From Promicromonospora umidemergens (GTDB lineage: Bacteria > Actinomycetota > Actinomycetes > Actinomycetales > Cellulomonadaceae), in contig NZ_JAMTCT010000033.1 in NCBI RefSeq assembly GCF_024171995.1, forward strand, positions 1 through 49,256: DNA of 49,256 bases, written 5' to 3'. Of this stretch, positions 1 to 49,256 are shown in pieces; within the stretch, counting starts at the first letter, position 1; every line of letters starts with the position of its first letter. The position numbers were made by a program, and so were the translations under genes. The notes below the pieces were generated by a model. It had not been told where the DNA came from and did not search any database. It was given only the letters and a program-made list of their open reading frames with translations.

Positions 1-20
1 GGGCTGGCATCCTGGGGCTC

Positions 21-308
21 GTGGACTACTACGCCGACGCCGAGGGCGGCCGATACGTCGCTGCTCCTGACCACGCCGACCTCGTCGGACTCGTCCGCGA
101 GCTGAACTCCAGCGACAACACGTTCTTCGTCGTGTTCCCCGACAACGAAGAACTCGAGTGGGCGATCTCCGTCCACACCCGCCGCGGGCTCCTGGGCGGC
201 TACGAGATCGAACGCGAGGACCCTGGCACCGGCGAACACACCACGACCACCGCCGCTGACCCGAGCACTATCGCTACTGATGTCCTGGAATGGGCCAGCC
301 GCCGCTGA
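21..308 (+). CDS. Small acidic protein, possibly Imm1-like immunity protein
   Basis: A 95-residue acidic protein read from a GTG. The frame stays open to the window edge, so the true start may lie outside and the gene may be 5'-partial. It has no signal peptide or membrane segment. The alternation of short beta-like stretches (FFVVFPDNEELEWAISV) with acidic loops, and the small size, resemble Imm1-type immunity proteins of polymorphic toxin systems, but no diagnostic motif is visible, so this is only a guess. If it is an immunity gene, the toxin would be expected to the left of the window. It is followed by about 260 bases without a clear gene, then by the IS701-type element. Confidence 0.45.
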   Translation: MDYYADAEGGRYVAAPDHADLVGLVRELNSSDNTFFVVFPDNEELEWAISVHTRRGLLGGYEIEREDPGTGEHTTTTAADPSTIATDVLEWASRR

Positions 309-570
309 CCCATTCCGAAACACGCCCTAGTAGCGGGCACCGTCGCGAGCGAGGAAGAGCCGACGACCGGCGGAGCCCGGGCTGGTCCATCGGACGGGGA
401 TCATGAAGGCGATACCGCCCGGCACAGTCGGCGGCATGTGTAAGGAAGGTTGATATGTCTGTGCCGCTGCACTCCTTATGGAGTTCGCCGAACTTGCACT
501 GGTTCAGTCAGCACCCGAGTCTGTGGTTAAGCCGGGCCTGGCCCGCAGGCCTGTCGGCGACAGCGCCTAG

Positions 571-587
571 TACTACAGCCGTAGATC
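571..587. repeat. Left outer inverted repeat of IS701-type element
   Basis: The sequence TACTACAGCCGTAGATC is the exact reverse complement of 2641-2657. With the flanking CTAG the identity extends over 21-22 bp. It contains the reverse complement of the transposase stop codon region. Confidence 0.85.
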
Positions 588-785
588 AGGTCTGTGGGCT
601 GCGGTGATGCCGCCTTCGCGTCGTTGGTAGTGGGCTCGTGGGCGCGGTGTTGGTGTCGTCGCCATCGGGACGCGCTGAGCGGTGGTCGTGGTGCGCCGCC
701 GCACGACATCCGCGCCCAGGCCCCTGGCGGGAGCAGGCCGGTGGTCCGGTCTGCGCGCAGTTGTCCCGCGCCAACATTGCGGACA
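571..785 (-). pseudogene. Decayed IS701-type transposase remnant
   Basis: On the minus strand this stretch encodes pieces matching the intact transposase at 1279-2655. One piece is the C-terminal tail (AHYQRREGGITAAHRPDLRL against RRAHYQRREGSITAAHRPDL in the intact copy, followed there by RL). Another is the stretch around WARMSCG. Several hundred bases between these two motifs have been deleted and the frame is broken, so no functional protein can be made. The gene body upstream of about 785 is missing. The 3' end is well preserved and supplies the left outer repeat of the composite element. Confidence 0.8.
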
Positions 786-863
786 GCTGCGGTCCATCGG
801 CTGTGCTGGGACCGGTCCCGGCGCTGTGGTGCAAGCATCAGGGAGTCGAGGACGGGAGCGGTC

Positions 864-1145
864 GTGAGGATGAAGGTCAAGAAGGGGATGACGAAGCGCG
901 AGGTCAAGAGGATCCTTGGCCGGCCTGCACGTCGGGACGTTCACAAGAAGGAGATCACTGTTTTCTGGGGCGGCAGCCGGAGCCGGACAGTCGTGCGGCG
1001 GGTGCCCCGGCATCTCCGCACTGAGACGTGGATCTTTCCGGACGGGCCGAACGAGACCCGGATGGATGTCACCTTCCAGCGGGGTCGCGTGACGTCCGTG
1101 AGGGAGCCCAACAGAAAGAGCCGGTTCACGAACCCGGGTTCCTGA
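864..1145 (+). CDS. BamE/SmpA-like small basic protein
   Basis: A 93-residue basic protein starting at GTG 864, with ATG 870 as the alternative; a GGGAG stretch lies just upstream. Near the N-terminus is the signature KKGMTKREVKRILGRP, which matches the helix-turn of SmpA/OmlA (BamE-like) domains, 'G-t-x-x-E-V-x-x-x-l-G-x-P'. The rest, with alternating FWGG, ETWIFPDG and DVTFQRGRVTSV, fits the following beta hairpins of that fold. BamE itself belongs to the outer-membrane beta-barrel machinery, which a Gram-positive cell lacks, so this is a stand-alone domain of unknown role. No signal peptide or lipobox is seen. It lies between the two IS701 copies and looks like passenger DNA of the composite element. 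Confidence 0.6.
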   Translation: MRMKVKKGMTKREVKRILGRPARRDVHKKEITVFWGGSRSRTVVRRVPRHLRTETWIFPDGPNETRMDVTFQRGRVTSVREPNRKSRFTNPGS

Positions 1146-1278
1146 CTTGGGTGCCCCACGGGCCCGGGGGCGAGCCGGAGCTGGCGTTCGAGCTGCTTCG
1201 CAGGTTCTGGGGCTGGTACAACGGGTCGCTGACCTGGGGTGATGCTGGACGTGGGGCGGCCACTGCCGGGATGCTTCG

Positions 1279-2655
1279 TTGCTTGTGTGGAACAAGAAGA
1301 CCGTGGCGGTGGCCGCGGCCTATAGCGTAGGCCCTCAAGCGTGGCTGGCCGAGTTCGAGGTGGCGTTCGAGCAGGTCGCGGCCCGGTTCGCCCGCCGGGA
1401 CGCCCGCGGCGCGGCGCGGGATCTGCTGGCTGGGCTGGTCGCTCCGTTGGAGCGGAAGAACTGCTGGACGATCGCCGAGCACGCCGGCCACGAGAGCCCG
1501 CACCGGCTGCAACACCTGCTCGGGCGCGCGGTCTGGGACGCCAACGCGGTCCGGGACGACGTGCGCGACTACGTCCGGGCCCGGCTTGCCGACTCCGAGG
1601 CGGTCCTGGTGGTTGACGAGACCGGCGACCTGAAGAAGGGCACCAAGTCGGTCGGGGTGCAGCGGCAGTACACCGGCACGGCAGGCAGGGTCGAGAACGC
1701 GCAGGTTGCGGTGTTCCTGACCTACGCCGCGCAGCGCGGGCACACGTTCATCGACCGGCGCCTCTACCTGCCCGAGTCCTGGGCGAGCGATCCGGACCGC
1801 CGCCACGAGGCGGGCGTCCCGGACGAGGCCGGGTTCGCGACCAAGCCGCACCTGGCCGCGCAGATGATCACCGACGCGCTGGCCGCCGGGACGCCCGCCC
1901 GGTGGGTCGCCGGGGACGAGGTCTACGGCGCCGACCCGCACCTGCGGTCCACTTGCCGACGCCTGGGGCTGGGCTACGTGCTGGCGATCGGCTGCAACCG
2001 CGCGGTGGCGACCGGCGCCGGGCCGCTACGCGCCGATAAGGCCACCAGCCTGGTCCCGACCGACGCGTGGGCGCGGATGTCGTGCGGCGACGGTTCCAAA
2101 GGGCGCCGCTGGTACTCCTGGGCGGTCCTCGAGCTGGAGCCAGAACCCGACGGCCCTGATCTCGGGTCCGGTCACCACGCCCTGCTCGTGCGCCGCAACG
2201 ACACCACGGGAGAGCTGGCTTGGTACCGCTGCTGGACCCCACGACACGTCGCGATCGGCGACCTGGTGCACGTGGCGGGCCGACGGTGGACCGTGGAGGA
2301 GAACTTCCAGGCCGCCAAGAGCCACGCCGGCCTGGACGAGCACCAGGTCCGCCGCTGGGACTCCTGGCACCGGTGGACCACCCTGGCGATGCTCGGCCAC
2401 GCCTTGCTGACCGTCCTTGCCGTCACGATGAACGACGTAGAGCCGATCGACGATGCAGCAGGCCTGATCGCGGTCACCGTGGGCGAGGGCCGACGCCTGT
2501 TCGCTGCCCTCGTCGCTACCGTCTCGACCACCATCGAACGGGTCCTGGCCTGGTCCCGATGGCGACGACGCCGCCAACACCGCGCCCGACGAGCCCATTA
2601 CCAACGACGCGAAGGCAGCATCACTGCAGCTCACCGGCCCGATCTACGGCTGTAG
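1279..2655 (+). CDS. IS701 family transposase
   Basis: A DDE-type transposase of about 458 residues, close to normal family length. Recognisable blocks are LLAGLVAPLERKNCWTIAEH near the N-terminus, the first catalytic Asp in VLVVDETGDLKKGTKSVGVQ, the second in WVAGDEVYGADPHLR, and the C-terminal catalytic Glu region GRRWTVEENFQAAK followed by GLDEHQVRRWDSWHRW. The start is uncertain: TTG 1279, GTG 1285 and later codons are all in frame. The last codons and the stop lie inside the right terminal repeat. It appears intact and could mobilise the composite element. Confidence 0.93.
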   Translation: MLVWNKKTVAVAAAYSVGPQAWLAEFEVAFEQVAARFARRDARGAARDLLAGLVAPLERKNCWTIAEHAGHESPHRLQHLLGRAVWDANAVRDDVRDYVRARLADSEAVLVVDETGDLKKGTKSVGVQRQYTGTAGRVENAQVAVFLTYAAQRGHTFIDRRLYLPESWASDPDRRHEAGVPDEAGFATKPHLAAQMITDALAAGTPARWVAGDEVYGADPHLRSTCRRLGLGYVLAIGCNRAVATGAGPLRADKATSLVPTDAWARMSCGDGSKGRRWYSWAVLELEPEPDGPDLGSGHHALLVRRNDTTGELAWYRCWTPRHVAIGDLVHVAGRRWTVEENFQAAKSHAGLDEHQVRRWDSWHRWTTLAMLGHALLTVLAVTMNDVEPIDDAAGLIAVTVGEGRRLFAALVATVSTTIERVLAWSRWRRRRQHRARRAHYQRREGSITAAHRPDLRL

Positions 2656-2657
2656 TA
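2641..2657. repeat. Right outer inverted repeat of IS701-type element
   Basis: GATCTACGGCTGTAGTA is the exact reverse complement of 571-587. It overlaps the last codons of the transposase and is followed by CTAG at 2658-2661. Confidence 0.85.
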
Positions 2658-2661
2658 CTAG

Positions 2662-3076
2662 GGGCCCTGGCGCTGCGCCTTCGACGGGTTGGTCTGGGTT
2701 CAGCGATGCGGTCCGGCTGTCGGCTCAGTTACCTGTCGCCCACCCGGCGACGGATCACACCGTCGAGGGAATCACATCGCCGGAGTCCATCCCAGCGCTC
2801 ACCGTGAACGGCGCGCCCACCGCCGACGGAGAACACCACATGGCCACTGGCTACGACACCCCACGTACGACCGAGACGCATCCCGAAGGCGCCGCTGGTC
2901 ACGACCGGCGAGAGGATCCGCCGGAAGCTGGACGGCGTGCGGCCGGCCAACAAGGAGCGGCTATAGCGGGCTCGGAGTGCTCGAAGGGCAAGGCCGTCGC
3001 AGTGGCCAGCGCCTCGCACAAGAAAATGCGGTGGCGTCTGCCTCCGTCAGCGGGCTGTCCTCGCCCCTGCGGTGAC
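2662..3076. other. Intergenic stretch with a DUF4193-like gene start
   Basis: No complete gene is seen. At 2829-2890 there is a GGAGAACAC ribosome-binding region and ATG at 2840, followed by MATGYDTPRTTETHPEG. This matches the start of the intact DUF4193 gene at 18863 (MATDYDTPRTTDED) for about a dozen codons, plus the ribosome-binding site. The reading then loses all similarity, including the cysteine motifs, so this is a truncated duplicate or decayed paralogue. Confidence 0.55.
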
Positions 3077-3526
3077 CTACATCGCGGGCCGTGATCTGGG
3101 TGAGGTGGCGTCGGCACCCCGGTCCGGCCAGAGCGCTATCGTCAGCCCCGCTACAACACTCAGGATGTGCAGCCAGCGGCCCGCCACATTGATATGGAAG
3201 GAATCGATCTCCGGGTTGTTCACTGCGATCAGTCCGTGGACGAACAAGGTGCCATGCCCGACCACGATCGACCATCCGAATGCCCTTGCGCGGCCAGCGC
3301 CGGACCACATGATAACTCCTAAGAATCCGGTCGACAGATGCACGACATTGTGCAAGTTGTCGATGGTGAGGCCGAATAGTCTCTGGCCGTTGTCGGGCTG
3401 TGCGAAGCCCTCTGGACCGGTGACGAAGAATCCAGCGACACCAACTGCTAGATAGACCACGGCGGTCACGAAGGCTAGCCACTGGTAAAGCGCCAGGGTT
3501 TGGCTGTGCGGCATCCTGTGCGCCAT
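3077..3526 (-). CDS. DUF4383 family membrane protein
   Basis: A 149-residue protein with four hydrophobic helices. Conserved features of the actinobacterial DUF4383 family are visible: FVTGPEGFAQPDNGQRLFG, then NLHNVVHLSTGFLG, where the NxxHxxxH-type stretch is characteristic, and a C-terminal HILSVVAGLTIAL helix. The function is unknown. The ATG start is supported by GGAGAG six bases upstream. It is transcribed away from the respiratory operon, across a 190-bp divergent intergenic region that probably holds both promoters. Confidence 0.82.
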   Translation of the reverse strand: MAHRMPHSQTLALYQWLAFVTAVVYLAVGVAGFFVTGPEGFAQPDNGQRLFGLTIDNLHNVVHLSTGFLGVIMWSGAGRARAFGWSIVVGHGTLFVHGLIAVNNPEIDSFHINVAGRWLHILSVVAGLTIALWPDRGADATSPRSRPAM

Positions 3527-3717
3527 GGTGACTCTCCCGTCCGTGCCACTACGTGTGTCCCGATCATTCTTCTCAGCCGGTCCACTCGCACCCGCCAGAG
3601 CCGGATCGGGAGATATCGAGAAGGCGACCGCCGGACGGGCTTGCGAGTGACCGCGGCGTTGTTAACGTCGAGGGGCCGACGATGGCCGACCGCCGCGACC
3701 TGCCGTGAGGTGATCCA

Positions 3718-4773
3718 GTGAGCACTGAGGAGACCAGGACCGACAGTCCCGAGCGCGAGGCGGGCAGGCAGCCGGGACCGGCGCTGACGCGGCGCTCGGT
3801 GCTCAAGTCCCTGTCGGTGCTCGGTGGCGCGGGTCTTGTCGGCGGAGCCACGCTGGCCGCGTGCACGCCGGACGCCGCGGGTCCTTCCACAGCGGGTGGC
3901 GCCATCGGTACAGAGGAAGGTGTCCACCAGCCCGAGCGCTCCCCGTTGCCGCCCGACGAGGTGCCGGACAGCCTCCGCTTCTTCACCGACCAGGAGGCAC
4001 GCCTGCTCGAGGCGATGCTCGCCCGCCTCGTGCCCGGCGACGGCAAGGACCCGGGAGCGGTCCAGATGGGCGTGGCCAGGTACATCGACGGCAAGCTCGC
4101 CGGCTCCACGCCCTACGCCGAGCCGACCTACACGCACGGCCCTTTCGCCGGTGGCTACGAGGAGGCTCCGAGCGAGGTGGAGGAAGGACGGGTGCCCGTC
4201 GCCCAGGACCAGCTCTACCGGTACGGGTACCAGAGCCGCCGGCCGCCGCAGGATTCCTACCGGCTCGGCCTCGCTGCGCTCGACCGGTACGCGCAGACCC
4301 GGTTCGGCCGCTTCTTCGCCGACCTGGACCCGGAACGCCAGGACGGGATCATCGTCGTCCTGGACGACCACCAGCAGCGCAGCGCGGCCGCCGACCGGCT
4401 CACCGGTGAGGGCGCCGGCCAGGTCACCGGCGAGGACGGCACGGAAGCGGTCTCCACCAGTGACGACGTGCTGGACCAGGCCGAGGAGGTGTTCGGCGCG
4501 GTGGCCCCAGGCAGCTTCTTCGCGATGGTACGCGCGGACACGATCGAGGGCATGTTCGCCGACCCCGCCTACGGCGGTAACAAGGATCTGGCCGGCTGGC
4601 GGCTCGTGGGGTGGCCCGCGGCGCAGCGTTCCTACTCCCCGGAGGAGATGCTCCAGGGCACCGACCGGCAGCCACGACCGATGCACGGGCTGCCCGTCAT
4701 GAACCCGGACCGTCCCGGCGGCGGCCGGACCGCGCTAGAACGGCCCCATCACGGCGTCGTCGGAGAGGGCTGA
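3718..4773 (+). CDS. Gluconate 2-dehydrogenase subunit 3 family, Tat lipoprotein
   Basis: A 351-residue protein. A twin-arginine signal (LTRRSVLKSLSVLGGAGL) ends in a lipobox LAAC, so the protein is predicted to be exported folded and lipid-anchored on the outer face of the membrane. The mature part has the helical pattern of the gluconate 2-dehydrogenase gamma-subunit family, with FFTDQEARLLEAMLARLVPG followed by a helix-rich region that ends in GGNKDLAGWRLVGWP. In known enzymes this small subunit partners a GMC flavoprotein that lacks its own signal and is carried through the Tat pore with it. The next gene, three bases downstream, is such a flavoprotein. The GTG start follows a GAGG-containing stretch. 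It is the first gene of the operon. Confidence 0.85.
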   Translation: MSTEETRTDSPEREAGRQPGPALTRRSVLKSLSVLGGAGLVGGATLAACTPDAAGPSTAGGAIGTEEGVHQPERSPLPPDEVPDSLRFFTDQEARLLEAMLARLVPGDGKDPGAVQMGVARYIDGKLAGSTPYAEPTYTHGPFAGGYEEAPSEVEEGRVPVAQDQLYRYGYQSRRPPQDSYRLGLAALDRYAQTRFGRFFADLDPERQDGIIVVLDDHQQRSAAADRLTGEGAGQVTGEDGTEAVSTSDDVLDQAEEVFGAVAPGSFFAMVRADTIEGMFADPAYGGNKDLAGWRLVGWPAAQRSYSPEEMLQGTDRQPRPMHGLPVMNPDRPGGGRTALERPHHGVVGEG

Positions 4774-4775
4774 GA

Positions 4776-6542
4776 ATGCGGCGACACGACCCGGTGGAGA
4801 TCGTGACGATCGGTGGGGGCATGTCCGCCTCGATCCTCGCGTCGCAGATCCTGCCGCCGACATCGTTCCAGATGGTGTCGCTGGAACAGGGGCCGGCCCA
4901 GTGGACCTACCCCGACTTCGCGCACAACCACGACTCCCTGCGCTTTCGTAACCGCTACGCGATGATGCAGGACATCTCGCGCACCACCTGGACGTGGCGC
5001 CCCGATGCTCGTTCGCCCTCCCTCCCCTACCGCCAGTTCGGCAGCTTCCATCCCGGCGAGGGTCTCGGGGGTTCGATGGTGCACTGGACGGCACTGACGT
5101 GGCGGTTCTTGCCGGACGACTTTCGCTACCGCAGCCTCAACGAGGAGAAGTACGGGAGCGACCGGATCCCGACGGAGATGACCTCGCAGGACTGGCCGAT
5201 CGGCTACGACGACCTCGAACCCTTCTATGACCAGCTCGAGTACGACATGGGCGTCTCAGGCACGGCTGGCAACCTGGGTGGCCAGATCCTGCCCGGCGGG
5301 AATCCCTTCGAAGGGGAACGCACGAGCCCGTACCCCAACCCTCCGCTCGCCCGGAGCAAGTTCGGCCAGCGGTTCACGGACGCCTGCGAGGGCTTGGACC
5401 TGCATCCCTTCCCGACGCCGTCGGGCATCCTGTCGCAGGGTTACACCGACCCGTACGGCAACACCCGCGCCGCCTGCCTGTACTGCGGCTTCTGCACCCG
5501 CTACGGCTGCGAGGTCGGTGCCAAGACTAGCCCGCTGACCACCTGGCTCCCACCCGCACTGGACACGGGGCGGTACGAAGTACGCACGGGCTGCCGGGTG
5601 CTGTGGATCGAGACCGCTGACGACGGTCGGGCCACGGGCGTGCGGTACGTCGACTCCCGTGGTGAGGAGCACGTGCAGCCGGCCGAGGTGGTGGTCTGCT
5701 CGGCGTTCACGCTGGAGAACGTCCGGATGCTGCTCCTGTCCAAGGGCGGCGCGCACCCGGACGGCATCGGCAACGACCGCGGGCAGGTGGGGCGCAACTA
5801 CAGCTACCAGCTCGTCCAGTCGCCGGCGAAGGGGCTGTGGGAGGACGAGAAGTTCAACTTCTTCATGGGCAACGGCTGTACCAACGCGCAGATCTACGAC
5901 TACAACGCCGACAACTTCGACCACTCGGATCTCGGGTTCCTTGGCGGTGCGGCCATCTCTGCCGAAGCCGGTCAGCGCGAGCCGATCAGCTCGTCCGACT
6001 CGCTCCTGGACGGCTTTGTGAGCCGGCAGTGGGGTGCGGACTGGAAGTCGATGCTCGGCCGGTCCTGGGACCGGGTGGGCAGTGTCGGCATCGAGGGGGA
6101 CAGCCCCGCCTATGCCGGGAACTTCCTGGACCTCGACCCGACCTACCGGGACGAGTGGGGTCTGCCGATGCTGCGCATCACCTTCGACTGGCGGGAGAAC
6201 GAGCGGAACATGTACCGCTTCCTCGCCGGCCGCTGCGAGGAGATCCTCCGCGCGATGAACCCTGACCGGGTCAGTGTCTCCTCCGAGCTTCCCCCGTACC
6301 GCATCGACCAGTACCAGAGCACGCACCCCACGGGCGGGGCCATCATGGGCCAAGACCCGGGCGACAGCGTGACCAACAGCTACGGGCAGGTGTGGGACAC
6401 ACCCAACGTGTTCGTGACCGGTGCCGCCCTGTACCCCCAGAATCCCGGGGCCAACCCGAGCGGCACGGTGGGCGCGCTGGCGCTGCGCACGGCCGAAGCC
6501 ATCCGGGACCGGTACTTCGCCCGTCCGGGGGAGCTGCTGTGA
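4776..6542 (+). CDS. GMC family flavin dehydrogenase (gluconate/sugar dehydrogenase type)
   Basis: A 588-residue FAD enzyme. The nucleotide-binding loop is IGGGMSASILASQ near residues 10-22. The catalytic C-terminus has the HPTGG histidine (His517) and the NPGANPSGT motif (about 556-564) found in gluconate, sorbitol and related bacterial dehydrogenases. A cysteine-rich block CLYCGFCTRYGCEVGAKTS lies mid-protein; related enzymes have similar cysteines and some bind an iron-sulfur cluster, so a cluster here is possible but unproven. It has no signal peptide and probably travels with the Tat-targeted upstream subunit. The substrate is unknown. No separate multiheme cytochrome subunit, which normally takes electrons from such enzymes, is encoded nearby. 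ATG 4776 follows the previous stop by two bases. Confidence 0.88.
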   Translation: MRRHDPVEIVTIGGGMSASILASQILPPTSFQMVSLEQGPAQWTYPDFAHNHDSLRFRNRYAMMQDISRTTWTWRPDARSPSLPYRQFGSFHPGEGLGGSMVHWTALTWRFLPDDFRYRSLNEEKYGSDRIPTEMTSQDWPIGYDDLEPFYDQLEYDMGVSGTAGNLGGQILPGGNPFEGERTSPYPNPPLARSKFGQRFTDACEGLDLHPFPTPSGILSQGYTDPYGNTRAACLYCGFCTRYGCEVGAKTSPLTTWLPPALDTGRYEVRTGCRVLWIETADDGRATGVRYVDSRGEEHVQPAEVVVCSAFTLENVRMLLLSKGGAHPDGIGNDRGQVGRNYSYQLVQSPAKGLWEDEKFNFFMGNGCTNAQIYDYNADNFDHSDLGFLGGAAISAEAGQREPISSSDSLLDGFVSRQWGADWKSMLGRSWDRVGSVGIEGDSPAYAGNFLDLDPTYRDEWGLPMLRITFDWRENERNMYRFLAGRCEEILRAMNPDRVSVSSELPPYRIDQYQSTHPTGGAIMGQDPGDSVTNSYGQVWDTPNVFVTGAALYPQNPGANPSGTVGALALRTAEAIRDRYFARPGELL

Positions 6543-6943
6543 CCCGCGCAGGGGCGCCGGCCCGGGTGCGGGTCGGCGCAGCGGCGACGCTGGTCGCCGT
6601 CGTCGCCGGGTTGTCAGCGTGTGTGGCGAGCGCCGCGCCGCCGCCCGCGGAGGTACGCCTGACCACCGCCGGGTTCGAGCCCGTGCTCCTCGAGACGGTC
6701 GCAGGCACCGAGGTCCGGTTCGTCAACCGCTCGGAGCGTCCCCAGCGGGTCGCGTCCCTGGGGCTCGACGACGGCACTGCGGCCGTGCCGACGGGAGCCG
6801 GTCCCCTCGACTCGGGCCGCCTGCTGGCGGGCGCCACCTACGCGGAGCGGCTCGACATACCGGGCGAGTACGTGGTCGAGGCGCTCCTCGACGGGACGCG
6901 CACCCGGTCGGTCGTCACGATCCAGGTGAAGGAGTCCCCATGA
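6539..6943 (+). CDS. Cupredoxin-fold lipoprotein without copper ligands
   Basis: A 134-residue protein starting at GTG 6539, four bases inside the end of the dehydrogenase gene. The N-terminal hydrophobic segment ends in a lipobox (LSAC, about residues 27-30), so it is predicted to be anchored outside the membrane. The mature domain of about 100 residues has the strand pattern of cupredoxins: a GFEPVLLETVAGTEVRFVNR segment and a closing YVVEALLDGTRTRSVVTIQV. The Cys, His and Met copper ligands of blue copper proteins are absent, so it is unlikely to carry electrons through copper. A structural or assembly role with the oxidase is more likely. Its stop overlaps the ctaC start. Confidence 0.7.
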   Translation: MTRAGAPARVRVGAAATLVAVVAGLSACVASAAPPPAEVRLTTAGFEPVLLETVAGTEVRFVNRSERPQRVASLGLDDGTAAVPTGAGPLDSGRLLAGATYAERLDIPGEYVVEALLDGTRTRSVVTIQVKESP

Positions 6944-7953
6944 TCGCTGCCCGGATCCCAGCGATGTTTCCGCCCGCCAGCCCCGACGCCAGCCGGGTCG
7001 ACAGCCACTGGCAGCTGCTGCTGATCGCCGGGTCCGCGGTCTGGGTGGTCGTCGTGACGGTGGCACTGGTCGCCGTAGTCCGCCGACGGCGAAGCACCGA
7101 GCACCCTGCCGGCGACGTCCCCGAGGCGACGAGCGGCAACGGGCACCTCGCCGTTGGCTTCCTGGGGGCGGTGGTGCCTGCGCTGATCATCATCGGGGTC
7201 ATGACCGACTCCGTGCTGGTGCTCCGCGACACTGCGGGGACGGGCGACGCCGCCGACGCAGCAACCGTCGTCGAGGTCGACGGGAACCAGTTCTGGTGGG
7301 AGGTGCGGTATCCCGGGCACGACGTGGAGACCGCCAACGAGATCCACATTCCCACGAACCAGGACGTGCGCGTCGAGCTGACCAGCTCGGACGTCATCCA
7401 CAGCTTCTGGGTCCCGCAGCTCAGCGGCAAGGTGGACCTCGTACCCGGACAGACCAACGTGCTGACGCTCGCCGCCGACAAGCCGGGCACCTACTGGGGC
7501 CAGTGCGCCGAGTACTGCGGCGTCCAGCACGCCTGGATGCGGTTCGTCGTGGTCGCCCACGAACCCCAGGAGTACGCCGGCTGGCTCGACGCACAGGCAC
7601 GCCCCGCCGCGTCCGCCGATCAGACCGACGGCGACGCCGACGCCGACGGGCCGGCCGCCGACGTCGGGCCCGTCTCTGAGGTGGCCGCTGGTCGGGAGAT
7701 CTTCATGTCGTCGTCCTGTGTCTACTGCCACACCGTCGCCGGCACGGAGGCGCAGGGCACGCTCGGGCCCGACCTGACGCACCTGGCGAGCCGGCAGATG
7801 ATCGGCGCCGGCGTGCTGCCCAACGACCGCAAGAGCCTCGCCCGCTGGATCGAGCACCCCCAGAAGGTCAAGCCGGGCAACGTCATGCCGGGCACCGACC
7901 TGGACGACGACGAGCTCGACGCCCTGATCACCTACCTGCAGAGCTTGGAGTAG
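6940..7953 (+). CDS. ctaC: Cytochrome c oxidase subunit II with C-terminal cytochrome c (caa3 type)
   Basis: A 337-residue protein with two membrane helices (about 22-45 and 67-90) followed by an extracytoplasmic CuA domain. CuA ligands are all present: His154 in VIHSFWVP, Cys189-x-Glu191-x-Cys193, His197 and Met200. A linker rich in Asp/Ala leads to a cytochrome c domain with the heme motif CVYCH (Cys260, Cys263, His264) and the axial Met316 in NVMPG. The fused cytochrome makes this a caa3-type oxidase that can take electrons without a free cytochrome c, and it needs covalent heme attachment, which explains the Ccm genes downstream. It overlaps the upstream gene by four bases. Confidence 0.95.
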   Translation: MIAARIPAMFPPASPDASRVDSHWQLLLIAGSAVWVVVVTVALVAVVRRRRSTEHPAGDVPEATSGNGHLAVGFLGAVVPALIIIGVMTDSVLVLRDTAGTGDAADAATVVEVDGNQFWWEVRYPGHDVETANEIHIPTNQDVRVELTSSDVIHSFWVPQLSGKVDLVPGQTNVLTLAADKPGTYWGQCAEYCGVQHAWMRFVVVAHEPQEYAGWLDAQARPAASADQTDGDADADGPAADVGPVSEVAAGREIFMSSSCVYCHTVAGTEAQGTLGPDLTHLASRQMIGAGVLPNDRKSLARWIEHPQKVKPGNVMPGTDLDDDELDALITYLQSLE

Positions 7954-7956
7954 CAC

Positions 7957-10485
7957 GTGACCACGGACCAGGAGACCGGGCCGAGCGCCGAGCAAAGGGC
8001 GCGCTTCGCGCAGGCCTGGGCCCGGCCGCGCGGCTTGCGCCGGATCCTCATGCCCGTGCAGCACAAGTCCGTCGGCACGCGCTACATGGTCACCGCGTTC
8101 GTCTTCTTCTTCGTCGGGGGCCTGCAGGCGCTGCTCATGCGCGTCCAGCTCGCCCAGCCCGAACAGGACGTGCTCTCGCCACAGACCTACAACGAGCTGT
8201 TCACCATGCACGGCACGACGATGATGTTCCTCTTCGCCGTGCCGTTCCTGGAAGGGCTGGCGGCCTACCTGCTACCGCTGATGCTCGGCGCCCGCGACAT
8301 GCCGTTCGCGCGGTACAACACCTTCAACTACTGGTGCTACCTGCTGGGCGGGATCATCCTGTACAGCAGCTTCGTCGTCGGCATGGTGCCCGACGCCGGC
8401 TGGTTCGCCTACGTCCCGCTATCCGGTCCCGAGTTCGCCGACAAGGCCATGGACATCTGGCTGTTCGGGCTGGCGCTCGCCGAGCTCGCCGCGATCGGCG
8501 CGGCGATCGAGATGATCGTCGTCGTCCTCGCGATGCGCGCGCCCGGGATGTCGCTGGACCGGATGCCCATCTTCGCGTGGACCATGCTGTGCGTCGCGGC
8601 GATGATCATCCTGGCCTTCGTCCCCCTGCTGGTCGGCTCCCTGCTCCTCGAGCTCGACCGCAACATCAGCACGGCGTTCTTCGACACGGAGCGGGGCGGG
8701 GACCCGCTGCTGTGGCAGCACCTGTTCTGGATCTTCGGGCACCCCGAGGTCTACGTGATGTTCCTGCCGGGCGCCGCCATCATCAGCCACGTCGTGCCGG
8801 TGCACTCCCGGCACCGGCTCGTGGGCTATCCCTTCGTCGTCGCCGCCATCGTGGTCACCGCGATCATGAGCCTCGGCCTGTGGGTGCACCACATGTACAC
8901 GACCGGGCTCCCGCCCGTGACGCTGTCGTTCTTCACGGCCGCGAGCATGTCGATCAGCGTGGCGTCCGGTGTGCAGGTGGTCGCGTGGATCGCGACCCTC
9001 TGGTCCGGGCGGCCCCGGCTGACGGTCCCGATGCTGTTCTCGCTCGGCTTCCTGTTCACGTTCGTGGCCGGCGGCATCACGGGGGTCATGGTTGCGTCCG
9101 CCCCGTTCGACGCGCAGGCGCACGACACGTATTTCGTCGTGGCGCACTTCCACTACGTGCTGATCGGCGGCATGCTGTTTCCCGTCCTGGCAGGCCTGTT
9201 CCACTGGTGGCCCAAGTTCACGGGTCGCATGCCATCGGCCAGGCTCGGCACGGTGAGCTTCTGGCTGGCGTTCGTCGGCTTTCACCTCACGTTCTTCCCG
9301 ATGCACCTGTCGGGCCTGTGGGGCATGCCCCGGCGGGTGTACACCTACGACGCCGGGCTGGGCGTCGGTGTGCTGAACCTGCTCTCGACCATCGGTGCGT
9401 TCATCTTCGCCGCCGGGCTCGTGCTCACGGCGATCACCCTGCTCGGCGCGCTGCGGCGCGGGGAACGCTCCGGGCCCGACCCGTGGGGCGCGGACACGCT
9501 GGAGTGGGTGGCCGACTCTCCGCCGGCGTCAGCCAACTTCGGCCGGATCCCCGTGGTGACCGGCCGGGCACCGCTGTGGGACCGGCCGTCGCACGACCCG
9601 AAGCTGGAACGGATGTCCGCCGCCTTCGACCACGCTCCGCAGAACGTGCGTGCCACGCCCTTCACGACCGTGCTGAGCGCGCTGCCGAACACCGCGGCGG
9701 TCCAGGCCGGTCCGACGTTCTGGCCGTTCCTGGCCGCCGGCGGGCTCGCGCTGGCGGCTGCCGGCCTGCTCCTGGAGAGCGGCTGGGTGCTGGGCGCCAG
9801 CGTGCTCGTTATCGTCGGGGCGTTCGTGGCGTGGGAGCTCCAGAACGAGCGCGAGCTGGGCGCGGGCGAGTCCACCGAGCCGGTGGGCGGCGAATACCTG
9901 GTCGAGGCGCCGGGCCCGCTGTCGCCCGGCTGGTGGGGAGCAGCCGGCGCGGCGGTGGTGCTCGTCGTCGCCGTCACGACCGTCGCGTTCAGCCTGCTCT
10001 TCCTCCAGGTCAACGCACCCGTATGGCCGCAGGGAGAGTCGCTCGGCCTGCCGTGGCTGTCGGCGGGCACCGGCCTGGCCCTGGTGCTGGCGATCTCGGC
10101 GTCCTGGTGGGGCTCACGCCAGGGCCCGCTCAGCCACGACGCTCCGCCGACAGCGCGCGGCGCTCACCTGGCCGCCGCCGTGACGAGCACGTTCGCCGGA
10201 GCGGTGGCGCTCGTCCTGGCGGTCGCCCAGTGGCCGGCCGGTGGACTGGACCACACGGCGCACTCCTACGACTCCGGTGTCCTGATGCTCGTCAGCACGC
10301 TGGCGCTGGCCATCCTGCTCGGCCTCGGACTCACGATCTGCGCTCTCCTGGCGCGTCTGACGCACACCCGCGACATCCGTCCCCGGATCATGCTGCAGAA
10401 CGCCGCGGTCCTGTGGACCGGAGTGCTCGTCGTCTGGGCCGTGGCCTGGGCCGCCACCGACCTCATGCCGTTGGCGGTGGTCTGA
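7957..10485 (+). CDS. ctaD: Cytochrome c oxidase subunit I fused to subunit III-like domain
   Basis: An 842-residue membrane protein. The N-terminal 520 or so residues form heme-copper oxidase subunit I. His85 (TMHGTTMM) and His399 are heme a ligands, His397 is the heme a3 ligand, and CuB ligands are His262 in FGHPEVY with Tyr266 as the cross-linked tyrosine, and His311-His312 in VHHMYTTG. From about residue 587 a further segment has seven hydrophobic helices and few conserved residues, matching the size and helix number of subunit III. No separate subunit III gene exists in the operon, so a I/III fusion is the simplest reading. It starts three bases after ctaC. Confidence 0.93.
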   Translation: MTTDQETGPSAEQRARFAQAWARPRGLRRILMPVQHKSVGTRYMVTAFVFFFVGGLQALLMRVQLAQPEQDVLSPQTYNELFTMHGTTMMFLFAVPFLEGLAAYLLPLMLGARDMPFARYNTFNYWCYLLGGIILYSSFVVGMVPDAGWFAYVPLSGPEFADKAMDIWLFGLALAELAAIGAAIEMIVVVLAMRAPGMSLDRMPIFAWTMLCVAAMIILAFVPLLVGSLLLELDRNISTAFFDTERGGDPLLWQHLFWIFGHPEVYVMFLPGAAIISHVVPVHSRHRLVGYPFVVAAIVVTAIMSLGLWVHHMYTTGLPPVTLSFFTAASMSISVASGVQVVAWIATLWSGRPRLTVPMLFSLGFLFTFVAGGITGVMVASAPFDAQAHDTYFVVAHFHYVLIGGMLFPVLAGLFHWWPKFTGRMPSARLGTVSFWLAFVGFHLTFFPMHLSGLWGMPRRVYTYDAGLGVGVLNLLSTIGAFIFAAGLVLTAITLLGALRRGERSGPDPWGADTLEWVADSPPASANFGRIPVVTGRAPLWDRPSHDPKLERMSAAFDHAPQNVRATPFTTVLSALPNTAAVQAGPTFWPFLAAGGLALAAAGLLLESGWVLGASVLVIVGAFVAWELQNERELGAGESTEPVGGEYLVEAPGPLSPGWWGAAGAAVVLVVAVTTVAFSLLFLQVNAPVWPQGESLGLPWLSAGTGLALVLAISASWWGSRQGPLSHDAPPTARGAHLAAAVTSTFAGAVALVLAVAQWPAGGLDHTAHSYDSGVLMLVSTLALAILLGLGLTICALLARLTHTRDIRPRIMLQNAAVLWTGVLVVWAVAWAATDLMPLAVV

Positions 10486-10486
10486 C

Positions 10487-10867
10487 GTGGCAGCACCGGA
10501 GGCCACGCGACCGCGCTCGACGCGCCTCGCCGTCGCCGCCGTCCTCGTCCCGCCCGTCGCCTGGGTCTGTGCCCTCGGGCTGTCCTACGTGGTACAGGAC
10601 TTCGCCTGCACCGCCTACGCCAGCGCCGGCCGGAACCCGCCCACGGCGCTGATCGGCACGGCCGTCGTGACGCTCGACGTGGTGCTGCTGGTCCTGACCC
10701 TCGCCGCCGGCGTCGTGGCATGGCGCACGAGCCGGCGTGCCACGGCCGGCGGCGGCTCCCCGCTCTTCGGCTTCCTCGGCCGCCTCGGCCTGTTCCTGTC
10801 CCTCGGGTTCGCGGCCGGGATCGTCATGATCGCCGTCAACCCGCTCGTCCTGGAGGTCTGCGCATGA
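10487..10867 (+). CDS. Small four-helix membrane protein of oxidase operon
   Basis: A 126-residue protein with three to four hydrophobic helices, starting at GTG 10487 directly after the ctaD stop. A Cys-containing motif LSYVVQDFAC follows the first helix. Small proteins with a similar layout sit next to subunit I/III fusions in other bacteria, but no function is known to me. A role as an extra oxidase subunit (subunit IV-like) or assembly factor is inferred from position only. Its stop overlaps the ccmC start (ATGA), suggesting translational coupling. Confidence 0.75.
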   Translation: MAAPEATRPRSTRLAVAAVLVPPVAWVCALGLSYVVQDFACTAYASAGRNPPTALIGTAVVTLDVVLLVLTLAAGVVAWRTSRRATAGGGSPLFGFLGRLGLFLSLGFAAGIVMIAVNPLVLEVCA

Positions 10868-11589
10868 GAGACAACCGCGGCCATGTCGCTGCCCCGCGCG
10901 GGCGCCGGGCACTCGTGCTCGCTGCCGCGCTCAGCACCGCCCTTGCCCTGGCCCTGGTCCTCGTCGCGCCGCCCGACGCGGTGCAGGGCGACGCACAGCG
11001 CTGGATGTACCTGCACGTACCGGCCGCGTGGTCGGCCTACCTGTGCTTCGCCGTCGTGCTGGTGGCGTGCCTCCCGGTGGCGCTGCACGATGCCGGCCGG
11101 CCGCTCGCGGTGGCGCGTGCCGCCGCCGAGGCCGGAGTGGTGCTCACGGCCGTGACCCTGGCCACGGGAAGCGTCTGGGGTGCGCAGACCTGGGGCTCCT
11201 GGTGGGTATGGGACGCCCGGGTCACGACGACGGTGGCGATGGGCCTGGTCTACGTCGCCTTCCTCGCCGCGCTCACCCTCGCGACGGGCCCCAGGGGGCG
11301 GCGCACCGCCGGCACCGCCGGAGTGCTCGGGTTCCTCATGGTTCCCGTGGTCCATCTCTCGGTGGTGTGGTGGCGCACGCTCCATCAGCCACCCACGGTG
11401 CTCGCGCCCGGTACCGACGCGCCGATCGCCCCGGTCATGGCCTGGACGCTGGCCGTGTCGGTCCTGGCGTGCACGCTGCTGACCACGGTCGTGGTGCTCG
11501 ACCGTGCCCGGCACGGTGCCGGGCACGACTCACCGCTCGCTGTCGCCGACCCCGACGAGGCGCGCCAGCGGCTTCCGGTGGCGCCATGA
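10864..11589 (+). CDS. ccmC: CcmC-like heme handling protein
   Basis: A 241-residue membrane protein with six predicted helices. It has the heme-binding WWD motif of the heme-handling family, WGSWWVWD at residues 110-117. Two conserved histidines flank it, His51 in MYLHVPAAW and His164 in VVHLSVVWW, as in CcmC. In System I cytochrome c maturation CcmC passes heme to the chaperone CcmE, which is the next gene. The length is typical for CcmC and shorter than CcsA/ResC proteins, which also lack the paired CcmE. It overlaps both neighbours by four bases. Confidence 0.9.
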   Translation: MRDNRGHVAAPRGRRALVLAAALSTALALALVLVAPPDAVQGDAQRWMYLHVPAAWSAYLCFAVVLVACLPVALHDAGRPLAVARAAAEAGVVLTAVTLATGSVWGAQTWGSWWVWDARVTTTVAMGLVYVAFLAALTLATGPRGRRTAGTAGVLGFLMVPVVHLSVVWWRTLHQPPTVLAPGTDAPIAPVMAWTLAVSVLACTLLTTVVVLDRARHGAGHDSPLAVADPDEARQRLPVAP

Positions 11590-11984
11590 GGGTGGCCCTG
11601 CCCCGCGGCCGCGGGCGAGCCTGGGCCGTCCTGGTCATCGCCGCGCTCGGCCTCGCCGGCCTCCTGGCCTCCGCGGCGCAGGACGGACTCACCTACTGGG
11701 GCACACCCAGCGAGCTCCTGGCACAGGGGGCCATGGACCGCGACGTGCGGCTCGGCGGCCTGGTGGTGTCCGGCAGCGTGGCGCAAGACGCGACGGGTGC
11801 CTCGTTCGTCCTGACCGACGGCGCCACCGACGTGACCGTGCACTACGCCGGTGCACTGCCCGCCGCCGTCCGCGAAGGTGAAGGTGCGGTCGTCGAGGGC
11901 GTGCTCGACGGGCAGGTGCTGCACGCACGGTCCGTACTGCTGCGGCACTCGAACGAGTACCGGCCGCCGGAGGGCGCGCCATGA
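11586..11984 (+). CDS. ccmE: CcmE heme chaperone
   Basis: A 132-residue protein with one N-terminal membrane anchor (about residues 13-31) and an OB-fold domain. The VRLGGLVVSGSV segment is the conserved strand region. The heme-attachment motif HxxxY is present as His121-Ser-Asn-Glu-Tyr125 near the C-terminus, followed by RPPEG; the histidine is of the normal bacterial type. CcmE binds heme from CcmC covalently and delivers it to the CcmF/CcmH ligase, and both partner genes follow directly. It overlaps ccmC and ccmF by four bases each. Confidence 0.93.
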   Translation: MRVALPRGRGRAWAVLVIAALGLAGLLASAAQDGLTYWGTPSELLAQGAMDRDVRLGGLVVSGSVAQDATGASFVLTDGATDVTVHYAGALPAAVREGEGAVVEGVLDGQVLHARSVLLRHSNEYRPPEGAP

Positions 11985-14437
11985 CCACCGGACCGATGGT
12001 GACCGGCACCGTGCTGCTGGGCATCTCCCTCGCGACGGCGGTGGTCGCCGCCGTCGCCTGGGGTTGCGCCGCGCAAGCACCGACCGGTCAGGCCGCCACG
12101 CGGATCCCGGCCCGCACCACGAGCCGGGCCGCCCGGTTCGGCACGCAGACCCTCGTCGCGAGCGCCGTGGCGATCGCGGGCGCCGTCGCGCTCCTCCAGG
12201 TTGCGCTGCTCCGGCGGGACGCCACGTGGCCGTACGTGGAGCGCGTGACGGACATCGGTATGCCGGCGTACTACCGCGTCACGGCGATGTGGTCAGCGCT
12301 CGAGGGGTCGCTGCTGCTGTGGCTGGCGGCGCTCGCTACCGTGGCTGTGGTCGCTGTCGCCACGACGCGCCGGCTGGTGCCGCAGGATCGTGCGGTGGTG
12401 CTGTGCGTGCTCGCCGCCGTCCTCGCCCTGTTCGGCGTGGTGTCCTTGGTGGCGTCGCCGTTCACGGCGTCGAGCGGTTCCGGCGGGTCGCCGAGCCCGT
12501 TGTTGCGCGACCACGTGGCGATGGGCGTGCACCCGCCCCTGCTCTACGCCGGGTTCGCGGCGCTGGCCGTGCCCTACGCGCTGTCCGCGACTGCGCTCGT
12601 TCGACGCCGGCTGCCGCTCGGCTGGGCGGCGACCACCCGGGTGTGGAACGTGGTGGCGTGGACGCTGCTGACCGCCGGTGTCGGCCTCGGCGCGTGGTGG
12701 TCCTACGCCGTGCTCGGCTGGGGCGGGTACTGGGCCTGGGACCCCGTGGAGAACGCGTCGCTGCTGCCGTGGCTGGCGTCCACCGCGCTGCTGCACGCCG
12801 TCGGCCCGCGCACGCGGAGCGGACAGTGGCGCGCCTGGGCGATCGTCCTGGCGGGGTTGGGGTTCGTGCTCGTGGTGCTGGCCCAGCTCATCACGCGGTC
12901 CGGTGTCGTGGAGTCCGTCCATGCCTTCACGACGTCGGCGCTCGGCCCCGTCCTGGCAGCCGTGCTCGGCGGGGTGGTCGTGCCGTGGGTGGCCCTCCTC
13001 ATGCGTGCCGGCTCCCCCATCGGTGCCCCGTACCCGGCCGGGTCCGTGCACCGAGCCGGCTCCGTGCGCCGCGGTGGGGTCCGAGGCGTCGCCCTGGACG
13101 GCCAGCGCACGCTGCTGACCGTCGTGCTAGTGGTGGTGGCGGTCGGCACGCTGCTGCCCACGGCGCTCCTGCTGCTCACCGGCGACCGGGTCTCCGTGGG
13201 CCCGCCCTGGTACCAGCGCACGCTGGCGCCGTTCGCGCTCCTGCTCCTCGTGCTGCTCGCCGCGGCCCCGTGGCTCGCCCGAGCCCGGCAGCCACCCCAC
13301 CCGCTCCTCCCGGGGGCCGCCGGCGCCGTGGTGTGCTGCGTCGTCGGGATCATCGTCCGCGACCCGGAGCTCGCCGTCGTCGCGGGGCTGGCGGCGTTCA
13401 CCGTCACGGCGGGCGTGCCCGTGCGCCATCGGCGAGCCGGACGCAGACCGGACCGGCACGCCGTCGGCTCCTGGCTCGCGCACGCCGGGGTGGCACTGGG
13501 GGCGGTGGCCGTCGTGGCCGGTAGCCACGGGACGGTACGGGAGGCGGTGCTGCCCGTCGGTGAGACGCTCGCCGCCGGGGACACCACCGTGACGCTGGTG
13601 CGGATCGACCGGCACGACGACGCCGGTCGGCAGGTGGCCGAGGCCGAGTTCCTCGTCGGCCGGGACGGGCAGCACGTAGGCACCGCCCGCCCGCAGCTGC
13701 GCTGGTACCCCGACGACGCCGCGATGCTCGCCGGGCCGGACATCCGCAGCGGCTTCTTCGACGACGTGTACGTCACGCTGCTCGACGCCGACCCGGCCGC
13801 GGGTTCCGCCACCCTGCGGCTCGCCGTGACCCCGCTGGTCGGATGGCTCTGGGCCGGTGTAGCGCTCGCGGTAGCGGGCGGTCTGGTGGCGTCAGCACCC
13901 TGGCGCAGGCCGACGAAGGTCCCGACGGCGCGGATGCGGCGGCGCCTGCCCATGCACACGATGGCCGGTGTGCTGCCCGTGCTCGTCCTGGGGCTCGTCG
14001 GGTGCGCGCCGGCCGAGGACGCGCCGGGCCCCGCACCGCCCCTGGCCGGCGAAGGCCTGGACGGCCACGAGTACGACGTCGCCGACCTGCGCGGGTCGGT
14101 CGTGCTGGTCGCGGCCTGGGCGTCGTGGTGCGCTCCGTGCCGCGACGAGATGCCGGTGCTCGTGGACGCCCAGGAAGAGCTCGCTGACGCCGGGCTTGAG
14201 GTGCTCGGTATCAATGTTCGTGACCTTCCCGATCCCGCACGCCGGTTCGTCGCCGAGCACGACCTGTCGTTCCCCAGCATCATGGACCAGCAGGGCACGA
14301 TGTCGGTTGCCTGGGGCCTGCGGGGTGTCCCGGCCACGTACCTCGTGGACCGTGAGGGCCGCCTCGTCGAGCAGCATCCCGGACCCGTGACCCAGGAGTG
14401 GATCGACACGGTGGTGGAGCCGGAGGTGCGCGGATGA
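11981..14437 (+). CDS. ccmF: CcmF-CcmG fusion: cytochrome c heme lyase fused to thioredoxin-like reductase
   Basis: An 818-residue protein in one open frame. Residues 1 to about 648 are CcmF: multiple membrane helices, a conserved His184 in MGVHPPLLY, the WWD motif WGGYWAWDPVEN at 247-258, and a C-terminal soluble loop plus final helix (PLVGWLWAGVALAVAGG). From about residue 655 a second hydrophobic segment ends in a lipobox-like LVGC (Cys675), followed by a thioredoxin domain with WCAPC (Cys717, Cys720) and GVPATYLVDREG, typical of CcmG/DsbE/ResA. CcmG reduces apocytochrome cysteines before heme ligation. The two are normally separate genes. No stop or frameshift separates them, though internal starts at ATG 13935 or 13950 could also give free CcmG. 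Confidence 0.9.
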   Translation: MTTGPMVTGTVLLGISLATAVVAAVAWGCAAQAPTGQAATRIPARTTSRAARFGTQTLVASAVAIAGAVALLQVALLRRDATWPYVERVTDIGMPAYYRVTAMWSALEGSLLLWLAALATVAVVAVATTRRLVPQDRAVVLCVLAAVLALFGVVSLVASPFTASSGSGGSPSPLLRDHVAMGVHPPLLYAGFAALAVPYALSATALVRRRLPLGWAATTRVWNVVAWTLLTAGVGLGAWWSYAVLGWGGYWAWDPVENASLLPWLASTALLHAVGPRTRSGQWRAWAIVLAGLGFVLVVLAQLITRSGVVESVHAFTTSALGPVLAAVLGGVVVPWVALLMRAGSPIGAPYPAGSVHRAGSVRRGGVRGVALDGQRTLLTVVLVVVAVGTLLPTALLLLTGDRVSVGPPWYQRTLAPFALLLLVLLAAAPWLARARQPPHPLLPGAAGAVVCCVVGIIVRDPELAVVAGLAAFTVTAGVPVRHRRAGRRPDRHAVGSWLAHAGVALGAVAVVAGSHGTVREAVLPVGETLAAGDTTVTLVRIDRHDDAGRQVAEAEFLVGRDGQHVGTARPQLRWYPDDAAMLAGPDIRSGFFDDVYVTLLDADPAAGSATLRLAVTPLVGWLWAGVALAVAGGLVASAPWRRPTKVPTARMRRRLPMHTMAGVLPVLVLGLVGCAPAEDAPGPAPPLAGEGLDGHEYDVADLRGSVVLVAAWASWCAPCRDEMPVLVDAQEELADAGLEVLGINVRDLPDPARRFVAEHDLSFPSIMDQQGTMSVAWGLRGVPATYLVDREGRLVEQHPGPVTQEWIDTVVEPEVRG

Positions 14438-15354
14438 GCCGGCGCCGTCGATCCTGGTCCGTTGCGGTGCTGACCGTTGTCCTCGCGCTTGTCGCGGTGA
14501 CCGGCACGGTCGTCGCCCTCACGGGCCGCGAGCCGCCGACCGCGACGGAGCAGACCCGCGCCGTTGCGAGCACGCTGCGCTGCCCGTCGTGCCTCGGGGA
14601 GCACGTGGCCGACTCGACGTCCCCCGTCGCGGAGTCGATGCGCCTGGTGGTGGCCGAGCAACTCGCGGCCGGTCGCTCACCGGACCAGGTACGGGCCTGG
14701 TTCGCGGACGCGTACGGCGACGAGGTGCTGCTCGAGCCGCCGCGGCGCGGCGCAGGCTGGACGCTCTGGGTGGTCCCGCTCGTCGTGGTCGGCGCGGCCG
14801 CCGTGTGGTTCGCCCGGCGCCGGAGCCGCCGCGCCCTCGGGACCACAGCGACCGCCATCGGCGTCGCGCTGCTCGGGGCCTGGTGGCTGGCGCCGGGCCT
14901 GCTGCCCGCCTCGACCGGCGCCTCAGCGGCCGGCAGCTCCCCGACCAGCGCTTCCCCGACCGGCACCACCACCGAACGGACGGGAACCGCGGTGTCCGTG
15001 CTCCAGGACGCCGTGGCAGACCAGCCCGGCCGGGTGGAGCTGCGGGCCGCGCTCGCCCACCAGCTCGACGAGGCAGGGCGCACGGACGCCGCGGTCCCCC
15101 ACTGGGCCGCCGCCGTACGGCTCCGGCCGATGGATTCGGACCTGCGCTACCGCTACGCCTTCGCCCTGACGCGCACGGGATCGCCCGGTCAGGCGGTCCC
15201 CGTGCTGGAGGAGACGCTCGCGATCGACGCCCACCACGCGCCGACCCTCCTGCTCCTCGGGTCGTCGATCGAGGAGTCCGACCCGGAGCGCTCGGCAGCG
15301 CTCCTGGTGCGGTACCGGGCGACGCGTGCCGAGGACCCAGAGGAGCAGCCGTGA
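14434..15354 (+). CDS. ccmH: CcmH/CcmI-like protein (LRCPSC motif plus TPR)
   Basis: A 306-residue protein. After an N-terminal membrane anchor comes the CcmH motif LRCPSCLG (Cys50, Cys53), which binds apocytochrome thiols. The three-helix pattern of the CcmH domain follows (MRLVVAEQLAAGRSPDQVRA then WFADAYGDEVLL). Two further membrane helices lie at about 109-128 and 137-155. The C-terminal third has tetratricopeptide-like repeats (AALAHQLDEAGRTDAAVPHW and the following copy), the part that CcmI contributes elsewhere by holding the apocytochrome tail. It is therefore a CcmH-CcmI type fusion. It overlaps the CcmF-CcmG gene by four bases. Confidence 0.9.
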   Translation: MSRRRRSWSVAVLTVVLALVAVTGTVVALTGREPPTATEQTRAVASTLRCPSCLGEHVADSTSPVAESMRLVVAEQLAAGRSPDQVRAWFADAYGDEVLLEPPRRGAGWTLWVVPLVVVGAAAVWFARRRSRRALGTTATAIGVALLGAWWLAPGLLPASTGASAAGSSPTSASPTGTTTERTGTAVSVLQDAVADQPGRVELRAALAHQLDEAGRTDAAVPHWAAAVRLRPMDSDLRYRYAFALTRTGSPGQAVPVLEETLAIDAHHAPTLLLLGSSIEESDPERSAALLVRYRATRAEDPEEQP

Positions 15355-15773
15355 GACGACGGGGCAACGCCGTGCCGCGACGCGCCACCGGAGCCGTCGT
15401 GACCGCGCTGCTGACTGCCACCCTGGCCACCGGCTGCACCGCGACCCACGACGGCGTGCCAGAGCCCGGGATGTCCGGGGCCGTGACCTCCACGCTGCGC
15501 GTCGGCCTCACCGAGTGGAGCATCGAGACAGGCGGCGCCGTACCCGCGTCCGGCGAGCTCACCGTGCTGGTCACGAACGCCGGCGCCATGGGTCACGACC
15601 TCGTCGTCGAGGGCGAGCGCGGCACCTGGCAGACACCGGTGCTCGACCCGGGCGAGCAGCACGAGCTCACGGTCACCGCCGTGGCGGGCGAGACGCTCGA
15701 ACTGATCTGCAGCGTCTCCGGCCACCATGCCGCGGGCATGAGCTCCGAGCTCGACGTCGTGGAGGACCCGTGA
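15351..15773 (+). CDS. Blue-copper-like (cupredoxin) lipoprotein
   Basis: A 140-residue lipoprotein with signal and lipobox ending LATGC near residue 29. The mature cupredoxin domain carries a plausible type 1 copper site: a His in AMGHDLVVEG and the C-terminal ligand loop LICSVSGHHAAGM, with Cys, His and Met spaced as in plastocyanin-like proteins. It may carry electrons to the oxidase or act as a copper donor during CuA/CuB assembly; the CopD-CtaG gene that follows favours either. It begins at GTG 15351 inside the end of ccmH and overlaps the next gene by four bases. Confidence 0.85.
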   Translation: MRRRGNAVPRRATGAVVTALLTATLATGCTATHDGVPEPGMSGAVTSTLRVGLTEWSIETGGAVPASGELTVLVTNAGAMGHDLVVEGERGTWQTPVLDPGEQHELTVTAVAGETLELICSVSGHHAAGMSSELDVVEDP

Positions 15774-17659
15774 CCCGCCGGACACCCGGCCGCGCCCTGA
15801 CCACGGTGGCCGGCGTCGCGCTGGCCGTCGCGGCGCTCGCCGCCGCCTGGGGGCTCGTGGTCAGCGGCGTGACCGATCCCCTGCTCCGCGACCCCGGCGT
15901 CCTCACCCGGTGGGGCCTGCCTCTCGCCGAGGTGGTCGCCCGGCTGGCCGCGACGGTGACGATCGGCGGGCTGGCCCTTGCCGCCGTCGTCCTGGCGCCG
16001 ACGGCGGCCGGCCCAGCCGTGCGAGCGGCCGTGGTCGCCGCTGTGGTGTGGGCGGTCGCTCAGGCGGTCTGCCTGCCTCTGACCGCGCGCACCGTCGTCG
16101 GTTCCGCGACCGCCGACGACGGCACGCCCGCCGTCACCGTGCTCCTCGGCACGATCCTCGGCACGTCCCTGCTCTGGGCCGCGGCGCTCGCAGTGGCGGT
16201 GGCGGTCGTGCTGCTCGTCGCGTCCGGACCCGCCCGCGTGCCCCTCGCGCTCGGGACGGCGCTGCTCGCGCTGATTCCGGTCGCCGCGTCGGGGCACGGG
16301 CACGGGCCGGGTCACGGCGCCGCCTCCGCGCTGTGGCTTCACCTGGCTGCCGTCACGGTCTGGACCGGCGGGCTCTTAATGCTGGTCGCGCTCGCGTACG
16401 GGCCCGGGACGGGACCCGCCTCCGGCGCTGCCTCGCTGGCTGCTGTCCGACGGTTCTCCCGGGTCGCGGGCTGGTGCTACGTCGTCGTGGCCTCGTCAGG
16501 CGTGCTCATCGTGCTGCAGCTGTCCCTGTCCCCCGCGGACCTCCTGACAACCGGCTGGGGCGCCCTGCTCCTGACGAAGACTGCGCTCTTCGCCGGGCTC
16601 GGCGCCGCCGGGTGGGCCCACCGCCGAGTAGTGATCACGCGGGCCGCCCTGAGCGGCGCACGGCCCCTCGCCCGGCTCGCGCTCGGTGAGGTGGTGGTGC
16701 TCGCAGCAACCGTCGGGCTTGGCGTAGCACTCGGGTCCTCGGCGCCGCCGCCCACGTCCGCCGGCGACGGCGCACTACCGCCGCTCACGGTGTCCACCGC
16801 CCTGACCCAGTGGCGCCCGGAGCCGGTGCTGGTGCTCGTGGCGATCGCCGGGCTGGTGACCTACCTGCGCTGGGTCGCACGGCTGGCGCGGCGCGGAGAC
16901 CGGTGGCCGGCCGGCCGGGTGCTCGCCTGGGTAGGCGCGATGGTGCTGCTGCTCTGGGTCACCAGCGGTGGGCCTGCGGCGTACGGCCACGTGCTGGTCA
17001 GCGCCCACATGGTGCAGCACATGGTGCTCGTCACCGCCCTACCGGTGCTCGCAGCCATGGCTTCGCCAGTGACCCTCGCGCTACGCTCGCTGCCGACCAC
17101 GACGGACGGCCCTCGCGGGCCACGTGAGTGGCTGCTCGCGGTGCTCGGCAGCAGAGCCGCCCACGTCCTGCTGCACCCGGTGGTCGCGACGGCCAACGTG
17201 GTGGTCAGCATGGCCCTCTTCTATGCGACGCCGCTGTTCGAGCTGAGCCTGACCAACGGCGTCGTGCACCTGTGGGCGGTGCTGCACTTCAGCCTGGCCG
17301 GATATGCGTTCACCACGATCCTCGTCGGAACCGATCCCGTGCCGCTCCGGCCGCCATACCCGCTGCGGCTGCTCATGCTCGCACCGGCCATGGTGTTCCA
17401 CACCGTGCTCGGGCTCACCCTGGTCACCAGCTCCAAGATGCTGCTCGCCGCCTCAGTGCTGGCGCAGTCACGACCGGACTGGCTCACCGACCCGATCACC
17501 GACCAGCAGGCTGCCGGAGCACTCGTGTGGGCGCTGGGCGAGGTACCGGCCCTGGGGCTAGCCCTCCTGATCGCGGCCCGCTGGGCGGCTGCCGACGAAC
17601 GTGACCAGCGCAGAGCCGCCCGTCGAGGGGCCGTCTCTGCGCGCTTACTGGACTCCTAG
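15770..17659 (+). CDS. CopD-CtaG fusion, copper uptake and oxidase assembly membrane protein
   Basis: A 629-residue protein with about 14-16 membrane helices. The N-terminal half resembles CopD (copper import): helices with the histidine-rich loop ASGHGHGPGHG at about residues 171-181 and a conserved W-x-G-G motif. The C-terminal half is CtaG-like (caa3 oxidase assembly), with SAHMVQHMVLVTALPVLA, then HFSLAGYAFTTILVGTDP and MVFHTVLGL. CopD-CtaG fusions are common in actinobacteria. Its place at the end of the operon suggests it supplies copper to the new oxidase. GTG 15770 overlaps the previous stop. Confidence 0.9.
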   Translation: MTRRTPGRALTTVAGVALAVAALAAAWGLVVSGVTDPLLRDPGVLTRWGLPLAEVVARLAATVTIGGLALAAVVLAPTAAGPAVRAAVVAAVVWAVAQAVCLPLTARTVVGSATADDGTPAVTVLLGTILGTSLLWAAALAVAVAVVLLVASGPARVPLALGTALLALIPVAASGHGHGPGHGAASALWLHLAAVTVWTGGLLMLVALAYGPGTGPASGAASLAAVRRFSRVAGWCYVVVASSGVLIVLQLSLSPADLLTTGWGALLLTKTALFAGLGAAGWAHRRVVITRAALSGARPLARLALGEVVVLAATVGLGVALGSSAPPPTSAGDGALPPLTVSTALTQWRPEPVLVLVAIAGLVTYLRWVARLARRGDRWPAGRVLAWVGAMVLLLWVTSGGPAAYGHVLVSAHMVQHMVLVTALPVLAAMASPVTLALRSLPTTTDGPRGPREWLLAVLGSRAAHVLLHPVVATANVVVSMALFYATPLFELSLTNGVVHLWAVLHFSLAGYAFTTILVGTDPVPLRPPYPLRLLMLAPAMVFHTVLGLTLVTSSKMLLAASVLAQSRPDWLTDPITDQQAAGALVWALGEVPALGLALLIAARWAAADERDQRRAARRGAVSARLLDS

Positions 17660-17790
17660 CGCGAAACCACCAGCGGCAGCGACCAAGCTCGCCACGACCA
17701 TGACGACCGAGTGCGTGATGGCGAGCACCGGCCGGCCGGACAGGACCAGGCGGGCTGCCTCGACCATCGCGGTGGAGAACAAACGTGGAG
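17645..17790 (-). pseudogene. C-terminal remnant of a membrane protein
   Basis: On the minus strand this reads AMVEAARLVLSGRPVLAITH followed by a hydrophobic helix rich in Val and Ala and a TAA stop at 17647-17645. It looks like the last helix of an integral membrane protein. No upstream body is present in the same frame, so only a fragment remains. It overlaps the end of the CopD-CtaG gene by a few bases, tail to tail. I do not recognise the family. Confidence 0.4.
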
Positions 17791-17935
17791 TACCCGTTCG
17801 AAGCGATGGAGTTCCTCGCCGAGACCACGACGTAACGGATGTGCATTGGGCGATCGGAGGCGCTATAGACGGCTTCTTTCAGATTGGAGCGACGCCAGCC
17901 CCTCGTGGCTGCGGAAAGGTCGCTGAGTGTCGCCG

Positions 17936-18345
17936 GTCGAGCTTGACTTCGCTGCAGCTGCCGCAGTTGAGCTCATTGCCGGGCCTGTCATGGAGATCCC
18001 GGCCTACCTTTAACGGCGGCTCGGCTTCCAGCTGCGCCAAGAGGTCTTCGCCGAGAGTGGCGCAATTCTCGGCGTGCGTGGGCACAGACAACGGCTTCGG
18101 TACAAGGACCGGATCGGCGCCCCGGCGGAGGAGTTCGTCCTGCTGCCCTCGCTCCGCGACGAGTGCTGGCTGCCCGACGACGCCGCCGACCCTGACGACG
18201 CCGCGTTCGCCCTGGTGCACCACCCCGTCAAGCGGCTGCGTCTGCTCGACTCGTACACGCAGCTCCGCGAGGTGCACACCGCGCCGCTCGAACCGTGGAA
18301 GACCCGGCGGCTCGCACAGGTGCTCGCCGACCCCGACGTCCCCTC
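17936..18345 (+). pseudogene. Disrupted unrecognised gene with in-frame stop
   Basis: One plus-strand frame from 17936 reads continuously as a protein-like sequence (VELDFAAAAVELIAGPVMEI) but is broken by TAA at 18011-18013. It then continues as RRLGFQLRQEVFAESGAILG and an acidic, leucine-rich stretch with ECWLPDDAADPDDAAFALVH. From GTG 18074 the frame is open to 18439, but after about 18345 the reading switches to an unrelated frame. A start codon with a good ribosome-binding site is not seen. I do not recognise the family. Confidence 0.4.
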
Positions 18346-18349
18346 GCGG

Positions 18350-18690
18350 GTCCTGGGTTGTCGGCTTTCTCGGCCACTTCACACTGTCCGTGATCATCGC
18401 GCTGCTGTACGCGTCGCTCTTCCGGCTCATCAGCGCTGAGGATCATCTCCTGATGGGCAACGCGGGCCGGACTCGTGCACTTCACGATCGGTGGGCGCAT
18501 CATCACCGCCGTGTTCCCCGTCGTCGACCCCTCCGCGAGAGCGGCTAGCCTACGTCGCGTCGGCTTCGCCTACCTCCGCTACGGCCGACGGGACTCCTCA
18601 CGTTCCCCGGCGGGCACGTCGCCCTTGGGTTGCTCCTTGGCTGGCTCTACCCAGCCTTCCACCCACACCTCAGCACCGCGGCCACCACGT
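18350..18690 (+). pseudogene. Frameshifted small membrane protein
   Basis: Three consecutive pieces in different plus-strand frames look like one membrane protein. The first is GFLGHFTLSVIIALLYASLF at about 18360. The second is VHFTIGGRIITAVFPVVDPS at about 18476. The third is GLLTFPGGHVALGLLLGWLY, followed by PAFHPHL and a stop at 18690-18692. At least two frame changes are needed to join them, so the gene is inactive unless these are sequencing errors. The family was not recognised. Confidence 0.45.
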
Positions 18691-18780
18691 GACCGATCCA
18701 CCGGTCAGCTACCGCATGGATCGGTGCGCCCTGGAATAGTGATGCTTCTCCCGATCACGCCGCGCCGTGGCGATCAAGAC

Positions 18781-18843
18781 GGCGTGCGAGTGAGGATCCA
18801 GCGCGGCATCGTGTGGAGGCCAGCGAAGCAGCCCGCTGTCGCC
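18781..18843. repeat. 63-bp direct repeat, copy A
   Basis: This matches 26950-27012 with two mismatches over 63 bp in the same orientation. Copy A lies just upstream of the DUF4193 gene (start 18863), where it may overlap promoter or leader sequence. Copy B abuts the truncated FMN reductase start. Confidence 0.85.
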
Positions 18844-18862
18844 TACCGCGCGGGAGAACACT

Positions 18863-19162
18863 ATGGCAACTGACTACGACACCCCACGGACAACCGACGA
18901 GGACGTCGAGCAGGATTCGATCCAGGAGCTGCAGGCCCGCCGATCCGACAAGTCCTCGGGCGTTGTCGACATCGATGAGACCGAAGCGGCCGAGAGCCTC
19001 GAGTTGCCCGGTGCCGATCTGTCCGGCGAGGAGCTCGCGGTCCGTGTGCTGCCGCGACAGGCTGACGAGTTCACCTGTTCCAGCTGCTTCCTCGTGCACC
19101 ACCGCAGCCAGCTCGCCCACGAGAAGACCGGCCAGATGATCTGCACGGAGTGCGCCGCCTGA
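18863..19162 (+). CDS. DUF4193 family protein
   Basis: A 99-residue acidic cytosolic protein. The C-terminal half has two CxxC motifs, FTCSSCFLVHHRSQLAHE and MICTECAA, which probably bind one zinc ion. The middle carries the DUF4193 hallmark of an acidic linker (SSGVVDIDETEAAESLELPG). The family is almost restricted to actinobacteria and has no assigned function. The ATG is preceded by GGGAGAACACT, and the same leader occurs at the truncated copy near 2840. It is a full-length gene. Confidence 0.9.
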   Translation: MATDYDTPRTTDEDVEQDSIQELQARRSDKSSGVVDIDETEAAESLELPGADLSGEELAVRVLPRQADEFTCSSCFLVHHRSQLAHEKTGQMICTECAA

Positions 19163-19696
19163 CCTGCCAGGCTCCGGGACTCGGGCTGACGACACCGGTC
19201 AGAGGGGCTGTCGTAGCGTGTGCAACCCCGCGACGGTATGACGGTCGGCCTCGGAAGCCGGAACGCGCGCAACGGCTGGCCGGTGCGCGGGGCGTGCCTC
19301 CGTGCCACCGCCGCAGCTAGGAGGCGCCACAAGCTTCGCACGCGCGCGCTCTCACCAAAGGATCGATGTCCGGGTGGGATCGATGTCCGGGTGCACGACA
19401 TCACGAGTCCGATTGAGCGTGGTCGGCGAACCGACGACCCCTGTCCGGTGGCCGGTCGAGCACAGCCGCCACCGGGAGCCCGAAGCGCAGTGCCAGGTGA
19501 TCCACCGTGGCGGGCAGCAGGTGGCGCAAGGCAGTCACGCGCAAACGCGTAGATCCTGGGCTGCCAGGCTCGTGAGCGGGTACGAGGTGATCGGCAGGAT
19601 GAGGTTCCGGCCTGGGCAAGGAAACTGACCTCGGGAAGGGCACCGGCCCTCGGTCGGCGTTGCGCGAAGTCGCATTCGTCGTCCCCGGCGTCTCGC
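19163..19696. other. 534-bp stretch without an intact gene
   Basis: No supported gene. On the minus strand around 19440-19560, short protein-like pieces in two frames (IYAFARDCLAPP; ATVDHLALRFGLPVAAVLD) could be the remains of one helix-turn-helix-like protein, but the frames do not join. Confidence 0.35.
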
Positions 19697-20116
19697 TCAG
19701 TGGTTGGGATCTGCCTTGGAGATGTCCGCGAGGGCGGACGTCGGATCGCGTTCGACGGCGAGATCGCCGATCGAGACGATCCCGACAAGCTTGTCTCCGT
19801 CCAGCACGGGTGCCCGTCGGACGGCGGCGGTACGCATCGTTTCGACGGCGGTCTCGACGGGATCGTTGTGCTCGACAGTGAGGACGTTCTCGCTCGTGAC
19901 CTGCTGCACGGTCGCGTCCTGGCCGAGTCCCTCGGCGAGGCCGCGTATCACGAGGTCCCGGTCGGTGACGATGCCGACAGCCGTGGGGCCCTCCCGGACC
20001 ACCAGCGCTCCGACGTCGTGCGCGGCCATCGCTCGTGCGGCGGCCTGGAGTGTCTCGGTCACATCGATCGTGGTCGGCGACGGCGTCATGACATCGGCGA
20101 CAGTTTGCTCAACCAT
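19697..20116 (-). CDS. CBS-domain pair protein
   Basis: A 139-residue protein made of two tandem CBS domains and nothing else. CBS1 starts at VADVMTPSPTTID and ends with GIVTDRDLVIRGLA; CBS2 runs from VTSENVLTVEHNDP to VGIVSIGDLAVERDP. Such stand-alone CBS pairs bind adenine nucleotides and act as energy or stress sensors, often through unknown partners. The ATG at 20116 is chosen because AAGGAA lies just upstream; longer frames have no site. It is a paralogue of the gene at 21788-22195, with which it shares the C-terminal SIGDLAVERD and SALADIS motifs. Confidence 0.92.
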   Translation of the reverse strand: MVEQTVADVMTPSPTTIDVTETLQAAARAMAAHDVGALVVREGPTAVGIVTDRDLVIRGLAEGLGQDATVQQVTSENVLTVEHNDPVETAVETMRTAAVRRAPVLDGDKLVGIVSIGDLAVERDPTSALADISKADPNH

Positions 20117-20213
20117 GTCGGGTTCCTTTCTAGATTGGGTTTGCGCCGACAGTTTCGCCAGCACTCCACCCTGTCTCGCGGGTCCCCCACTCGCATGCTC
20201 GGTACGGAGCGGC

Positions 20214-20513
20214 TCATTCCCTGTGCGGCAGGACTGGATTCGCGGCCAACGCCGACGCGACGGCGTACAAGTTGTGCGCCATGAGACGAGCCGTGCCGTG
20301 CGACCACTCATGACCGTCCTCGGTCTCGGAGTACTCGACACCCGGACCCGGGCCACGGTTCCAATAGGTCCACGCCTGGCCGGGAATCGTGTATCCGATC
20401 TCGACCAGCCCTCCGCTGATCTCGGAGATCACGTGGTGCGCACCGTCCTCGTTGCCGGTCACCACCATTCCCGCTACCCGGTTGTAGGCGACCGGGGTGC
20501 CGTCGGACGACGT
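20214..20513 (-). pseudogene. C-terminal part of NADPH-dependent FMN reductase
   Basis: The minus strand encodes about 95 residues matching the C-terminus of NADPH-dependent FMN reductases of the flavodoxin fold: DGTPVAYNRVAGMVVTGNED, GYTIPGQAWTYWNRGPGPG and SHGTARLMAHNLYAVASALA. The stop is normal. The N-terminal half, with the FMN phosphate loop, is missing: at about 20514 the sequence switches abruptly to a fragment of a GAF-ANTAR gene on the other strand. A matching N-terminal piece (MKALFVSCTLKSSPEPSNTE) is found at 27013-27129, so the two may be halves of duplicated copies. Confidence 0.8.
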
Positions 20514-20514
20514 A

Positions 20515-20813
20515 GTCGGTCCAGGTCGTGCGGCTGAACGCCGACGAGCAGGGGTGGGATGCTTGGCGCCAGCAGGCAACCCGCGAAGGCTTCGTCTCCG
20601 CACTGGTCGTCCCAGCGGTCGTGGACGTGGACATCGGCGTAGCGCTGACCCTCTACTCGTGCTCGCCGGACCGCTGGACGCCCGAGCTGATCACCGCAGC
20701 GGACGGCTACGCGCAGCTCGCCGCCGCCACAGTGCGCCTGCACCTCGAACTCGCTGACGTCGAGGGCGAGGCGGTCCGCTTCAACCGCGCCATGGCCGAC
20801 ACGGTCGCGACCG
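20515..20813 (+). pseudogene. Internal fragment of GAF-ANTAR regulator gene
   Basis: These 299 bases align without gaps to 28288-28586 inside the intact GAF-ANTAR gene, at high identity, and include WRQQATREGFVSALVVPAVV and LTLYSCSPDRWTPELITAAD. Only the second half of the GAF domain is present; the N-terminus and the whole ANTAR domain are gone. The left edge coincides with the break in the FMN reductase gene. It is a truncated duplicate. Confidence 0.88.
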
Positions 20814-20962
20814 GGCGTACCACCTCATGGTGGCCGACATGCGATCACTCCTTCAGCAGTCACGTGCCCCGTTTCCCCTGGGTTGAAAATCTCCGGCTGC
20901 CCGACTCCCCTCGTGGCCGGCCACGTCCTCCAGGTGTGGTCGGCACGCGCCGCTGCGGCGGG

Positions 20963-21526
20963 TCATCCGCCGGACTGCTCGCCTTCATGGACGGCCCTCT
21001 CCAGGTCCTCGTCCGAGAGCATCCGCTCGTCCGGATCGGGTGCTCCCTCCGCCTGCGGGACCCTCAGACCGTCCATGTACGGCGTCGGCTTCTTGCGCCG
21101 ATAGTCCAGGAACTCCTGGGCGTAGTGGTCCCGCGCTTCCGCGACGCTCTTCTCGCCCGTGACGACGTCGTGCATGAGATTGAGTGCGAGGAAGTTGGCC
21201 TGCTCGTCGTGGCAGCGGGCCGACACCTCTCCGGCCGTCCGCTCCACGACGACGCTGCCGTCGAACTGCGCCAGAGCGGTGGCCTTCTCCGGGGGCACCC
21301 GGTAGTCGATCACGGACTCGACCGAGTCGATGTGCGGCGCCGGAAACCGGTGCTCGTAGAACACCCGAGAGGCCACGACCCGCTTCCACGGGCCGACGCC
21401 GTACCAGGTGAGGTGGGACGCAGCCACCTCGTGCGGCTCCCCGTACGTGTCGATTACCAGCTGCGCCGCTTCTCGTGACTCGTCCGGCCAGGCGCTGATC
21501 GTGTCGGTCGGTGTGGAATGTGCCAT
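20963..21526 (-). CDS. Conserved actinobacterial protein of unknown function
   Basis: A 187-residue cytosolic protein. Conserved-looking stretches are VIDTYGEPHEVAASHLTWYG, GPWKRVVASRVFYEHRFPAP, SVIDYRVPPEKATALAQFDG and ERTAGEVSARCHDEQANFLA, which I recall from uncharacterised proteins of soil actinobacteria. No cofactor motif is evident. It sits among CBS and zinc-ribbon genes, all on the minus strand, so a stress-related role is possible but unproven. The ribosome-binding site upstream of ATG 21526 is weak (GGGAC). Confidence 0.8.
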   Translation of the reverse strand: MAHSTPTDTISAWPDESREAAQLVIDTYGEPHEVAASHLTWYGVGPWKRVVASRVFYEHRFPAPHIDSVESVIDYRVPPEKATALAQFDGSVVVERTAGEVSARCHDEQANFLALNLMHDVVTGEKSVAEARDHYAQEFLDYRRKKPTPYMDGLRVPQAEGAPDPDERMLSDEDLERAVHEGEQSGG

Positions 21527-21582
21527 GGTTTAGTCCCATCGTGTCGCAGTGCGCGTTCCGTCATGCTCACGGTGGCGCCCTA

Positions 21583-21741
21583 TTATTTGTTGCCCGGCTC
21601 ATTGCGCCGGGTCTCGAACTGCTTGTGGCCGTTCGGGCACGTCGGAATCTTGTCGCCCGCCGTGACGTGGACCTTCTCGTCGCACGACGCGCAATAGAAG
21701 TCACCGGTCTTCTCCGCGCGCTCTCCCGCGTGTGCCGCCAT
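21583..21741 (-). CDS. Small zinc-ribbon protein
   Basis: A 52-residue protein with CASCDEKVHVTAGDKIPTCP followed by NGHKQFETR: a first CxxC and then CPNGH, enough for a single zinc site of the rubredoxin-like kind. ATG 21741 is chosen over upstream starts because GGAGGA lies six to eight bases before it. It lies between the unknown gene and a CBS-pair gene on the same strand and may be cotranscribed with them. Confidence 0.75.
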   Translation of the reverse strand: MAAHAGERAEKTGDFYCASCDEKVHVTAGDKIPTCPNGHKQFETRRNEPGNK

Positions 21742-21787
21742 CTCGTCCTCCAGGTCTCGTGCGTCGGTGCAGGGTGGACCCGGTGGG

Positions 21788-22195
21788 TCAGGTGTTGGGC
21801 TCAGCGGCGGAGATGTCGGCGAGCGCGGAGTCGGCATCGCGCTCGACGGCGAGGTCGCCGATCGAGACGACGCCCACCACGACGTCGTCGACAATCACCG
21901 GCAGCCGCCGCACGGCGTTCTCGCTCATGAGCTGGGCCGCGCGCTCGATGCTCTCCGTCGGACCGACGGTGACAGGGCCTCTGCACGCCTGCCGGAGCGG
22001 GACCTTCGAGCCGCCGCCGATGGCGAGCACCCGCACGACGAGATCGCGATCGGTCACGATGCCGACGCCGTCCTCGACCACGATGACGTCGTCGATGTTC
22101 CCGGCGCGCATCAGCTCGGCCGCGTCCCGCACCGTCCCTGTCGCCTCGATCGTCAGCGGGTCCGGAGTCACCACGTCTGCCACAGTCGTCGCCAT
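21788..22195 (-). CDS. CBS-domain pair protein
   Basis: A 135-residue protein of two CBS domains: VADVVTPDPLTIEATGTVRD to GIVTDRDLVVRVLA, then CRGPVTVGPTESI to VGVVSIGDLAVERDADS. ATG 22195 is preferred over ATG 22201 because the GAGGG site is then correctly spaced. It is similar in size and C-terminus to the CBS-pair gene at 19697, suggesting a duplicated pair. Probable role: adenine-nucleotide-sensing stress protein. Confidence 0.9.
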   Translation of the reverse strand: MATTVADVVTPDPLTIEATGTVRDAAELMRAGNIDDVIVVEDGVGIVTDRDLVVRVLAIGGGSKVPLRQACRGPVTVGPTESIERAAQLMSENAVRRLPVIVDDVVVGVVSIGDLAVERDADSALADISAAEPNT

Positions 22196-22655
22196 CGTCA
22201 TCCCTCACCTTCCGTCGTTCTGTCGGACATGGCCAGCCTGCGCGCGCGCGCCGTCGTCCGCATCCGGGGGACGCTCCGGCGGCCACGTGCGTGGCGCGTC
22301 AGGCAGGACGGTCGATCTGCCGGACAGGTGGCCTGCTTGACGGTGGTAGCCGCTCACGCAATCGGCAGCCGCGCACTTTCCGCTTCCATCTGCGCGGCTG
22401 GCGCCCCCCTCGATCGCTTCTTCTCAGCGCTGCGTGGCTCCCGCGAGATCGGGGCTCCGGGCAGGTCGTCGCCATTGTGGTGAGAAGATGACGCATGGCT
22501 GACCGAGCGGTCCGTCGGCAGGGTGCGGCTGAAGTCGACGCCGAGTAACCACGTGACGTCCGGACTGATCGGTCAGGTCGATTTGTCGGCGACGGACCAC
22601 AAGTGTGCGCGCGGAGCCTCCTCGCCGCGCAAGTCGACGTACCAACATCACCTCG
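22196..22655. other. Stretch between CBS gene and truncated glucosidase
   Basis: No intact gene. On the minus strand a reading from about 22645 to a TGA at 22575-22573 gives YVDLRGEEAPRAHLWSVADK, which looks like the tail of another protein joined directly to the broken glucosidase. Beyond it nothing was recognised. Confidence 0.35.
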
Positions 22656-23326
22656 TGGCTGTGGGGCTGGTCGTTGACGGCGATGAGCGCCTCACCGGCG
22701 GCACAACGCGGGTGGCCGGCGAAGTCCGGGTCCTTCCCCGTGCAGTGCGCGACATCGATGCGAAACCCGTCCACGCCCCGGTCGAGCCAGAAGCGCAAGA
22801 CGCCGTGCATCGCCTCCACCACCTCGGGGTTGCGCCAGTTGAGGTCGGGCTGCTGGGGGAGGAAGAGGTGGAGGTAGCACTGCCCGGTCTCCTCGTCCCA
22901 TGTCCACGCGCTGCCGCCGTCGACCGCACGGCGCCAATTGTTCGGCTCGTCCCGCCAGATGTACCAGTCGCGCTTCGCGCTCAACCGGGACCAGCGGGAC
23001 TCGGCGAACCACGGGTGCTGGTCCGAGGTGTCGAGCACCAGGTGCAAGTGGTGGGCGTGCGCCTCGGCGATGAGCGCGTCCATGTCCGCGAGCGTGCCGA
23101 ACATCGGGTCTTTGTCGCAGTGTTCGCTGATATCGTAGCCCGCGCCCGCCATCGGCGAGCGGTACACCGGCGACAGCCAGATCGCATCGGCGCCGAGCTC
23201 GCGCACATGGTCCAGGTGACGGCGGATCCCCTCCAGGTCACCCACGCCGTCCCCGTCGGCGTCCGCGAACGACCGAGGGTAGATCTGGTAGACCACGGCA
23301 CTGCGCCACCACGGCGTGCCCGACAT
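22656..23326 (-). pseudogene. Truncated GH13 alpha-glucosidase
   Basis: The first 220 or so residues of a glycoside hydrolase family 13 enzyme: WWRSAVVYQIYPRSFADADG at the start, then IWLSPVYRSPMAGAGYDISE, the HPWFAESRWSRLSAKRDWYI stretch, and GVDGFRIDVAHC, which contains the catalytic nucleophile Asp. The acid/base Glu region and the last 300 or so residues are missing: after NDQPHSHEV the sequence becomes unrelated. The start ATG 23326 has a good GAGGAG site six bases upstream. Without its second catalytic residue it cannot be active. Confidence 0.85.
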
Positions 23327-23517
23327 CGCCCACTCCTCGCTCCGGCTGCTCCCAGCCGGTCCCGCGGCGACCGTACGACAGGCGTTCGCGCGCGGCAGCG
23401 CGAGCCCGATGCCGGCACGGACCACGTCGTGCTGCTGCCGTCACGAGCCGCGCGTCGCGCGGAGATCCGCAGGCGCGGGCGCGGGTTGCCCGGCTGCTCG
23501 GACCATCCGTCGCGCCT

Positions 23518-24430
23518 CTACGTGTCTACCCGGTGCGGGATCCGTCGTACGGGCATGATGAGGACGTCCTCGATTTGCTCATCAAGGGCAGCCACGCGCC
23601 GGCACAACGCCTCGATGTCGTCGACGGCGAGGTCCCGCGCCGGCTCGGGGACGACCCGGAGCTCGACGTGGAAGAGATGACCCATGTCGCGGACACGTAT
23701 CGAGAAGTCGCCGACACCCGAAGCGGCCGTGACCGTCTCCTCGATTCGGTCCAGCAGCGGTAGCGGCTCGGAGTTGTCGACGGTCGTGACCTGGACGTCC
23801 ATGAGATCGTGCACGGCACCGCGCAGGCTCTTCCACCCGTCCATCAGCACGCTGCCGGAGATGGCCAGCGCAGCGACGGCGTCCGCCCACCACAGACCCA
23901 CGCCGATGCCGAGGATCCCGAGGATGGCGGCCGTCGCAGTTAACCAGTCGGCCTTGTTCATCTCGGCGTCCGTGTGGAGGACCTTGTCGTGCAGGACGGG
24001 TGCGAGCTCGAGCTTCGCACGACCGAGCAGGACGACCGTCCCGGTCGGCGGGTGCTCCTGGGCAAGGAGCACGGTGGCGCCGTCGAACACGAGGTACGCC
24101 CCGACGACGGTCAAGGCAGTGGCGGCGACGAGGTGGCCGACGGCGGACGCCCGGGGATACCCGTACGGGAAGTGCTCGTTCGGCTGTCGTCGCGCGACCC
24201 GTCGGCCGACGAGAATGCCAGTGGCGGGATCGAGGACAGCATGTCCTCGACCCATGCGGTCTGCATGGCCTGCGAGCTGCCGAGGACGAAGTAGTGAACG
24301 TCACCGAGGTGACCGTGAAGACGAGCGTCGCCCACTCGAGCCGAGCCGCACGTCGGTGCGCCACCGCCCGATCCGGTCGGCCGGTCCCGGGTAACTGCTG
24401 CTCGCCGGACGGCCGGGCATCCTGCCTCAC
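23518..24430 (-). pseudogene. Frameshifted cation diffusion facilitator (CDF) transporter
   Basis: Three frames must be joined to read the protein. RLEWATLVFTVTSVT is at the N-terminus, next comes FVLGSSQAMQTAWVEDMLSS (about 24210-24290), then VGRRVARRQPNEHFPYGYPR and the rest down to 23518. The last piece is long and clean (about 245 residues), with the membrane segment WADAVAALAISGSVLMDGW and a C-terminal cytosolic ferredoxin-like domain. This is the CDF family, which exports divalent metals such as Zn or Mn. Two frameshifts within about 100 bases disable it unless they are sequencing errors. Confidence 0.8.
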
Positions 24431-24829
24431 GACCGCACGTCCTGCGACGCAGGAAGTGCTCGAGCTCGACGAGGAACGCGTTCTCCCCGATCACGGTCGC
24501 CATGATGTGTCCCACGTCGGTGCCGTCCGCCGCGGTGAACCGCGTGTAGATCGCCGTCAGGGCGGCGCGGTCGCCCACGGGCTTATGGACGTCAGGCCCC
24601 CGATGACGAGGTCGAGCTCCTCGGCGGCGAGCCGGCGAGGGTCTCCTCTCCGCCGCGCTCCCCAGCCCACCTCGGCACCGAGGTGCTCGGCGAAGTCCCG
24701 CACCAGGTCCGGTTCGACACCGGTGGGCTCTGCCGCGTCGGACGGCCTGCGGGTGCGATCTTCGCGCGGGCATTCAAGGATTGGCGGAGGCGCGCAAGTC
24801 AGCGCGTCGAGTTGATCCGCGGTCGACAT
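24431..24829 (-). pseudogene. Frameshifted solute-binding protein (SBP_bac_3 type)
   Basis: Fragments in different frames resemble a periplasmic amino-acid-binding protein family. EPTGVEPDLVRDFAEHLGAE is followed by ELDLVIGGLTSISPW, and after a frame change by ALTAIYTRF and HIMATVIGENAFLVELEHFL. The middle of the protein is largely missing (the family usually has about 230 residues). It lies directly upstream of the broken CDF gene on the same strand. Confidence 0.65.
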
Positions 24830-24972
24830 CCGTCGGCCGCGACCATGCAGGACCGTTGAGACCTACTTCGCGCGAGGCTTCGCGGTCCGTGTCGCGTGAC
24901 GCTTGTCGGCTGGTCGGCGTGCCCGGTGCACGCCGTTGGCTATGGTGCGTCTCGCTGATGAGGAGAGATGAC

Positions 24973-26529
24973 ATGGCGCTGTCCTACGAGACGCTGCCCG
25001 GCGACATCGACCACCTGATCGCCGACGACCACGCGGTCGTCGACCGGATGTTCGAGCACCTGGAGGCCGGTCGTGGCAACCGCCGCGTGCTGGTCGACCA
25101 GGTCAGCTTCGAGCTGGCGATCCACGCCTTCGCCGAGGAGGTCGTGCTGTACCCGATCTGGGACGAGATCGGGATGATGAAGGAGAACGAGGACGCGGTC
25201 TCCGAGCACCAGGCGATCAAGGACATGCTGGTCGTCCTCGGGCGCACGCAGCCCGGCGAGCCAGAGTTCGAGCAGACGTTGACGCGGCTGATCGGCGAGG
25301 TCCGGCACCACGTCGACGACGAGGAGGCCGAGGAGCTGCCGGAGTTCCGCTCCCGTGTCGGCGCCGAGCGCATGGGCCAGCTCGGCAAGGAGTTCCTCGC
25401 CGCCAAGCGCAGGGCGCCCACGGAGCCGCACCCGCACGCGCCCGACGGCGGTGGCCTGGGCGAGAAGCTCGCCGGCGCTCTCGCCGCGCCGGTGGACCAG
25501 GTCAAGGCCGCGGTGACGGGCAAGAAGACCGAGCTCGCGACCGACGCGTCCGGTCTGCTGGACCCGCAGGCGCAGGCGATCGTGGACGCGTTCTCGTCGT
25601 TCGGCCCCCAGCCCTTCGAGATCCTCACTCCCGAGCAGGCCCGCACGCAGCCCGGGCCGGACGACGCCGTGAAGAAGGTCATGGCCGACGGCGACCTGGA
25701 GGGTCCGGAGCCGGTAGGGTCGGTGGAGGACGTGCAGATTCCGGACGCTGCCGGCGGCCGGCAGCGGGTGCGGATCTACCGCCCTGCGGATGCGGGCCCG
25801 GGCACGCTGCCGGTGATCCTGTGGATCCACGGCGGCGGGTGGGTGCTGTTCGACATCGACACCTACGACGCTTCCTGCCGCGGCCTGGTGAACAAGACCG
25901 GCGCCGTCGTCGTCTCCCCCGACTACCGCCGGGCGCCGGAGGCCGTGTTCCCCGCGTCGCACGATGACGTCCTGGCCACCTACCGCTGGATCCTCGCCAA
26001 CGTGGACGCCCTCGGTGTGGACGCCTCGCGCATCGGCATCGGAGGGGAGTCGGTCGGAGGCAACATGGCCCCCGCGACGTGCCTGCAGCTCGCTCAGGCG
26101 GGCGAGCCGACGCCGGTCGCCCAGGTATGCGTCTACCCGCTGACGACCACCGAGCAGTTCGGCGAGTCCATGGAGGACGCCGCGGACGCGCGACCGCTCA
26201 ACCGGCCGCTGCTGTCCTGGATGGCGATGCACGCGTTCGAGGGCGTCCCCGACGGCGCCAAGGACCCGCGCGTGGACCTGCTGGGGTGGTCCACCGACCA
26301 GCTGGCGCTCATGCCCCCGACGCTGGTGATCACCGACGAGCGCGATGTCTTGCGAAGCCAGGGCCAGCAGTTCGCCGCCGACCTCGAGGCCGCCGGCGTG
26401 CCGACGACCGCCTCCTACTACCCCGGGGTGATGCACGAGTTCTTCGGGGCGTCGGCCGTGCTCGACAAGGCGGAGCAGGCCCAGCAGGAAGCCGCACGCC
26501 ACTTCCTGGCCGCATTCGGGACCCGCTGA
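24973..26529 (+). CDS. Hemerythrin-like domain fused to alpha/beta hydrolase
   Basis: A 518-residue protein with two domains. Residues 1 to about 150 form a hemerythrin HHE four-helix bundle with the expected His and Glu/Asp residues: DHAVVDRMFEHLE, ELAIHAFAEEVVLYPIW, SEHQAIKDML and VRHHVDDEEAEELPEF. After a linker, residues 250-518 are a hydrolase of the hormone-sensitive lipase type: oxyanion motif HGGGW, nucleophile Ser in GIGGESVGGN, Asp in TDERDVL and His in GVMHEFFG. The hydrolase keeps its full triad. The role may be an oxygen- or iron-sensing esterase. ATG 24973 is preceded by AGGAGAG. Alternative upstream frames lack such a site. Confidence 0.9.
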   Translation: MALSYETLPGDIDHLIADDHAVVDRMFEHLEAGRGNRRVLVDQVSFELAIHAFAEEVVLYPIWDEIGMMKENEDAVSEHQAIKDMLVVLGRTQPGEPEFEQTLTRLIGEVRHHVDDEEAEELPEFRSRVGAERMGQLGKEFLAAKRRAPTEPHPHAPDGGGLGEKLAGALAAPVDQVKAAVTGKKTELATDASGLLDPQAQAIVDAFSSFGPQPFEILTPEQARTQPGPDDAVKKVMADGDLEGPEPVGSVEDVQIPDAAGGRQRVRIYRPADAGPGTLPVILWIHGGGWVLFDIDTYDASCRGLVNKTGAVVVSPDYRRAPEAVFPASHDDVLATYRWILANVDALGVDASRIGIGGESVGGNMAPATCLQLAQAGEPTPVAQVCVYPLTTTEQFGESMEDAADARPLNRPLLSWMAMHAFEGVPDGAKDPRVDLLGWSTDQLALMPPTLVITDERDVLRSQGQQFAADLEAAGVPTTASYYPGVMHEFFGASAVLDKAEQAQQEAARHFLAAFGTR

Positions 26530-27012
26530 CGGCGCATCGGAGACCCTCGGCGGCGGCGCCCGGACCTTCCGTTCGGGCACCGTCGCCGTTCGCCGACCTG
26601 CTGGACACACACCTGCGGTACATCCGTGAACCACCGATTGCGGACCCCCGCGCGAACCCCTTCCACCGGTGAGAGGTCCTCCTCGCCGGCCCCATGGTGT
26701 TCGCCGGACGGCGGGGAGTCGGTGCGCAGCATTCGGGGCGCGACGTCGAGGTACCTCATGGCCGACCCTGTGGTCTACTGCCGCACCCGCGTCGTAGATG
26801 ACTAGCGAAGGAACGGTTGAACACCCACCTCGGGGCGAGGACTGGAGTGAGCGTCCCCCGTACTCGCTGGAGGCGCCAGGCCGCCGGTTGGGTGTTGCCG
26901 CGCGCAGCACCTGTGGCGGTTCCTGCAGCACGCCGGGGTTCTGGCGGGCGGCGTGCGAGTGAGGGTCCAGCGCGGCATCGTGTGCAGGCCAGCGAAGCAG
27001 CCCGCTGTCGCC
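26530..27012. other. Stretch without an intact gene
   Basis: No supported gene. It holds a short GC-rich imperfect hairpin at 26558-26578 that could end transcription of the hydrolase gene, an 8-bp inverted repeat (AACACCCA near 26822, TGGGTGTT near 26889), and copy B of the 63-bp repeat at its right end. Confidence 0.4.
26950..27012. repeat. 63-bp direct repeat, copy B
   Basis: Matches 18781-18843 with two mismatches, same orientation. It directly abuts the point where the FMN reductase N-terminal fragment loses similarity to its family. Confidence 0.85.
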
Positions 27013-27129
27013 GTGATCCACGATCACGCCGCGCTCCTCGAGGCCGTCAGCGACGATCGTGGCGAGGGCCTCGGTGTTGGACGGCTCGGGTGAGGACTTG
27101 AGCGTGCAGCTGACGAACAGGGCCTTCAT
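27013..27129 (-). pseudogene. N-terminal fragment of NADPH-dependent FMN reductase
   Basis: The first 39 residues of a flavodoxin-like FMN reductase: MKALFVSCTLKSSPEPSNTE then ALATIVADGLEERGVIVDH. These hold the first strand and the FMN phosphate-binding loop. GGAGGTATCCC precedes the ATG, so the start region is intact. After about 27013 the reading runs into the 63-bp repeat and is no longer reductase-like. The C-terminal part of such a gene is found at 20214-20513. Confidence 0.75.
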
Positions 27130-27327
27130 GGGATACCTCCACCTGGCAGTACCGCGGCCCGTTCTCGACCAGTGCCGCCGTAACCCCGTCGTCCTTCAGG
27201 AGGCATCGATGCTGCCGTCGTTCTCCACCAAGGCCAGCAACCCGTGAGCGGGGCCGGATCCATTCTGGAGGTGTAGCCAGTCCGACGGCCGAAGTGAGCC
27301 GATCGCGGTCCGGCGGCGTGAGGCCGG

Positions 27328-27570
27328 TCAGGCGTTGACGCTGTCGGTGGTCTGGACGCCAGTCTCGGTTCTTGCGCAGTGGCTGCAACAGAAGGTCTCG
27401 TCGTTCGCCTCGATACCGTGCCCGAGAATGGTGCAGCCGCAGTGCTTGCACCGCGGAGCCATGTCCTGAGCCGCGCACTCGAAGGAGTCGTAGACACCGC
27501 TCGCGCCGTCGTCCTTCGTGATCGTAAACGTGTGGGCGTAGTCGTTACCGCACCTGTCGCAGGTCGCCAT
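27328..27570 (-). CDS. Small cysteine-rich metal-binding protein
   Basis: An 80-residue protein with nine cysteines in zinc-ribbon-like motifs: CDRCGNDYAHTFTI, FECAAQDMAPRCKHCGC and TFCCSHCAR, plus several histidines. Similar small proteins are frequent in actinobacteria, often annotated as hypothetical or metallothionein-like. The metal is probably zinc. ATG 27570 has a GGAGAA site four bases upstream. Longer upstream frames lack this support. Confidence 0.8.
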   Translation of the reverse strand: MATCDRCGNDYAHTFTITKDDGASGVYDSFECAAQDMAPRCKHCGCTILGHGIEANDETFCCSHCARTETGVQTTDSVNA

Positions 27571-28093
27571 ATCGTTCTCCGTCTCATCGTCCACTCGCGG
27601 ATAGGACCCGAGGCTGGGCCTTGCCCCAGGCTCGCGACGGCTTCGCCCGCTCGCAACAGTTCGTGCACGCGTGCACGTGCTCGCGGGCATCCCGGAGTAC
27701 CTCGGGTGAGGAGCAGCTGCGGACGTGGCCCTTCGACGGGGCACGCGGTAGGGGGCCCGGGACATGAGCCCCAGTTCCGTTCTGGTGGCGAGTCCCGCGA
27801 CCGGCAGGGGTCGCGGGACTCGCTTTCGAGTCTGCGCCGGTGCTCGGTGGGACGCAACGGCCCGGCCCGCCGGTGACGTAGTCGCACGCGGCGCGCAAGC
27901 AGACGGACGTTCGAGCGGTGGCCAGTAAAGACAGGCTCCGACGAGGCCGCCGCCGGGCGGCGTCGTTTGTAGGCGTAGGCTGGCAGATTGAGATTCGGCG
28001 GTCGTGTGGCCGCCGGACCCGACCATGGTCGGCCATGCCGGCGCCCGGGAGTAGTCGAGCGCTACGCATCGTCCACCAGATGGGACCGGTGCG
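27571..28093. other. Stretch without an intact gene
   Basis: No supported gene. A minus-strand reading around 27600-27740 includes EVLRDAREHVHACTNCCERA, which has a CxxC-type arrangement but no start or ribosome-binding site; it may be a decayed zinc-binding protein. The right part is the leader of the GAF-ANTAR gene. Confidence 0.3.
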
Positions 28094-28762
28094 ATGAGCA
28101 TCCAGAGGTTCCCGTACGAATTCGCTCGCCGGGCCGCCGCCGTGCTTGGCTCCAAGCTCGAAGCGACCATCATCCTGCGCCAGTACGGGCTTGCCGTAGC
28201 GGCCAGCAGCAACGACGCCGCGAGACGCTGTGAGCAGGCCGAGTCGCTCGCCGGCAGCGGACCCTGCATCGACGCCATCGACCAGCAGTCGGTCCAGGTC
28301 GTGCTGCTGAACACCGACGGGCAGGAATGGGAGGCTTGGCGCCAGCAGGCAACCCGCGAAGGTTTCGTCTCCGCACTGGTCGTCCCTGCGGTCGTGGACG
28401 TCGACGTCGACGTAGCGCTGACCCTCTACTCGTGCTCGCCGGACCGCTGGACGCCCGAGCTGATCACCGCAGCGGACGGCTACACCCAGCTCGCCGCCGC
28501 CATGGTGCGCCTGCACCTCGAACTCGCCGACACCGAGGGCGAGACGGCCGGCTCCAACCCCACCATGGCCGACACGGTCGCGACCGAACGCGCTGTCGGG
28601 GCCATCATGAATAACAACGATGGTACCGAGCGCGAGGCGAGGCAGATCCTCGAGTCTGCCTCGCACCACCGCAACGTGAGCCGACGCGAGGTGGCCGAGA
28701 CCGTCCTGCGCGCCCTGGTCGCCAGTGACGCGACCCCGCCCGCAGAAGGCCGCAACACCTGA
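28094..28762 (+). CDS. GAF-ANTAR domain regulator
   Basis: A 222-residue protein. Residues 1 to about 150 form a GAF sensor domain (EATIILRQYGLAVAASSNDA; AESLAGSGPCIDAIDQQSVQ; FVSALVVPAVVDVDVDVALT). The last 60 or so residues form an ANTAR RNA-binding domain (ATERAVGAIM, EREARQILESASHHRNVSRR, EVAETVLRAL). ANTAR proteins act by binding nascent RNA hairpins and preventing termination. Proteins of this layout are very common in actinobacteria and mostly uncharacterised. A 299-bp piece of this gene is duplicated at 20515-20813. Confidence 0.92.
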   Translation: MSIQRFPYEFARRAAAVLGSKLEATIILRQYGLAVAASSNDAARRCEQAESLAGSGPCIDAIDQQSVQVVLLNTDGQEWEAWRQQATREGFVSALVVPAVVDVDVDVALTLYSCSPDRWTPELITAADGYTQLAAAMVRLHLELADTEGETAGSNPTMADTVATERAVGAIMNNNDGTEREARQILESASHHRNVSRREVAETVLRALVASDATPPAEGRNT

Positions 28763-29100
28763 TAATCAACCGGTGCGAGCACGCTGCCCGACCAGCACAT
28801 CGAGCCTGGCGCACCGGCTTCGTTCCCGACGGCGCACCGGCCCCGTTCTCGACATTGCGGTTCAGCGCTCCTGCGACCAAGTCCGCCCGTCGGGGCGCGG
28901 CCTCGCCTGGCCTGGCCGGATGAAGACCATCTGAGCCGTGGCCTGGTGGCGTCAGTGCAGCGCCCACGTCCTCGGCCGAACCATGGGTACGAGTCAGCTC
29001 CACGATGCGGCCCTGCGCCGGAATCCCGTCGGAACACCAGGTCTGAGGCTCCACGAACCTGGCGCGAGACAGAGTGCGTTGCCGTCGGTGCTGATGTTGT
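28763..29100. other. Intergenic stretch
   Basis: Convergent intergenic region between the GAF-ANTAR gene and the ligase gene. No gene, repeat or clear terminator hairpin was recognised. Confidence 0.4.
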
Positions 29101-30255
29101 TCAGCCTGCTTGGGCTTGCTCGTGCGCCCCCGCCGGATCGGTCCCCGTCCTGGCGCGGACCTCTTGGGGAAGGCGTGGGGTGCCGATGCTGAGGGCGATG
29201 TCCACCACGTCGGCGGGGTCCTCGCTGCGTGCGTAGGCCTGGCGCTGGTGGCGCGCGCCCGAGCCGTGCTCGACGATCGCGGCCGTCACGGTCCGGACGA
29301 GGTCGAACTCGCCGTACTCGTCGAGGACGGGCTGGAGCAGGTGGAGCAGCTCTGCGACGACGAGCCCGGACGGCACGGGGTTCCCCCTGGTCGGGCTGAC
29401 AAGCAGCCCGTCGACACCGAACCTGCTTGCCTGCCAGGTCCACGCCCGCAACTCTGCGACGCTCACCGGCCGAGGCGGCTTGCCCTCTCCCCACTGTCGT
29501 GCGGCCGTTTCCACGAGAGCGCGCACCAGCGCCGCGAGTACAGCGGCGTGCACGGGGTCCATACAGACGTCGGCGACGCGGACCTCTACGGTGGGGAAGG
29601 TCGCCGACAGGCGTGCGTCGAAGTACAGCATCGCATCGTCCAACGGCGCCCCCGAGCGCAGCAATGCGTTCGACTGCTGCTCGTAGGCCTGGAGCGAGCC
29701 GAAGATCTCGCACGGCCCGACGGTGGGCCAGCGGCTCCAGGCCTGGTAGCGGTAGCTTGCGAAACCAGAATCGACGCCGTACCAGGACGGCGAGTTGGCG
29801 CTGAGGGCGAGCAGCACCGGCAGCCACACGCGGATACGGTCGAGCACTGCGACGCCTTCCTCGCGGTCCTCGATCTGGACGTGCACGTGGAAGCCGCACG
29901 TGAGCTGCTCGTCGGCGAGCAGGCCGACATGCTGGCGGATCCGCCGGTAGCGCTCGTCCGGCACGAGGCTGGGCGAACCCGGCCACACCGGAGTGGCCAA
30001 CGCGACCGCTCTACCACCGACCGCACGAGCCGCCTCGTCCGCCAGAAGCCGCCCTTGGTGGATGGTGGCCAGCTGCTCGGGCAGCGTCGCGCAGGGCGGT
30101 CCGATCACCTCGACCTGCTCCTGCTGCATCTCCACCGTCAGCCGGTGCGGCCCTGTCGACGCGGCCTGCTCCACCACGCCCTCGCCTGACGCGAGCGGTC
30201 GCCATGTGTCGGCGTCCACCACCAGCAGCTCTTCTTCCACCCCGAACGTACGCAC
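29101..30255 (-). CDS. YbdK-like carboxylate-amine ligase (GCS2 family)
   Basis: A 384-residue enzyme of the glutamate-cysteine ligase 2 family. The N-terminal signature FGVEEELLVVD is typical. Further blocks are VEMQQEQVEVIGPP, CGFHVHVQIEDREEGVAVLD, LLALSANSPSWYG and TVEVRVADVC. YbdK-type proteins join a carboxylate to an amine using ATP. Some make gamma-glutamylcysteine weakly, and most actinobacterial members have unknown substrates. GTG 30255 is chosen because GGGGGAGG lies eight bases upstream and the sequence further upstream belongs to a different, broken gene. Confidence 0.9.
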   Translation of the reverse strand: MRTFGVEEELLVVDADTWRPLASGEGVVEQAASTGPHRLTVEMQQEQVEVIGPPCATLPEQLATIHQGRLLADEAARAVGGRAVALATPVWPGSPSLVPDERYRRIRQHVGLLADEQLTCGFHVHVQIEDREEGVAVLDRIRVWLPVLLALSANSPSWYGVDSGFASYRYQAWSRWPTVGPCEIFGSLQAYEQQSNALLRSGAPLDDAMLYFDARLSATFPTVEVRVADVCMDPVHAAVLAALVRALVETAARQWGEGKPPRPVSVAELRAWTWQASRFGVDGLLVSPTRGNPVPSGLVVAELLHLLQPVLDEYGEFDLVRTVTAAIVEHGSGARHQRQAYARSEDPADVVDIALSIGTPRLPQEVRARTGTDPAGAHEQAQAG

Positions 30256-30354
30256 GGCAACGCCTCCCCCGTTGGCCCCATCTTTGGCCCGCAGGACCGC
30301 ACTCGCAGGACGGCGGCACTCTCGCCCGCGCTTCGGAGCGCGCCAGATCCGCAG

Positions 30355-30570
30355 GTCAGCCGCCACCGCGTCACGTCGCAGCCCAGCCCGACCATGAGGT
30401 ATGCCAAGGTGGCGGCACCGGCGGTCAGCAGGTCGACCCGCACACTCGTCGCTGTCGCGCCAGTCGCCGTCGACCAGACCGGCGCCAAAGAACACCACGG
30501 GCACCCCGAGGCTGGCGGCCAGGCGGGGCGGGCCGCCGTCGGCGTTGCCCATCGAACCGACCTCTTCCAC
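30355..30570 (-). pseudogene. C-terminal remnant of M20-type peptidase, frameshifted
   Basis: In one minus-strand frame: GNADGGPPRLAASLGVPVVF and GLVDGDWRDSDE. In a second frame directly after: VRVDLLTAGAATLAYL. Together they resemble the C-terminus of M20/M28-type dipeptidases, where a conserved His/Asp-Glu segment precedes a final helix. A frame change at about 30445 and the absent N-terminal 300-plus residues make it a remnant. Assignment by eye only. Confidence 0.5.
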
Positions 30571-30941
30571 GCCTAACCCGTCGCCATTGCCTGGAACATG
30601 TCGAGCTCAGGTGTTCGCGCACGAGTAGGCCCGCTGGGCCGTCTCCCCCGAGATCGCCAGCTGGTCGTCGAACTGTCCACTGATCGGGTGACGTCAAGCG
30701 GCGCGGACCTGCCCTCTGAATGCGAGCAGGGCGCAGCCGCCATAGCGTCGACCTGCGGCAGCGCGAACGCGTCGCGGTCACCGCCGCACCACCCGGACGA
30801 GACGAAGTGTGCCAATACCGGCAAGTTTGATGCGGCCCCGCAGGCAGCAGCGCCAGCGAAGCCGAGCCGACGCCAGCAGCAAGACGCCCAGCGTGCCGGA
30901 ACCGAGGTGGACGACAGCCAAGCAAGAAGGGAAGACGAAGT
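30571..30941. other. Intergenic stretch
   Basis: No gene was recognised. The right end carries the ribosome-binding region (AAGAAGGGAAG) of the following SnoaL-like gene. Confidence 0.4.
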
Positions 30942-31283
30942 ATGCGCTCCACTGACGAGGTCCTGCGCAAGCATCTCGAGTGTCGTCGCGCCCTGGACCT
31001 GGAGAGCGACCTGCACCAGAACTACGCAGACGACGTGGTCTTGCTCTCCTGGGGCGAAGGTGTGCACCGCGGACGGGACGGGGTGCGTCTACTCGCTGGC
31101 GTGCTGCGGACCTACCTGCCCGAGGGCAACTACAAGTATGACGACCTGATCGTTGCCGACGCCTATGGTCTGTTGCGCTGGTTGGGCACCGGGCCGCACG
31201 ACGAACGGCTACGTGGCGTCGACTCGTTCGTCGTCACCCAGGGGCGTATCAGCGCCCAGACCATCAATTACGTCTCCGGCTGA
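30942..31283 (+). CDS. SnoaL-like / NTF2-fold protein
   Basis: A 113-residue protein with the cone-shaped NTF2-like fold pattern: an N-terminal helix pair (STDEVLRKHLECRRALDLES), the strand-turn DLHQNYADDVVLLSWGEGVH, GRDGVRLLAGVLRTYLP, and C-terminal strands LLRWLGTG and GVDSFVVTQGRISAQTINYV. Such proteins range from small enzymes to ligand binders; the substrate is unknown. AAGGGAAG lies upstream of the ATG. It is followed by a strong hairpin shared with the convergent PAS-ANTAR gene. Confidence 0.85.
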   Translation: MRSTDEVLRKHLECRRALDLESDLHQNYADDVVLLSWGEGVHRGRDGVRLLAGVLRTYLPEGNYKYDDLIVADAYGLLRWLGTGPHDERLRGVDSFVVTQGRISAQTINYVSG

Positions 31284-31308
31284 GCAAGCGCTCCGCCGCG
31301 CCCGGCCA

Positions 31309-31332
31309 GGTCGCACCCGGCGAGGTGCGACC
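31309..31332. terminator. Bidirectional terminator-like hairpin
   Basis: GGTCGCACC, six-base loop CGGCGA, GGTGCGACC: a perfect 9-bp stem between two convergent genes (stops at 31283 and 31349). There is no T-run, as is common in high-GC genomes. Confidence 0.7.
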
Positions 31333-31348
31333 CGACCGTTGGACCAGA

Positions 31349-31999
31349 TCAGTGCGCTGCGCTCGGCACCGAAGGGGCCAGGACAGCGATCACGTCCGCC
31401 GCCGAGCAATTCCCGGTCGTTGTCATCTCGACGACTTGTCGGGCAACGTCGCGCACGGCGACATTCGTCTCGTTGGAGGTGCTCCGCAGACGCTCGAACG
31501 CGGCCTCGGCGTCGATGCCCATCACGAAGGCGATGATGCCCTTGGCCTGCTCGATCGGGGCACGCGAGACGGCCGCCGCGCGGATCGACGCGTTCGCTGC
31601 CTCGCCTGCCCGGGCCTTGACCGCGGAGGTCACGTCGATGAAGTAGCCCACGAGCTCGCAGACCTGCCGGGTGTTCGGATCTCGTCGGCCTTGCCCGACC
31701 ACGGTCAGTGTCCGCTCGCGGCCCCGGGCGTCCATGATGCGGTGCACACTGCTGAACGGCTCCCCCGTCACGGCCGCGTCCTCCAGCACCTGTGAAATGC
31801 GGGCACGGTCCTCCGGGTGCTTGTGCGCCAGGACAAGCGTCGTGGTCGGCACCACCTCGCCGGGCTCGAACCCGTGTATCTGGAACGTCTCGTCCGACCA
31901 CCACCACCGCTGCGTGGCGATGTCGTACCGATAACGCCCAACGACATGATTAGACCCGAGCGTCAGAGCACGCTCGATCTCCATCGGTTCTGCGGTCAC
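31349..31999 (-). CDS. PAS-ANTAR domain regulator
   Basis: A 216-residue protein. The PAS domain (about 20-125) includes YRYDIATQRWWWSDETFQIH, FEPGEVVPTTTLVLAHKHPE and GYFIDVTSA. The ANTAR domain (about 140-200) has APIEQAKGIIAFVMGIDAEA and SNETNVAVRDVARQVVE. This PAS-then-ANTAR design is typical of actinobacteria and would control transcript elongation in response to a small-molecule or redox cue. GTG 31999 is chosen because GGGAGG precedes it; GTG 32086 is in frame but has no site. Confidence 0.9.
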   Translation of the reverse strand: MTAEPMEIERALTLGSNHVVGRYRYDIATQRWWWSDETFQIHGFEPGEVVPTTTLVLAHKHPEDRARISQVLEDAAVTGEPFSSVHRIMDARGRERTLTVVGQGRRDPNTRQVCELVGYFIDVTSAVKARAGEAANASIRAAAVSRAPIEQAKGIIAFVMGIDAEAAFERLRSTSNETNVAVRDVARQVVEMTTTGNCSAADVIAVLAPSVPSAAH

Positions 32000-32373
32000 G
32001 TGTGCAGCCTCCCTCATCGCTACCTGCGCTGATGAGCCGCGGCCTGACTCACTTCGACCGTAACGGAGAAGCGGCTCTACCGACACCCCAGGGGTGAAAA
32101 CCGGTCCTCCACCTGGGATGTTCCACGGTCAGCGACCGGGGTCTGCCGAATCCGGCAGCTTATGCCGTGGCACGATCACGAACCACAAGCGAGACGAGCA
32201 GCAGCCACACACAGTCCGGCGGGTAGACCGCGATCTCGGCTGCCTTGTTCGCACCGAAGGCTCGTGTCCCTGACGTGAGGTCTAGCTCTGCGGCGGCCGA
32301 CATCAGGACCATGGCTGCCACGCTATGGCCGACGGGCCGCGTCCCGTGCGCCGCCGTGCAGAAGTTGGACGCG
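32000..32373. other. Intergenic stretch
   Basis: Upstream region of the PAS-ANTAR gene and downstream region of the CYTH gene, both on the minus strand. No gene was recognised, and no hairpin as clear as that at 31309. Confidence 0.4.
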
Positions 32374-33135
32374 TCAAGGGCACGCGGACAGCAGGTCCAG
32401 TGCTGTCTCGGTCTTGGTCCGTTGTCGCTTGCGCAGACGAACCTGGTGCCTGGTGAGGAAAATCTGCCAATCGGCCAACGCCTGGGCCAGGTCAGCGGGT
32501 GCGGCCCGGGTTGAGAGTTCCAGAGCGCTGTGGCCCGTGGGGTAGGTCCACAGCTGCGCGATCAACGCGGCCGGCATCAGTTGGGCCTTTGCCCGCCCCG
32601 TGGGCTTGGGAGTGGTCTTGAGCACGGTTACCGGACCGAGGATGATGAGGTCGTCCAGGGCGACACCACCAGGTGCGTACGCTGCGAAGAACTGGCGCTG
32701 CCGCCCCGTGAACACCTGGCTCACCGGGACGCTTCCGACAAGCGCCCGCTTCACCGCTGCGTCGGCCGGCCGTGCTTTGAACGACGCGGAGCAGACAAAG
32801 TCGGCCGGTGTGACGTCGACCTCGACCTTGAACCCTTTGCGGCGGCGCATGCTCGCGCTTAAGTCACGCGGGACAGCCGGGCGGACCTTCACCACCGAGT
32901 CTGCTCTGGCGCCCTGGTTCCGGCGCACGCGCAGGATCGTCCCTGCCTTCTGGAGATCCCTACCGGGTGTGTCGAGGTAGTACACCTCGACATGTTGGGC
33001 GCCGTCGAGGTCGATACCAAGAGCCTGCACTGTTCGGCGACTGTCCCTGCCTCGCACAATCGCCTTCAGCTCGACGCTGTCGCTCAGACCCACCAGATCA
33101 CGCAGTTGGGTCGGAACCGTTGTGGTAGCACGCAC
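32374..33135 (-). CDS. CYTH-like domain protein
   Basis: A 253-residue protein related to CYTH phosphatases/adenylyl cyclases. SVELKAIV holds the family's ExK-type start strand. LDTPGRDLQKAGTILRVRRN and DSVVKVRP are the following basic strands that bind triphosphate. The second half (ALELSTRAAPADLAQALADW) is a helical extension. The activity is unknown; inorganic triphosphatase is the commonest function. GTG 33135 follows GAGGGAGGG closely and excludes the arginine-rich upstream reading as spurious. Confidence 0.8.
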   Translation of the reverse strand: MRATTTVPTQLRDLVGLSDSVELKAIVRGRDSRRTVQALGIDLDGAQHVEVYYLDTPGRDLQKAGTILRVRRNQGARADSVVKVRPAVPRDLSASMRRRKGFKVEVDVTPADFVCSASFKARPADAAVKRALVGSVPVSQVFTGRQRQFFAAYAPGGVALDDLIILGPVTVLKTTPKPTGRAKAQLMPAALIAQLWTYPTGHSALELSTRAAPADLAQALADWQIFLTRHQVRLRKRQRTKTETALDLLSACP

Positions 33136-33794
33136 GATAAGCCCTCCCTCTGCTTGGCCCAAGTGAAACTCGTAGCGTACAAGGTCGCACTTGGGGGCCC
33201 TGCCTCGGCGGCCTCGTGGACGAGCACGACACCTGTCTGGCCGACGGCGCAATACCCGAGCGCGGCTCGAGGATGACACCCTCTGCGGCCGATGCGGCTC
33301 CGCTCAGTCCCACGGTTGCCAGCCCGAGCTTCATGATGACGCCCGCTGCACGGCGTGCTGCGCCACCGTGGAAGGCCCACGCTATTCCGGATAATCGCAC
33401 TACGACGATAATCGCACTACGACTCTTTTTTCGCGATCGTCCTTGACCGTACGGGCCGGCCGGATCGCCTACAACGAAAGAAACGGGTGGAATCCTTAGC
33501 CGGTGCTGCGTGCAGGTCTGAGCAGGTCGACGTGGCCGGACCGAGCTGAAATCGACGTAGAGGAGCAAGTCGTTTCGAGCCGCCTGACGGGGCATGTGAC
33601 GTTTGTCGGCCCATCGAGAAGGCGTTGGTTGGAGGGGAAGTGCGCGTAGAAAGTCACGCGCGTCGTGCAGCAGCTCGACCTGGCTGCCCTGAGGCGGCGT
33701 GGGGTTGCGTTGCGGACCTTTCTCTATGCCAGCGTGCGTCTGCGACGAGAACGCGTCCACCGCCGGCGGAAGAGCAGCATCCATCGACGCCTTC
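33136..33794. other. Stretch without an intact gene
   Basis: No supported gene. A minus-strand reading near 33180-33290 (GVVLVHEAAEAG; LYATSFTWAKQREG) and another near 33300-33340 (MKLGLATVGLSGAASAAEG) are protein-like but short and in different frames. The bases at 33395-33432 include a duplicated ATAATCGCACTACGA sequence, a short tandem repeat. Confidence 0.35.
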
Positions 33795-33995
33795 GGGATG
33801 ACGGCGATCGTCGTGCTGCACGACCTGAACCTCGCCGCGCGCTGCTGCGACCGGCTCGTGCTGCTCGACCACGGGGAACGCCGCCGTTACCGGACCGCCG
33901 TCCTCCGTGCTGGCGCCCCAGGTCATCGAGCCGGTCTATGGGATCACCGTCCAACGGATCGAGCACGGCAGGGCGGTACAGCTCTTGTTCGCGAG
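33795..33995 (+). pseudogene. C-terminal remnant of iron-type ABC transporter ATPase
   Basis: GMTAIVVLHDLNLAARCCDR then LVLLDHGE is the switch-histidine (H-loop) region of ABC ATPases of the iron-siderophore/cobalamin import type. After a frame change at about 33905 the usual C-terminal continuation follows: VLAPQVIEPVYGITVQRIEH and VQLLFA. The Walker motifs and about two thirds of the protein are missing, so it is a remnant. No permease or binding-protein genes are nearby. Confidence 0.75.
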
Positions 33996-34072
33996 ACCCG
34001 CGCGGTCACCGACCGGCACAGTTGACCTCCACGGGGCGATGTGCCAGCTGCCGACCTTGGCTGGATCGTGGC

Positions 34073-34285
34073 TCAGCGCCAGGCACGCAACACGTATCCG
34101 GCGACGGCGACGGCTTCGGCGACCTGGACGCGGTCGACCGGCGCTATGGCGCAGAACGCGACCCGCCCGCTCGGAGCGTCGAGTCGCACCCGCCAGACGC
34201 CCGGTACGGCGGAAAGCTCGGCACAGAGCGCGCGCTGGCAGTGCTCGCAACCGCCGGTGCTCACATCGATCTCGACCGTGCCCAC
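34073..34285 (-). CDS. HMA-like heavy-metal-binding protein
   Basis: A 70-residue protein with the ferredoxin-like heavy-metal-associated fold: VGTVEIDVSTGGCEHCQRAL (metal-binding GGCEHC, Cys13 and Cys16), AELSAVPGVWRVRLDAPSGR and a final helix AEAVAVAGYVL. It could be a Cu(I) chaperone. The loop GGCEHC differs from the usual GMTCxxC. GTG 34285 follows a GGAGGCGAGG-rich stretch. It is divergent from the DUF5134 gene; such pairs often accompany copper or zinc handling. Confidence 0.75.
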   Translation of the reverse strand: MGTVEIDVSTGGCEHCQRALCAELSAVPGVWRVRLDAPSGRVAFCAIAPVDRVQVAEAVAVAGYVLRAWR

Positions 34286-34325
34286 CGGACCACCTCGCCT
34301 CCGTCCCAAGAACAGTACGGCATCT

Positions 34326-34341
34326 CTACATGATGTGGTAG
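34326..34341. promoter_or_regulatory. Imperfect dyad between divergent genes
   Basis: CTACATGATGTGGTAG is an imperfect palindrome in the 125-bp divergent region between the HMA and DUF5134 genes. Its ACA-n3-TGT core resembles operators of BlaI/CopY-type repressors, but no such repressor gene is in the window. Confidence 0.35.
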
Positions 34342-34410
34342 CGTCGGCGGCGATTCGATCTGTGTTGTCACTGCATATGGCAAAAACTTGTCGAGAACGC
34401 GGGGGCGCCG

Positions 34411-35058
34411 GTGACGTCGGACGCAGCGGTCCAGTGGGCGATGACAACCCTCTTCGGCCTCTTGAGCGCACATTCCCTGTGGTGCCTCGCGACCGCCCGG
34501 CGAATCTTCTCAGCGGTGGGGTATCTGCTGCACCTGGGCATGAACGCGATCATGGTCGCCATGGTGTGGCCGTGGTGGGCCTACCTGCCGACACTGCCGC
34601 AGCTTGCGTTGTTCGTCCTGGCCGCGGCGTTCTTCGCTGCCGTCGCGGGGTGGCGCGCGGCCGACGCACGACCGCGCGGGCTCGCGTCCAGCGTCCCCCG
34701 CACGGGCCATCACGAGAGCGCATGGGCACAGGCGGTACATGCGGTGATGATGCTGGCGATGGTGTGGGCCGTGGCGATCATGAGCCTTGCCCTTGCCTCC
34801 CCAGCCGCAGCCCTGGGACCGGTGGGACACCAGGGCCCTCACGCCGTCGCGCACGCGCCGACTGGACTATGGGCCATGGTCAGCGGCGTTCTGCTGGTCG
34901 TGACGCTCGTCGCCGGCGGGATCAGTTTCCTGTTCGCCCTTTCACGGCACGTGCGCGTGCGTGGCTTCGTCTGTGACCGCGTCGGCTCCGACCTGCTGGC
35001 GGGCGCTGCCATGAGCCTCGGGATGGCCGCGATGTGCGCCACCATGCTCGCGGGCTGA
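34411..35058 (+). CDS. DUF5134 family membrane protein
   Basis: A 215-residue protein with six predicted helices. Histidine-containing helices are conserved in this actinobacterial family: LLSAHSLWCLATARRIFSAV, LLHLGMNAIMVAMVWPWW, and QAVHAVMMLAMVWAVAIMSL, and the last helix ends in a MAAMCATM motif. The Met/His content suggests metal (copper) binding, in line with the divergent HMA gene. The start is GTG 34411. Confidence 0.82.
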   Translation: MTSDAAVQWAMTTLFGLLSAHSLWCLATARRIFSAVGYLLHLGMNAIMVAMVWPWWAYLPTLPQLALFVLAAAFFAAVAGWRAADARPRGLASSVPRTGHHESAWAQAVHAVMMLAMVWAVAIMSLALASPAAALGPVGHQGPHAVAHAPTGLWAMVSGVLLVVTLVAGGISFLFALSRHVRVRGFVCDRVGSDLLAGAAMSLGMAAMCATMLAG

Positions 35059-35296
35059 TCGGCCGACCCGTCCGCGCCCCGCGCCTGTGCTAGCGCCGTC
35101 CGAGCACGTCGGCAGACCGGGTCGCTACCCCCAGGAAGGTCCGCTTCCGGTCGCGTCCTCGTGGTCCCAGAGGATGCGCATGACGTCTGCCTCGAGCTGT
35201 CCACGTGCGCGAGTCCTGCCTGACATGTTGCCCTCCTGGCAGGACCATAGCGCGGAGGTGGCCGCCCACTGGCTCATGGACCGCCACCTCCGCCGT

Positions 35297-35314
35297 CGTC
35301 CGGAATGCCGGACG
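35297..35314. terminator. Terminator-like hairpin
   Basis: CGTCCGG, loop AATG, CCGGACG: a perfect 7-bp stem 16 bases after the stop of the minus-strand gene at 35330-35551, between convergent genes. Confidence 0.55.
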
Positions 35315-35329
35315 GAGCAGCCCCGGTCG

Positions 35330-35551
35330 TCAGGCCGGCTGGAGCGCCGTCACGTCCAGCGCTCCGCTGCGGGCCTGCTCTACGAGGTCCGCGAGCTGGT
35401 CGTGGCTCATCTGGATCCGCTGCCCGAAGTCGTCAGTGATCACGATCTGCTTCTCGGGCTCCGCGGTCGGGTCGACGAACAGTTCCGGGCAACCGCAGTC
35501 GCACTGGCCGCAGAACGTCGCCACATGAAGTAGCTGAGGGTTATCGCTCAT
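35330..35551 (-). CDS. Small cysteine-rich protein of unknown function
   Basis: A 73-residue acidic protein with the motif CGQCDCGCPELFVD near the N-terminus (four cysteines, a probable metal site) and an amphipathic C-terminal helix (MSHDQLADLVEQARSG). I recognise it as a recurring hypothetical protein of actinobacteria, without a known function. ATG 35551 has a strong AAGGAGA site. An AT-rich inverted repeat lies 67-91 bases upstream. Confidence 0.75.
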   Translation of the reverse strand: MSDNPQLLHVATFCGQCDCGCPELFVDPTAEPEKQIVITDDFGQRIQMSHDQLADLVEQARSGALDVTALQPA

Positions 35552-35617
35552 AGCTGTCTCCTTGGACTGGAACGGACTGGTCTCGGGCTCGTGCTGTGCC
35601 CTCTACGAGGGTCACGT

Positions 35618-35642
35618 ATATCTCTACAACAAGTCAAGATAT
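35618..35642. promoter_or_regulatory. AT-rich inverted repeat, possible operator
   Basis: ATATCT at 35618-35623 and AGATAT at 35637-35642 form a dyad with a 13-bp spacer. Such low-GC sequence stands out here and lies upstream of the small cysteine-rich gene, where an ArsR-type or similar repressor could bind. Confidence 0.35.
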
Positions 35643-35740
35643 CGACGGTGGCAGTGTTGTGGCCCGGCCGGCAAGGCACGCGCGAACGCGCCCGCCCCGG
35701 TTTGACGACGCCGTGTGAAACGCAGGGCACATCCGGTGCC

Positions 35741-35870
35741 GTGCTCGCAGCCCGCCTCAAGGCGGCTGCCGCGGTGCGCAGCCGGTCAGCCCGTGCCGCA
35801 CTGCGTTCCTCGAACGAGCTGACCGCGCTCCTGGCCGGCCCCCAGCTCGGCATCACCGTCGTAAGCATCA
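35741..35870 (+). pseudogene. Possible fragment of HlyC/CorC (CNNM) protein
   Basis: LAARLKAAAAVRSRSARAAL then NELTALLAGPQLGITVVS resembles the first membrane region of CNNM-type transporters, where LLAGxQLGIT is typical. Only about 43 residues match, and the rest of the reading is not membrane-like. Low confidence. Confidence 0.35.
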
Positions 35871-35875
35871 CGCGG

Positions 35876-36539
35876 TACGCGCGTGCCCGGTACAACGCTC
35901 TCGGCGATCTGCGTCATGCGCGGGCTGGAATGCGCGGGGCCGGTATGTCCGTGCCGATGCTTCCGGACTCGCTCGTGAGCGGGATCCAATCTGTGGGCGG
36001 GGATCCCGCCGGAGACGTCTGACCGTGGCCACGACGGAGTCGTGCGAGACGAAAGCCGGCACGCGGTACATGCGTGGTTCCGCGACCCGGCAACACCAGG
36101 TCGACGCACGGCGCCCCCGTAGCGCTCGCGCTTTCCCGGCCAGGCGCGCCGCTTTCCGTCGGTACGGACGCACGACAAGCTCTCGAAAATGCTTGATGTC
36201 GAAGTCTCACCGGAGGTTTCAGCAGACCCAGAGCGCACCGTACGGGGCAATGCACGCCTTAAAAAAGCTCGCCAGACACTTCAGCGGCTACCCGACCGCA
36301 ACTGAGGCAGGATGGCCGCAACTCGGCGTAAGCGCTGATGCGTTTCGCATGTCGAGAACCGAGACGGACCCTGGCTGGTAGAGCCGCTGCGAGCAGACCG
36401 GCGAGTCGTGCCAATGCGAGAGCTCAGCTGCCTCGAGGAGAGTTGACCAACGCGATCGTGCTCCACCAACCGGATGCGAAGTACTTCTCCGTGTGACTTA
36501 TGGTGGTGACGGCCGTCCGGCCAGGTCGAGCCCGTGTGG
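35876..36539. other. Stretch without an intact gene
   Basis: No gene was recognised on either strand. Composition is less GC-rich than the neighbours in places (for example near 36170-36270). Confidence 0.4.
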
Positions 36540-38033
36540 TCAGAGCCTCGGGGGGATTTCCGCGACTCCCGTATCCAGACGTCGCTGGACGTCTAGATTT
36601 GCCTCGCTGTTCGCCTCGCTGCGCCGCCGATGGGTCGTGGCCGGGCGACGCCGAGGAATGAAAGTGGCGATGACCAGGGCGAGCAGCGCCGCCGACGCGC
36701 CGATCAGCAGGATGACGGTGAATGCGGTCCGGTCTGGGACGACATGCCCGCTCACCGTCGTGGTCATGGTGGACAGGAGCACCCCGGTCACCGCGCTGGC
36801 GCTTGATGTGCCCAATGACCGGCAGAGGTTGTTCAGGCTGTTGGCCGCTGCGGTCTGGCTGACGGGGACCGCGCTCATGATGAGCGAGGGCATCGCGCCG
36901 TAGGCGAGCCCGATGCCGCATCCGACGAGGGCGGAGCAGATGAGCAGCTGCCAGAGTTCGGTGTGCCACAGAGTCGCGAAGACGTAGCTGCACACGACAA
37001 CCGCGGCACCAGCCATGAGCGTCGTCCGCGGTCCGGAACGGACGGTCATCAAGGCCGACACCGGCGACATGGCGATCATGCACACTCCGCCCGGGGCTTG
37101 CAGGAGGCCGGCGACGAGCATCGACTCGCCGAACCCGTACCCCGCCGCCGTGGGCATCTGCAGGAGGTAGGTGAATACCAACGAGCTGATCAGCATGGAG
37201 AAGCCGAAGAACAGCGAGGCGGTGTTAGTGAGCAAAACCTGCGGCCGACGACTCACCCTCAGGTCGATCAGCGGCTGCGCGGTGCGCAGTTCCCACGCGC
37301 CGAACAGCGCCAGCAGCGCGGCCGCGCCTGCGAACGATCCGAGGGTGACGCCGCCGGTCCACCCCCAGGTTCCGCCCATGGAGACCGCGAAGAACAGGCA
37401 GACCAGCCCGCTGGACAACAGCAGCGCCCCCAGCGGATCGAACCGCCCGCCCGGTGGGCGCGACCTACCGGGTACGACGAGCAGGACGAGAACACCCGCC
37501 ACGGCGGCGAGCCCGCCGGCTGTCCAGAACAGAACCCGCCAATCGGTGTACTGCGCGAGCAACGCCGACAGCGGGATTCCCAGCGAGGCCCCGAGGCCGA
37601 GCGACGTGCTCATCACCGCTGTCGCGGAGGCCAGCCGGTGCGGGGGCAGGTGTTCGCGAAGCAGGCTGATGCCCAGCGACACCACACCCGCGGCGGTGCC
37701 CTGCAGGGCGCGACCGGCGACGAACCAGCCCAGCGAGGCGCTGAGCGCCGTCACCGCGGAACCCGCGACCAGCAACGCGAGACAGGCCAGCAGAAGGCGC
37801 CGCTTGCCCCACAGGTCGGCGAGCCGACCGACGATCGGGATCGACACCGCCCCCGCGATCAACGTGGCCGTCACGGCCCACGACGCGTTGCCAGGGGTGG
37901 TGTGCAGCAGCGCCGGCAGACGCGGCAGCAAGGGGATGACGAAGGCCTGTTGCAACGACACCGTGATCCCTGCGAGGGCGAGGACGGCGATGAGCATCCT
38001 CGAGGGAGATGTCACAGGCTCCGGCTGGTTCAT
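36540..38033 (-). CDS. MFS drug-efflux-type transporter
   Basis: A 497-residue protein with 14 predicted membrane helices, the number of the DHA2 (EmrB/QacA) proton-drug antiporters. The motif GRLADLWGKRRLLL after helix 2 is the major-facilitator signature, and AGRALQGTAAGVVSLGISLL with LGLGASLGIPLSALL covers helices 4-5. The substrate is unknown. ATG 38033 follows CGGAG, three bases after the DUF3159 stop, so it is probably cotranscribed with that gene. It could export a product or toxin handled by the P450 system upstream. Confidence 0.93.
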   Translation of the reverse strand: MNQPEPVTSPSRMLIAVLALAGITVSLQQAFVIPLLPRLPALLHTTPGNASWAVTATLIAGAVSIPIVGRLADLWGKRRLLLACLALLVAGSAVTALSASLGWFVAGRALQGTAAGVVSLGISLLREHLPPHRLASATAVMSTSLGLGASLGIPLSALLAQYTDWRVLFWTAGGLAAVAGVLVLLVVPGRSRPPGGRFDPLGALLLSSGLVCLFFAVSMGGTWGWTGGVTLGSFAGAAALLALFGAWELRTAQPLIDLRVSRRPQVLLTNTASLFFGFSMLISSLVFTYLLQMPTAAGYGFGESMLVAGLLQAPGGVCMIAMSPVSALMTVRSGPRTTLMAGAAVVVCSYVFATLWHTELWQLLICSALVGCGIGLAYGAMPSLIMSAVPVSQTAAANSLNNLCRSLGTSSASAVTGVLLSTMTTTVSGHVVPDRTAFTVILLIGASAALLALVIATFIPRRRPATTHRRRSEANSEANLDVQRRLDTGVAEIPPRL

Positions 38034-38036
38034 GGG

Positions 38037-38765
38037 TCACTCCGCCGGCTTGTGACCGGTGTCCCCGATGCCCTCGTCGGTGTCCGCCTCCTTCGGGGCA
38101 AGCTGCTTGCTGCTGCGCCGGAAGGCCCACACGATGACGAGCACGACGAGTGCCGACAGCGGTGTACCCATCGCGATGCGGGCGACACCGAGTGCGCTGG
38201 TGTTGTCGGCGATGTACAGCGACAGCTGGACGGCAAACCGGGCGCCGAGCACGCAAGCGGCGGCAAGGGTGGCGACGGCGTGGGCACGAAGGACCCTACG
38301 ATCGGTCCACCACCTGTACTTGCGGCCGTGCACGAAGTTCCAGATGACCCCGGTGGCTGGCCGGCGGACCAGCACTGAGCCAAGGGTGATCACGAAGCCC
38401 GCCAGGTAGGCACCGATCCCCAGCGCGAAGTAGTTCTTCGCCGACCCGGTCAGTGCCACGATCCCCGCGGCAATCACGACGCCGACCAGGCTGCCGACAG
38501 CCGAGGTCCAGCGTTCACCGCGCAGGAGTCGGAACACCATCAACACCGCCCCCGCCAGCAGGGCAACGGTGATCGTCATCGCCAACGAGAGGAAGAGGTT
38601 CGCGGTGACGAACACGACGACGGGGACAGCGGAGTAGACGAAGCCCTTTCGCCCACCCATGCGGGCGACCATCGCATCGGCCCGGGCGGGACCCGCGTCA
38701 GAGGGTGACGCCGGGACAGTCATGTGGTCGTCGCCCGTCGGGTCCTGTTGCTGCAGCTTGGCCAT
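38037..38765 (-). CDS. DUF3159 family membrane protein
   Basis: A 242-residue protein with six predicted helices. GGRKGFVYSAVPVVVFVTAN, the loop FRLLRGERWTSAVGSLVGV and VIWNFVHGRKYRWWTDRR are typical of the actinobacterial DUF3159 family. The function is unknown. ATG 38765 has an AAGGACG site. It lies between the ferredoxin reductase and the MFS gene on the same strand. Confidence 0.88.
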   Translation of the reverse strand: MAKLQQQDPTGDDHMTVPASPSDAGPARADAMVARMGGRKGFVYSAVPVVVFVTANLFLSLAMTITVALLAGAVLMVFRLLRGERWTSAVGSLVGVVIAAGIVALTGSAKNYFALGIGAYLAGFVITLGSVLVRRPATGVIWNFVHGRKYRWWTDRRVLRAHAVATLAAACVLGARFAVQLSLYIADNTSALGVARIAMGTPLSALVVLVIVWAFRRSSKQLAPKEADTDEGIGDTGHKPAE

Positions 38766-38814
38766 GGTCGATTCGTCCTTTCCGGCGGTGTGCCGGCGTT
38801 GGCAGGGCAGAAGG

Positions 38815-40068
38815 TCAGGAAGTGGTGGCGGCGGAGCGCGTGGGCGCCGACGTCCGGGCGAACGCGATGGCTTCGTCGAAGCGGGCGCGTTGGGCGATGA
38901 GTCGGCGGTACTTCATGACGTAGCGCTGCCCGTTCAGGGTCAGCACCCCGGTCAGCCGGTCACCCTCGCGATACAGCGCGACGAAATGGTCATCGGCCGG
39001 GTCGCCTGAGACGATCTCGCAGCCGTCGTTGCCGGCGACACCGGCGAACTGGATGCGCGAGCCGTACCAGTCCGACCAGAAGTACGGAACCGTCGCGTAG
39101 AACTGGGCAGCTGCTGGTGACACTGCGTTGCGCGCGGCCTGCGCCCCCTGCTCGGCAGCGGCGGACCAGTGCTCCACCCGCATCGAGCGGTCGAACAGGA
39201 CGTTGTGCCAGCGGGCGACGTCCCCCGCGGCGTAGATACCGGGGGCACCGGCACGGAGGAACGCGTCGCAGACCACGCCGTCGTCGACGGGCAGTCCGCT
39301 GTCGGCGAGCCAATCGGTGCGGGGCACTGCTCCGATCCCGACGACGACCAGGTCGGCGTCGATCACGGTGCCGTCGGTGAGACGGACGCCCTCGACCCGG
39401 TCGGTGCCCTGCACGGCGGCTACGGTCTGTCCGCAGCGCAGGGCAGTGCCGTTACGGGTGTGCAGCAACGCCAGCGCGGTACCGAGGTCGGGCCCGACGG
39501 ATCGGGTCAGGGGGGTCGGCAGCGCCTCCACGACCGTGGTCGGCAAGCCGCGCTTGCGCGCGGCAGAGGCGACCTCGGACCCGATGAACCCGGCCCCCAC
39601 AACGACGGTGCGAGCGCCTTCGTCCAGGGCGCGGCGAACCGAGCGCGCATCGTCGAGCGTGCGCAGGACGTGCACACCCGCCAAGCCCTCGGTGCCCGGC
39701 AGACCGCGGGCCACGGCGCCGGTGGCGACAACCAGCGCGTCGTAGGCCACCTCTTCACCGCCGATGTGCACGACCTGGGCGTGCGGATCGAGTCCGGTGG
39801 CCGGGGTGTGGAGCAGGAGCTGCACTCCTAGGTCGTCAACGAGCTCGGTGCGGCTGCGAAATGTCACCGGGTCGGTCGGCGCTCCAGGGGCCAGCAGATC
39901 CTTGGACAGCGGCGGCCGGTCGTAGGGGAGGTGGGGCTCGTCGCCGATCAGGGTGATACGGCCTGCGAATCCGACCTTGCGGGCGGCTTCGACCGCCCGC
40001 AGACCGGCAAGTGAGGCGCCGACGACGACGAGCGAGCTGGGCCCGGTGCGGACCGTCGCTGCGCTCAC
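38815..40068 (-). CDS. FAD-dependent ferredoxin reductase
   Basis: A 417-residue NAD(P)H-dependent flavoprotein of the putidaredoxin/rubredoxin reductase type. FAD-binding: VVVGASLAGLRAVEAARKVG then YDRPPLSKDLL. NAD-binding: VVGAGFIGSEVASAARKRGL. The GIYAAGDVARW motif binds the flavin ribityl chain. The C-terminal domain starts near FWSDWYGSRIQFAG. It reduces the small ferredoxin encoded directly upstream, with which it overlaps by four bases, so electrons flow NAD(P)H, FAD, ferredoxin, P450. Confidence 0.94.
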   Translation of the reverse strand: MSAATVRTGPSSLVVVGASLAGLRAVEAARKVGFAGRITLIGDEPHLPYDRPPLSKDLLAPGAPTDPVTFRSRTELVDDLGVQLLLHTPATGLDPHAQVVHIGGEEVAYDALVVATGAVARGLPGTEGLAGVHVLRTLDDARSVRRALDEGARTVVVGAGFIGSEVASAARKRGLPTTVVEALPTPLTRSVGPDLGTALALLHTRNGTALRCGQTVAAVQGTDRVEGVRLTDGTVIDADLVVVGIGAVPRTDWLADSGLPVDDGVVCDAFLRAGAPGIYAAGDVARWHNVLFDRSMRVEHWSAAAEQGAQAARNAVSPAAAQFYATVPYFWSDWYGSRIQFAGVAGNDGCEIVSGDPADDHFVALYREGDRLTGVLTLNGQRYVMKYRRLIAQRARFDEAIAFARTSAPTRSAATTS

Positions 40069-40256
40069 GACTGCAGCCTCAGGGCCATGGTGGGGCAGCC
40101 CTCGACGGCCTCGGTCACTTCGTTCTGGGCGTCTTCGGGTACCTCGGCCGACAGCACGACCAGCTCACCGTTGTCGTCCACCTCGAAGATGGTGGGTGCG
40201 AGGGCCTCGCAGATTCCGATACCCGTGCACTTGGCCCGGTCCATGACGATTTTCAT
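40065..40256 (-). CDS. [3Fe-4S]-type ferredoxin for P450
   Basis: A 63-residue ferredoxin with three conserved cysteines: Cys10 and Cys16 in CTGIGICEALAP and Cys54 in EGCPTMAL. The position between the first two (Gly13, where four-iron ferredoxins have Cys) fits a [3Fe-4S] cluster, as in other actinobacterial P450 ferredoxins. It overlaps both the P450 and reductase genes by four bases. Confidence 0.93.
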   Translation of the reverse strand: MKIVMDRAKCTGIGICEALAPTIFEVDDNGELVVLSAEVPEDAQNEVTEAVEGCPTMALRLQS

Positions 40257-41456
40257 CGGACGGCGGCTCCCTCGTTCGCGGAACCCAGGCGGACATGCAT
40301 GGTCCGGACGCCGGGCACCATGGTCGAGCGCATCCGCAGCACCTCGCCGGTGAGCTCGACACGGTCGAAGCGGGCGAGGAACTCCTCGAAGAACACCCGA
40401 GCCTCGAGCCGGGCCAGCGACAGGCCCAGGCAGGCGTGCTCGCCGGTACCGAACGCCAGGTGCGGGTTGGGCCGGCGGGTGATGTCGAACTGCTCGGCGG
40501 TGTCGCCGAAGACCTCCTCGTCACGGTTGGCTGCGCCGTAGAGCAGCACGACCGCTTGCCCCTTCTTGATGGTCTTGCCGCGAAGGTCGACGTCCTCGGT
40601 GGCCCAGCGGGTCATGTGCGTGACCGGGGAGACGTAACGCAGCATCTCCTCGATCGCGGTGGGGATCAGGCTCGGGTCGTGAACGAGCATCCGCAGCTGC
40701 TCAGGGTGATTGATGAGGGCGACGGTGCCTAGCGCGATCAGGTTGCGTGTGGTCTCGTTGCCGGCGACGAGCAGCAGGTGCAGGAACGACATGAGCTCGT
40801 CGTGCGACAGGCTCTCGCCCTCGACCTCGGCGTCCATCAGGATCGAGATCAGGTCGTTGGTGCGGTTCTGCTCGCGCAGGTCGATCAACTGGCGGAAGTA
40901 GGCGGTCAGAGCCCCGAACGCCTCCTGCGAGGACAACTTGACGTCGGGGTCGGCCGAGCCGACAGAGGCATCGGACCAGGCGCGGAACTGTTCCCAGTCC
41001 TCGGCCGGTGCCCCGAGCAGGTCCGCGATGATTCGGACCGGGATCTTGGCGACGATCCCCTCGGCGTACTCCAGCTCAATGCCCGGCTTCGCGGAGTCCA
41101 GCACACTGCGCACGATCGCGCGGACGTCGGGCTCCATCGCGCTGATGTGTTTCGGCGTGAAGCCCTTCGAGATCAGCTGGCGCAGTGCCTTGTGCCGCGG
41201 TGGATCGGTCGTGATCAGCATCGGGCGCGGGCTGACCGTCCGAGGCTTGCCGTCGGGCATCAATACCCCCTTCGCCGACGAGAACAGGTGCGGCCGCGAG
41301 CCGATGGAACTTGATGTCCGCGTACCGCGTGATGCCCCAAAATCCGCCGTGGGCGCTGGTCCAGTGCACCGGAGCGTTGTGGCGCAGGTCCCGGTAGGCC
41401 GGCGCGGGATCGCCGATGTAAAAGTCCGGCAGGTGTAGCGGATAGTGCGGTTCCAT
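40253..41456 (-). pseudogene. Cytochrome P450 with a one-base frameshift
   Basis: A P450 of about 400 residues. The heme loop FGTGEHACLGLSLA with the Cys ligand, the I-helix motif AGNETTRN, the K-helix EEMLRYVSP and the ferredoxin/heme-contact region all lie in one long frame. The first 50 residues (MEPHYPLHLPDFYIGDPAPA to GITRYADIKF) lie in another frame. Removing one base of the GG at 41306-41307 joins them as IKFIGSRPHLF, and the total length 1204 is one more than a multiple of three. So the gene is either a recent pseudogene or carries a sequencing error. ATG 41456 has GGGGAG upstream. It heads the operon with ferredoxin and reductase. Confidence 0.92.
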
Positions 41457-41567
41457 GTGCGCTCCCCTTCGTGGTGGTGTGGGTGGCGATGTGCCCTGGC
41501 ACGGTCGTCAAGGGCTCCGCCCACAGACGTGATACGAGGCACGGTACATATAAACTATGAGGCCGTC

Positions 41568-41575
41568 TACACGTA
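41568..41575. promoter_or_regulatory. Possible MarR operator half-site copy 1 (TACACGTA)
   Basis: TACACGTA with AT-rich surroundings (GTCTACACGTATATT) in the divergent region between P450 and MarR genes. A second copy lies exactly 90 bp to the right. Confidence 0.4.
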
Positions 41576-41657
41576 TATTTGCTGCGGTCCGATGCCGCGA
41601 CCCAAGTCGGCCGAGCGCCAGGAGAGAGGGCTTGCGTACCTTGCTTAGGAAGCGGTG

Positions 41658-41665
41658 TACACGTA
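41658..41665. promoter_or_regulatory. Possible MarR operator half-site copy 2 (TACACGTA)
   Basis: Second TACACGTA (in GGTGTACACGTAAGTTC), 85 bp upstream of the MarR start. GTGTAC next to it makes a short dyad. Confidence 0.4.
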
Positions 41666-41742
41666 AGTTCGCATCAGAACGGCGGAACGTGGACCGCATG
41701 CCCCTTACTCATCAGCTCGACGATTGGACGCGGTGACGTCAG

Positions 41743-42228
41743 ATGGCGCGACAGACATTCGAGAACCGGGTCTTCGACGCGATGTCATCGCTTACGCGGA
41801 CGACGGAAGGCTTTTTCGAGCGAGTCGCCAGCGACATCTCGCCCGGGCTGCGCCGCGGCACCGCCGCGGCGCTGTTCGCACTGCATCGGACCGGACCGCT
41901 GCGGGTGTCGCAGCTCGCCGGGGAGCTCGGCCTGGACCGGACGACGGTGACGCGTCATCTCGACGACCTGGAGTCCCGCGGTCTGGTCGCCCGGCAGGCC
42001 GACGCGCAAGACCGGCGCGCCATGGTGGTGAGCCTGACCACCGTGGCCCAGGAATTCCTCGACGACATGCGGTTGCGCAACCGTGCGTTGATCCGGCGTA
42101 TCTGCGCCGACTGGACGCGCGAAGAGCGAGCGATGTTCGGGCTGCTGCTGCCGCGCTTCGCCACCGAGGGAGAGAGGGTGTTCGGCAGCGCGCCGACGCC
42201 GGGAGCTCGGGAGCCTGGTGACCGTTAG
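41743..42228 (+). CDS. MarR family transcriptional regulator
   Basis: A 161-residue winged-helix protein. The recognition-helix region is VSQLAGELGLDRTTVTRHLD, then DLESRGLVARQADAQDRRAM with the wing, preceded by GTAAALFALHRTGPLR, as in MarR proteins that respond to phenolic or lipophilic compounds. It is divergent from the P450 operon across 286 bp with two TACACGTA sequences, so it probably represses that operon and itself. A good ribosome-binding site is not obvious (GGTGACGTCAG precedes ATG). Confidence 0.92.
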   Translation: MARQTFENRVFDAMSSLTRTTEGFFERVASDISPGLRRGTAAALFALHRTGPLRVSQLAGELGLDRTTVTRHLDDLESRGLVARQADAQDRRAMVVSLTTVAQEFLDDMRLRNRALIRRICADWTREERAMFGLLLPRFATEGERVFGSAPTPGAREPGDR

Positions 42229-42596
42229 CACGGGACCGGCCGAGCTCGGTTGAATGGAGGTGCGACGGGCGGCCGAGACCGGTCCGGTCAGGACGAGTCG
42301 TCGTAGTCGCGCCGACATCGCGCGTCTTCCTGATCACCGGCACAGCGTGCTGATGCCGGCCTTCCCCTCACTGGAGTTCGAGCAGGTCTACCACGCCAGC
42401 GGGTGGGCATCCATCGTGGTCAACGTCATGGTGGCCGAGTACTTCATCGTCCAGCGCACCCTCCAGCCCCTGCTCCGGCGCAAGCAGCGCCCGCCACCCC
42501 GGCCGCTGCCCCGGCTGCGGCCACACTGGGTAGCTGAAGCGGCTGGAACGTCGTACGACCATTGCCTCGCTTCCCGAAAACTGTAAGAGGACCTGC

Positions 42597-43034
42597 GTGC
42601 CGCACTACCAAGCAAGCGCGACGACCTCGGCTCCGCCTCACACCGTGTGGAGTCTGCTGATCGACGGTCGTAGCTGGCCTCGCTGGTCCTCCGGACTCGA
42701 TGAGCTGGTCGAGGAGCGTTCCAGCGGGCTCGACCCGCACGGCCGCGATGACGTCGGGGCGATCCGCGCGTTCCGCACCGGCCGGGTCGTCACCGGTGAG
42801 CGGCTGACAGAGCTGGTCCCCCACCAGCGCATGAGATACGAGGACGCCTTCAACTTCGCGCTCAAGGACTACCAGGCAGTCATCGAGCTGGGACCGACCA
42901 GCACCGGCGGCACCACCATCGGCTGGCGCGGCACCTGGCGGATGCGGCCCGGTATCGGCTGGACCATGCCCTTCGTCCTGCCCCGCGTGATGCAGCGCAT
43001 GGCCGACGACCTCGCCGACTACGCAGGCCGTTGA
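42597..43034 (+). CDS. SRPBCC (START-like) family protein
   Basis: A 145-residue protein with the helix-grip fold of the polyketide-cyclase/SRPBCC family: ATTSAPPHTVWSLLIDGRSW then WPRWSSGLDELVE at the N-terminus, the central strands AFRTGRVVTGERLTELVPHQ, and GTTIGWRGTWRMRPG followed by the long C-terminal helix. It binds lipophilic ligands in related proteins. GTG 42597 has AGAGGACC upstream. Whether it belongs with the P450/MarR locus is inferred only from position. Confidence 0.85.
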   Translation: MPHYQASATTSAPPHTVWSLLIDGRSWPRWSSGLDELVEERSSGLDPHGRDDVGAIRAFRTGRVVTGERLTELVPHQRMRYEDAFNFALKDYQAVIELGPTSTGGTTIGWRGTWRMRPGIGWTMPFVLPRVMQRMADDLADYAGR

Positions 43035-43554
43035 AGGCCTAAACACTAATGGTCCCCCGGGTTGGGCGGCGCTGCGCCGTTGTTGAGGCCCCGGCCGCCA
43101 TTCATGATCTCAGTGCTCGTGGTGGCCGCCCAGCTGCCTTTCATGGTCGCGTAGACGGTCCAGCCGCCGTCCGGTGCGGGGGCGGCGCTCACCGTGCCGC
43201 CGTAGAGCGGGCGCGTTCGGCCATGCCGGCGAGGCCGAGACGCGTCGCCCAGCGATGCCTACTTCCTACCGAGCGAACCTGAGACGACCGTTAGAACGGC
43301 GCTCATAGACGCGTCAAGGACGGATGCGACGACGCTCTCGGCGTTGGTGCCCAGGCTCCCACCCACTCCATGAAGCCCAGGAAGCGCTGCCGGGTGTCCG
43401 GGGCGCAGTCGATCACGCCCTTCCGCGTCGGCCACGGCGGGACACCGCCGTACGGCAATCTCCGTACCCGGGGCCTGCATCTGCACGACGACCCAGACGC
43501 AGGACGTCGAGAGGCTGGGGCATCATCCGAATCGAGAAGGTGGAGTGGTCTCCC
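43035..43554. other. Region with a decayed histidine kinase tail
   Basis: On the minus strand around 43100-43250, LGLAGMAERAR in one frame and GTVSAAPAPDGGWTVY in another would join, with one base change, to the ATP-binding C-terminus of a sensor kinase of the NarX/DesK type. The rest of the kinase is absent. To the right is only the leader of the transporter gene. Confidence 0.5.
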
Positions 43555-45756
43555 ATGGCAGGCATGCTGAGTCGTCTTGGTCGTTTTTCTTATCGCCGCA
43601 GGTGGCTGGTCGTGGTGACGTGGCTGCTGGCGCTCGGCGGGGCGGTGACGTTCGCCGTCACCTCGGAGGGCCCGGTCAACACCCGGGCAACGATCCCGGG
43701 GATCGAGTCGCAGCAGGCGTTCGACCTCATCGAGGAGCGCTTCCCCGACGCCGCGACCGACGGCGCGTCGGCGACGATCGTGTTCGTCGCACCCGCCGGT
43801 GAGGACCTCGCGTCCGCGGAGAACGCGCAGGTCGTGGACGAGACGCTGGCTTCGTTGGCCGACAACCCGCAGGTCTTGCGAGTGACCCCTCCCTCCGCAG
43901 GCGGAAGCATCAGCGCCGACGGCACGACAGGATTTGCATCGGTGTCGTACGAGGTGCCGTCGTCCGAGGTGACGGACGCATCGCGCACGGCACTGGCCGA
44001 CGCGGTCGAGGAGGCACGCGACGCCGGGTTGACGGCGGAGATGTCAGGATCGGCGCTCAAGACGGGCACCAAGATGAGCGTCATGGAGCTCGCCGGCGTC
44101 GGGATCGCCGCCGTCGTGCTCATGATGACCTTCGGCTCACTGCTGGCAGCGGGTCTTCCCCTCCTCACGGCGCTCATCGGCGTCGCCATCTCCTTCCTCG
44201 GCGTCTGGGCCGTGGCCGGCCCCCTGGGGATGGCCATCACGACCGGCATGCTCGCACTCATGCTGGGGCTGGCGGTTGGAATCGACTACGCGATGTTCGT
44301 CGTGTCGCGATTCCGGGAGGAACGCCATGGACCTGACGACGGCTTCGAGGCGGCGGGCCGCGCGGTGGGAACGGCGGGCTCGGCCGTGGCCTTCGCCGGG
44401 GCGACCGTGGTGATCGCCCTGGCCGGACTGTCGGTGGTGGGCATCCCGTCACTGATGAAGATGGGCCTGGCCGCCGCGGGTGCGGTGGTGATCGCGGTCC
44501 TGGTGGCGCTGACACTTGTTCCCGCGCTGCTGGCGTTCGCACCGAACCGGGTACTGTCACGTGCCCAGCGTCGCGGCGACTTCCACCTGCCGTCTCGCCA
44601 TCCGGTGGCGCGGTCGTGGATGCGGACCGTGCTGCGTCGTCCGCTCCTGATCACCGTGGCGGGTGTGAGCCTCGTCGCCGCGGTCGCCGTTCCGGCGCTG
44701 TCGCTCCAGCTCGGCACCCCCGGAGACGCGTCGTTGCCGATCACGGAGACCCAGCGCCGCGCGTACGACCTCCGGTCCGAGGCATTCGGTCCCGGGTTTA
44801 ACGGTCCGCTGACCGTCGTCGTCGACGCGCGGGACGCAGCCGATCCGGAGGCCGCGGTGGCAGAGGTCGCCGACAGCATCAGCTCGACGGGCGGCATCGT
44901 GTCGGTCTCCAAGGCCAGCTTCAACGAACGGGGCGACACGGCGATCCTCAGCGCGGTGCCCTCGACGAGCCCGACCGACGAGCGCACCGAGGATCTCGTC
45001 GATGAGCTGCGCGCCGCCCGGCCGGATCTCGAGGCCGCCGAACACGTGACCTACGAGATCACCGGTACCACCGCGCTGAACATCGACATGGCACAGAAGA
45101 CGCAGTCCGCGCTCGTGCCCTATGTGGCGATCGTGATCGGCCTCGCCGTGCTGCTCCTGATGATCGTGTTCCGCTCCCTCTGGATTCCCATCACAGCGGC
45201 ACTCGGCTTCCTGCTCTCCCTCTTCGCCGCACTGGGCGTGATCGTCGCGGTGTTCCAGTGGGGCTGGGCAGCCGACCTGCTCGGCATCGAGCAGACCGGC
45301 CCGGTCATGAGCCTGATGCCGATCCTTCTCGTGGGCATCGTGTTCGGGCTGGCGATGGACTACCAGGTGTTCCTGGTGTCGCGGATGCGCGAGGCGCACG
45401 TGCACGGCCTGCCCGCGCGGGAGGCGATCGTCACCGGGTTCGAGCGGAGCTCGAAGGTGGTCGTCGCCGCAGCTGTGATCATGATCGCGGTGTTCGGCGG
45501 ATTCGCCACCGCGCACGAACCGTTGATCAAGATGGTGGGACTCGGGCTGGCGTGCGCGGTGTTCTTCGACGCCTTCGTCGTGCGCCTTACGCTGGTGCCC
45601 GCCATCCTGCAGCTGCTCGGCGAGCGGGCCTGGTGGCTGCCCCGATGGCTCGATCGCGTGCTGCCGCGGGTCGACGTCGAGGGCGAGTCGCTGCAGGAAC
45701 CGGCGGACGCGCCGCACGAGCAGCGGGAACTCACCGATGCGGCAATCACACGGTGA
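43555..45756 (+). CDS. MMPL family transporter
   Basis: A 733-residue RND-type membrane protein with about 12 helices in two halves. Each half starts with one helix and a large extracellular loop (residues about 45-190 and 400-520), followed by five helices. Typical motifs are GLAVGIDYAMFVVSRFREE in half one and VFGLAMDYQVFLVSRMREAH in half two, where the Asp-Tyr pairs carry the proton relay. It belongs to the YdfJ/MmpL group that exports lipids or drugs. ATG 43555 has GGTGGAG upstream. The two-component genes follow 22 bp downstream and may be cotranscribed. Confidence 0.93.
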   Translation: MAGMLSRLGRFSYRRRWLVVVTWLLALGGAVTFAVTSEGPVNTRATIPGIESQQAFDLIEERFPDAATDGASATIVFVAPAGEDLASAENAQVVDETLASLADNPQVLRVTPPSAGGSISADGTTGFASVSYEVPSSEVTDASRTALADAVEEARDAGLTAEMSGSALKTGTKMSVMELAGVGIAAVVLMMTFGSLLAAGLPLLTALIGVAISFLGVWAVAGPLGMAITTGMLALMLGLAVGIDYAMFVVSRFREERHGPDDGFEAAGRAVGTAGSAVAFAGATVVIALAGLSVVGIPSLMKMGLAAAGAVVIAVLVALTLVPALLAFAPNRVLSRAQRRGDFHLPSRHPVARSWMRTVLRRPLLITVAGVSLVAAVAVPALSLQLGTPGDASLPITETQRRAYDLRSEAFGPGFNGPLTVVVDARDAADPEAAVAEVADSISSTGGIVSVSKASFNERGDTAILSAVPSTSPTDERTEDLVDELRAARPDLEAAEHVTYEITGTTALNIDMAQKTQSALVPYVAIVIGLAVLLLMIVFRSLWIPITAALGFLLSLFAALGVIVAVFQWGWAADLLGIEQTGPVMSLMPILLVGIVFGLAMDYQVFLVSRMREAHVHGLPAREAIVTGFERSSKVVVAAAVIMIAVFGGFATAHEPLIKMVGLGLACAVFFDAFVVRLTLVPAILQLLGERAWWLPRWLDRVLPRVDVEGESLQEPADAPHEQRELTDAAITR

Positions 45757-45778
45757 CCATCCGGGTAGTGTCCACGGC

Positions 45779-46936
45779 ATGAACGTGTTGGCGGCGCTGG
45801 TGGCGTTCGTCTTCGCTGCCCTCGGTGCGAGCGTGAGCACCGAGGGCATCTTCCGGCCGGCCGCCCTGCTCCCGGGGGCAATGCTGAGCCTGGTGGCGAG
45901 CGCGGCTCTGCTCGTATCCGAACGCTATCCGAGGGCGGCGACCGTCGTTGCGATCTTCAGCGGGGTCGCCGCCTGCGCGCTCGGGTACCTACCGACGCCG
46001 TTGCTGCTGGCGCCGCTGATCGGATGCCTGTATCGCCTCACGGTCCATCGCGCCGCCGTTGCCGCCGGCTGGTGGACGGGAGTCGCGGTGGTGGCCGTGT
46101 CCCTGGCCGCGGTCGTGGCCGACGTGCAGCCGACGGCAGGGGCAGTCCTCCTGCGCACGGTCGGCGTAGCCCTGTGGCTGCTGCCGGCGTTCTTCGCCGG
46201 ACGGCTCGCCCACGCGCAGCGGGCGTACCTGCAGATCGTCCAGGCGCGTGCCGAGGACGCCGAACGCAGCCGGGACGAGGAGGTGGGACGTCGGTTGGAC
46301 GAGGAGCGCCTGCGCATCGCTCGTGACCTCCATGATGTCGTCGCACATCATCTCGCCGTGGCCAACGCACAGGCCGGGACGGCCGCCCACCTGCTGGGGA
46401 AGAAGCAACCCGAGCAGGTATCCGAGCTCCTGGCGGGGCTCAGCGAGTCCACGTCGGCCGCTCTCCGGGAGCTCAAGGCGACCGTCGGGCTGCTGCGCCG
46501 TCCTGGCGACGACTCCTCCGAGGCGGCACTTCCGGCACCCGGGCTCGACCAGCTGCCCGATCTCATCGAGGCGTGCCGGGTGGCAGGAATGGATGTCCGC
46601 GTCGTCAGGATCGGGACGCCGCGGCCTCTGCCGGCGCTGGTGGAGCTCACCGCATTCCGTGTCATACAGGAAGCCCTGACCAACGCGACGAAACACGGCG
46701 ACCGCCCCGCGGTCACGGTCACCCTGACCTACGACGACGACACTTTCTCGGCGCACGTGGTCAACCCGTCCACCGGTTCGGCTCGAGCCGAACCGGGCGG
46801 GTACGGCCTGATCGGCATGCGTGAACGCGCGCTCGCCGTAGGCGGCTCTGTCGCTGCCGGTCCCGGCGACGGAGACCAGTACGCGGTCGTGCTCTCGATC
46901 CCGCTGACCCGCTGGCAGGAAGGCCCAGTGTCCTGA
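45779..46936 (+). CDS. Sensor histidine kinase (HisKA_3 type)
   Basis: A 385-residue kinase. Five to six N-terminal membrane helices without a large sensor domain are followed by a coiled linker. The phosphoacceptor motif is RIARDLHDVVAHHLAV, and the ATP-binding region has FRVIQEALTNATKHG and GGYGLIGMRERALAVGGSVA. It belongs to the NarL-partner (DesK-like) class. The short, all-membrane input suggests it senses membrane or cell-wall stress. Its stop overlaps the regulator's start (TGATG). The ribosome-binding site is weak; translation may be coupled to the upstream transporter. Confidence 0.92.
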   Translation: MNVLAALVAFVFAALGASVSTEGIFRPAALLPGAMLSLVASAALLVSERYPRAATVVAIFSGVAACALGYLPTPLLLAPLIGCLYRLTVHRAAVAAGWWTGVAVVAVSLAAVVADVQPTAGAVLLRTVGVALWLLPAFFAGRLAHAQRAYLQIVQARAEDAERSRDEEVGRRLDEERLRIARDLHDVVAHHLAVANAQAGTAAHLLGKKQPEQVSELLAGLSESTSAALRELKATVGLLRRPGDDSSEAALPAPGLDQLPDLIEACRVAGMDVRVVRIGTPRPLPALVELTAFRVIQEALTNATKHGDRPAVTVTLTYDDDTFSAHVVNPSTGSARAEPGGYGLIGMRERALAVGGSVAAGPGDGDQYAVVLSIPLTRWQEGPVS

Positions 46937-47598
46937 TGATCCGCATTCTCCTCGCCGACGACCAGGCTCTGCTGCGTTCGACCTTCCGCATGCTCATCGA
47001 CTCCTGCGACGACATGACTGTCGTGGCTGAGGCCGCCAACGGCGAGGAAGCAGCCGAGCTCACCCAGGCGCACCGACCCGACCTGGTCCTGATGGACATC
47101 CGGATGCCGCTGCTGGACGGGCTGGTGGCGACGCAGCGCATCTGCGCAACGCCCGAGCTCGCCCACACGCGGGTTCTGATCCTCACGACGTTCGAGACGG
47201 ACGAGTACGTGGCCCGCGCCCTGGAAGCGGGGGCGAGCGGGTTCCTCGGCAAGGACGTCACGGCGGATGCGCTCCTCGCCGGAATCCGTACCGTGGTCGG
47301 CGGCGAGGCCCTCCTGTCGCCGGCGGCCACACGCGCGCTGATCGACCGGTACCTTTCCGGAACCGGCACCACGGGCAAGTCCCCCACCGGATCGCTCGGG
47401 AGCCTGACCGACCGGGAACGCGAGCTGACCGCGCTCGCCGCTCACGGCCTGTCGAACCAGGAGATCGCCGAGCGGCTGTTCGTGAGTCCTCTGACGGTTC
47501 GAACGCACATTCACCGGGCCATGATGAAGGTCGGCGCGCGTGACCGCGCCCAACTGATCGTCGCCGCGTATCAGCAAGGGCTGGTCCGTGTGCGGTGA
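46936..47598 (+). CDS. NarL/FixJ family response regulator
   Basis: A 220-residue two-domain regulator. The receiver has acidic residues in LLADDQALLR, the phosphorylation Asp in DLVLMDIRMPLLDG and the conserved Lys in SGFLGKDV. The C-terminal LuxR-type helix-turn-helix is LTDRERELTALAAHGLSNQE then IAERLFVSPLTVRTHIH. It is paired with the kinase by one-base overlap and is a likely regulator of the MMPL transporter gene. Confidence 0.95.
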   Translation: MIRILLADDQALLRSTFRMLIDSCDDMTVVAEAANGEEAAELTQAHRPDLVLMDIRMPLLDGLVATQRICATPELAHTRVLILTTFETDEYVARALEAGASGFLGKDVTADALLAGIRTVVGGEALLSPAATRALIDRYLSGTGTTGKSPTGSLGSLTDRERELTALAAHGLSNQEIAERLFVSPLTVRTHIHRAMMKVGARDRAQLIVAAYQQGLVRVR

Positions 47599-47789
47599 GC
47601 GGTGGCGCCCAGCCACTCCGAGGGTGCCTCTGTCGGTCATGTGGGCGCCGATCATCTCAGTGCCACTGCCAGGAAACTGGCTGCCTGGTTCGCGGCGGCC
47701 CCGCGCGTGACTCTGGATGAGGACTTCACCATCAGGGCGGACATCCACGAAGGTCTTTCATGACGCTTGCCGCATCCCGCACTGCCGAC

Positions 47790-48099
47790 GCCCAACCTCC
47801 AGGCACGCCTCGGGCCGCACCCGGACGAAAGAGGACCAGGACGATCCAATGGACCGGCGCCGGTGGGGCTGAACACCCGGACCTGGTCGATCCTGATGTA
47901 GCCCAGACGCAGCAGCCGTTCGGCCCGTTCCTGAGGCACGCCCGGACCAAAGTCGAACAGATCCGAGAAGATCTCGATGGTCGGGCCCTGCTCCCGACCG
48001 ACCATCTTCGGCCGTGACCGCCTGGGGGTCACCCATCTTGAATGACTGGACCGTCCCCAGTTTTTCACCATCTGCGGAGAGGGCCGTCCATACCTTCAT
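47790..48099 (-). pseudogene. Frameshifted small protein, family unknown
   Basis: MKVWTALSADGEKLGTVQSF then KMGDPQAVTAED in one minus-strand frame, continued in another by GPTIEIFSDLFDFGPGVPQE and RAERLLRLGYIRIDQVRVFS. Together these read like one compact protein of about 90-100 residues with a frame change at about 48000. It lies upstream-to-downstream next to a PRC-barrel gene on the same strand, and its start also resembles a barrel-like strand pattern. Function unknown. Confidence 0.55.
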
Positions 48100-48167
48100 G
48101 TACCTGTTCGATCGCGCCCATGATTGGCCTTCCTTTCATGGCCGATCGTCACCAAGCCGGAGCGGGT

Positions 48168-48590
48168 TCACCGATAGTACGGGTATGGAGGGTAGGAGTA
48201 TCCGTATCCCCAGAACGGTCCGAATCCGTAGTACCCGTAGACGTCGCCGTAGTAGGTGTTGTCGTAGACCAGGTCGGGGTCGTACGCGGGTGCACCGGCC
48301 ACGTGTTCGCGGGTCTGGTCGATGCGCACTTCGTCGTCGTCGATTCCGGTGATCGCATCGACGGGGAGGAAGGATTTGTCCTTGCCTATGCCGAGGAATC
48401 CACCCGAGGCAATCACCAGGAACCGGACCTTCCTCGCGTCCGGGTCGATGAGCAAATCATCGACCGTGCCGAGGTCTTCGCCGTTCCGATCCTTGACGTG
48501 GTAGCCCCTGATGTCCTCATCCGTGCTCGCCACCGTTTCCGCAGCTTCACTGAGCTTTACCAGCATTGCGGGCTCGTTCGCTTCCGCCAT
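48168..48590 (-). CDS. PRC-barrel domain protein with Tyr/Gly-rich tail
   Basis: A 140-residue protein. The PRC-barrel core is IRGYHVKDRNGEDLGTVDDL then LIDPDARKVRFLVIASGGFL, LGIGKDKSFLPVDAITGIDD and a final strand. The C-terminal 30 residues are very rich in Tyr, Gly, Pro and Phe (YGDVYGYYGFGPFWGYGYSY), an unusual low-complexity tail. PRC-barrel proteins of this kind are linked to photosynthetic complexes, RNA processing or stress, and the actinobacterial ones are uncharacterised. ATG 48590 is preferred over GTG 48602 because of the spacing to GAGG. Confidence 0.88.
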   Translation of the reverse strand: MAEANEPAMLVKLSEAAETVASTDEDIRGYHVKDRNGEDLGTVDDLLIDPDARKVRFLVIASGGFLGIGKDKSFLPVDAITGIDDDEVRIDQTREHVAGAPAYDPDLVYDNTYYGDVYGYYGFGPFWGYGYSYPPYPYYR

Positions 48591-48994
48591 CGGTCGTTCC
48601 ACCTCGCTTCATCATCGATCGCGCTCTGGATTTCGAGGCTAACTCAACGCTTTTCAGACCTCAACCGTGGTGACACCCGCACACGTCATACCGACTCGTG
48701 CCACATCTCGGTGTTGCGTTATCGGCGGGCCGTGGCCCGGGGTGATGGTCTCGGGATGGGCTCTTCGTGGTGAGTAACGGCCGGTCTCGTCGTAGCGTCC
48801 TTCGGTGGCGTCGTTCATCCGGAAGGTCCCCACGGCGTCGTGCGCGACGGCGGTGCAGGTCATGTACAAGCAGACGACTGAGACGTAAAAGGCATCGACC
48901 AGGTCGTCACGCCGCGCGGGCGCGAGGCCGGCTCCGTACGAGAACCTCAGCTTGAGGGGCCCTAAGAATTTCGGACAGTTGATTCCGATGATTC
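48591..48994. other. Intergenic stretch up to IS3-type element
   Basis: No gene was recognised. The right part (about 48955-48990, with TTTCGGACAG) probably contains the end of the IS3-type element. Confidence 0.4.
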
Positions 48995-49256
48995 TTACGC
49001 CGCGATATTCGCCGTATGCCAGGCCTCTTCGACTTCGTTCGGTGTACGGTAACCGAGCGTGGAGTGGAGCCTTCTGGTGTTGTAGCGTAGTTCGATGTAG
49101 CGGGTAATGTCAAAACACGCGTGATCGCGAGTTGGATACTCAGTGCGGTAAACACGCTCGTTCTTCAAGGTGCCGTTGAACGACTCGGCCCACGCATTGT
49201 CGTAGCAGATCCCGGTGCGTCCCACGGACCGGGTGATGCCCAGCTTCTGAGCATGT
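48995..49256 (-). CDS. IS3 family transposase OrfB, C-terminal part (cut by window edge)
   Basis: About 87 residues of the C-terminal catalytic region: HAQKLGITRSVGRTGICYDN, AWAESFNGTLKNERVYRTEY and YIELRYNTRRLHSTLGYRTP. The Glu of the DDE triad is in WAESFNGTLKNE. The frame is open to the right edge of the window, so the upstream part and OrfA lie outside. The gene itself looks intact here. Confidence 0.92.
   Translation of the reverse strand, partial: HAQKLGITRSVGRTGICYDNAWAESFNGTLKNERVYRTEYPTRDHACFDITRYIELRYNTRRLHSTLGYRTPNEVEEAWHTANIAA

Follow-up and report, generated by a model that had tools for sequence, protein, structure and literature searches.

Can a respiratory operon attach heme c to its own oxidase without the ATP-driven part of the cytochrome c maturation machinery? 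This question is raised by a locus in the window, a stretch of 49,256 nucleotides of Promicromonospora umidemergens. Here, a 12-gene operon (Table 1) encodes a Tat-linked GMC dehydrogenase of two subunits, two lipoproteins with a cupredoxin fold and a caa3-type oxidase, together with CcmC, CcmE, a fused CcmF-CcmG, a fused CcmH-I and a fused CopD-CtaG. The initial annotation described twelve tightly packed plus-strand genes, and all are present: eight of the eleven junctions are 4-base overlaps, counting the GTG at 15351 as the start of g11, and the other three are gaps of 2 (g1-g2), 3 (g4-g5) and 1 base (g5-g6). This GTG is the likely start of g11, whose alignments begin at the GTG at 15399. 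The dehydrogenase, caa3, CcmC/E/F-G/H-I and copper assembly assignments were matched by Pfam families above cut-off, while the profile search gave no Pfam family for g6 and g11. A promoter and terminator scan returned 0 and 1 sites, and shuffled sequences gave no fewer.

Table 1 Coordinates of the operon, its genes and an upstream transposase in the window
Feature	Position	Strand	Source or support
12-gene operon g1-g12	3718-17659	+	Promicromonospora umidemergens, contig NZ_JAMTCT010000033.1
DDE_5 transposase, upstream of operon (context only)	1285..2655	+	PF13546 177.7 bits
g1 gluconate 2-dehydrogenase subunit 3-like, Tat partner of g2	3718..4773	+	PF13618 (Gluconate_2-dh3) 95.7 bits
g2 GMC flavoprotein with Cys cluster, of the FAD-glucose/fructose dehydrogenase large-subunit type	4776..6542	+	PF05199, PF00732
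g3 cupredoxin-fold lipoprotein	6539..6943	+	Alignment; AlphaFold2 pLDDT 69.6; Foldseek
g4 caa3 subunit II, CuA site and C-terminal cytochrome c	6940..7953	+	COX2 78 bits, Cytochrom_C 49.7 bits
g5 subunit I (A-type) fused to diverged subunit III	7957..10485	+	COX1 490.7 bits
g6 small hydrophobic protein, caa3-linked	10487..10867	+	
g7 CcmC, both heme His and WWxWD	10864..11589	+	PF01578 (Cytochrom_C_asm) 84.8 bits
g8 CcmE heme chaperone, HxxxY	11586..11984	+	PF03100 82.2 bits
g9 fusion of the heme lyase CcmF with the thioredoxin CcmG (WCAPC)	11981..14437	+	Pfam, solved structures
g10 CcmH (LRCPSC) fused to CcmI-like TPR part	14434..15354	+	PF03918 95.1 bits, TPR; alignment
g11 blue-copper-like lipoprotein, H/C/H/M ligands	15351..15773	+	Alignment; AlphaFold2 pLDDT 80.4; Foldseek
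g12 CopD fused to Caa3_CtaG, copper/caa3 assembly	15770..17659	+	PF09678 217.3 bits, PF05425 50.5 bits

The operon is not a product of chance or of wrong reading frames, because all 12 genes recur in identical order in two other genomes. Two further genomes hold 11 and 10 of the 12 genes on contigs that stop within the operon, and the gene order is the same in all five genomes of the family up to where their contigs end. Compared to the same-genus copy, omega is below 1 for all 12 genes (0.12-0.74, g6 being the highest) and lies between 0.22 and 0.44 for the four Ccm genes, indicating purifying selection. No stops were found in the 12 genes in the two genomes compared.

The first two genes have the traits of an FAD sugar dehydrogenase (glucose, fructose or gluconate 2-dehydrogenase), namely a GMC subunit and a Gluconate_2-dh3 subunit. 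FAD-dependent glucose and fructose dehydrogenases possess a Tat-exported small subunit, which g1 resembles; this protein has a twin-arginine signal (TRRSVLKSL) and a lipobox, both identified by eye, and is conserved across a four-row alignment. The best solved relatives of g2 are the FAD-dependent glucose dehydrogenase 6a2u (113 bits) and the fructose dehydrogenase 8xcm (110 bits), likewise GMC subunits with a Cys cluster. The cysteines of this region align and presumably form an Fe-S site. Unlike in these enzymes, cupredoxins and an oxidase replace the multiheme cytochrome c subunit, for which no gene is present in the operon; the sole cytochrome c domain found there is that of g4. For the AlphaFold2 model of g3, the best Foldseek match is pseudoazurin 6paz (E 4.4e-7), and Pfam returned one match below cut-off (FAP42_B3, 21.5 bits). 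As g3 has no Cys or His past the lipobox Cys, a type 1 copper site is absent. In g11, the H, C, H and M ligands are invariant in 6/6 aligned rows, and its AlphaFold2 model matches Cu nitrite reductase, auracyanin and azurin in Foldseek.

The oxidase shows the features of a caa3-type A1 enzyme, with a COX1 core and a subunit II that carries both CuA and heme c. The CuA ligands, the CXXCH and the Met of g4 are invariant in eight aligned rows, and no heme c client other than this single CXXCH was seen among the operon's products. Subunit II of the Thermus caa3 oxidase bears heme c as well, and the Thermus enzyme (2yev) has the same subunit I-III fusion as g5 (403.9 bits). However, several other COX1 chains score above 2yev, including 6hwh (452.6 bits) and 6adq, and here, in contrast to Thermus, dehydrogenase and ccm genes are joined to the oxidase in one operon. 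A CcmB concealed in the C-terminal part of g5 was ruled out since this region matches COX3 (hhalign 95.6%, versus 0.3% for CcmB). A distant relative of g6 adjoins caa3 genes outside the family (hhalign probability 81%, E 1.2e-5).

The g7-g10 genes carry the marks of System I: CcmF (Cytochrom_C_asm/CcmF_C), the HxxxY of CcmE, the WWxWD and heme His of CcmC, and the thiol proteins CcmG and CcmH. For the g9 fusion, Pfam scores are 128.5 (PF16327, CcmF_C), 97.6 (PF01578) and 76.5 bits (PF00578, AhpC-TSA), with 254.4 bits to the solved CcmF 6zmq and 87.4 bits to the CcmG-type 1kng. The WWxWD and heme His of CcmC act in heme handling. Together with HxxxY, they are retained in 9/9 aligned rows; roles of these CcmC residues are given in the available text of PMC11868835. 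As previously noted, System I is unusual in this class, with CcmE being found in 10 of 394 class genomes and in 6 of 396 order genomes.

The initial annotation regarded the module as self-contained, which is incorrect since the operon has no CcmA, CcmB or CcmD; based on Pfam profiles, no ABC gene occurs among its genes. Whole-genome searches for CcmB (PF03379), the membrane component of the ABC pair, gave zero matches in the window's own genome (G000), in G919, G966, G1232 and G1124, and in the genomes of Micromonospora sp. U21, Plantactinospora mayteni and Actinoplanes sp. KI2. G934 and G918 gave sub-cut-off matches alone (23.3 and 22.6 bits), so that CcmB is undetected in the whole genomes of ten carriers of this Ccm lineage. 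The set tested comprised 34 CcmE carriers plus eight genomes reached through loci, with repeats among the latter (G1297 is G918 and G1299 is G526), and in the remaining 27 of the 34 carriers CcmB exceeded the cut-off, down to 56 bits. At the locus level, CcmB was seen in 85 of 111 loci. In ten of the 26 others, ccmC is in view with 1 kb or more of sequence upstream of it, and all ten belong to this lineage; the other 16 have ccmC at a contig edge (four) or no ccmC match in view (twelve, one a mere flank piece), and include L065, L071, L085 and L117 of other phyla. Two further genomes of the family, G784 and G529, have an ordinary CcmB-bearing System I at 38% identity.

No ccmD lies between ccmC and ccmE in the operon, where the two genes overlap by 4 bases. 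Their distance ranges from -19 to -4 in 9 of 11 CcmB-less rows (ten genomes, two rows sharing one contig), compared to a median of 120 in 52 CcmB-bearing rows. Most CcmB-less carriers leave no gap for a ccmD at this place, and CcmD-like short frames persist in L099 and L169 (by eye). Fusion of CcmD to CcmC was rejected, as the CcmC alignment contains no additional membrane segment by eye. For CcmA, the model TIGR01189 is unspecific, with about 50-114 ABC matches per genome; the best match of the window's own genome among those listed scores 115.8 bits against a cut-off of 131.6.

These observations suggest that the operon is a dedicated respiratory branch combined with a stripped-down heme-attachment machine serving that branch. 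Judging from the anatomy of the proteins, the Tat-exported FAD (probably Fe-S) dehydrogenase would hand electrons to the caa3 cytochrome c domain, either directly or by way of g11, and from there they would pass via CuA, heme a and heme a3-CuB to oxygen. Only CcmC, CcmE, CcmF-CcmG and CcmH-I would serve to attach the one heme c that subunit II carries. CcmC would load heme onto CcmE after moving it through the membrane or extracting it from there, and CcmE would pass it to CcmF, skipping the ATP-driven release step of CcmAB, while the fused CcmG and CcmH would hold the CXXCH cysteines reduced. We infer that this machine works and needs no ATPase. The probable reading, in our judgement, is that CcmE receives heme from CcmC and supplies CcmF with no CcmAB involved. 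For the fuller proposal, an ATP-independent System I in which CcmC alone moves heme to CcmE and on to CcmF, with neither CcmAB nor, here, CcmD, and which has been kept since an early Actinomycetota ancestor, the chances appear about even. The direct link of the dehydrogenase to the oxidase and heme set, initially proposed from gene order, is local: among the stretches retrieved for five relatives outside the family (L089, L099, L124, L169 and L170), a GMC gene is seen in L124 (Actinoplanes sp. KI2) alone.

In E. coli System I, CcmAB performs the release of holo-CcmE according to the available text of PMC12077264, and CcmB is termed essential for maturation in that of PMC11868835. Another ABC transporter, either a diverged CcmB/CcmA or an unrelated heme exporter encoded elsewhere, might release holo-CcmE in these cells. 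CcmA-like ATPases are plentiful, one in the CcmB-less G1232 exceeds the TIGR01189 cut-off (135.6 bits with this unspecific model, ~80 kb from ccmE), and the weak CcmB-model matches in G934 and G918 point the same way. We nevertheless consider such a substitute unlikely, as CcmB stays below cut-off in all ten carriers though the model detects 27 others (at least 56 bits), and the operon contains no ABC gene.

Somewhat less probable still is that heme export, or maturation of subunit II itself, is the work of the cell's System II (CcsBA/ResBC), with the Ccm set being auxiliary. ResB is found in 21/21 genomes checked, including all ten CcmB-less carriers, and could mature subunit II; in the window's genome the single ResB match is on contig C23, with none in the operon. 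In addition, the actinobacterium Corynebacterium glutamicum uses System II, as tabulated in the available part of PMC9145763. However, CcmC and CcmE retain their heme-handling motifs under purifying selection, which is unexpected if they no longer carry heme. The stretches retrieved for nine of the ten carriers, the window among them, also contain a caa3 subunit I gene near the Ccm set; the exception is G1232 (L169), with no such gene in view.

The initial annotation further suggested horizontal acquisition of the whole module. Distribution of the operon is patchy, with 5 carriers among 221 genomes of the family and 2 among 13 of the genus, and the match to the same-genus copy stops at the operon edges, with unlike flanks on either copy; this fits movement or repeated loss. 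Neither is the operon common in the genus, nor was a description of it found among the matches listed in the open-licence literature. That a complete System I of proteobacterial type was gained recently, as rarity in the class, patchiness in the genus, the upstream transposase and the unlike flanks might suggest, is very improbable. The System I set is incomplete, and in the CcmF tree the window falls inside an Actinomycetota group of 55 rows (SH-aLRT 94, few Pseudomonadota sampled), which gives no support to a proteobacterial or other foreign-phylum source. Six same-phylum rows (L051, L053, L054, L055, L056 and L062) lie outside this group. Rows were chosen for their similarity to the window, combining the best 80 of the listed matches to its CcmF-G with 31 stretches from genome searches; of 108 loci found, L167 (a duplicate of L064) and two others with stops or fewer than 450 aa were left out and the window was added, giving 106 rows. 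Nucleotide identity of the operon is also close to that of the ResB region, at 82.8 versus 86.1% for G934, 79.9 versus 76.1% for G918, 78.9 versus 74.5% for G919 and 72.3 versus 73.2% for G966, and therefore the operon is not recent. Among 541 plasmid records matching CcmF-G, none covers 80% in one place and none reaches at least 60% identity.

The CcmB-less rows form one side of a branch in both the CcmF tree (10 of 106 rows) and the CcmC tree (10 of 94 rows; 96 loci found, window added, L167 and two others out by a similar filter). Against the CcmAB-free reading, support for this branch in the CcmF tree is just 48, and the group with support 100 also contains L081, whose CcmB sits away from CcmF. 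The CtaD tree (11 rows, with L114 left out for stops in its coordinates) is small and joins two long branches, so it does no more than group the carriers. The lineage appears to be old and patchily retained, and to have arisen within Actinomycetota rather than by recent import. That the ccm genes are a decaying relic following ccmABD loss, as missing parts and a patchy distribution could imply, is hardly credible given stop-free genes, low omega values, an order kept across the family genomes and relatives outside the family that also lack CcmB.

Compared to E. coli System I, the CcmAB-free machine proposed here shares CcmC, CcmE (HxxxY), CcmF, CcmG and CcmH-I with their heme and thiol motifs, but the lineage has no detected CcmB, the operon has no adjacent CcmA or CcmD, its CcmF is fused to CcmG, and the operon reveals no client beyond one caa3 heme c. 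Other reduced natural variants are described in the available texts of two papers. Archaeal CcmABCEF of Methanosarcina acetivorans (PMC9084895) likewise has no CcmD; it keeps CcmAB and misses CcmH/I, whereas in the present lineage it is the other way round. A further variant, System I* of sulfate reducers (PMC3601427), also misses parts, in this case CcmG/H, and has a Cys on CcmE, whereas our operon has CcmG/H and the CcmE His but no CcmB. The same 2011 review states that CcmABCDEF may be the fundamental System I core and, in its available text, lists no known CcmA or CcmB variants.

Two 2025 studies, as far as their available texts go, assign the heme step differently: CcmB is the heme translocase in PMC11868835, while in PMC12077264 CcmCD carries heme and CcmAB just releases holo-CcmE. 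Nature provides a test of both assignments in a lineage of ten genomes where CcmB is undetectable and selection maintains CcmC, CcmE and CcmF. The lineage could help to resolve how heme gets through the membrane, and it supplies a more compact System I for reconstitution work. If the fuller proposal above is true, CcmB would not be an obligatory heme translocase, and ATP would be unnecessary for the release of holo-CcmE.

The twelve plus-strand genes (g1 to g12) that the initial annotation had placed at 3718–17659 are real and tightly packed, and their content is as it had stated. Pfam matches run from dehydrogenase to heme chaperone as Gluconate_2-dh3, GMC, COX2 with Cytochrom_C, COX1, CcmC and CcmE, followed in the second half by CcmF plus a thioredoxin domain, CcmH plus TPR and CopD plus Caa3_CtaG. 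The window is the entire contig 33 of a genome of 65 contigs and 6.6 Mb. A DUF4383 gene (3077–3526, minus strand) lies between a DDE_5 transposase upstream of the operon (1285–2655) and g1. The neighbours at 18863–30255 include DUF4193, two CBS-domain proteins, a partial alpha-amylase, a cation efflux protein, a hemerythrin-esterase fusion and a GCS2 ligase. Short stretches at 20231–20507 and 27012–27184 share 77–82% nucleotide identity with the DNA that precedes the operon in G918 (Myceligenerans pegani) and G919, hinting at a neighbourhood that may be partly common to the three.

No match to CcmB (PF03379), the membrane half of the CcmAB complex, was found anywhere in the genome. PF03379 scored over the cut-off in 27 of 34 CcmE carriers, the exceptions being this genome, G934, G918, G919, G966, G1232 and G1124, with sub-cut-off matches in G934 and G918. 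The genomes of Micromonospora sp. U21, Plantactinospora mayteni and Actinoplanes sp. KI2 also gave no CcmB match, which brings the total to ten genomes from a single lineage. As a second test, a CcmB model built from nine proteins was run on 111 loci, of which 85 had CcmB and 26 did not. Ten of these 26 have ccmC in view with at least 1 kb upstream, and all belong to the window's lineage (nine genomes, as L064 and L167 are one contig); in the other 16, ccmC is at the contig edge or has no match in view. Four CcmF loci from other phyla (L065, L071, L085 and L117) have flanks of several kb with neither a ccmC match nor CcmB in view; in L071, from a Chloroflexota MAG, CcmF and CcmG share a single open frame (10001–12304), the only such case among seven loci checked. 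The ccmD slot between ccmC and ccmE is closed in 9 of 11 CcmB-less rows, with a median gap of −4 versus 120 in 52 CcmB-bearing rows (nine further ones, with ccmC far from ccmE, were set aside). L058, one of the 52 CcmB-bearing rows, has a closed slot too (−31), and a short CcmD-like frame is kept, by eye, in L099 and L169. The CcmA model matches ABC ATPases everywhere and does not single out CcmA; in G1232, a match over the cut-off lies about 80 kb from ccmE.

The remaining ccm genes appear maintained. The CcmC histidines and WWxWD, the CcmE HxxxY and the CcmH CPxC are kept in 9/9 rows, with LLCPAC instead of LRCPxC in the CcmH of Actinoplanes sp. KI2. Omega against the G934 copy, by a simple Nei-Gojobori count, is 0.28 for CcmC, 0.22 for CcmE, 0.26 for CcmF-G and 0.44 for CcmH-I. 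The twelve-gene order does recur, completely in G934, of the same genus, and in G966, of the same family, while G919 and G918 hold 11 and 10 of the genes on contigs ending inside the operon; the order in G918 is that of L064. A long CcmF-G match is found in 5 of 221 family genomes, this one included, and 2 of 13 genus genomes, with identities of 81% (G934), 74% (G918 and G919) and 68 and 60% (G966, two pieces). The closest named relative among the matches listed is Myceligenerans pegani (Promicromonosporaceae; CcmF-G 72% identical). CcmE was detected in 6/396 order, 10/394 class and 170/396 phylum genomes. By these counts, System I is rare in the class although common across the phylum.

The proposed horizontal import of the whole module is weakly founded. 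A CcmF tree built on 106 rows separates the ten rows without CcmB from all others by a branch with support of 48; the group widened by L081, a groundwater Actinomycetota MAG, has support 100. In L081 (10001–21713), CcmB, CcmC and CcmE lie about 7–10 kb downstream from CcmF, and a g11-like protein is also encoded. Together they are nested in a group of 55 Actinomycetota rows (support 94); six further rows of the phylum fall elsewhere. The CcmC tree agrees (CcmB-less rows on one side of a branch, support 88). The simplest reading of these sequences would be a single CcmAB loss in one lineage. Since the CcmF tree is midpoint-rooted and contains few Pseudomonadota, the genes may still have a remote foreign origin. 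Per genome pair, nucleotide identity of the operon resembles that of the 20 kb around ResB; it is slightly lower within the genus and slightly higher against two Myceligenerans genomes, which would allow for an ancient exchange among related genera. The ResB of G935 is about as close as that of G934 (94 and 95%), yet G935 has no operon.

Subunit II (g4) keeps its CuA ligands, single CXXCH and Met in 8/8 aligned rows. Subunit I (g5) scores highest against COX1 chains of solved structures such as 6hwh and 6adq, which are mycobacterial, and the C-terminal third of the protein corresponds to a diverged COX3 (hhalign 95.6%); the one other COX1 in the genome is on contig C1. The GMC protein can be aligned to FAD-glucose and fructose dehydrogenases, and the match takes in a Cys-rich stretch that probably serves as an Fe-S site; no multiheme cytochrome subunit was found within the operon. 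Both g3 and g11 are small lipoproteins with a cupredoxin fold, g3 without copper ligands (alignment and a predicted model of modest confidence), whereas in g11 the ligands H, C, H and M are invariant (alignment and predicted model). As g11-like genes adjoin ccmH-I in L169 and L170 too, g11 is tied to the ccm/caa3 part as much as to the dehydrogenase. A distant relative of g6, a small hydrophobic protein, adjoins caa3 outside the family. There, in the three named Micromonosporaceae, ccmC-E-F-G-HI lies near a caa3 cluster on the opposite strand. In Actinoplanes sp. KI2 (L124), Pfam confirmed CtaG, COX3, cytochrome b and Rieske genes in this cluster, which those of L089 and L099 resemble by eye, and a Gluconate_2-dh3/GMC pair and a thiamine-pyrophosphate enzyme precede ccmC. 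This arrangement makes the dehydrogenase an optional partner of the ccm/caa3 set. The thiamine-pyrophosphate enzyme occurs near the cluster in four relatives; no such enzyme was noticed next to the window's own operon.

Thiamine-pyrophosphate enzymes near ccm/caa3 clusters of relatives
Feature	Locus	Position
Thiamine-pyrophosphate enzyme	L164	2579–4243
Thiamine-pyrophosphate enzyme	L166	1–1653
Thiamine-pyrophosphate enzyme	L099	14269–16038
Thiamine-pyrophosphate enzyme	L124	5824–7614

Among the matches listed in the open-licence literature (titles and abstract openings), no paper describing this operon, or a bacterial System I that lacks CcmAB, was recognised. In the excerpts consulted, CcmB is described as the heme translocase (PMC11868835), CcmCD as the transporter with CcmAB serving release (PMC12077264), ABCDEF as the possible System I core (PMC3601427) and CcmABCEF as an archaeal set (PMC9084895); excerpts of PMC10457321, PMC9145763 and PMC12285233 were consulted as well.

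From the gene content, we infer both an electron path and the steps of heme attachment. Electrons would pass from the substrate to FAD, probably to an Fe-S cluster, and then reach the subunit II heme c, either through g11 or with no intermediary, before moving on to CuA, heme a, a3-CuB and oxygen. The genome also encodes ResB, so System II possibly contributes to heme attachment. On contig C23, a Cytochrom_C_asm (CcsA-type) copy adjoins ResB. Four more such matches lie at the ends of contigs C45, C38, C14 and C46 and may be repeated copies of System II at which the assembly broke; those on C45 and C38 adjoin CcdA-like frames (by eye). In attachment by System I itself, CcmE would be loaded by CcmC and would feed CcmF, with thiols handled by the fused CcmG and CcmH-I. 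Holo-CcmE would be released either spontaneously or on a trigger from CcmF, which may suffice for a single heme client. Within the finding, the System I lacking CcmB is what merits following.
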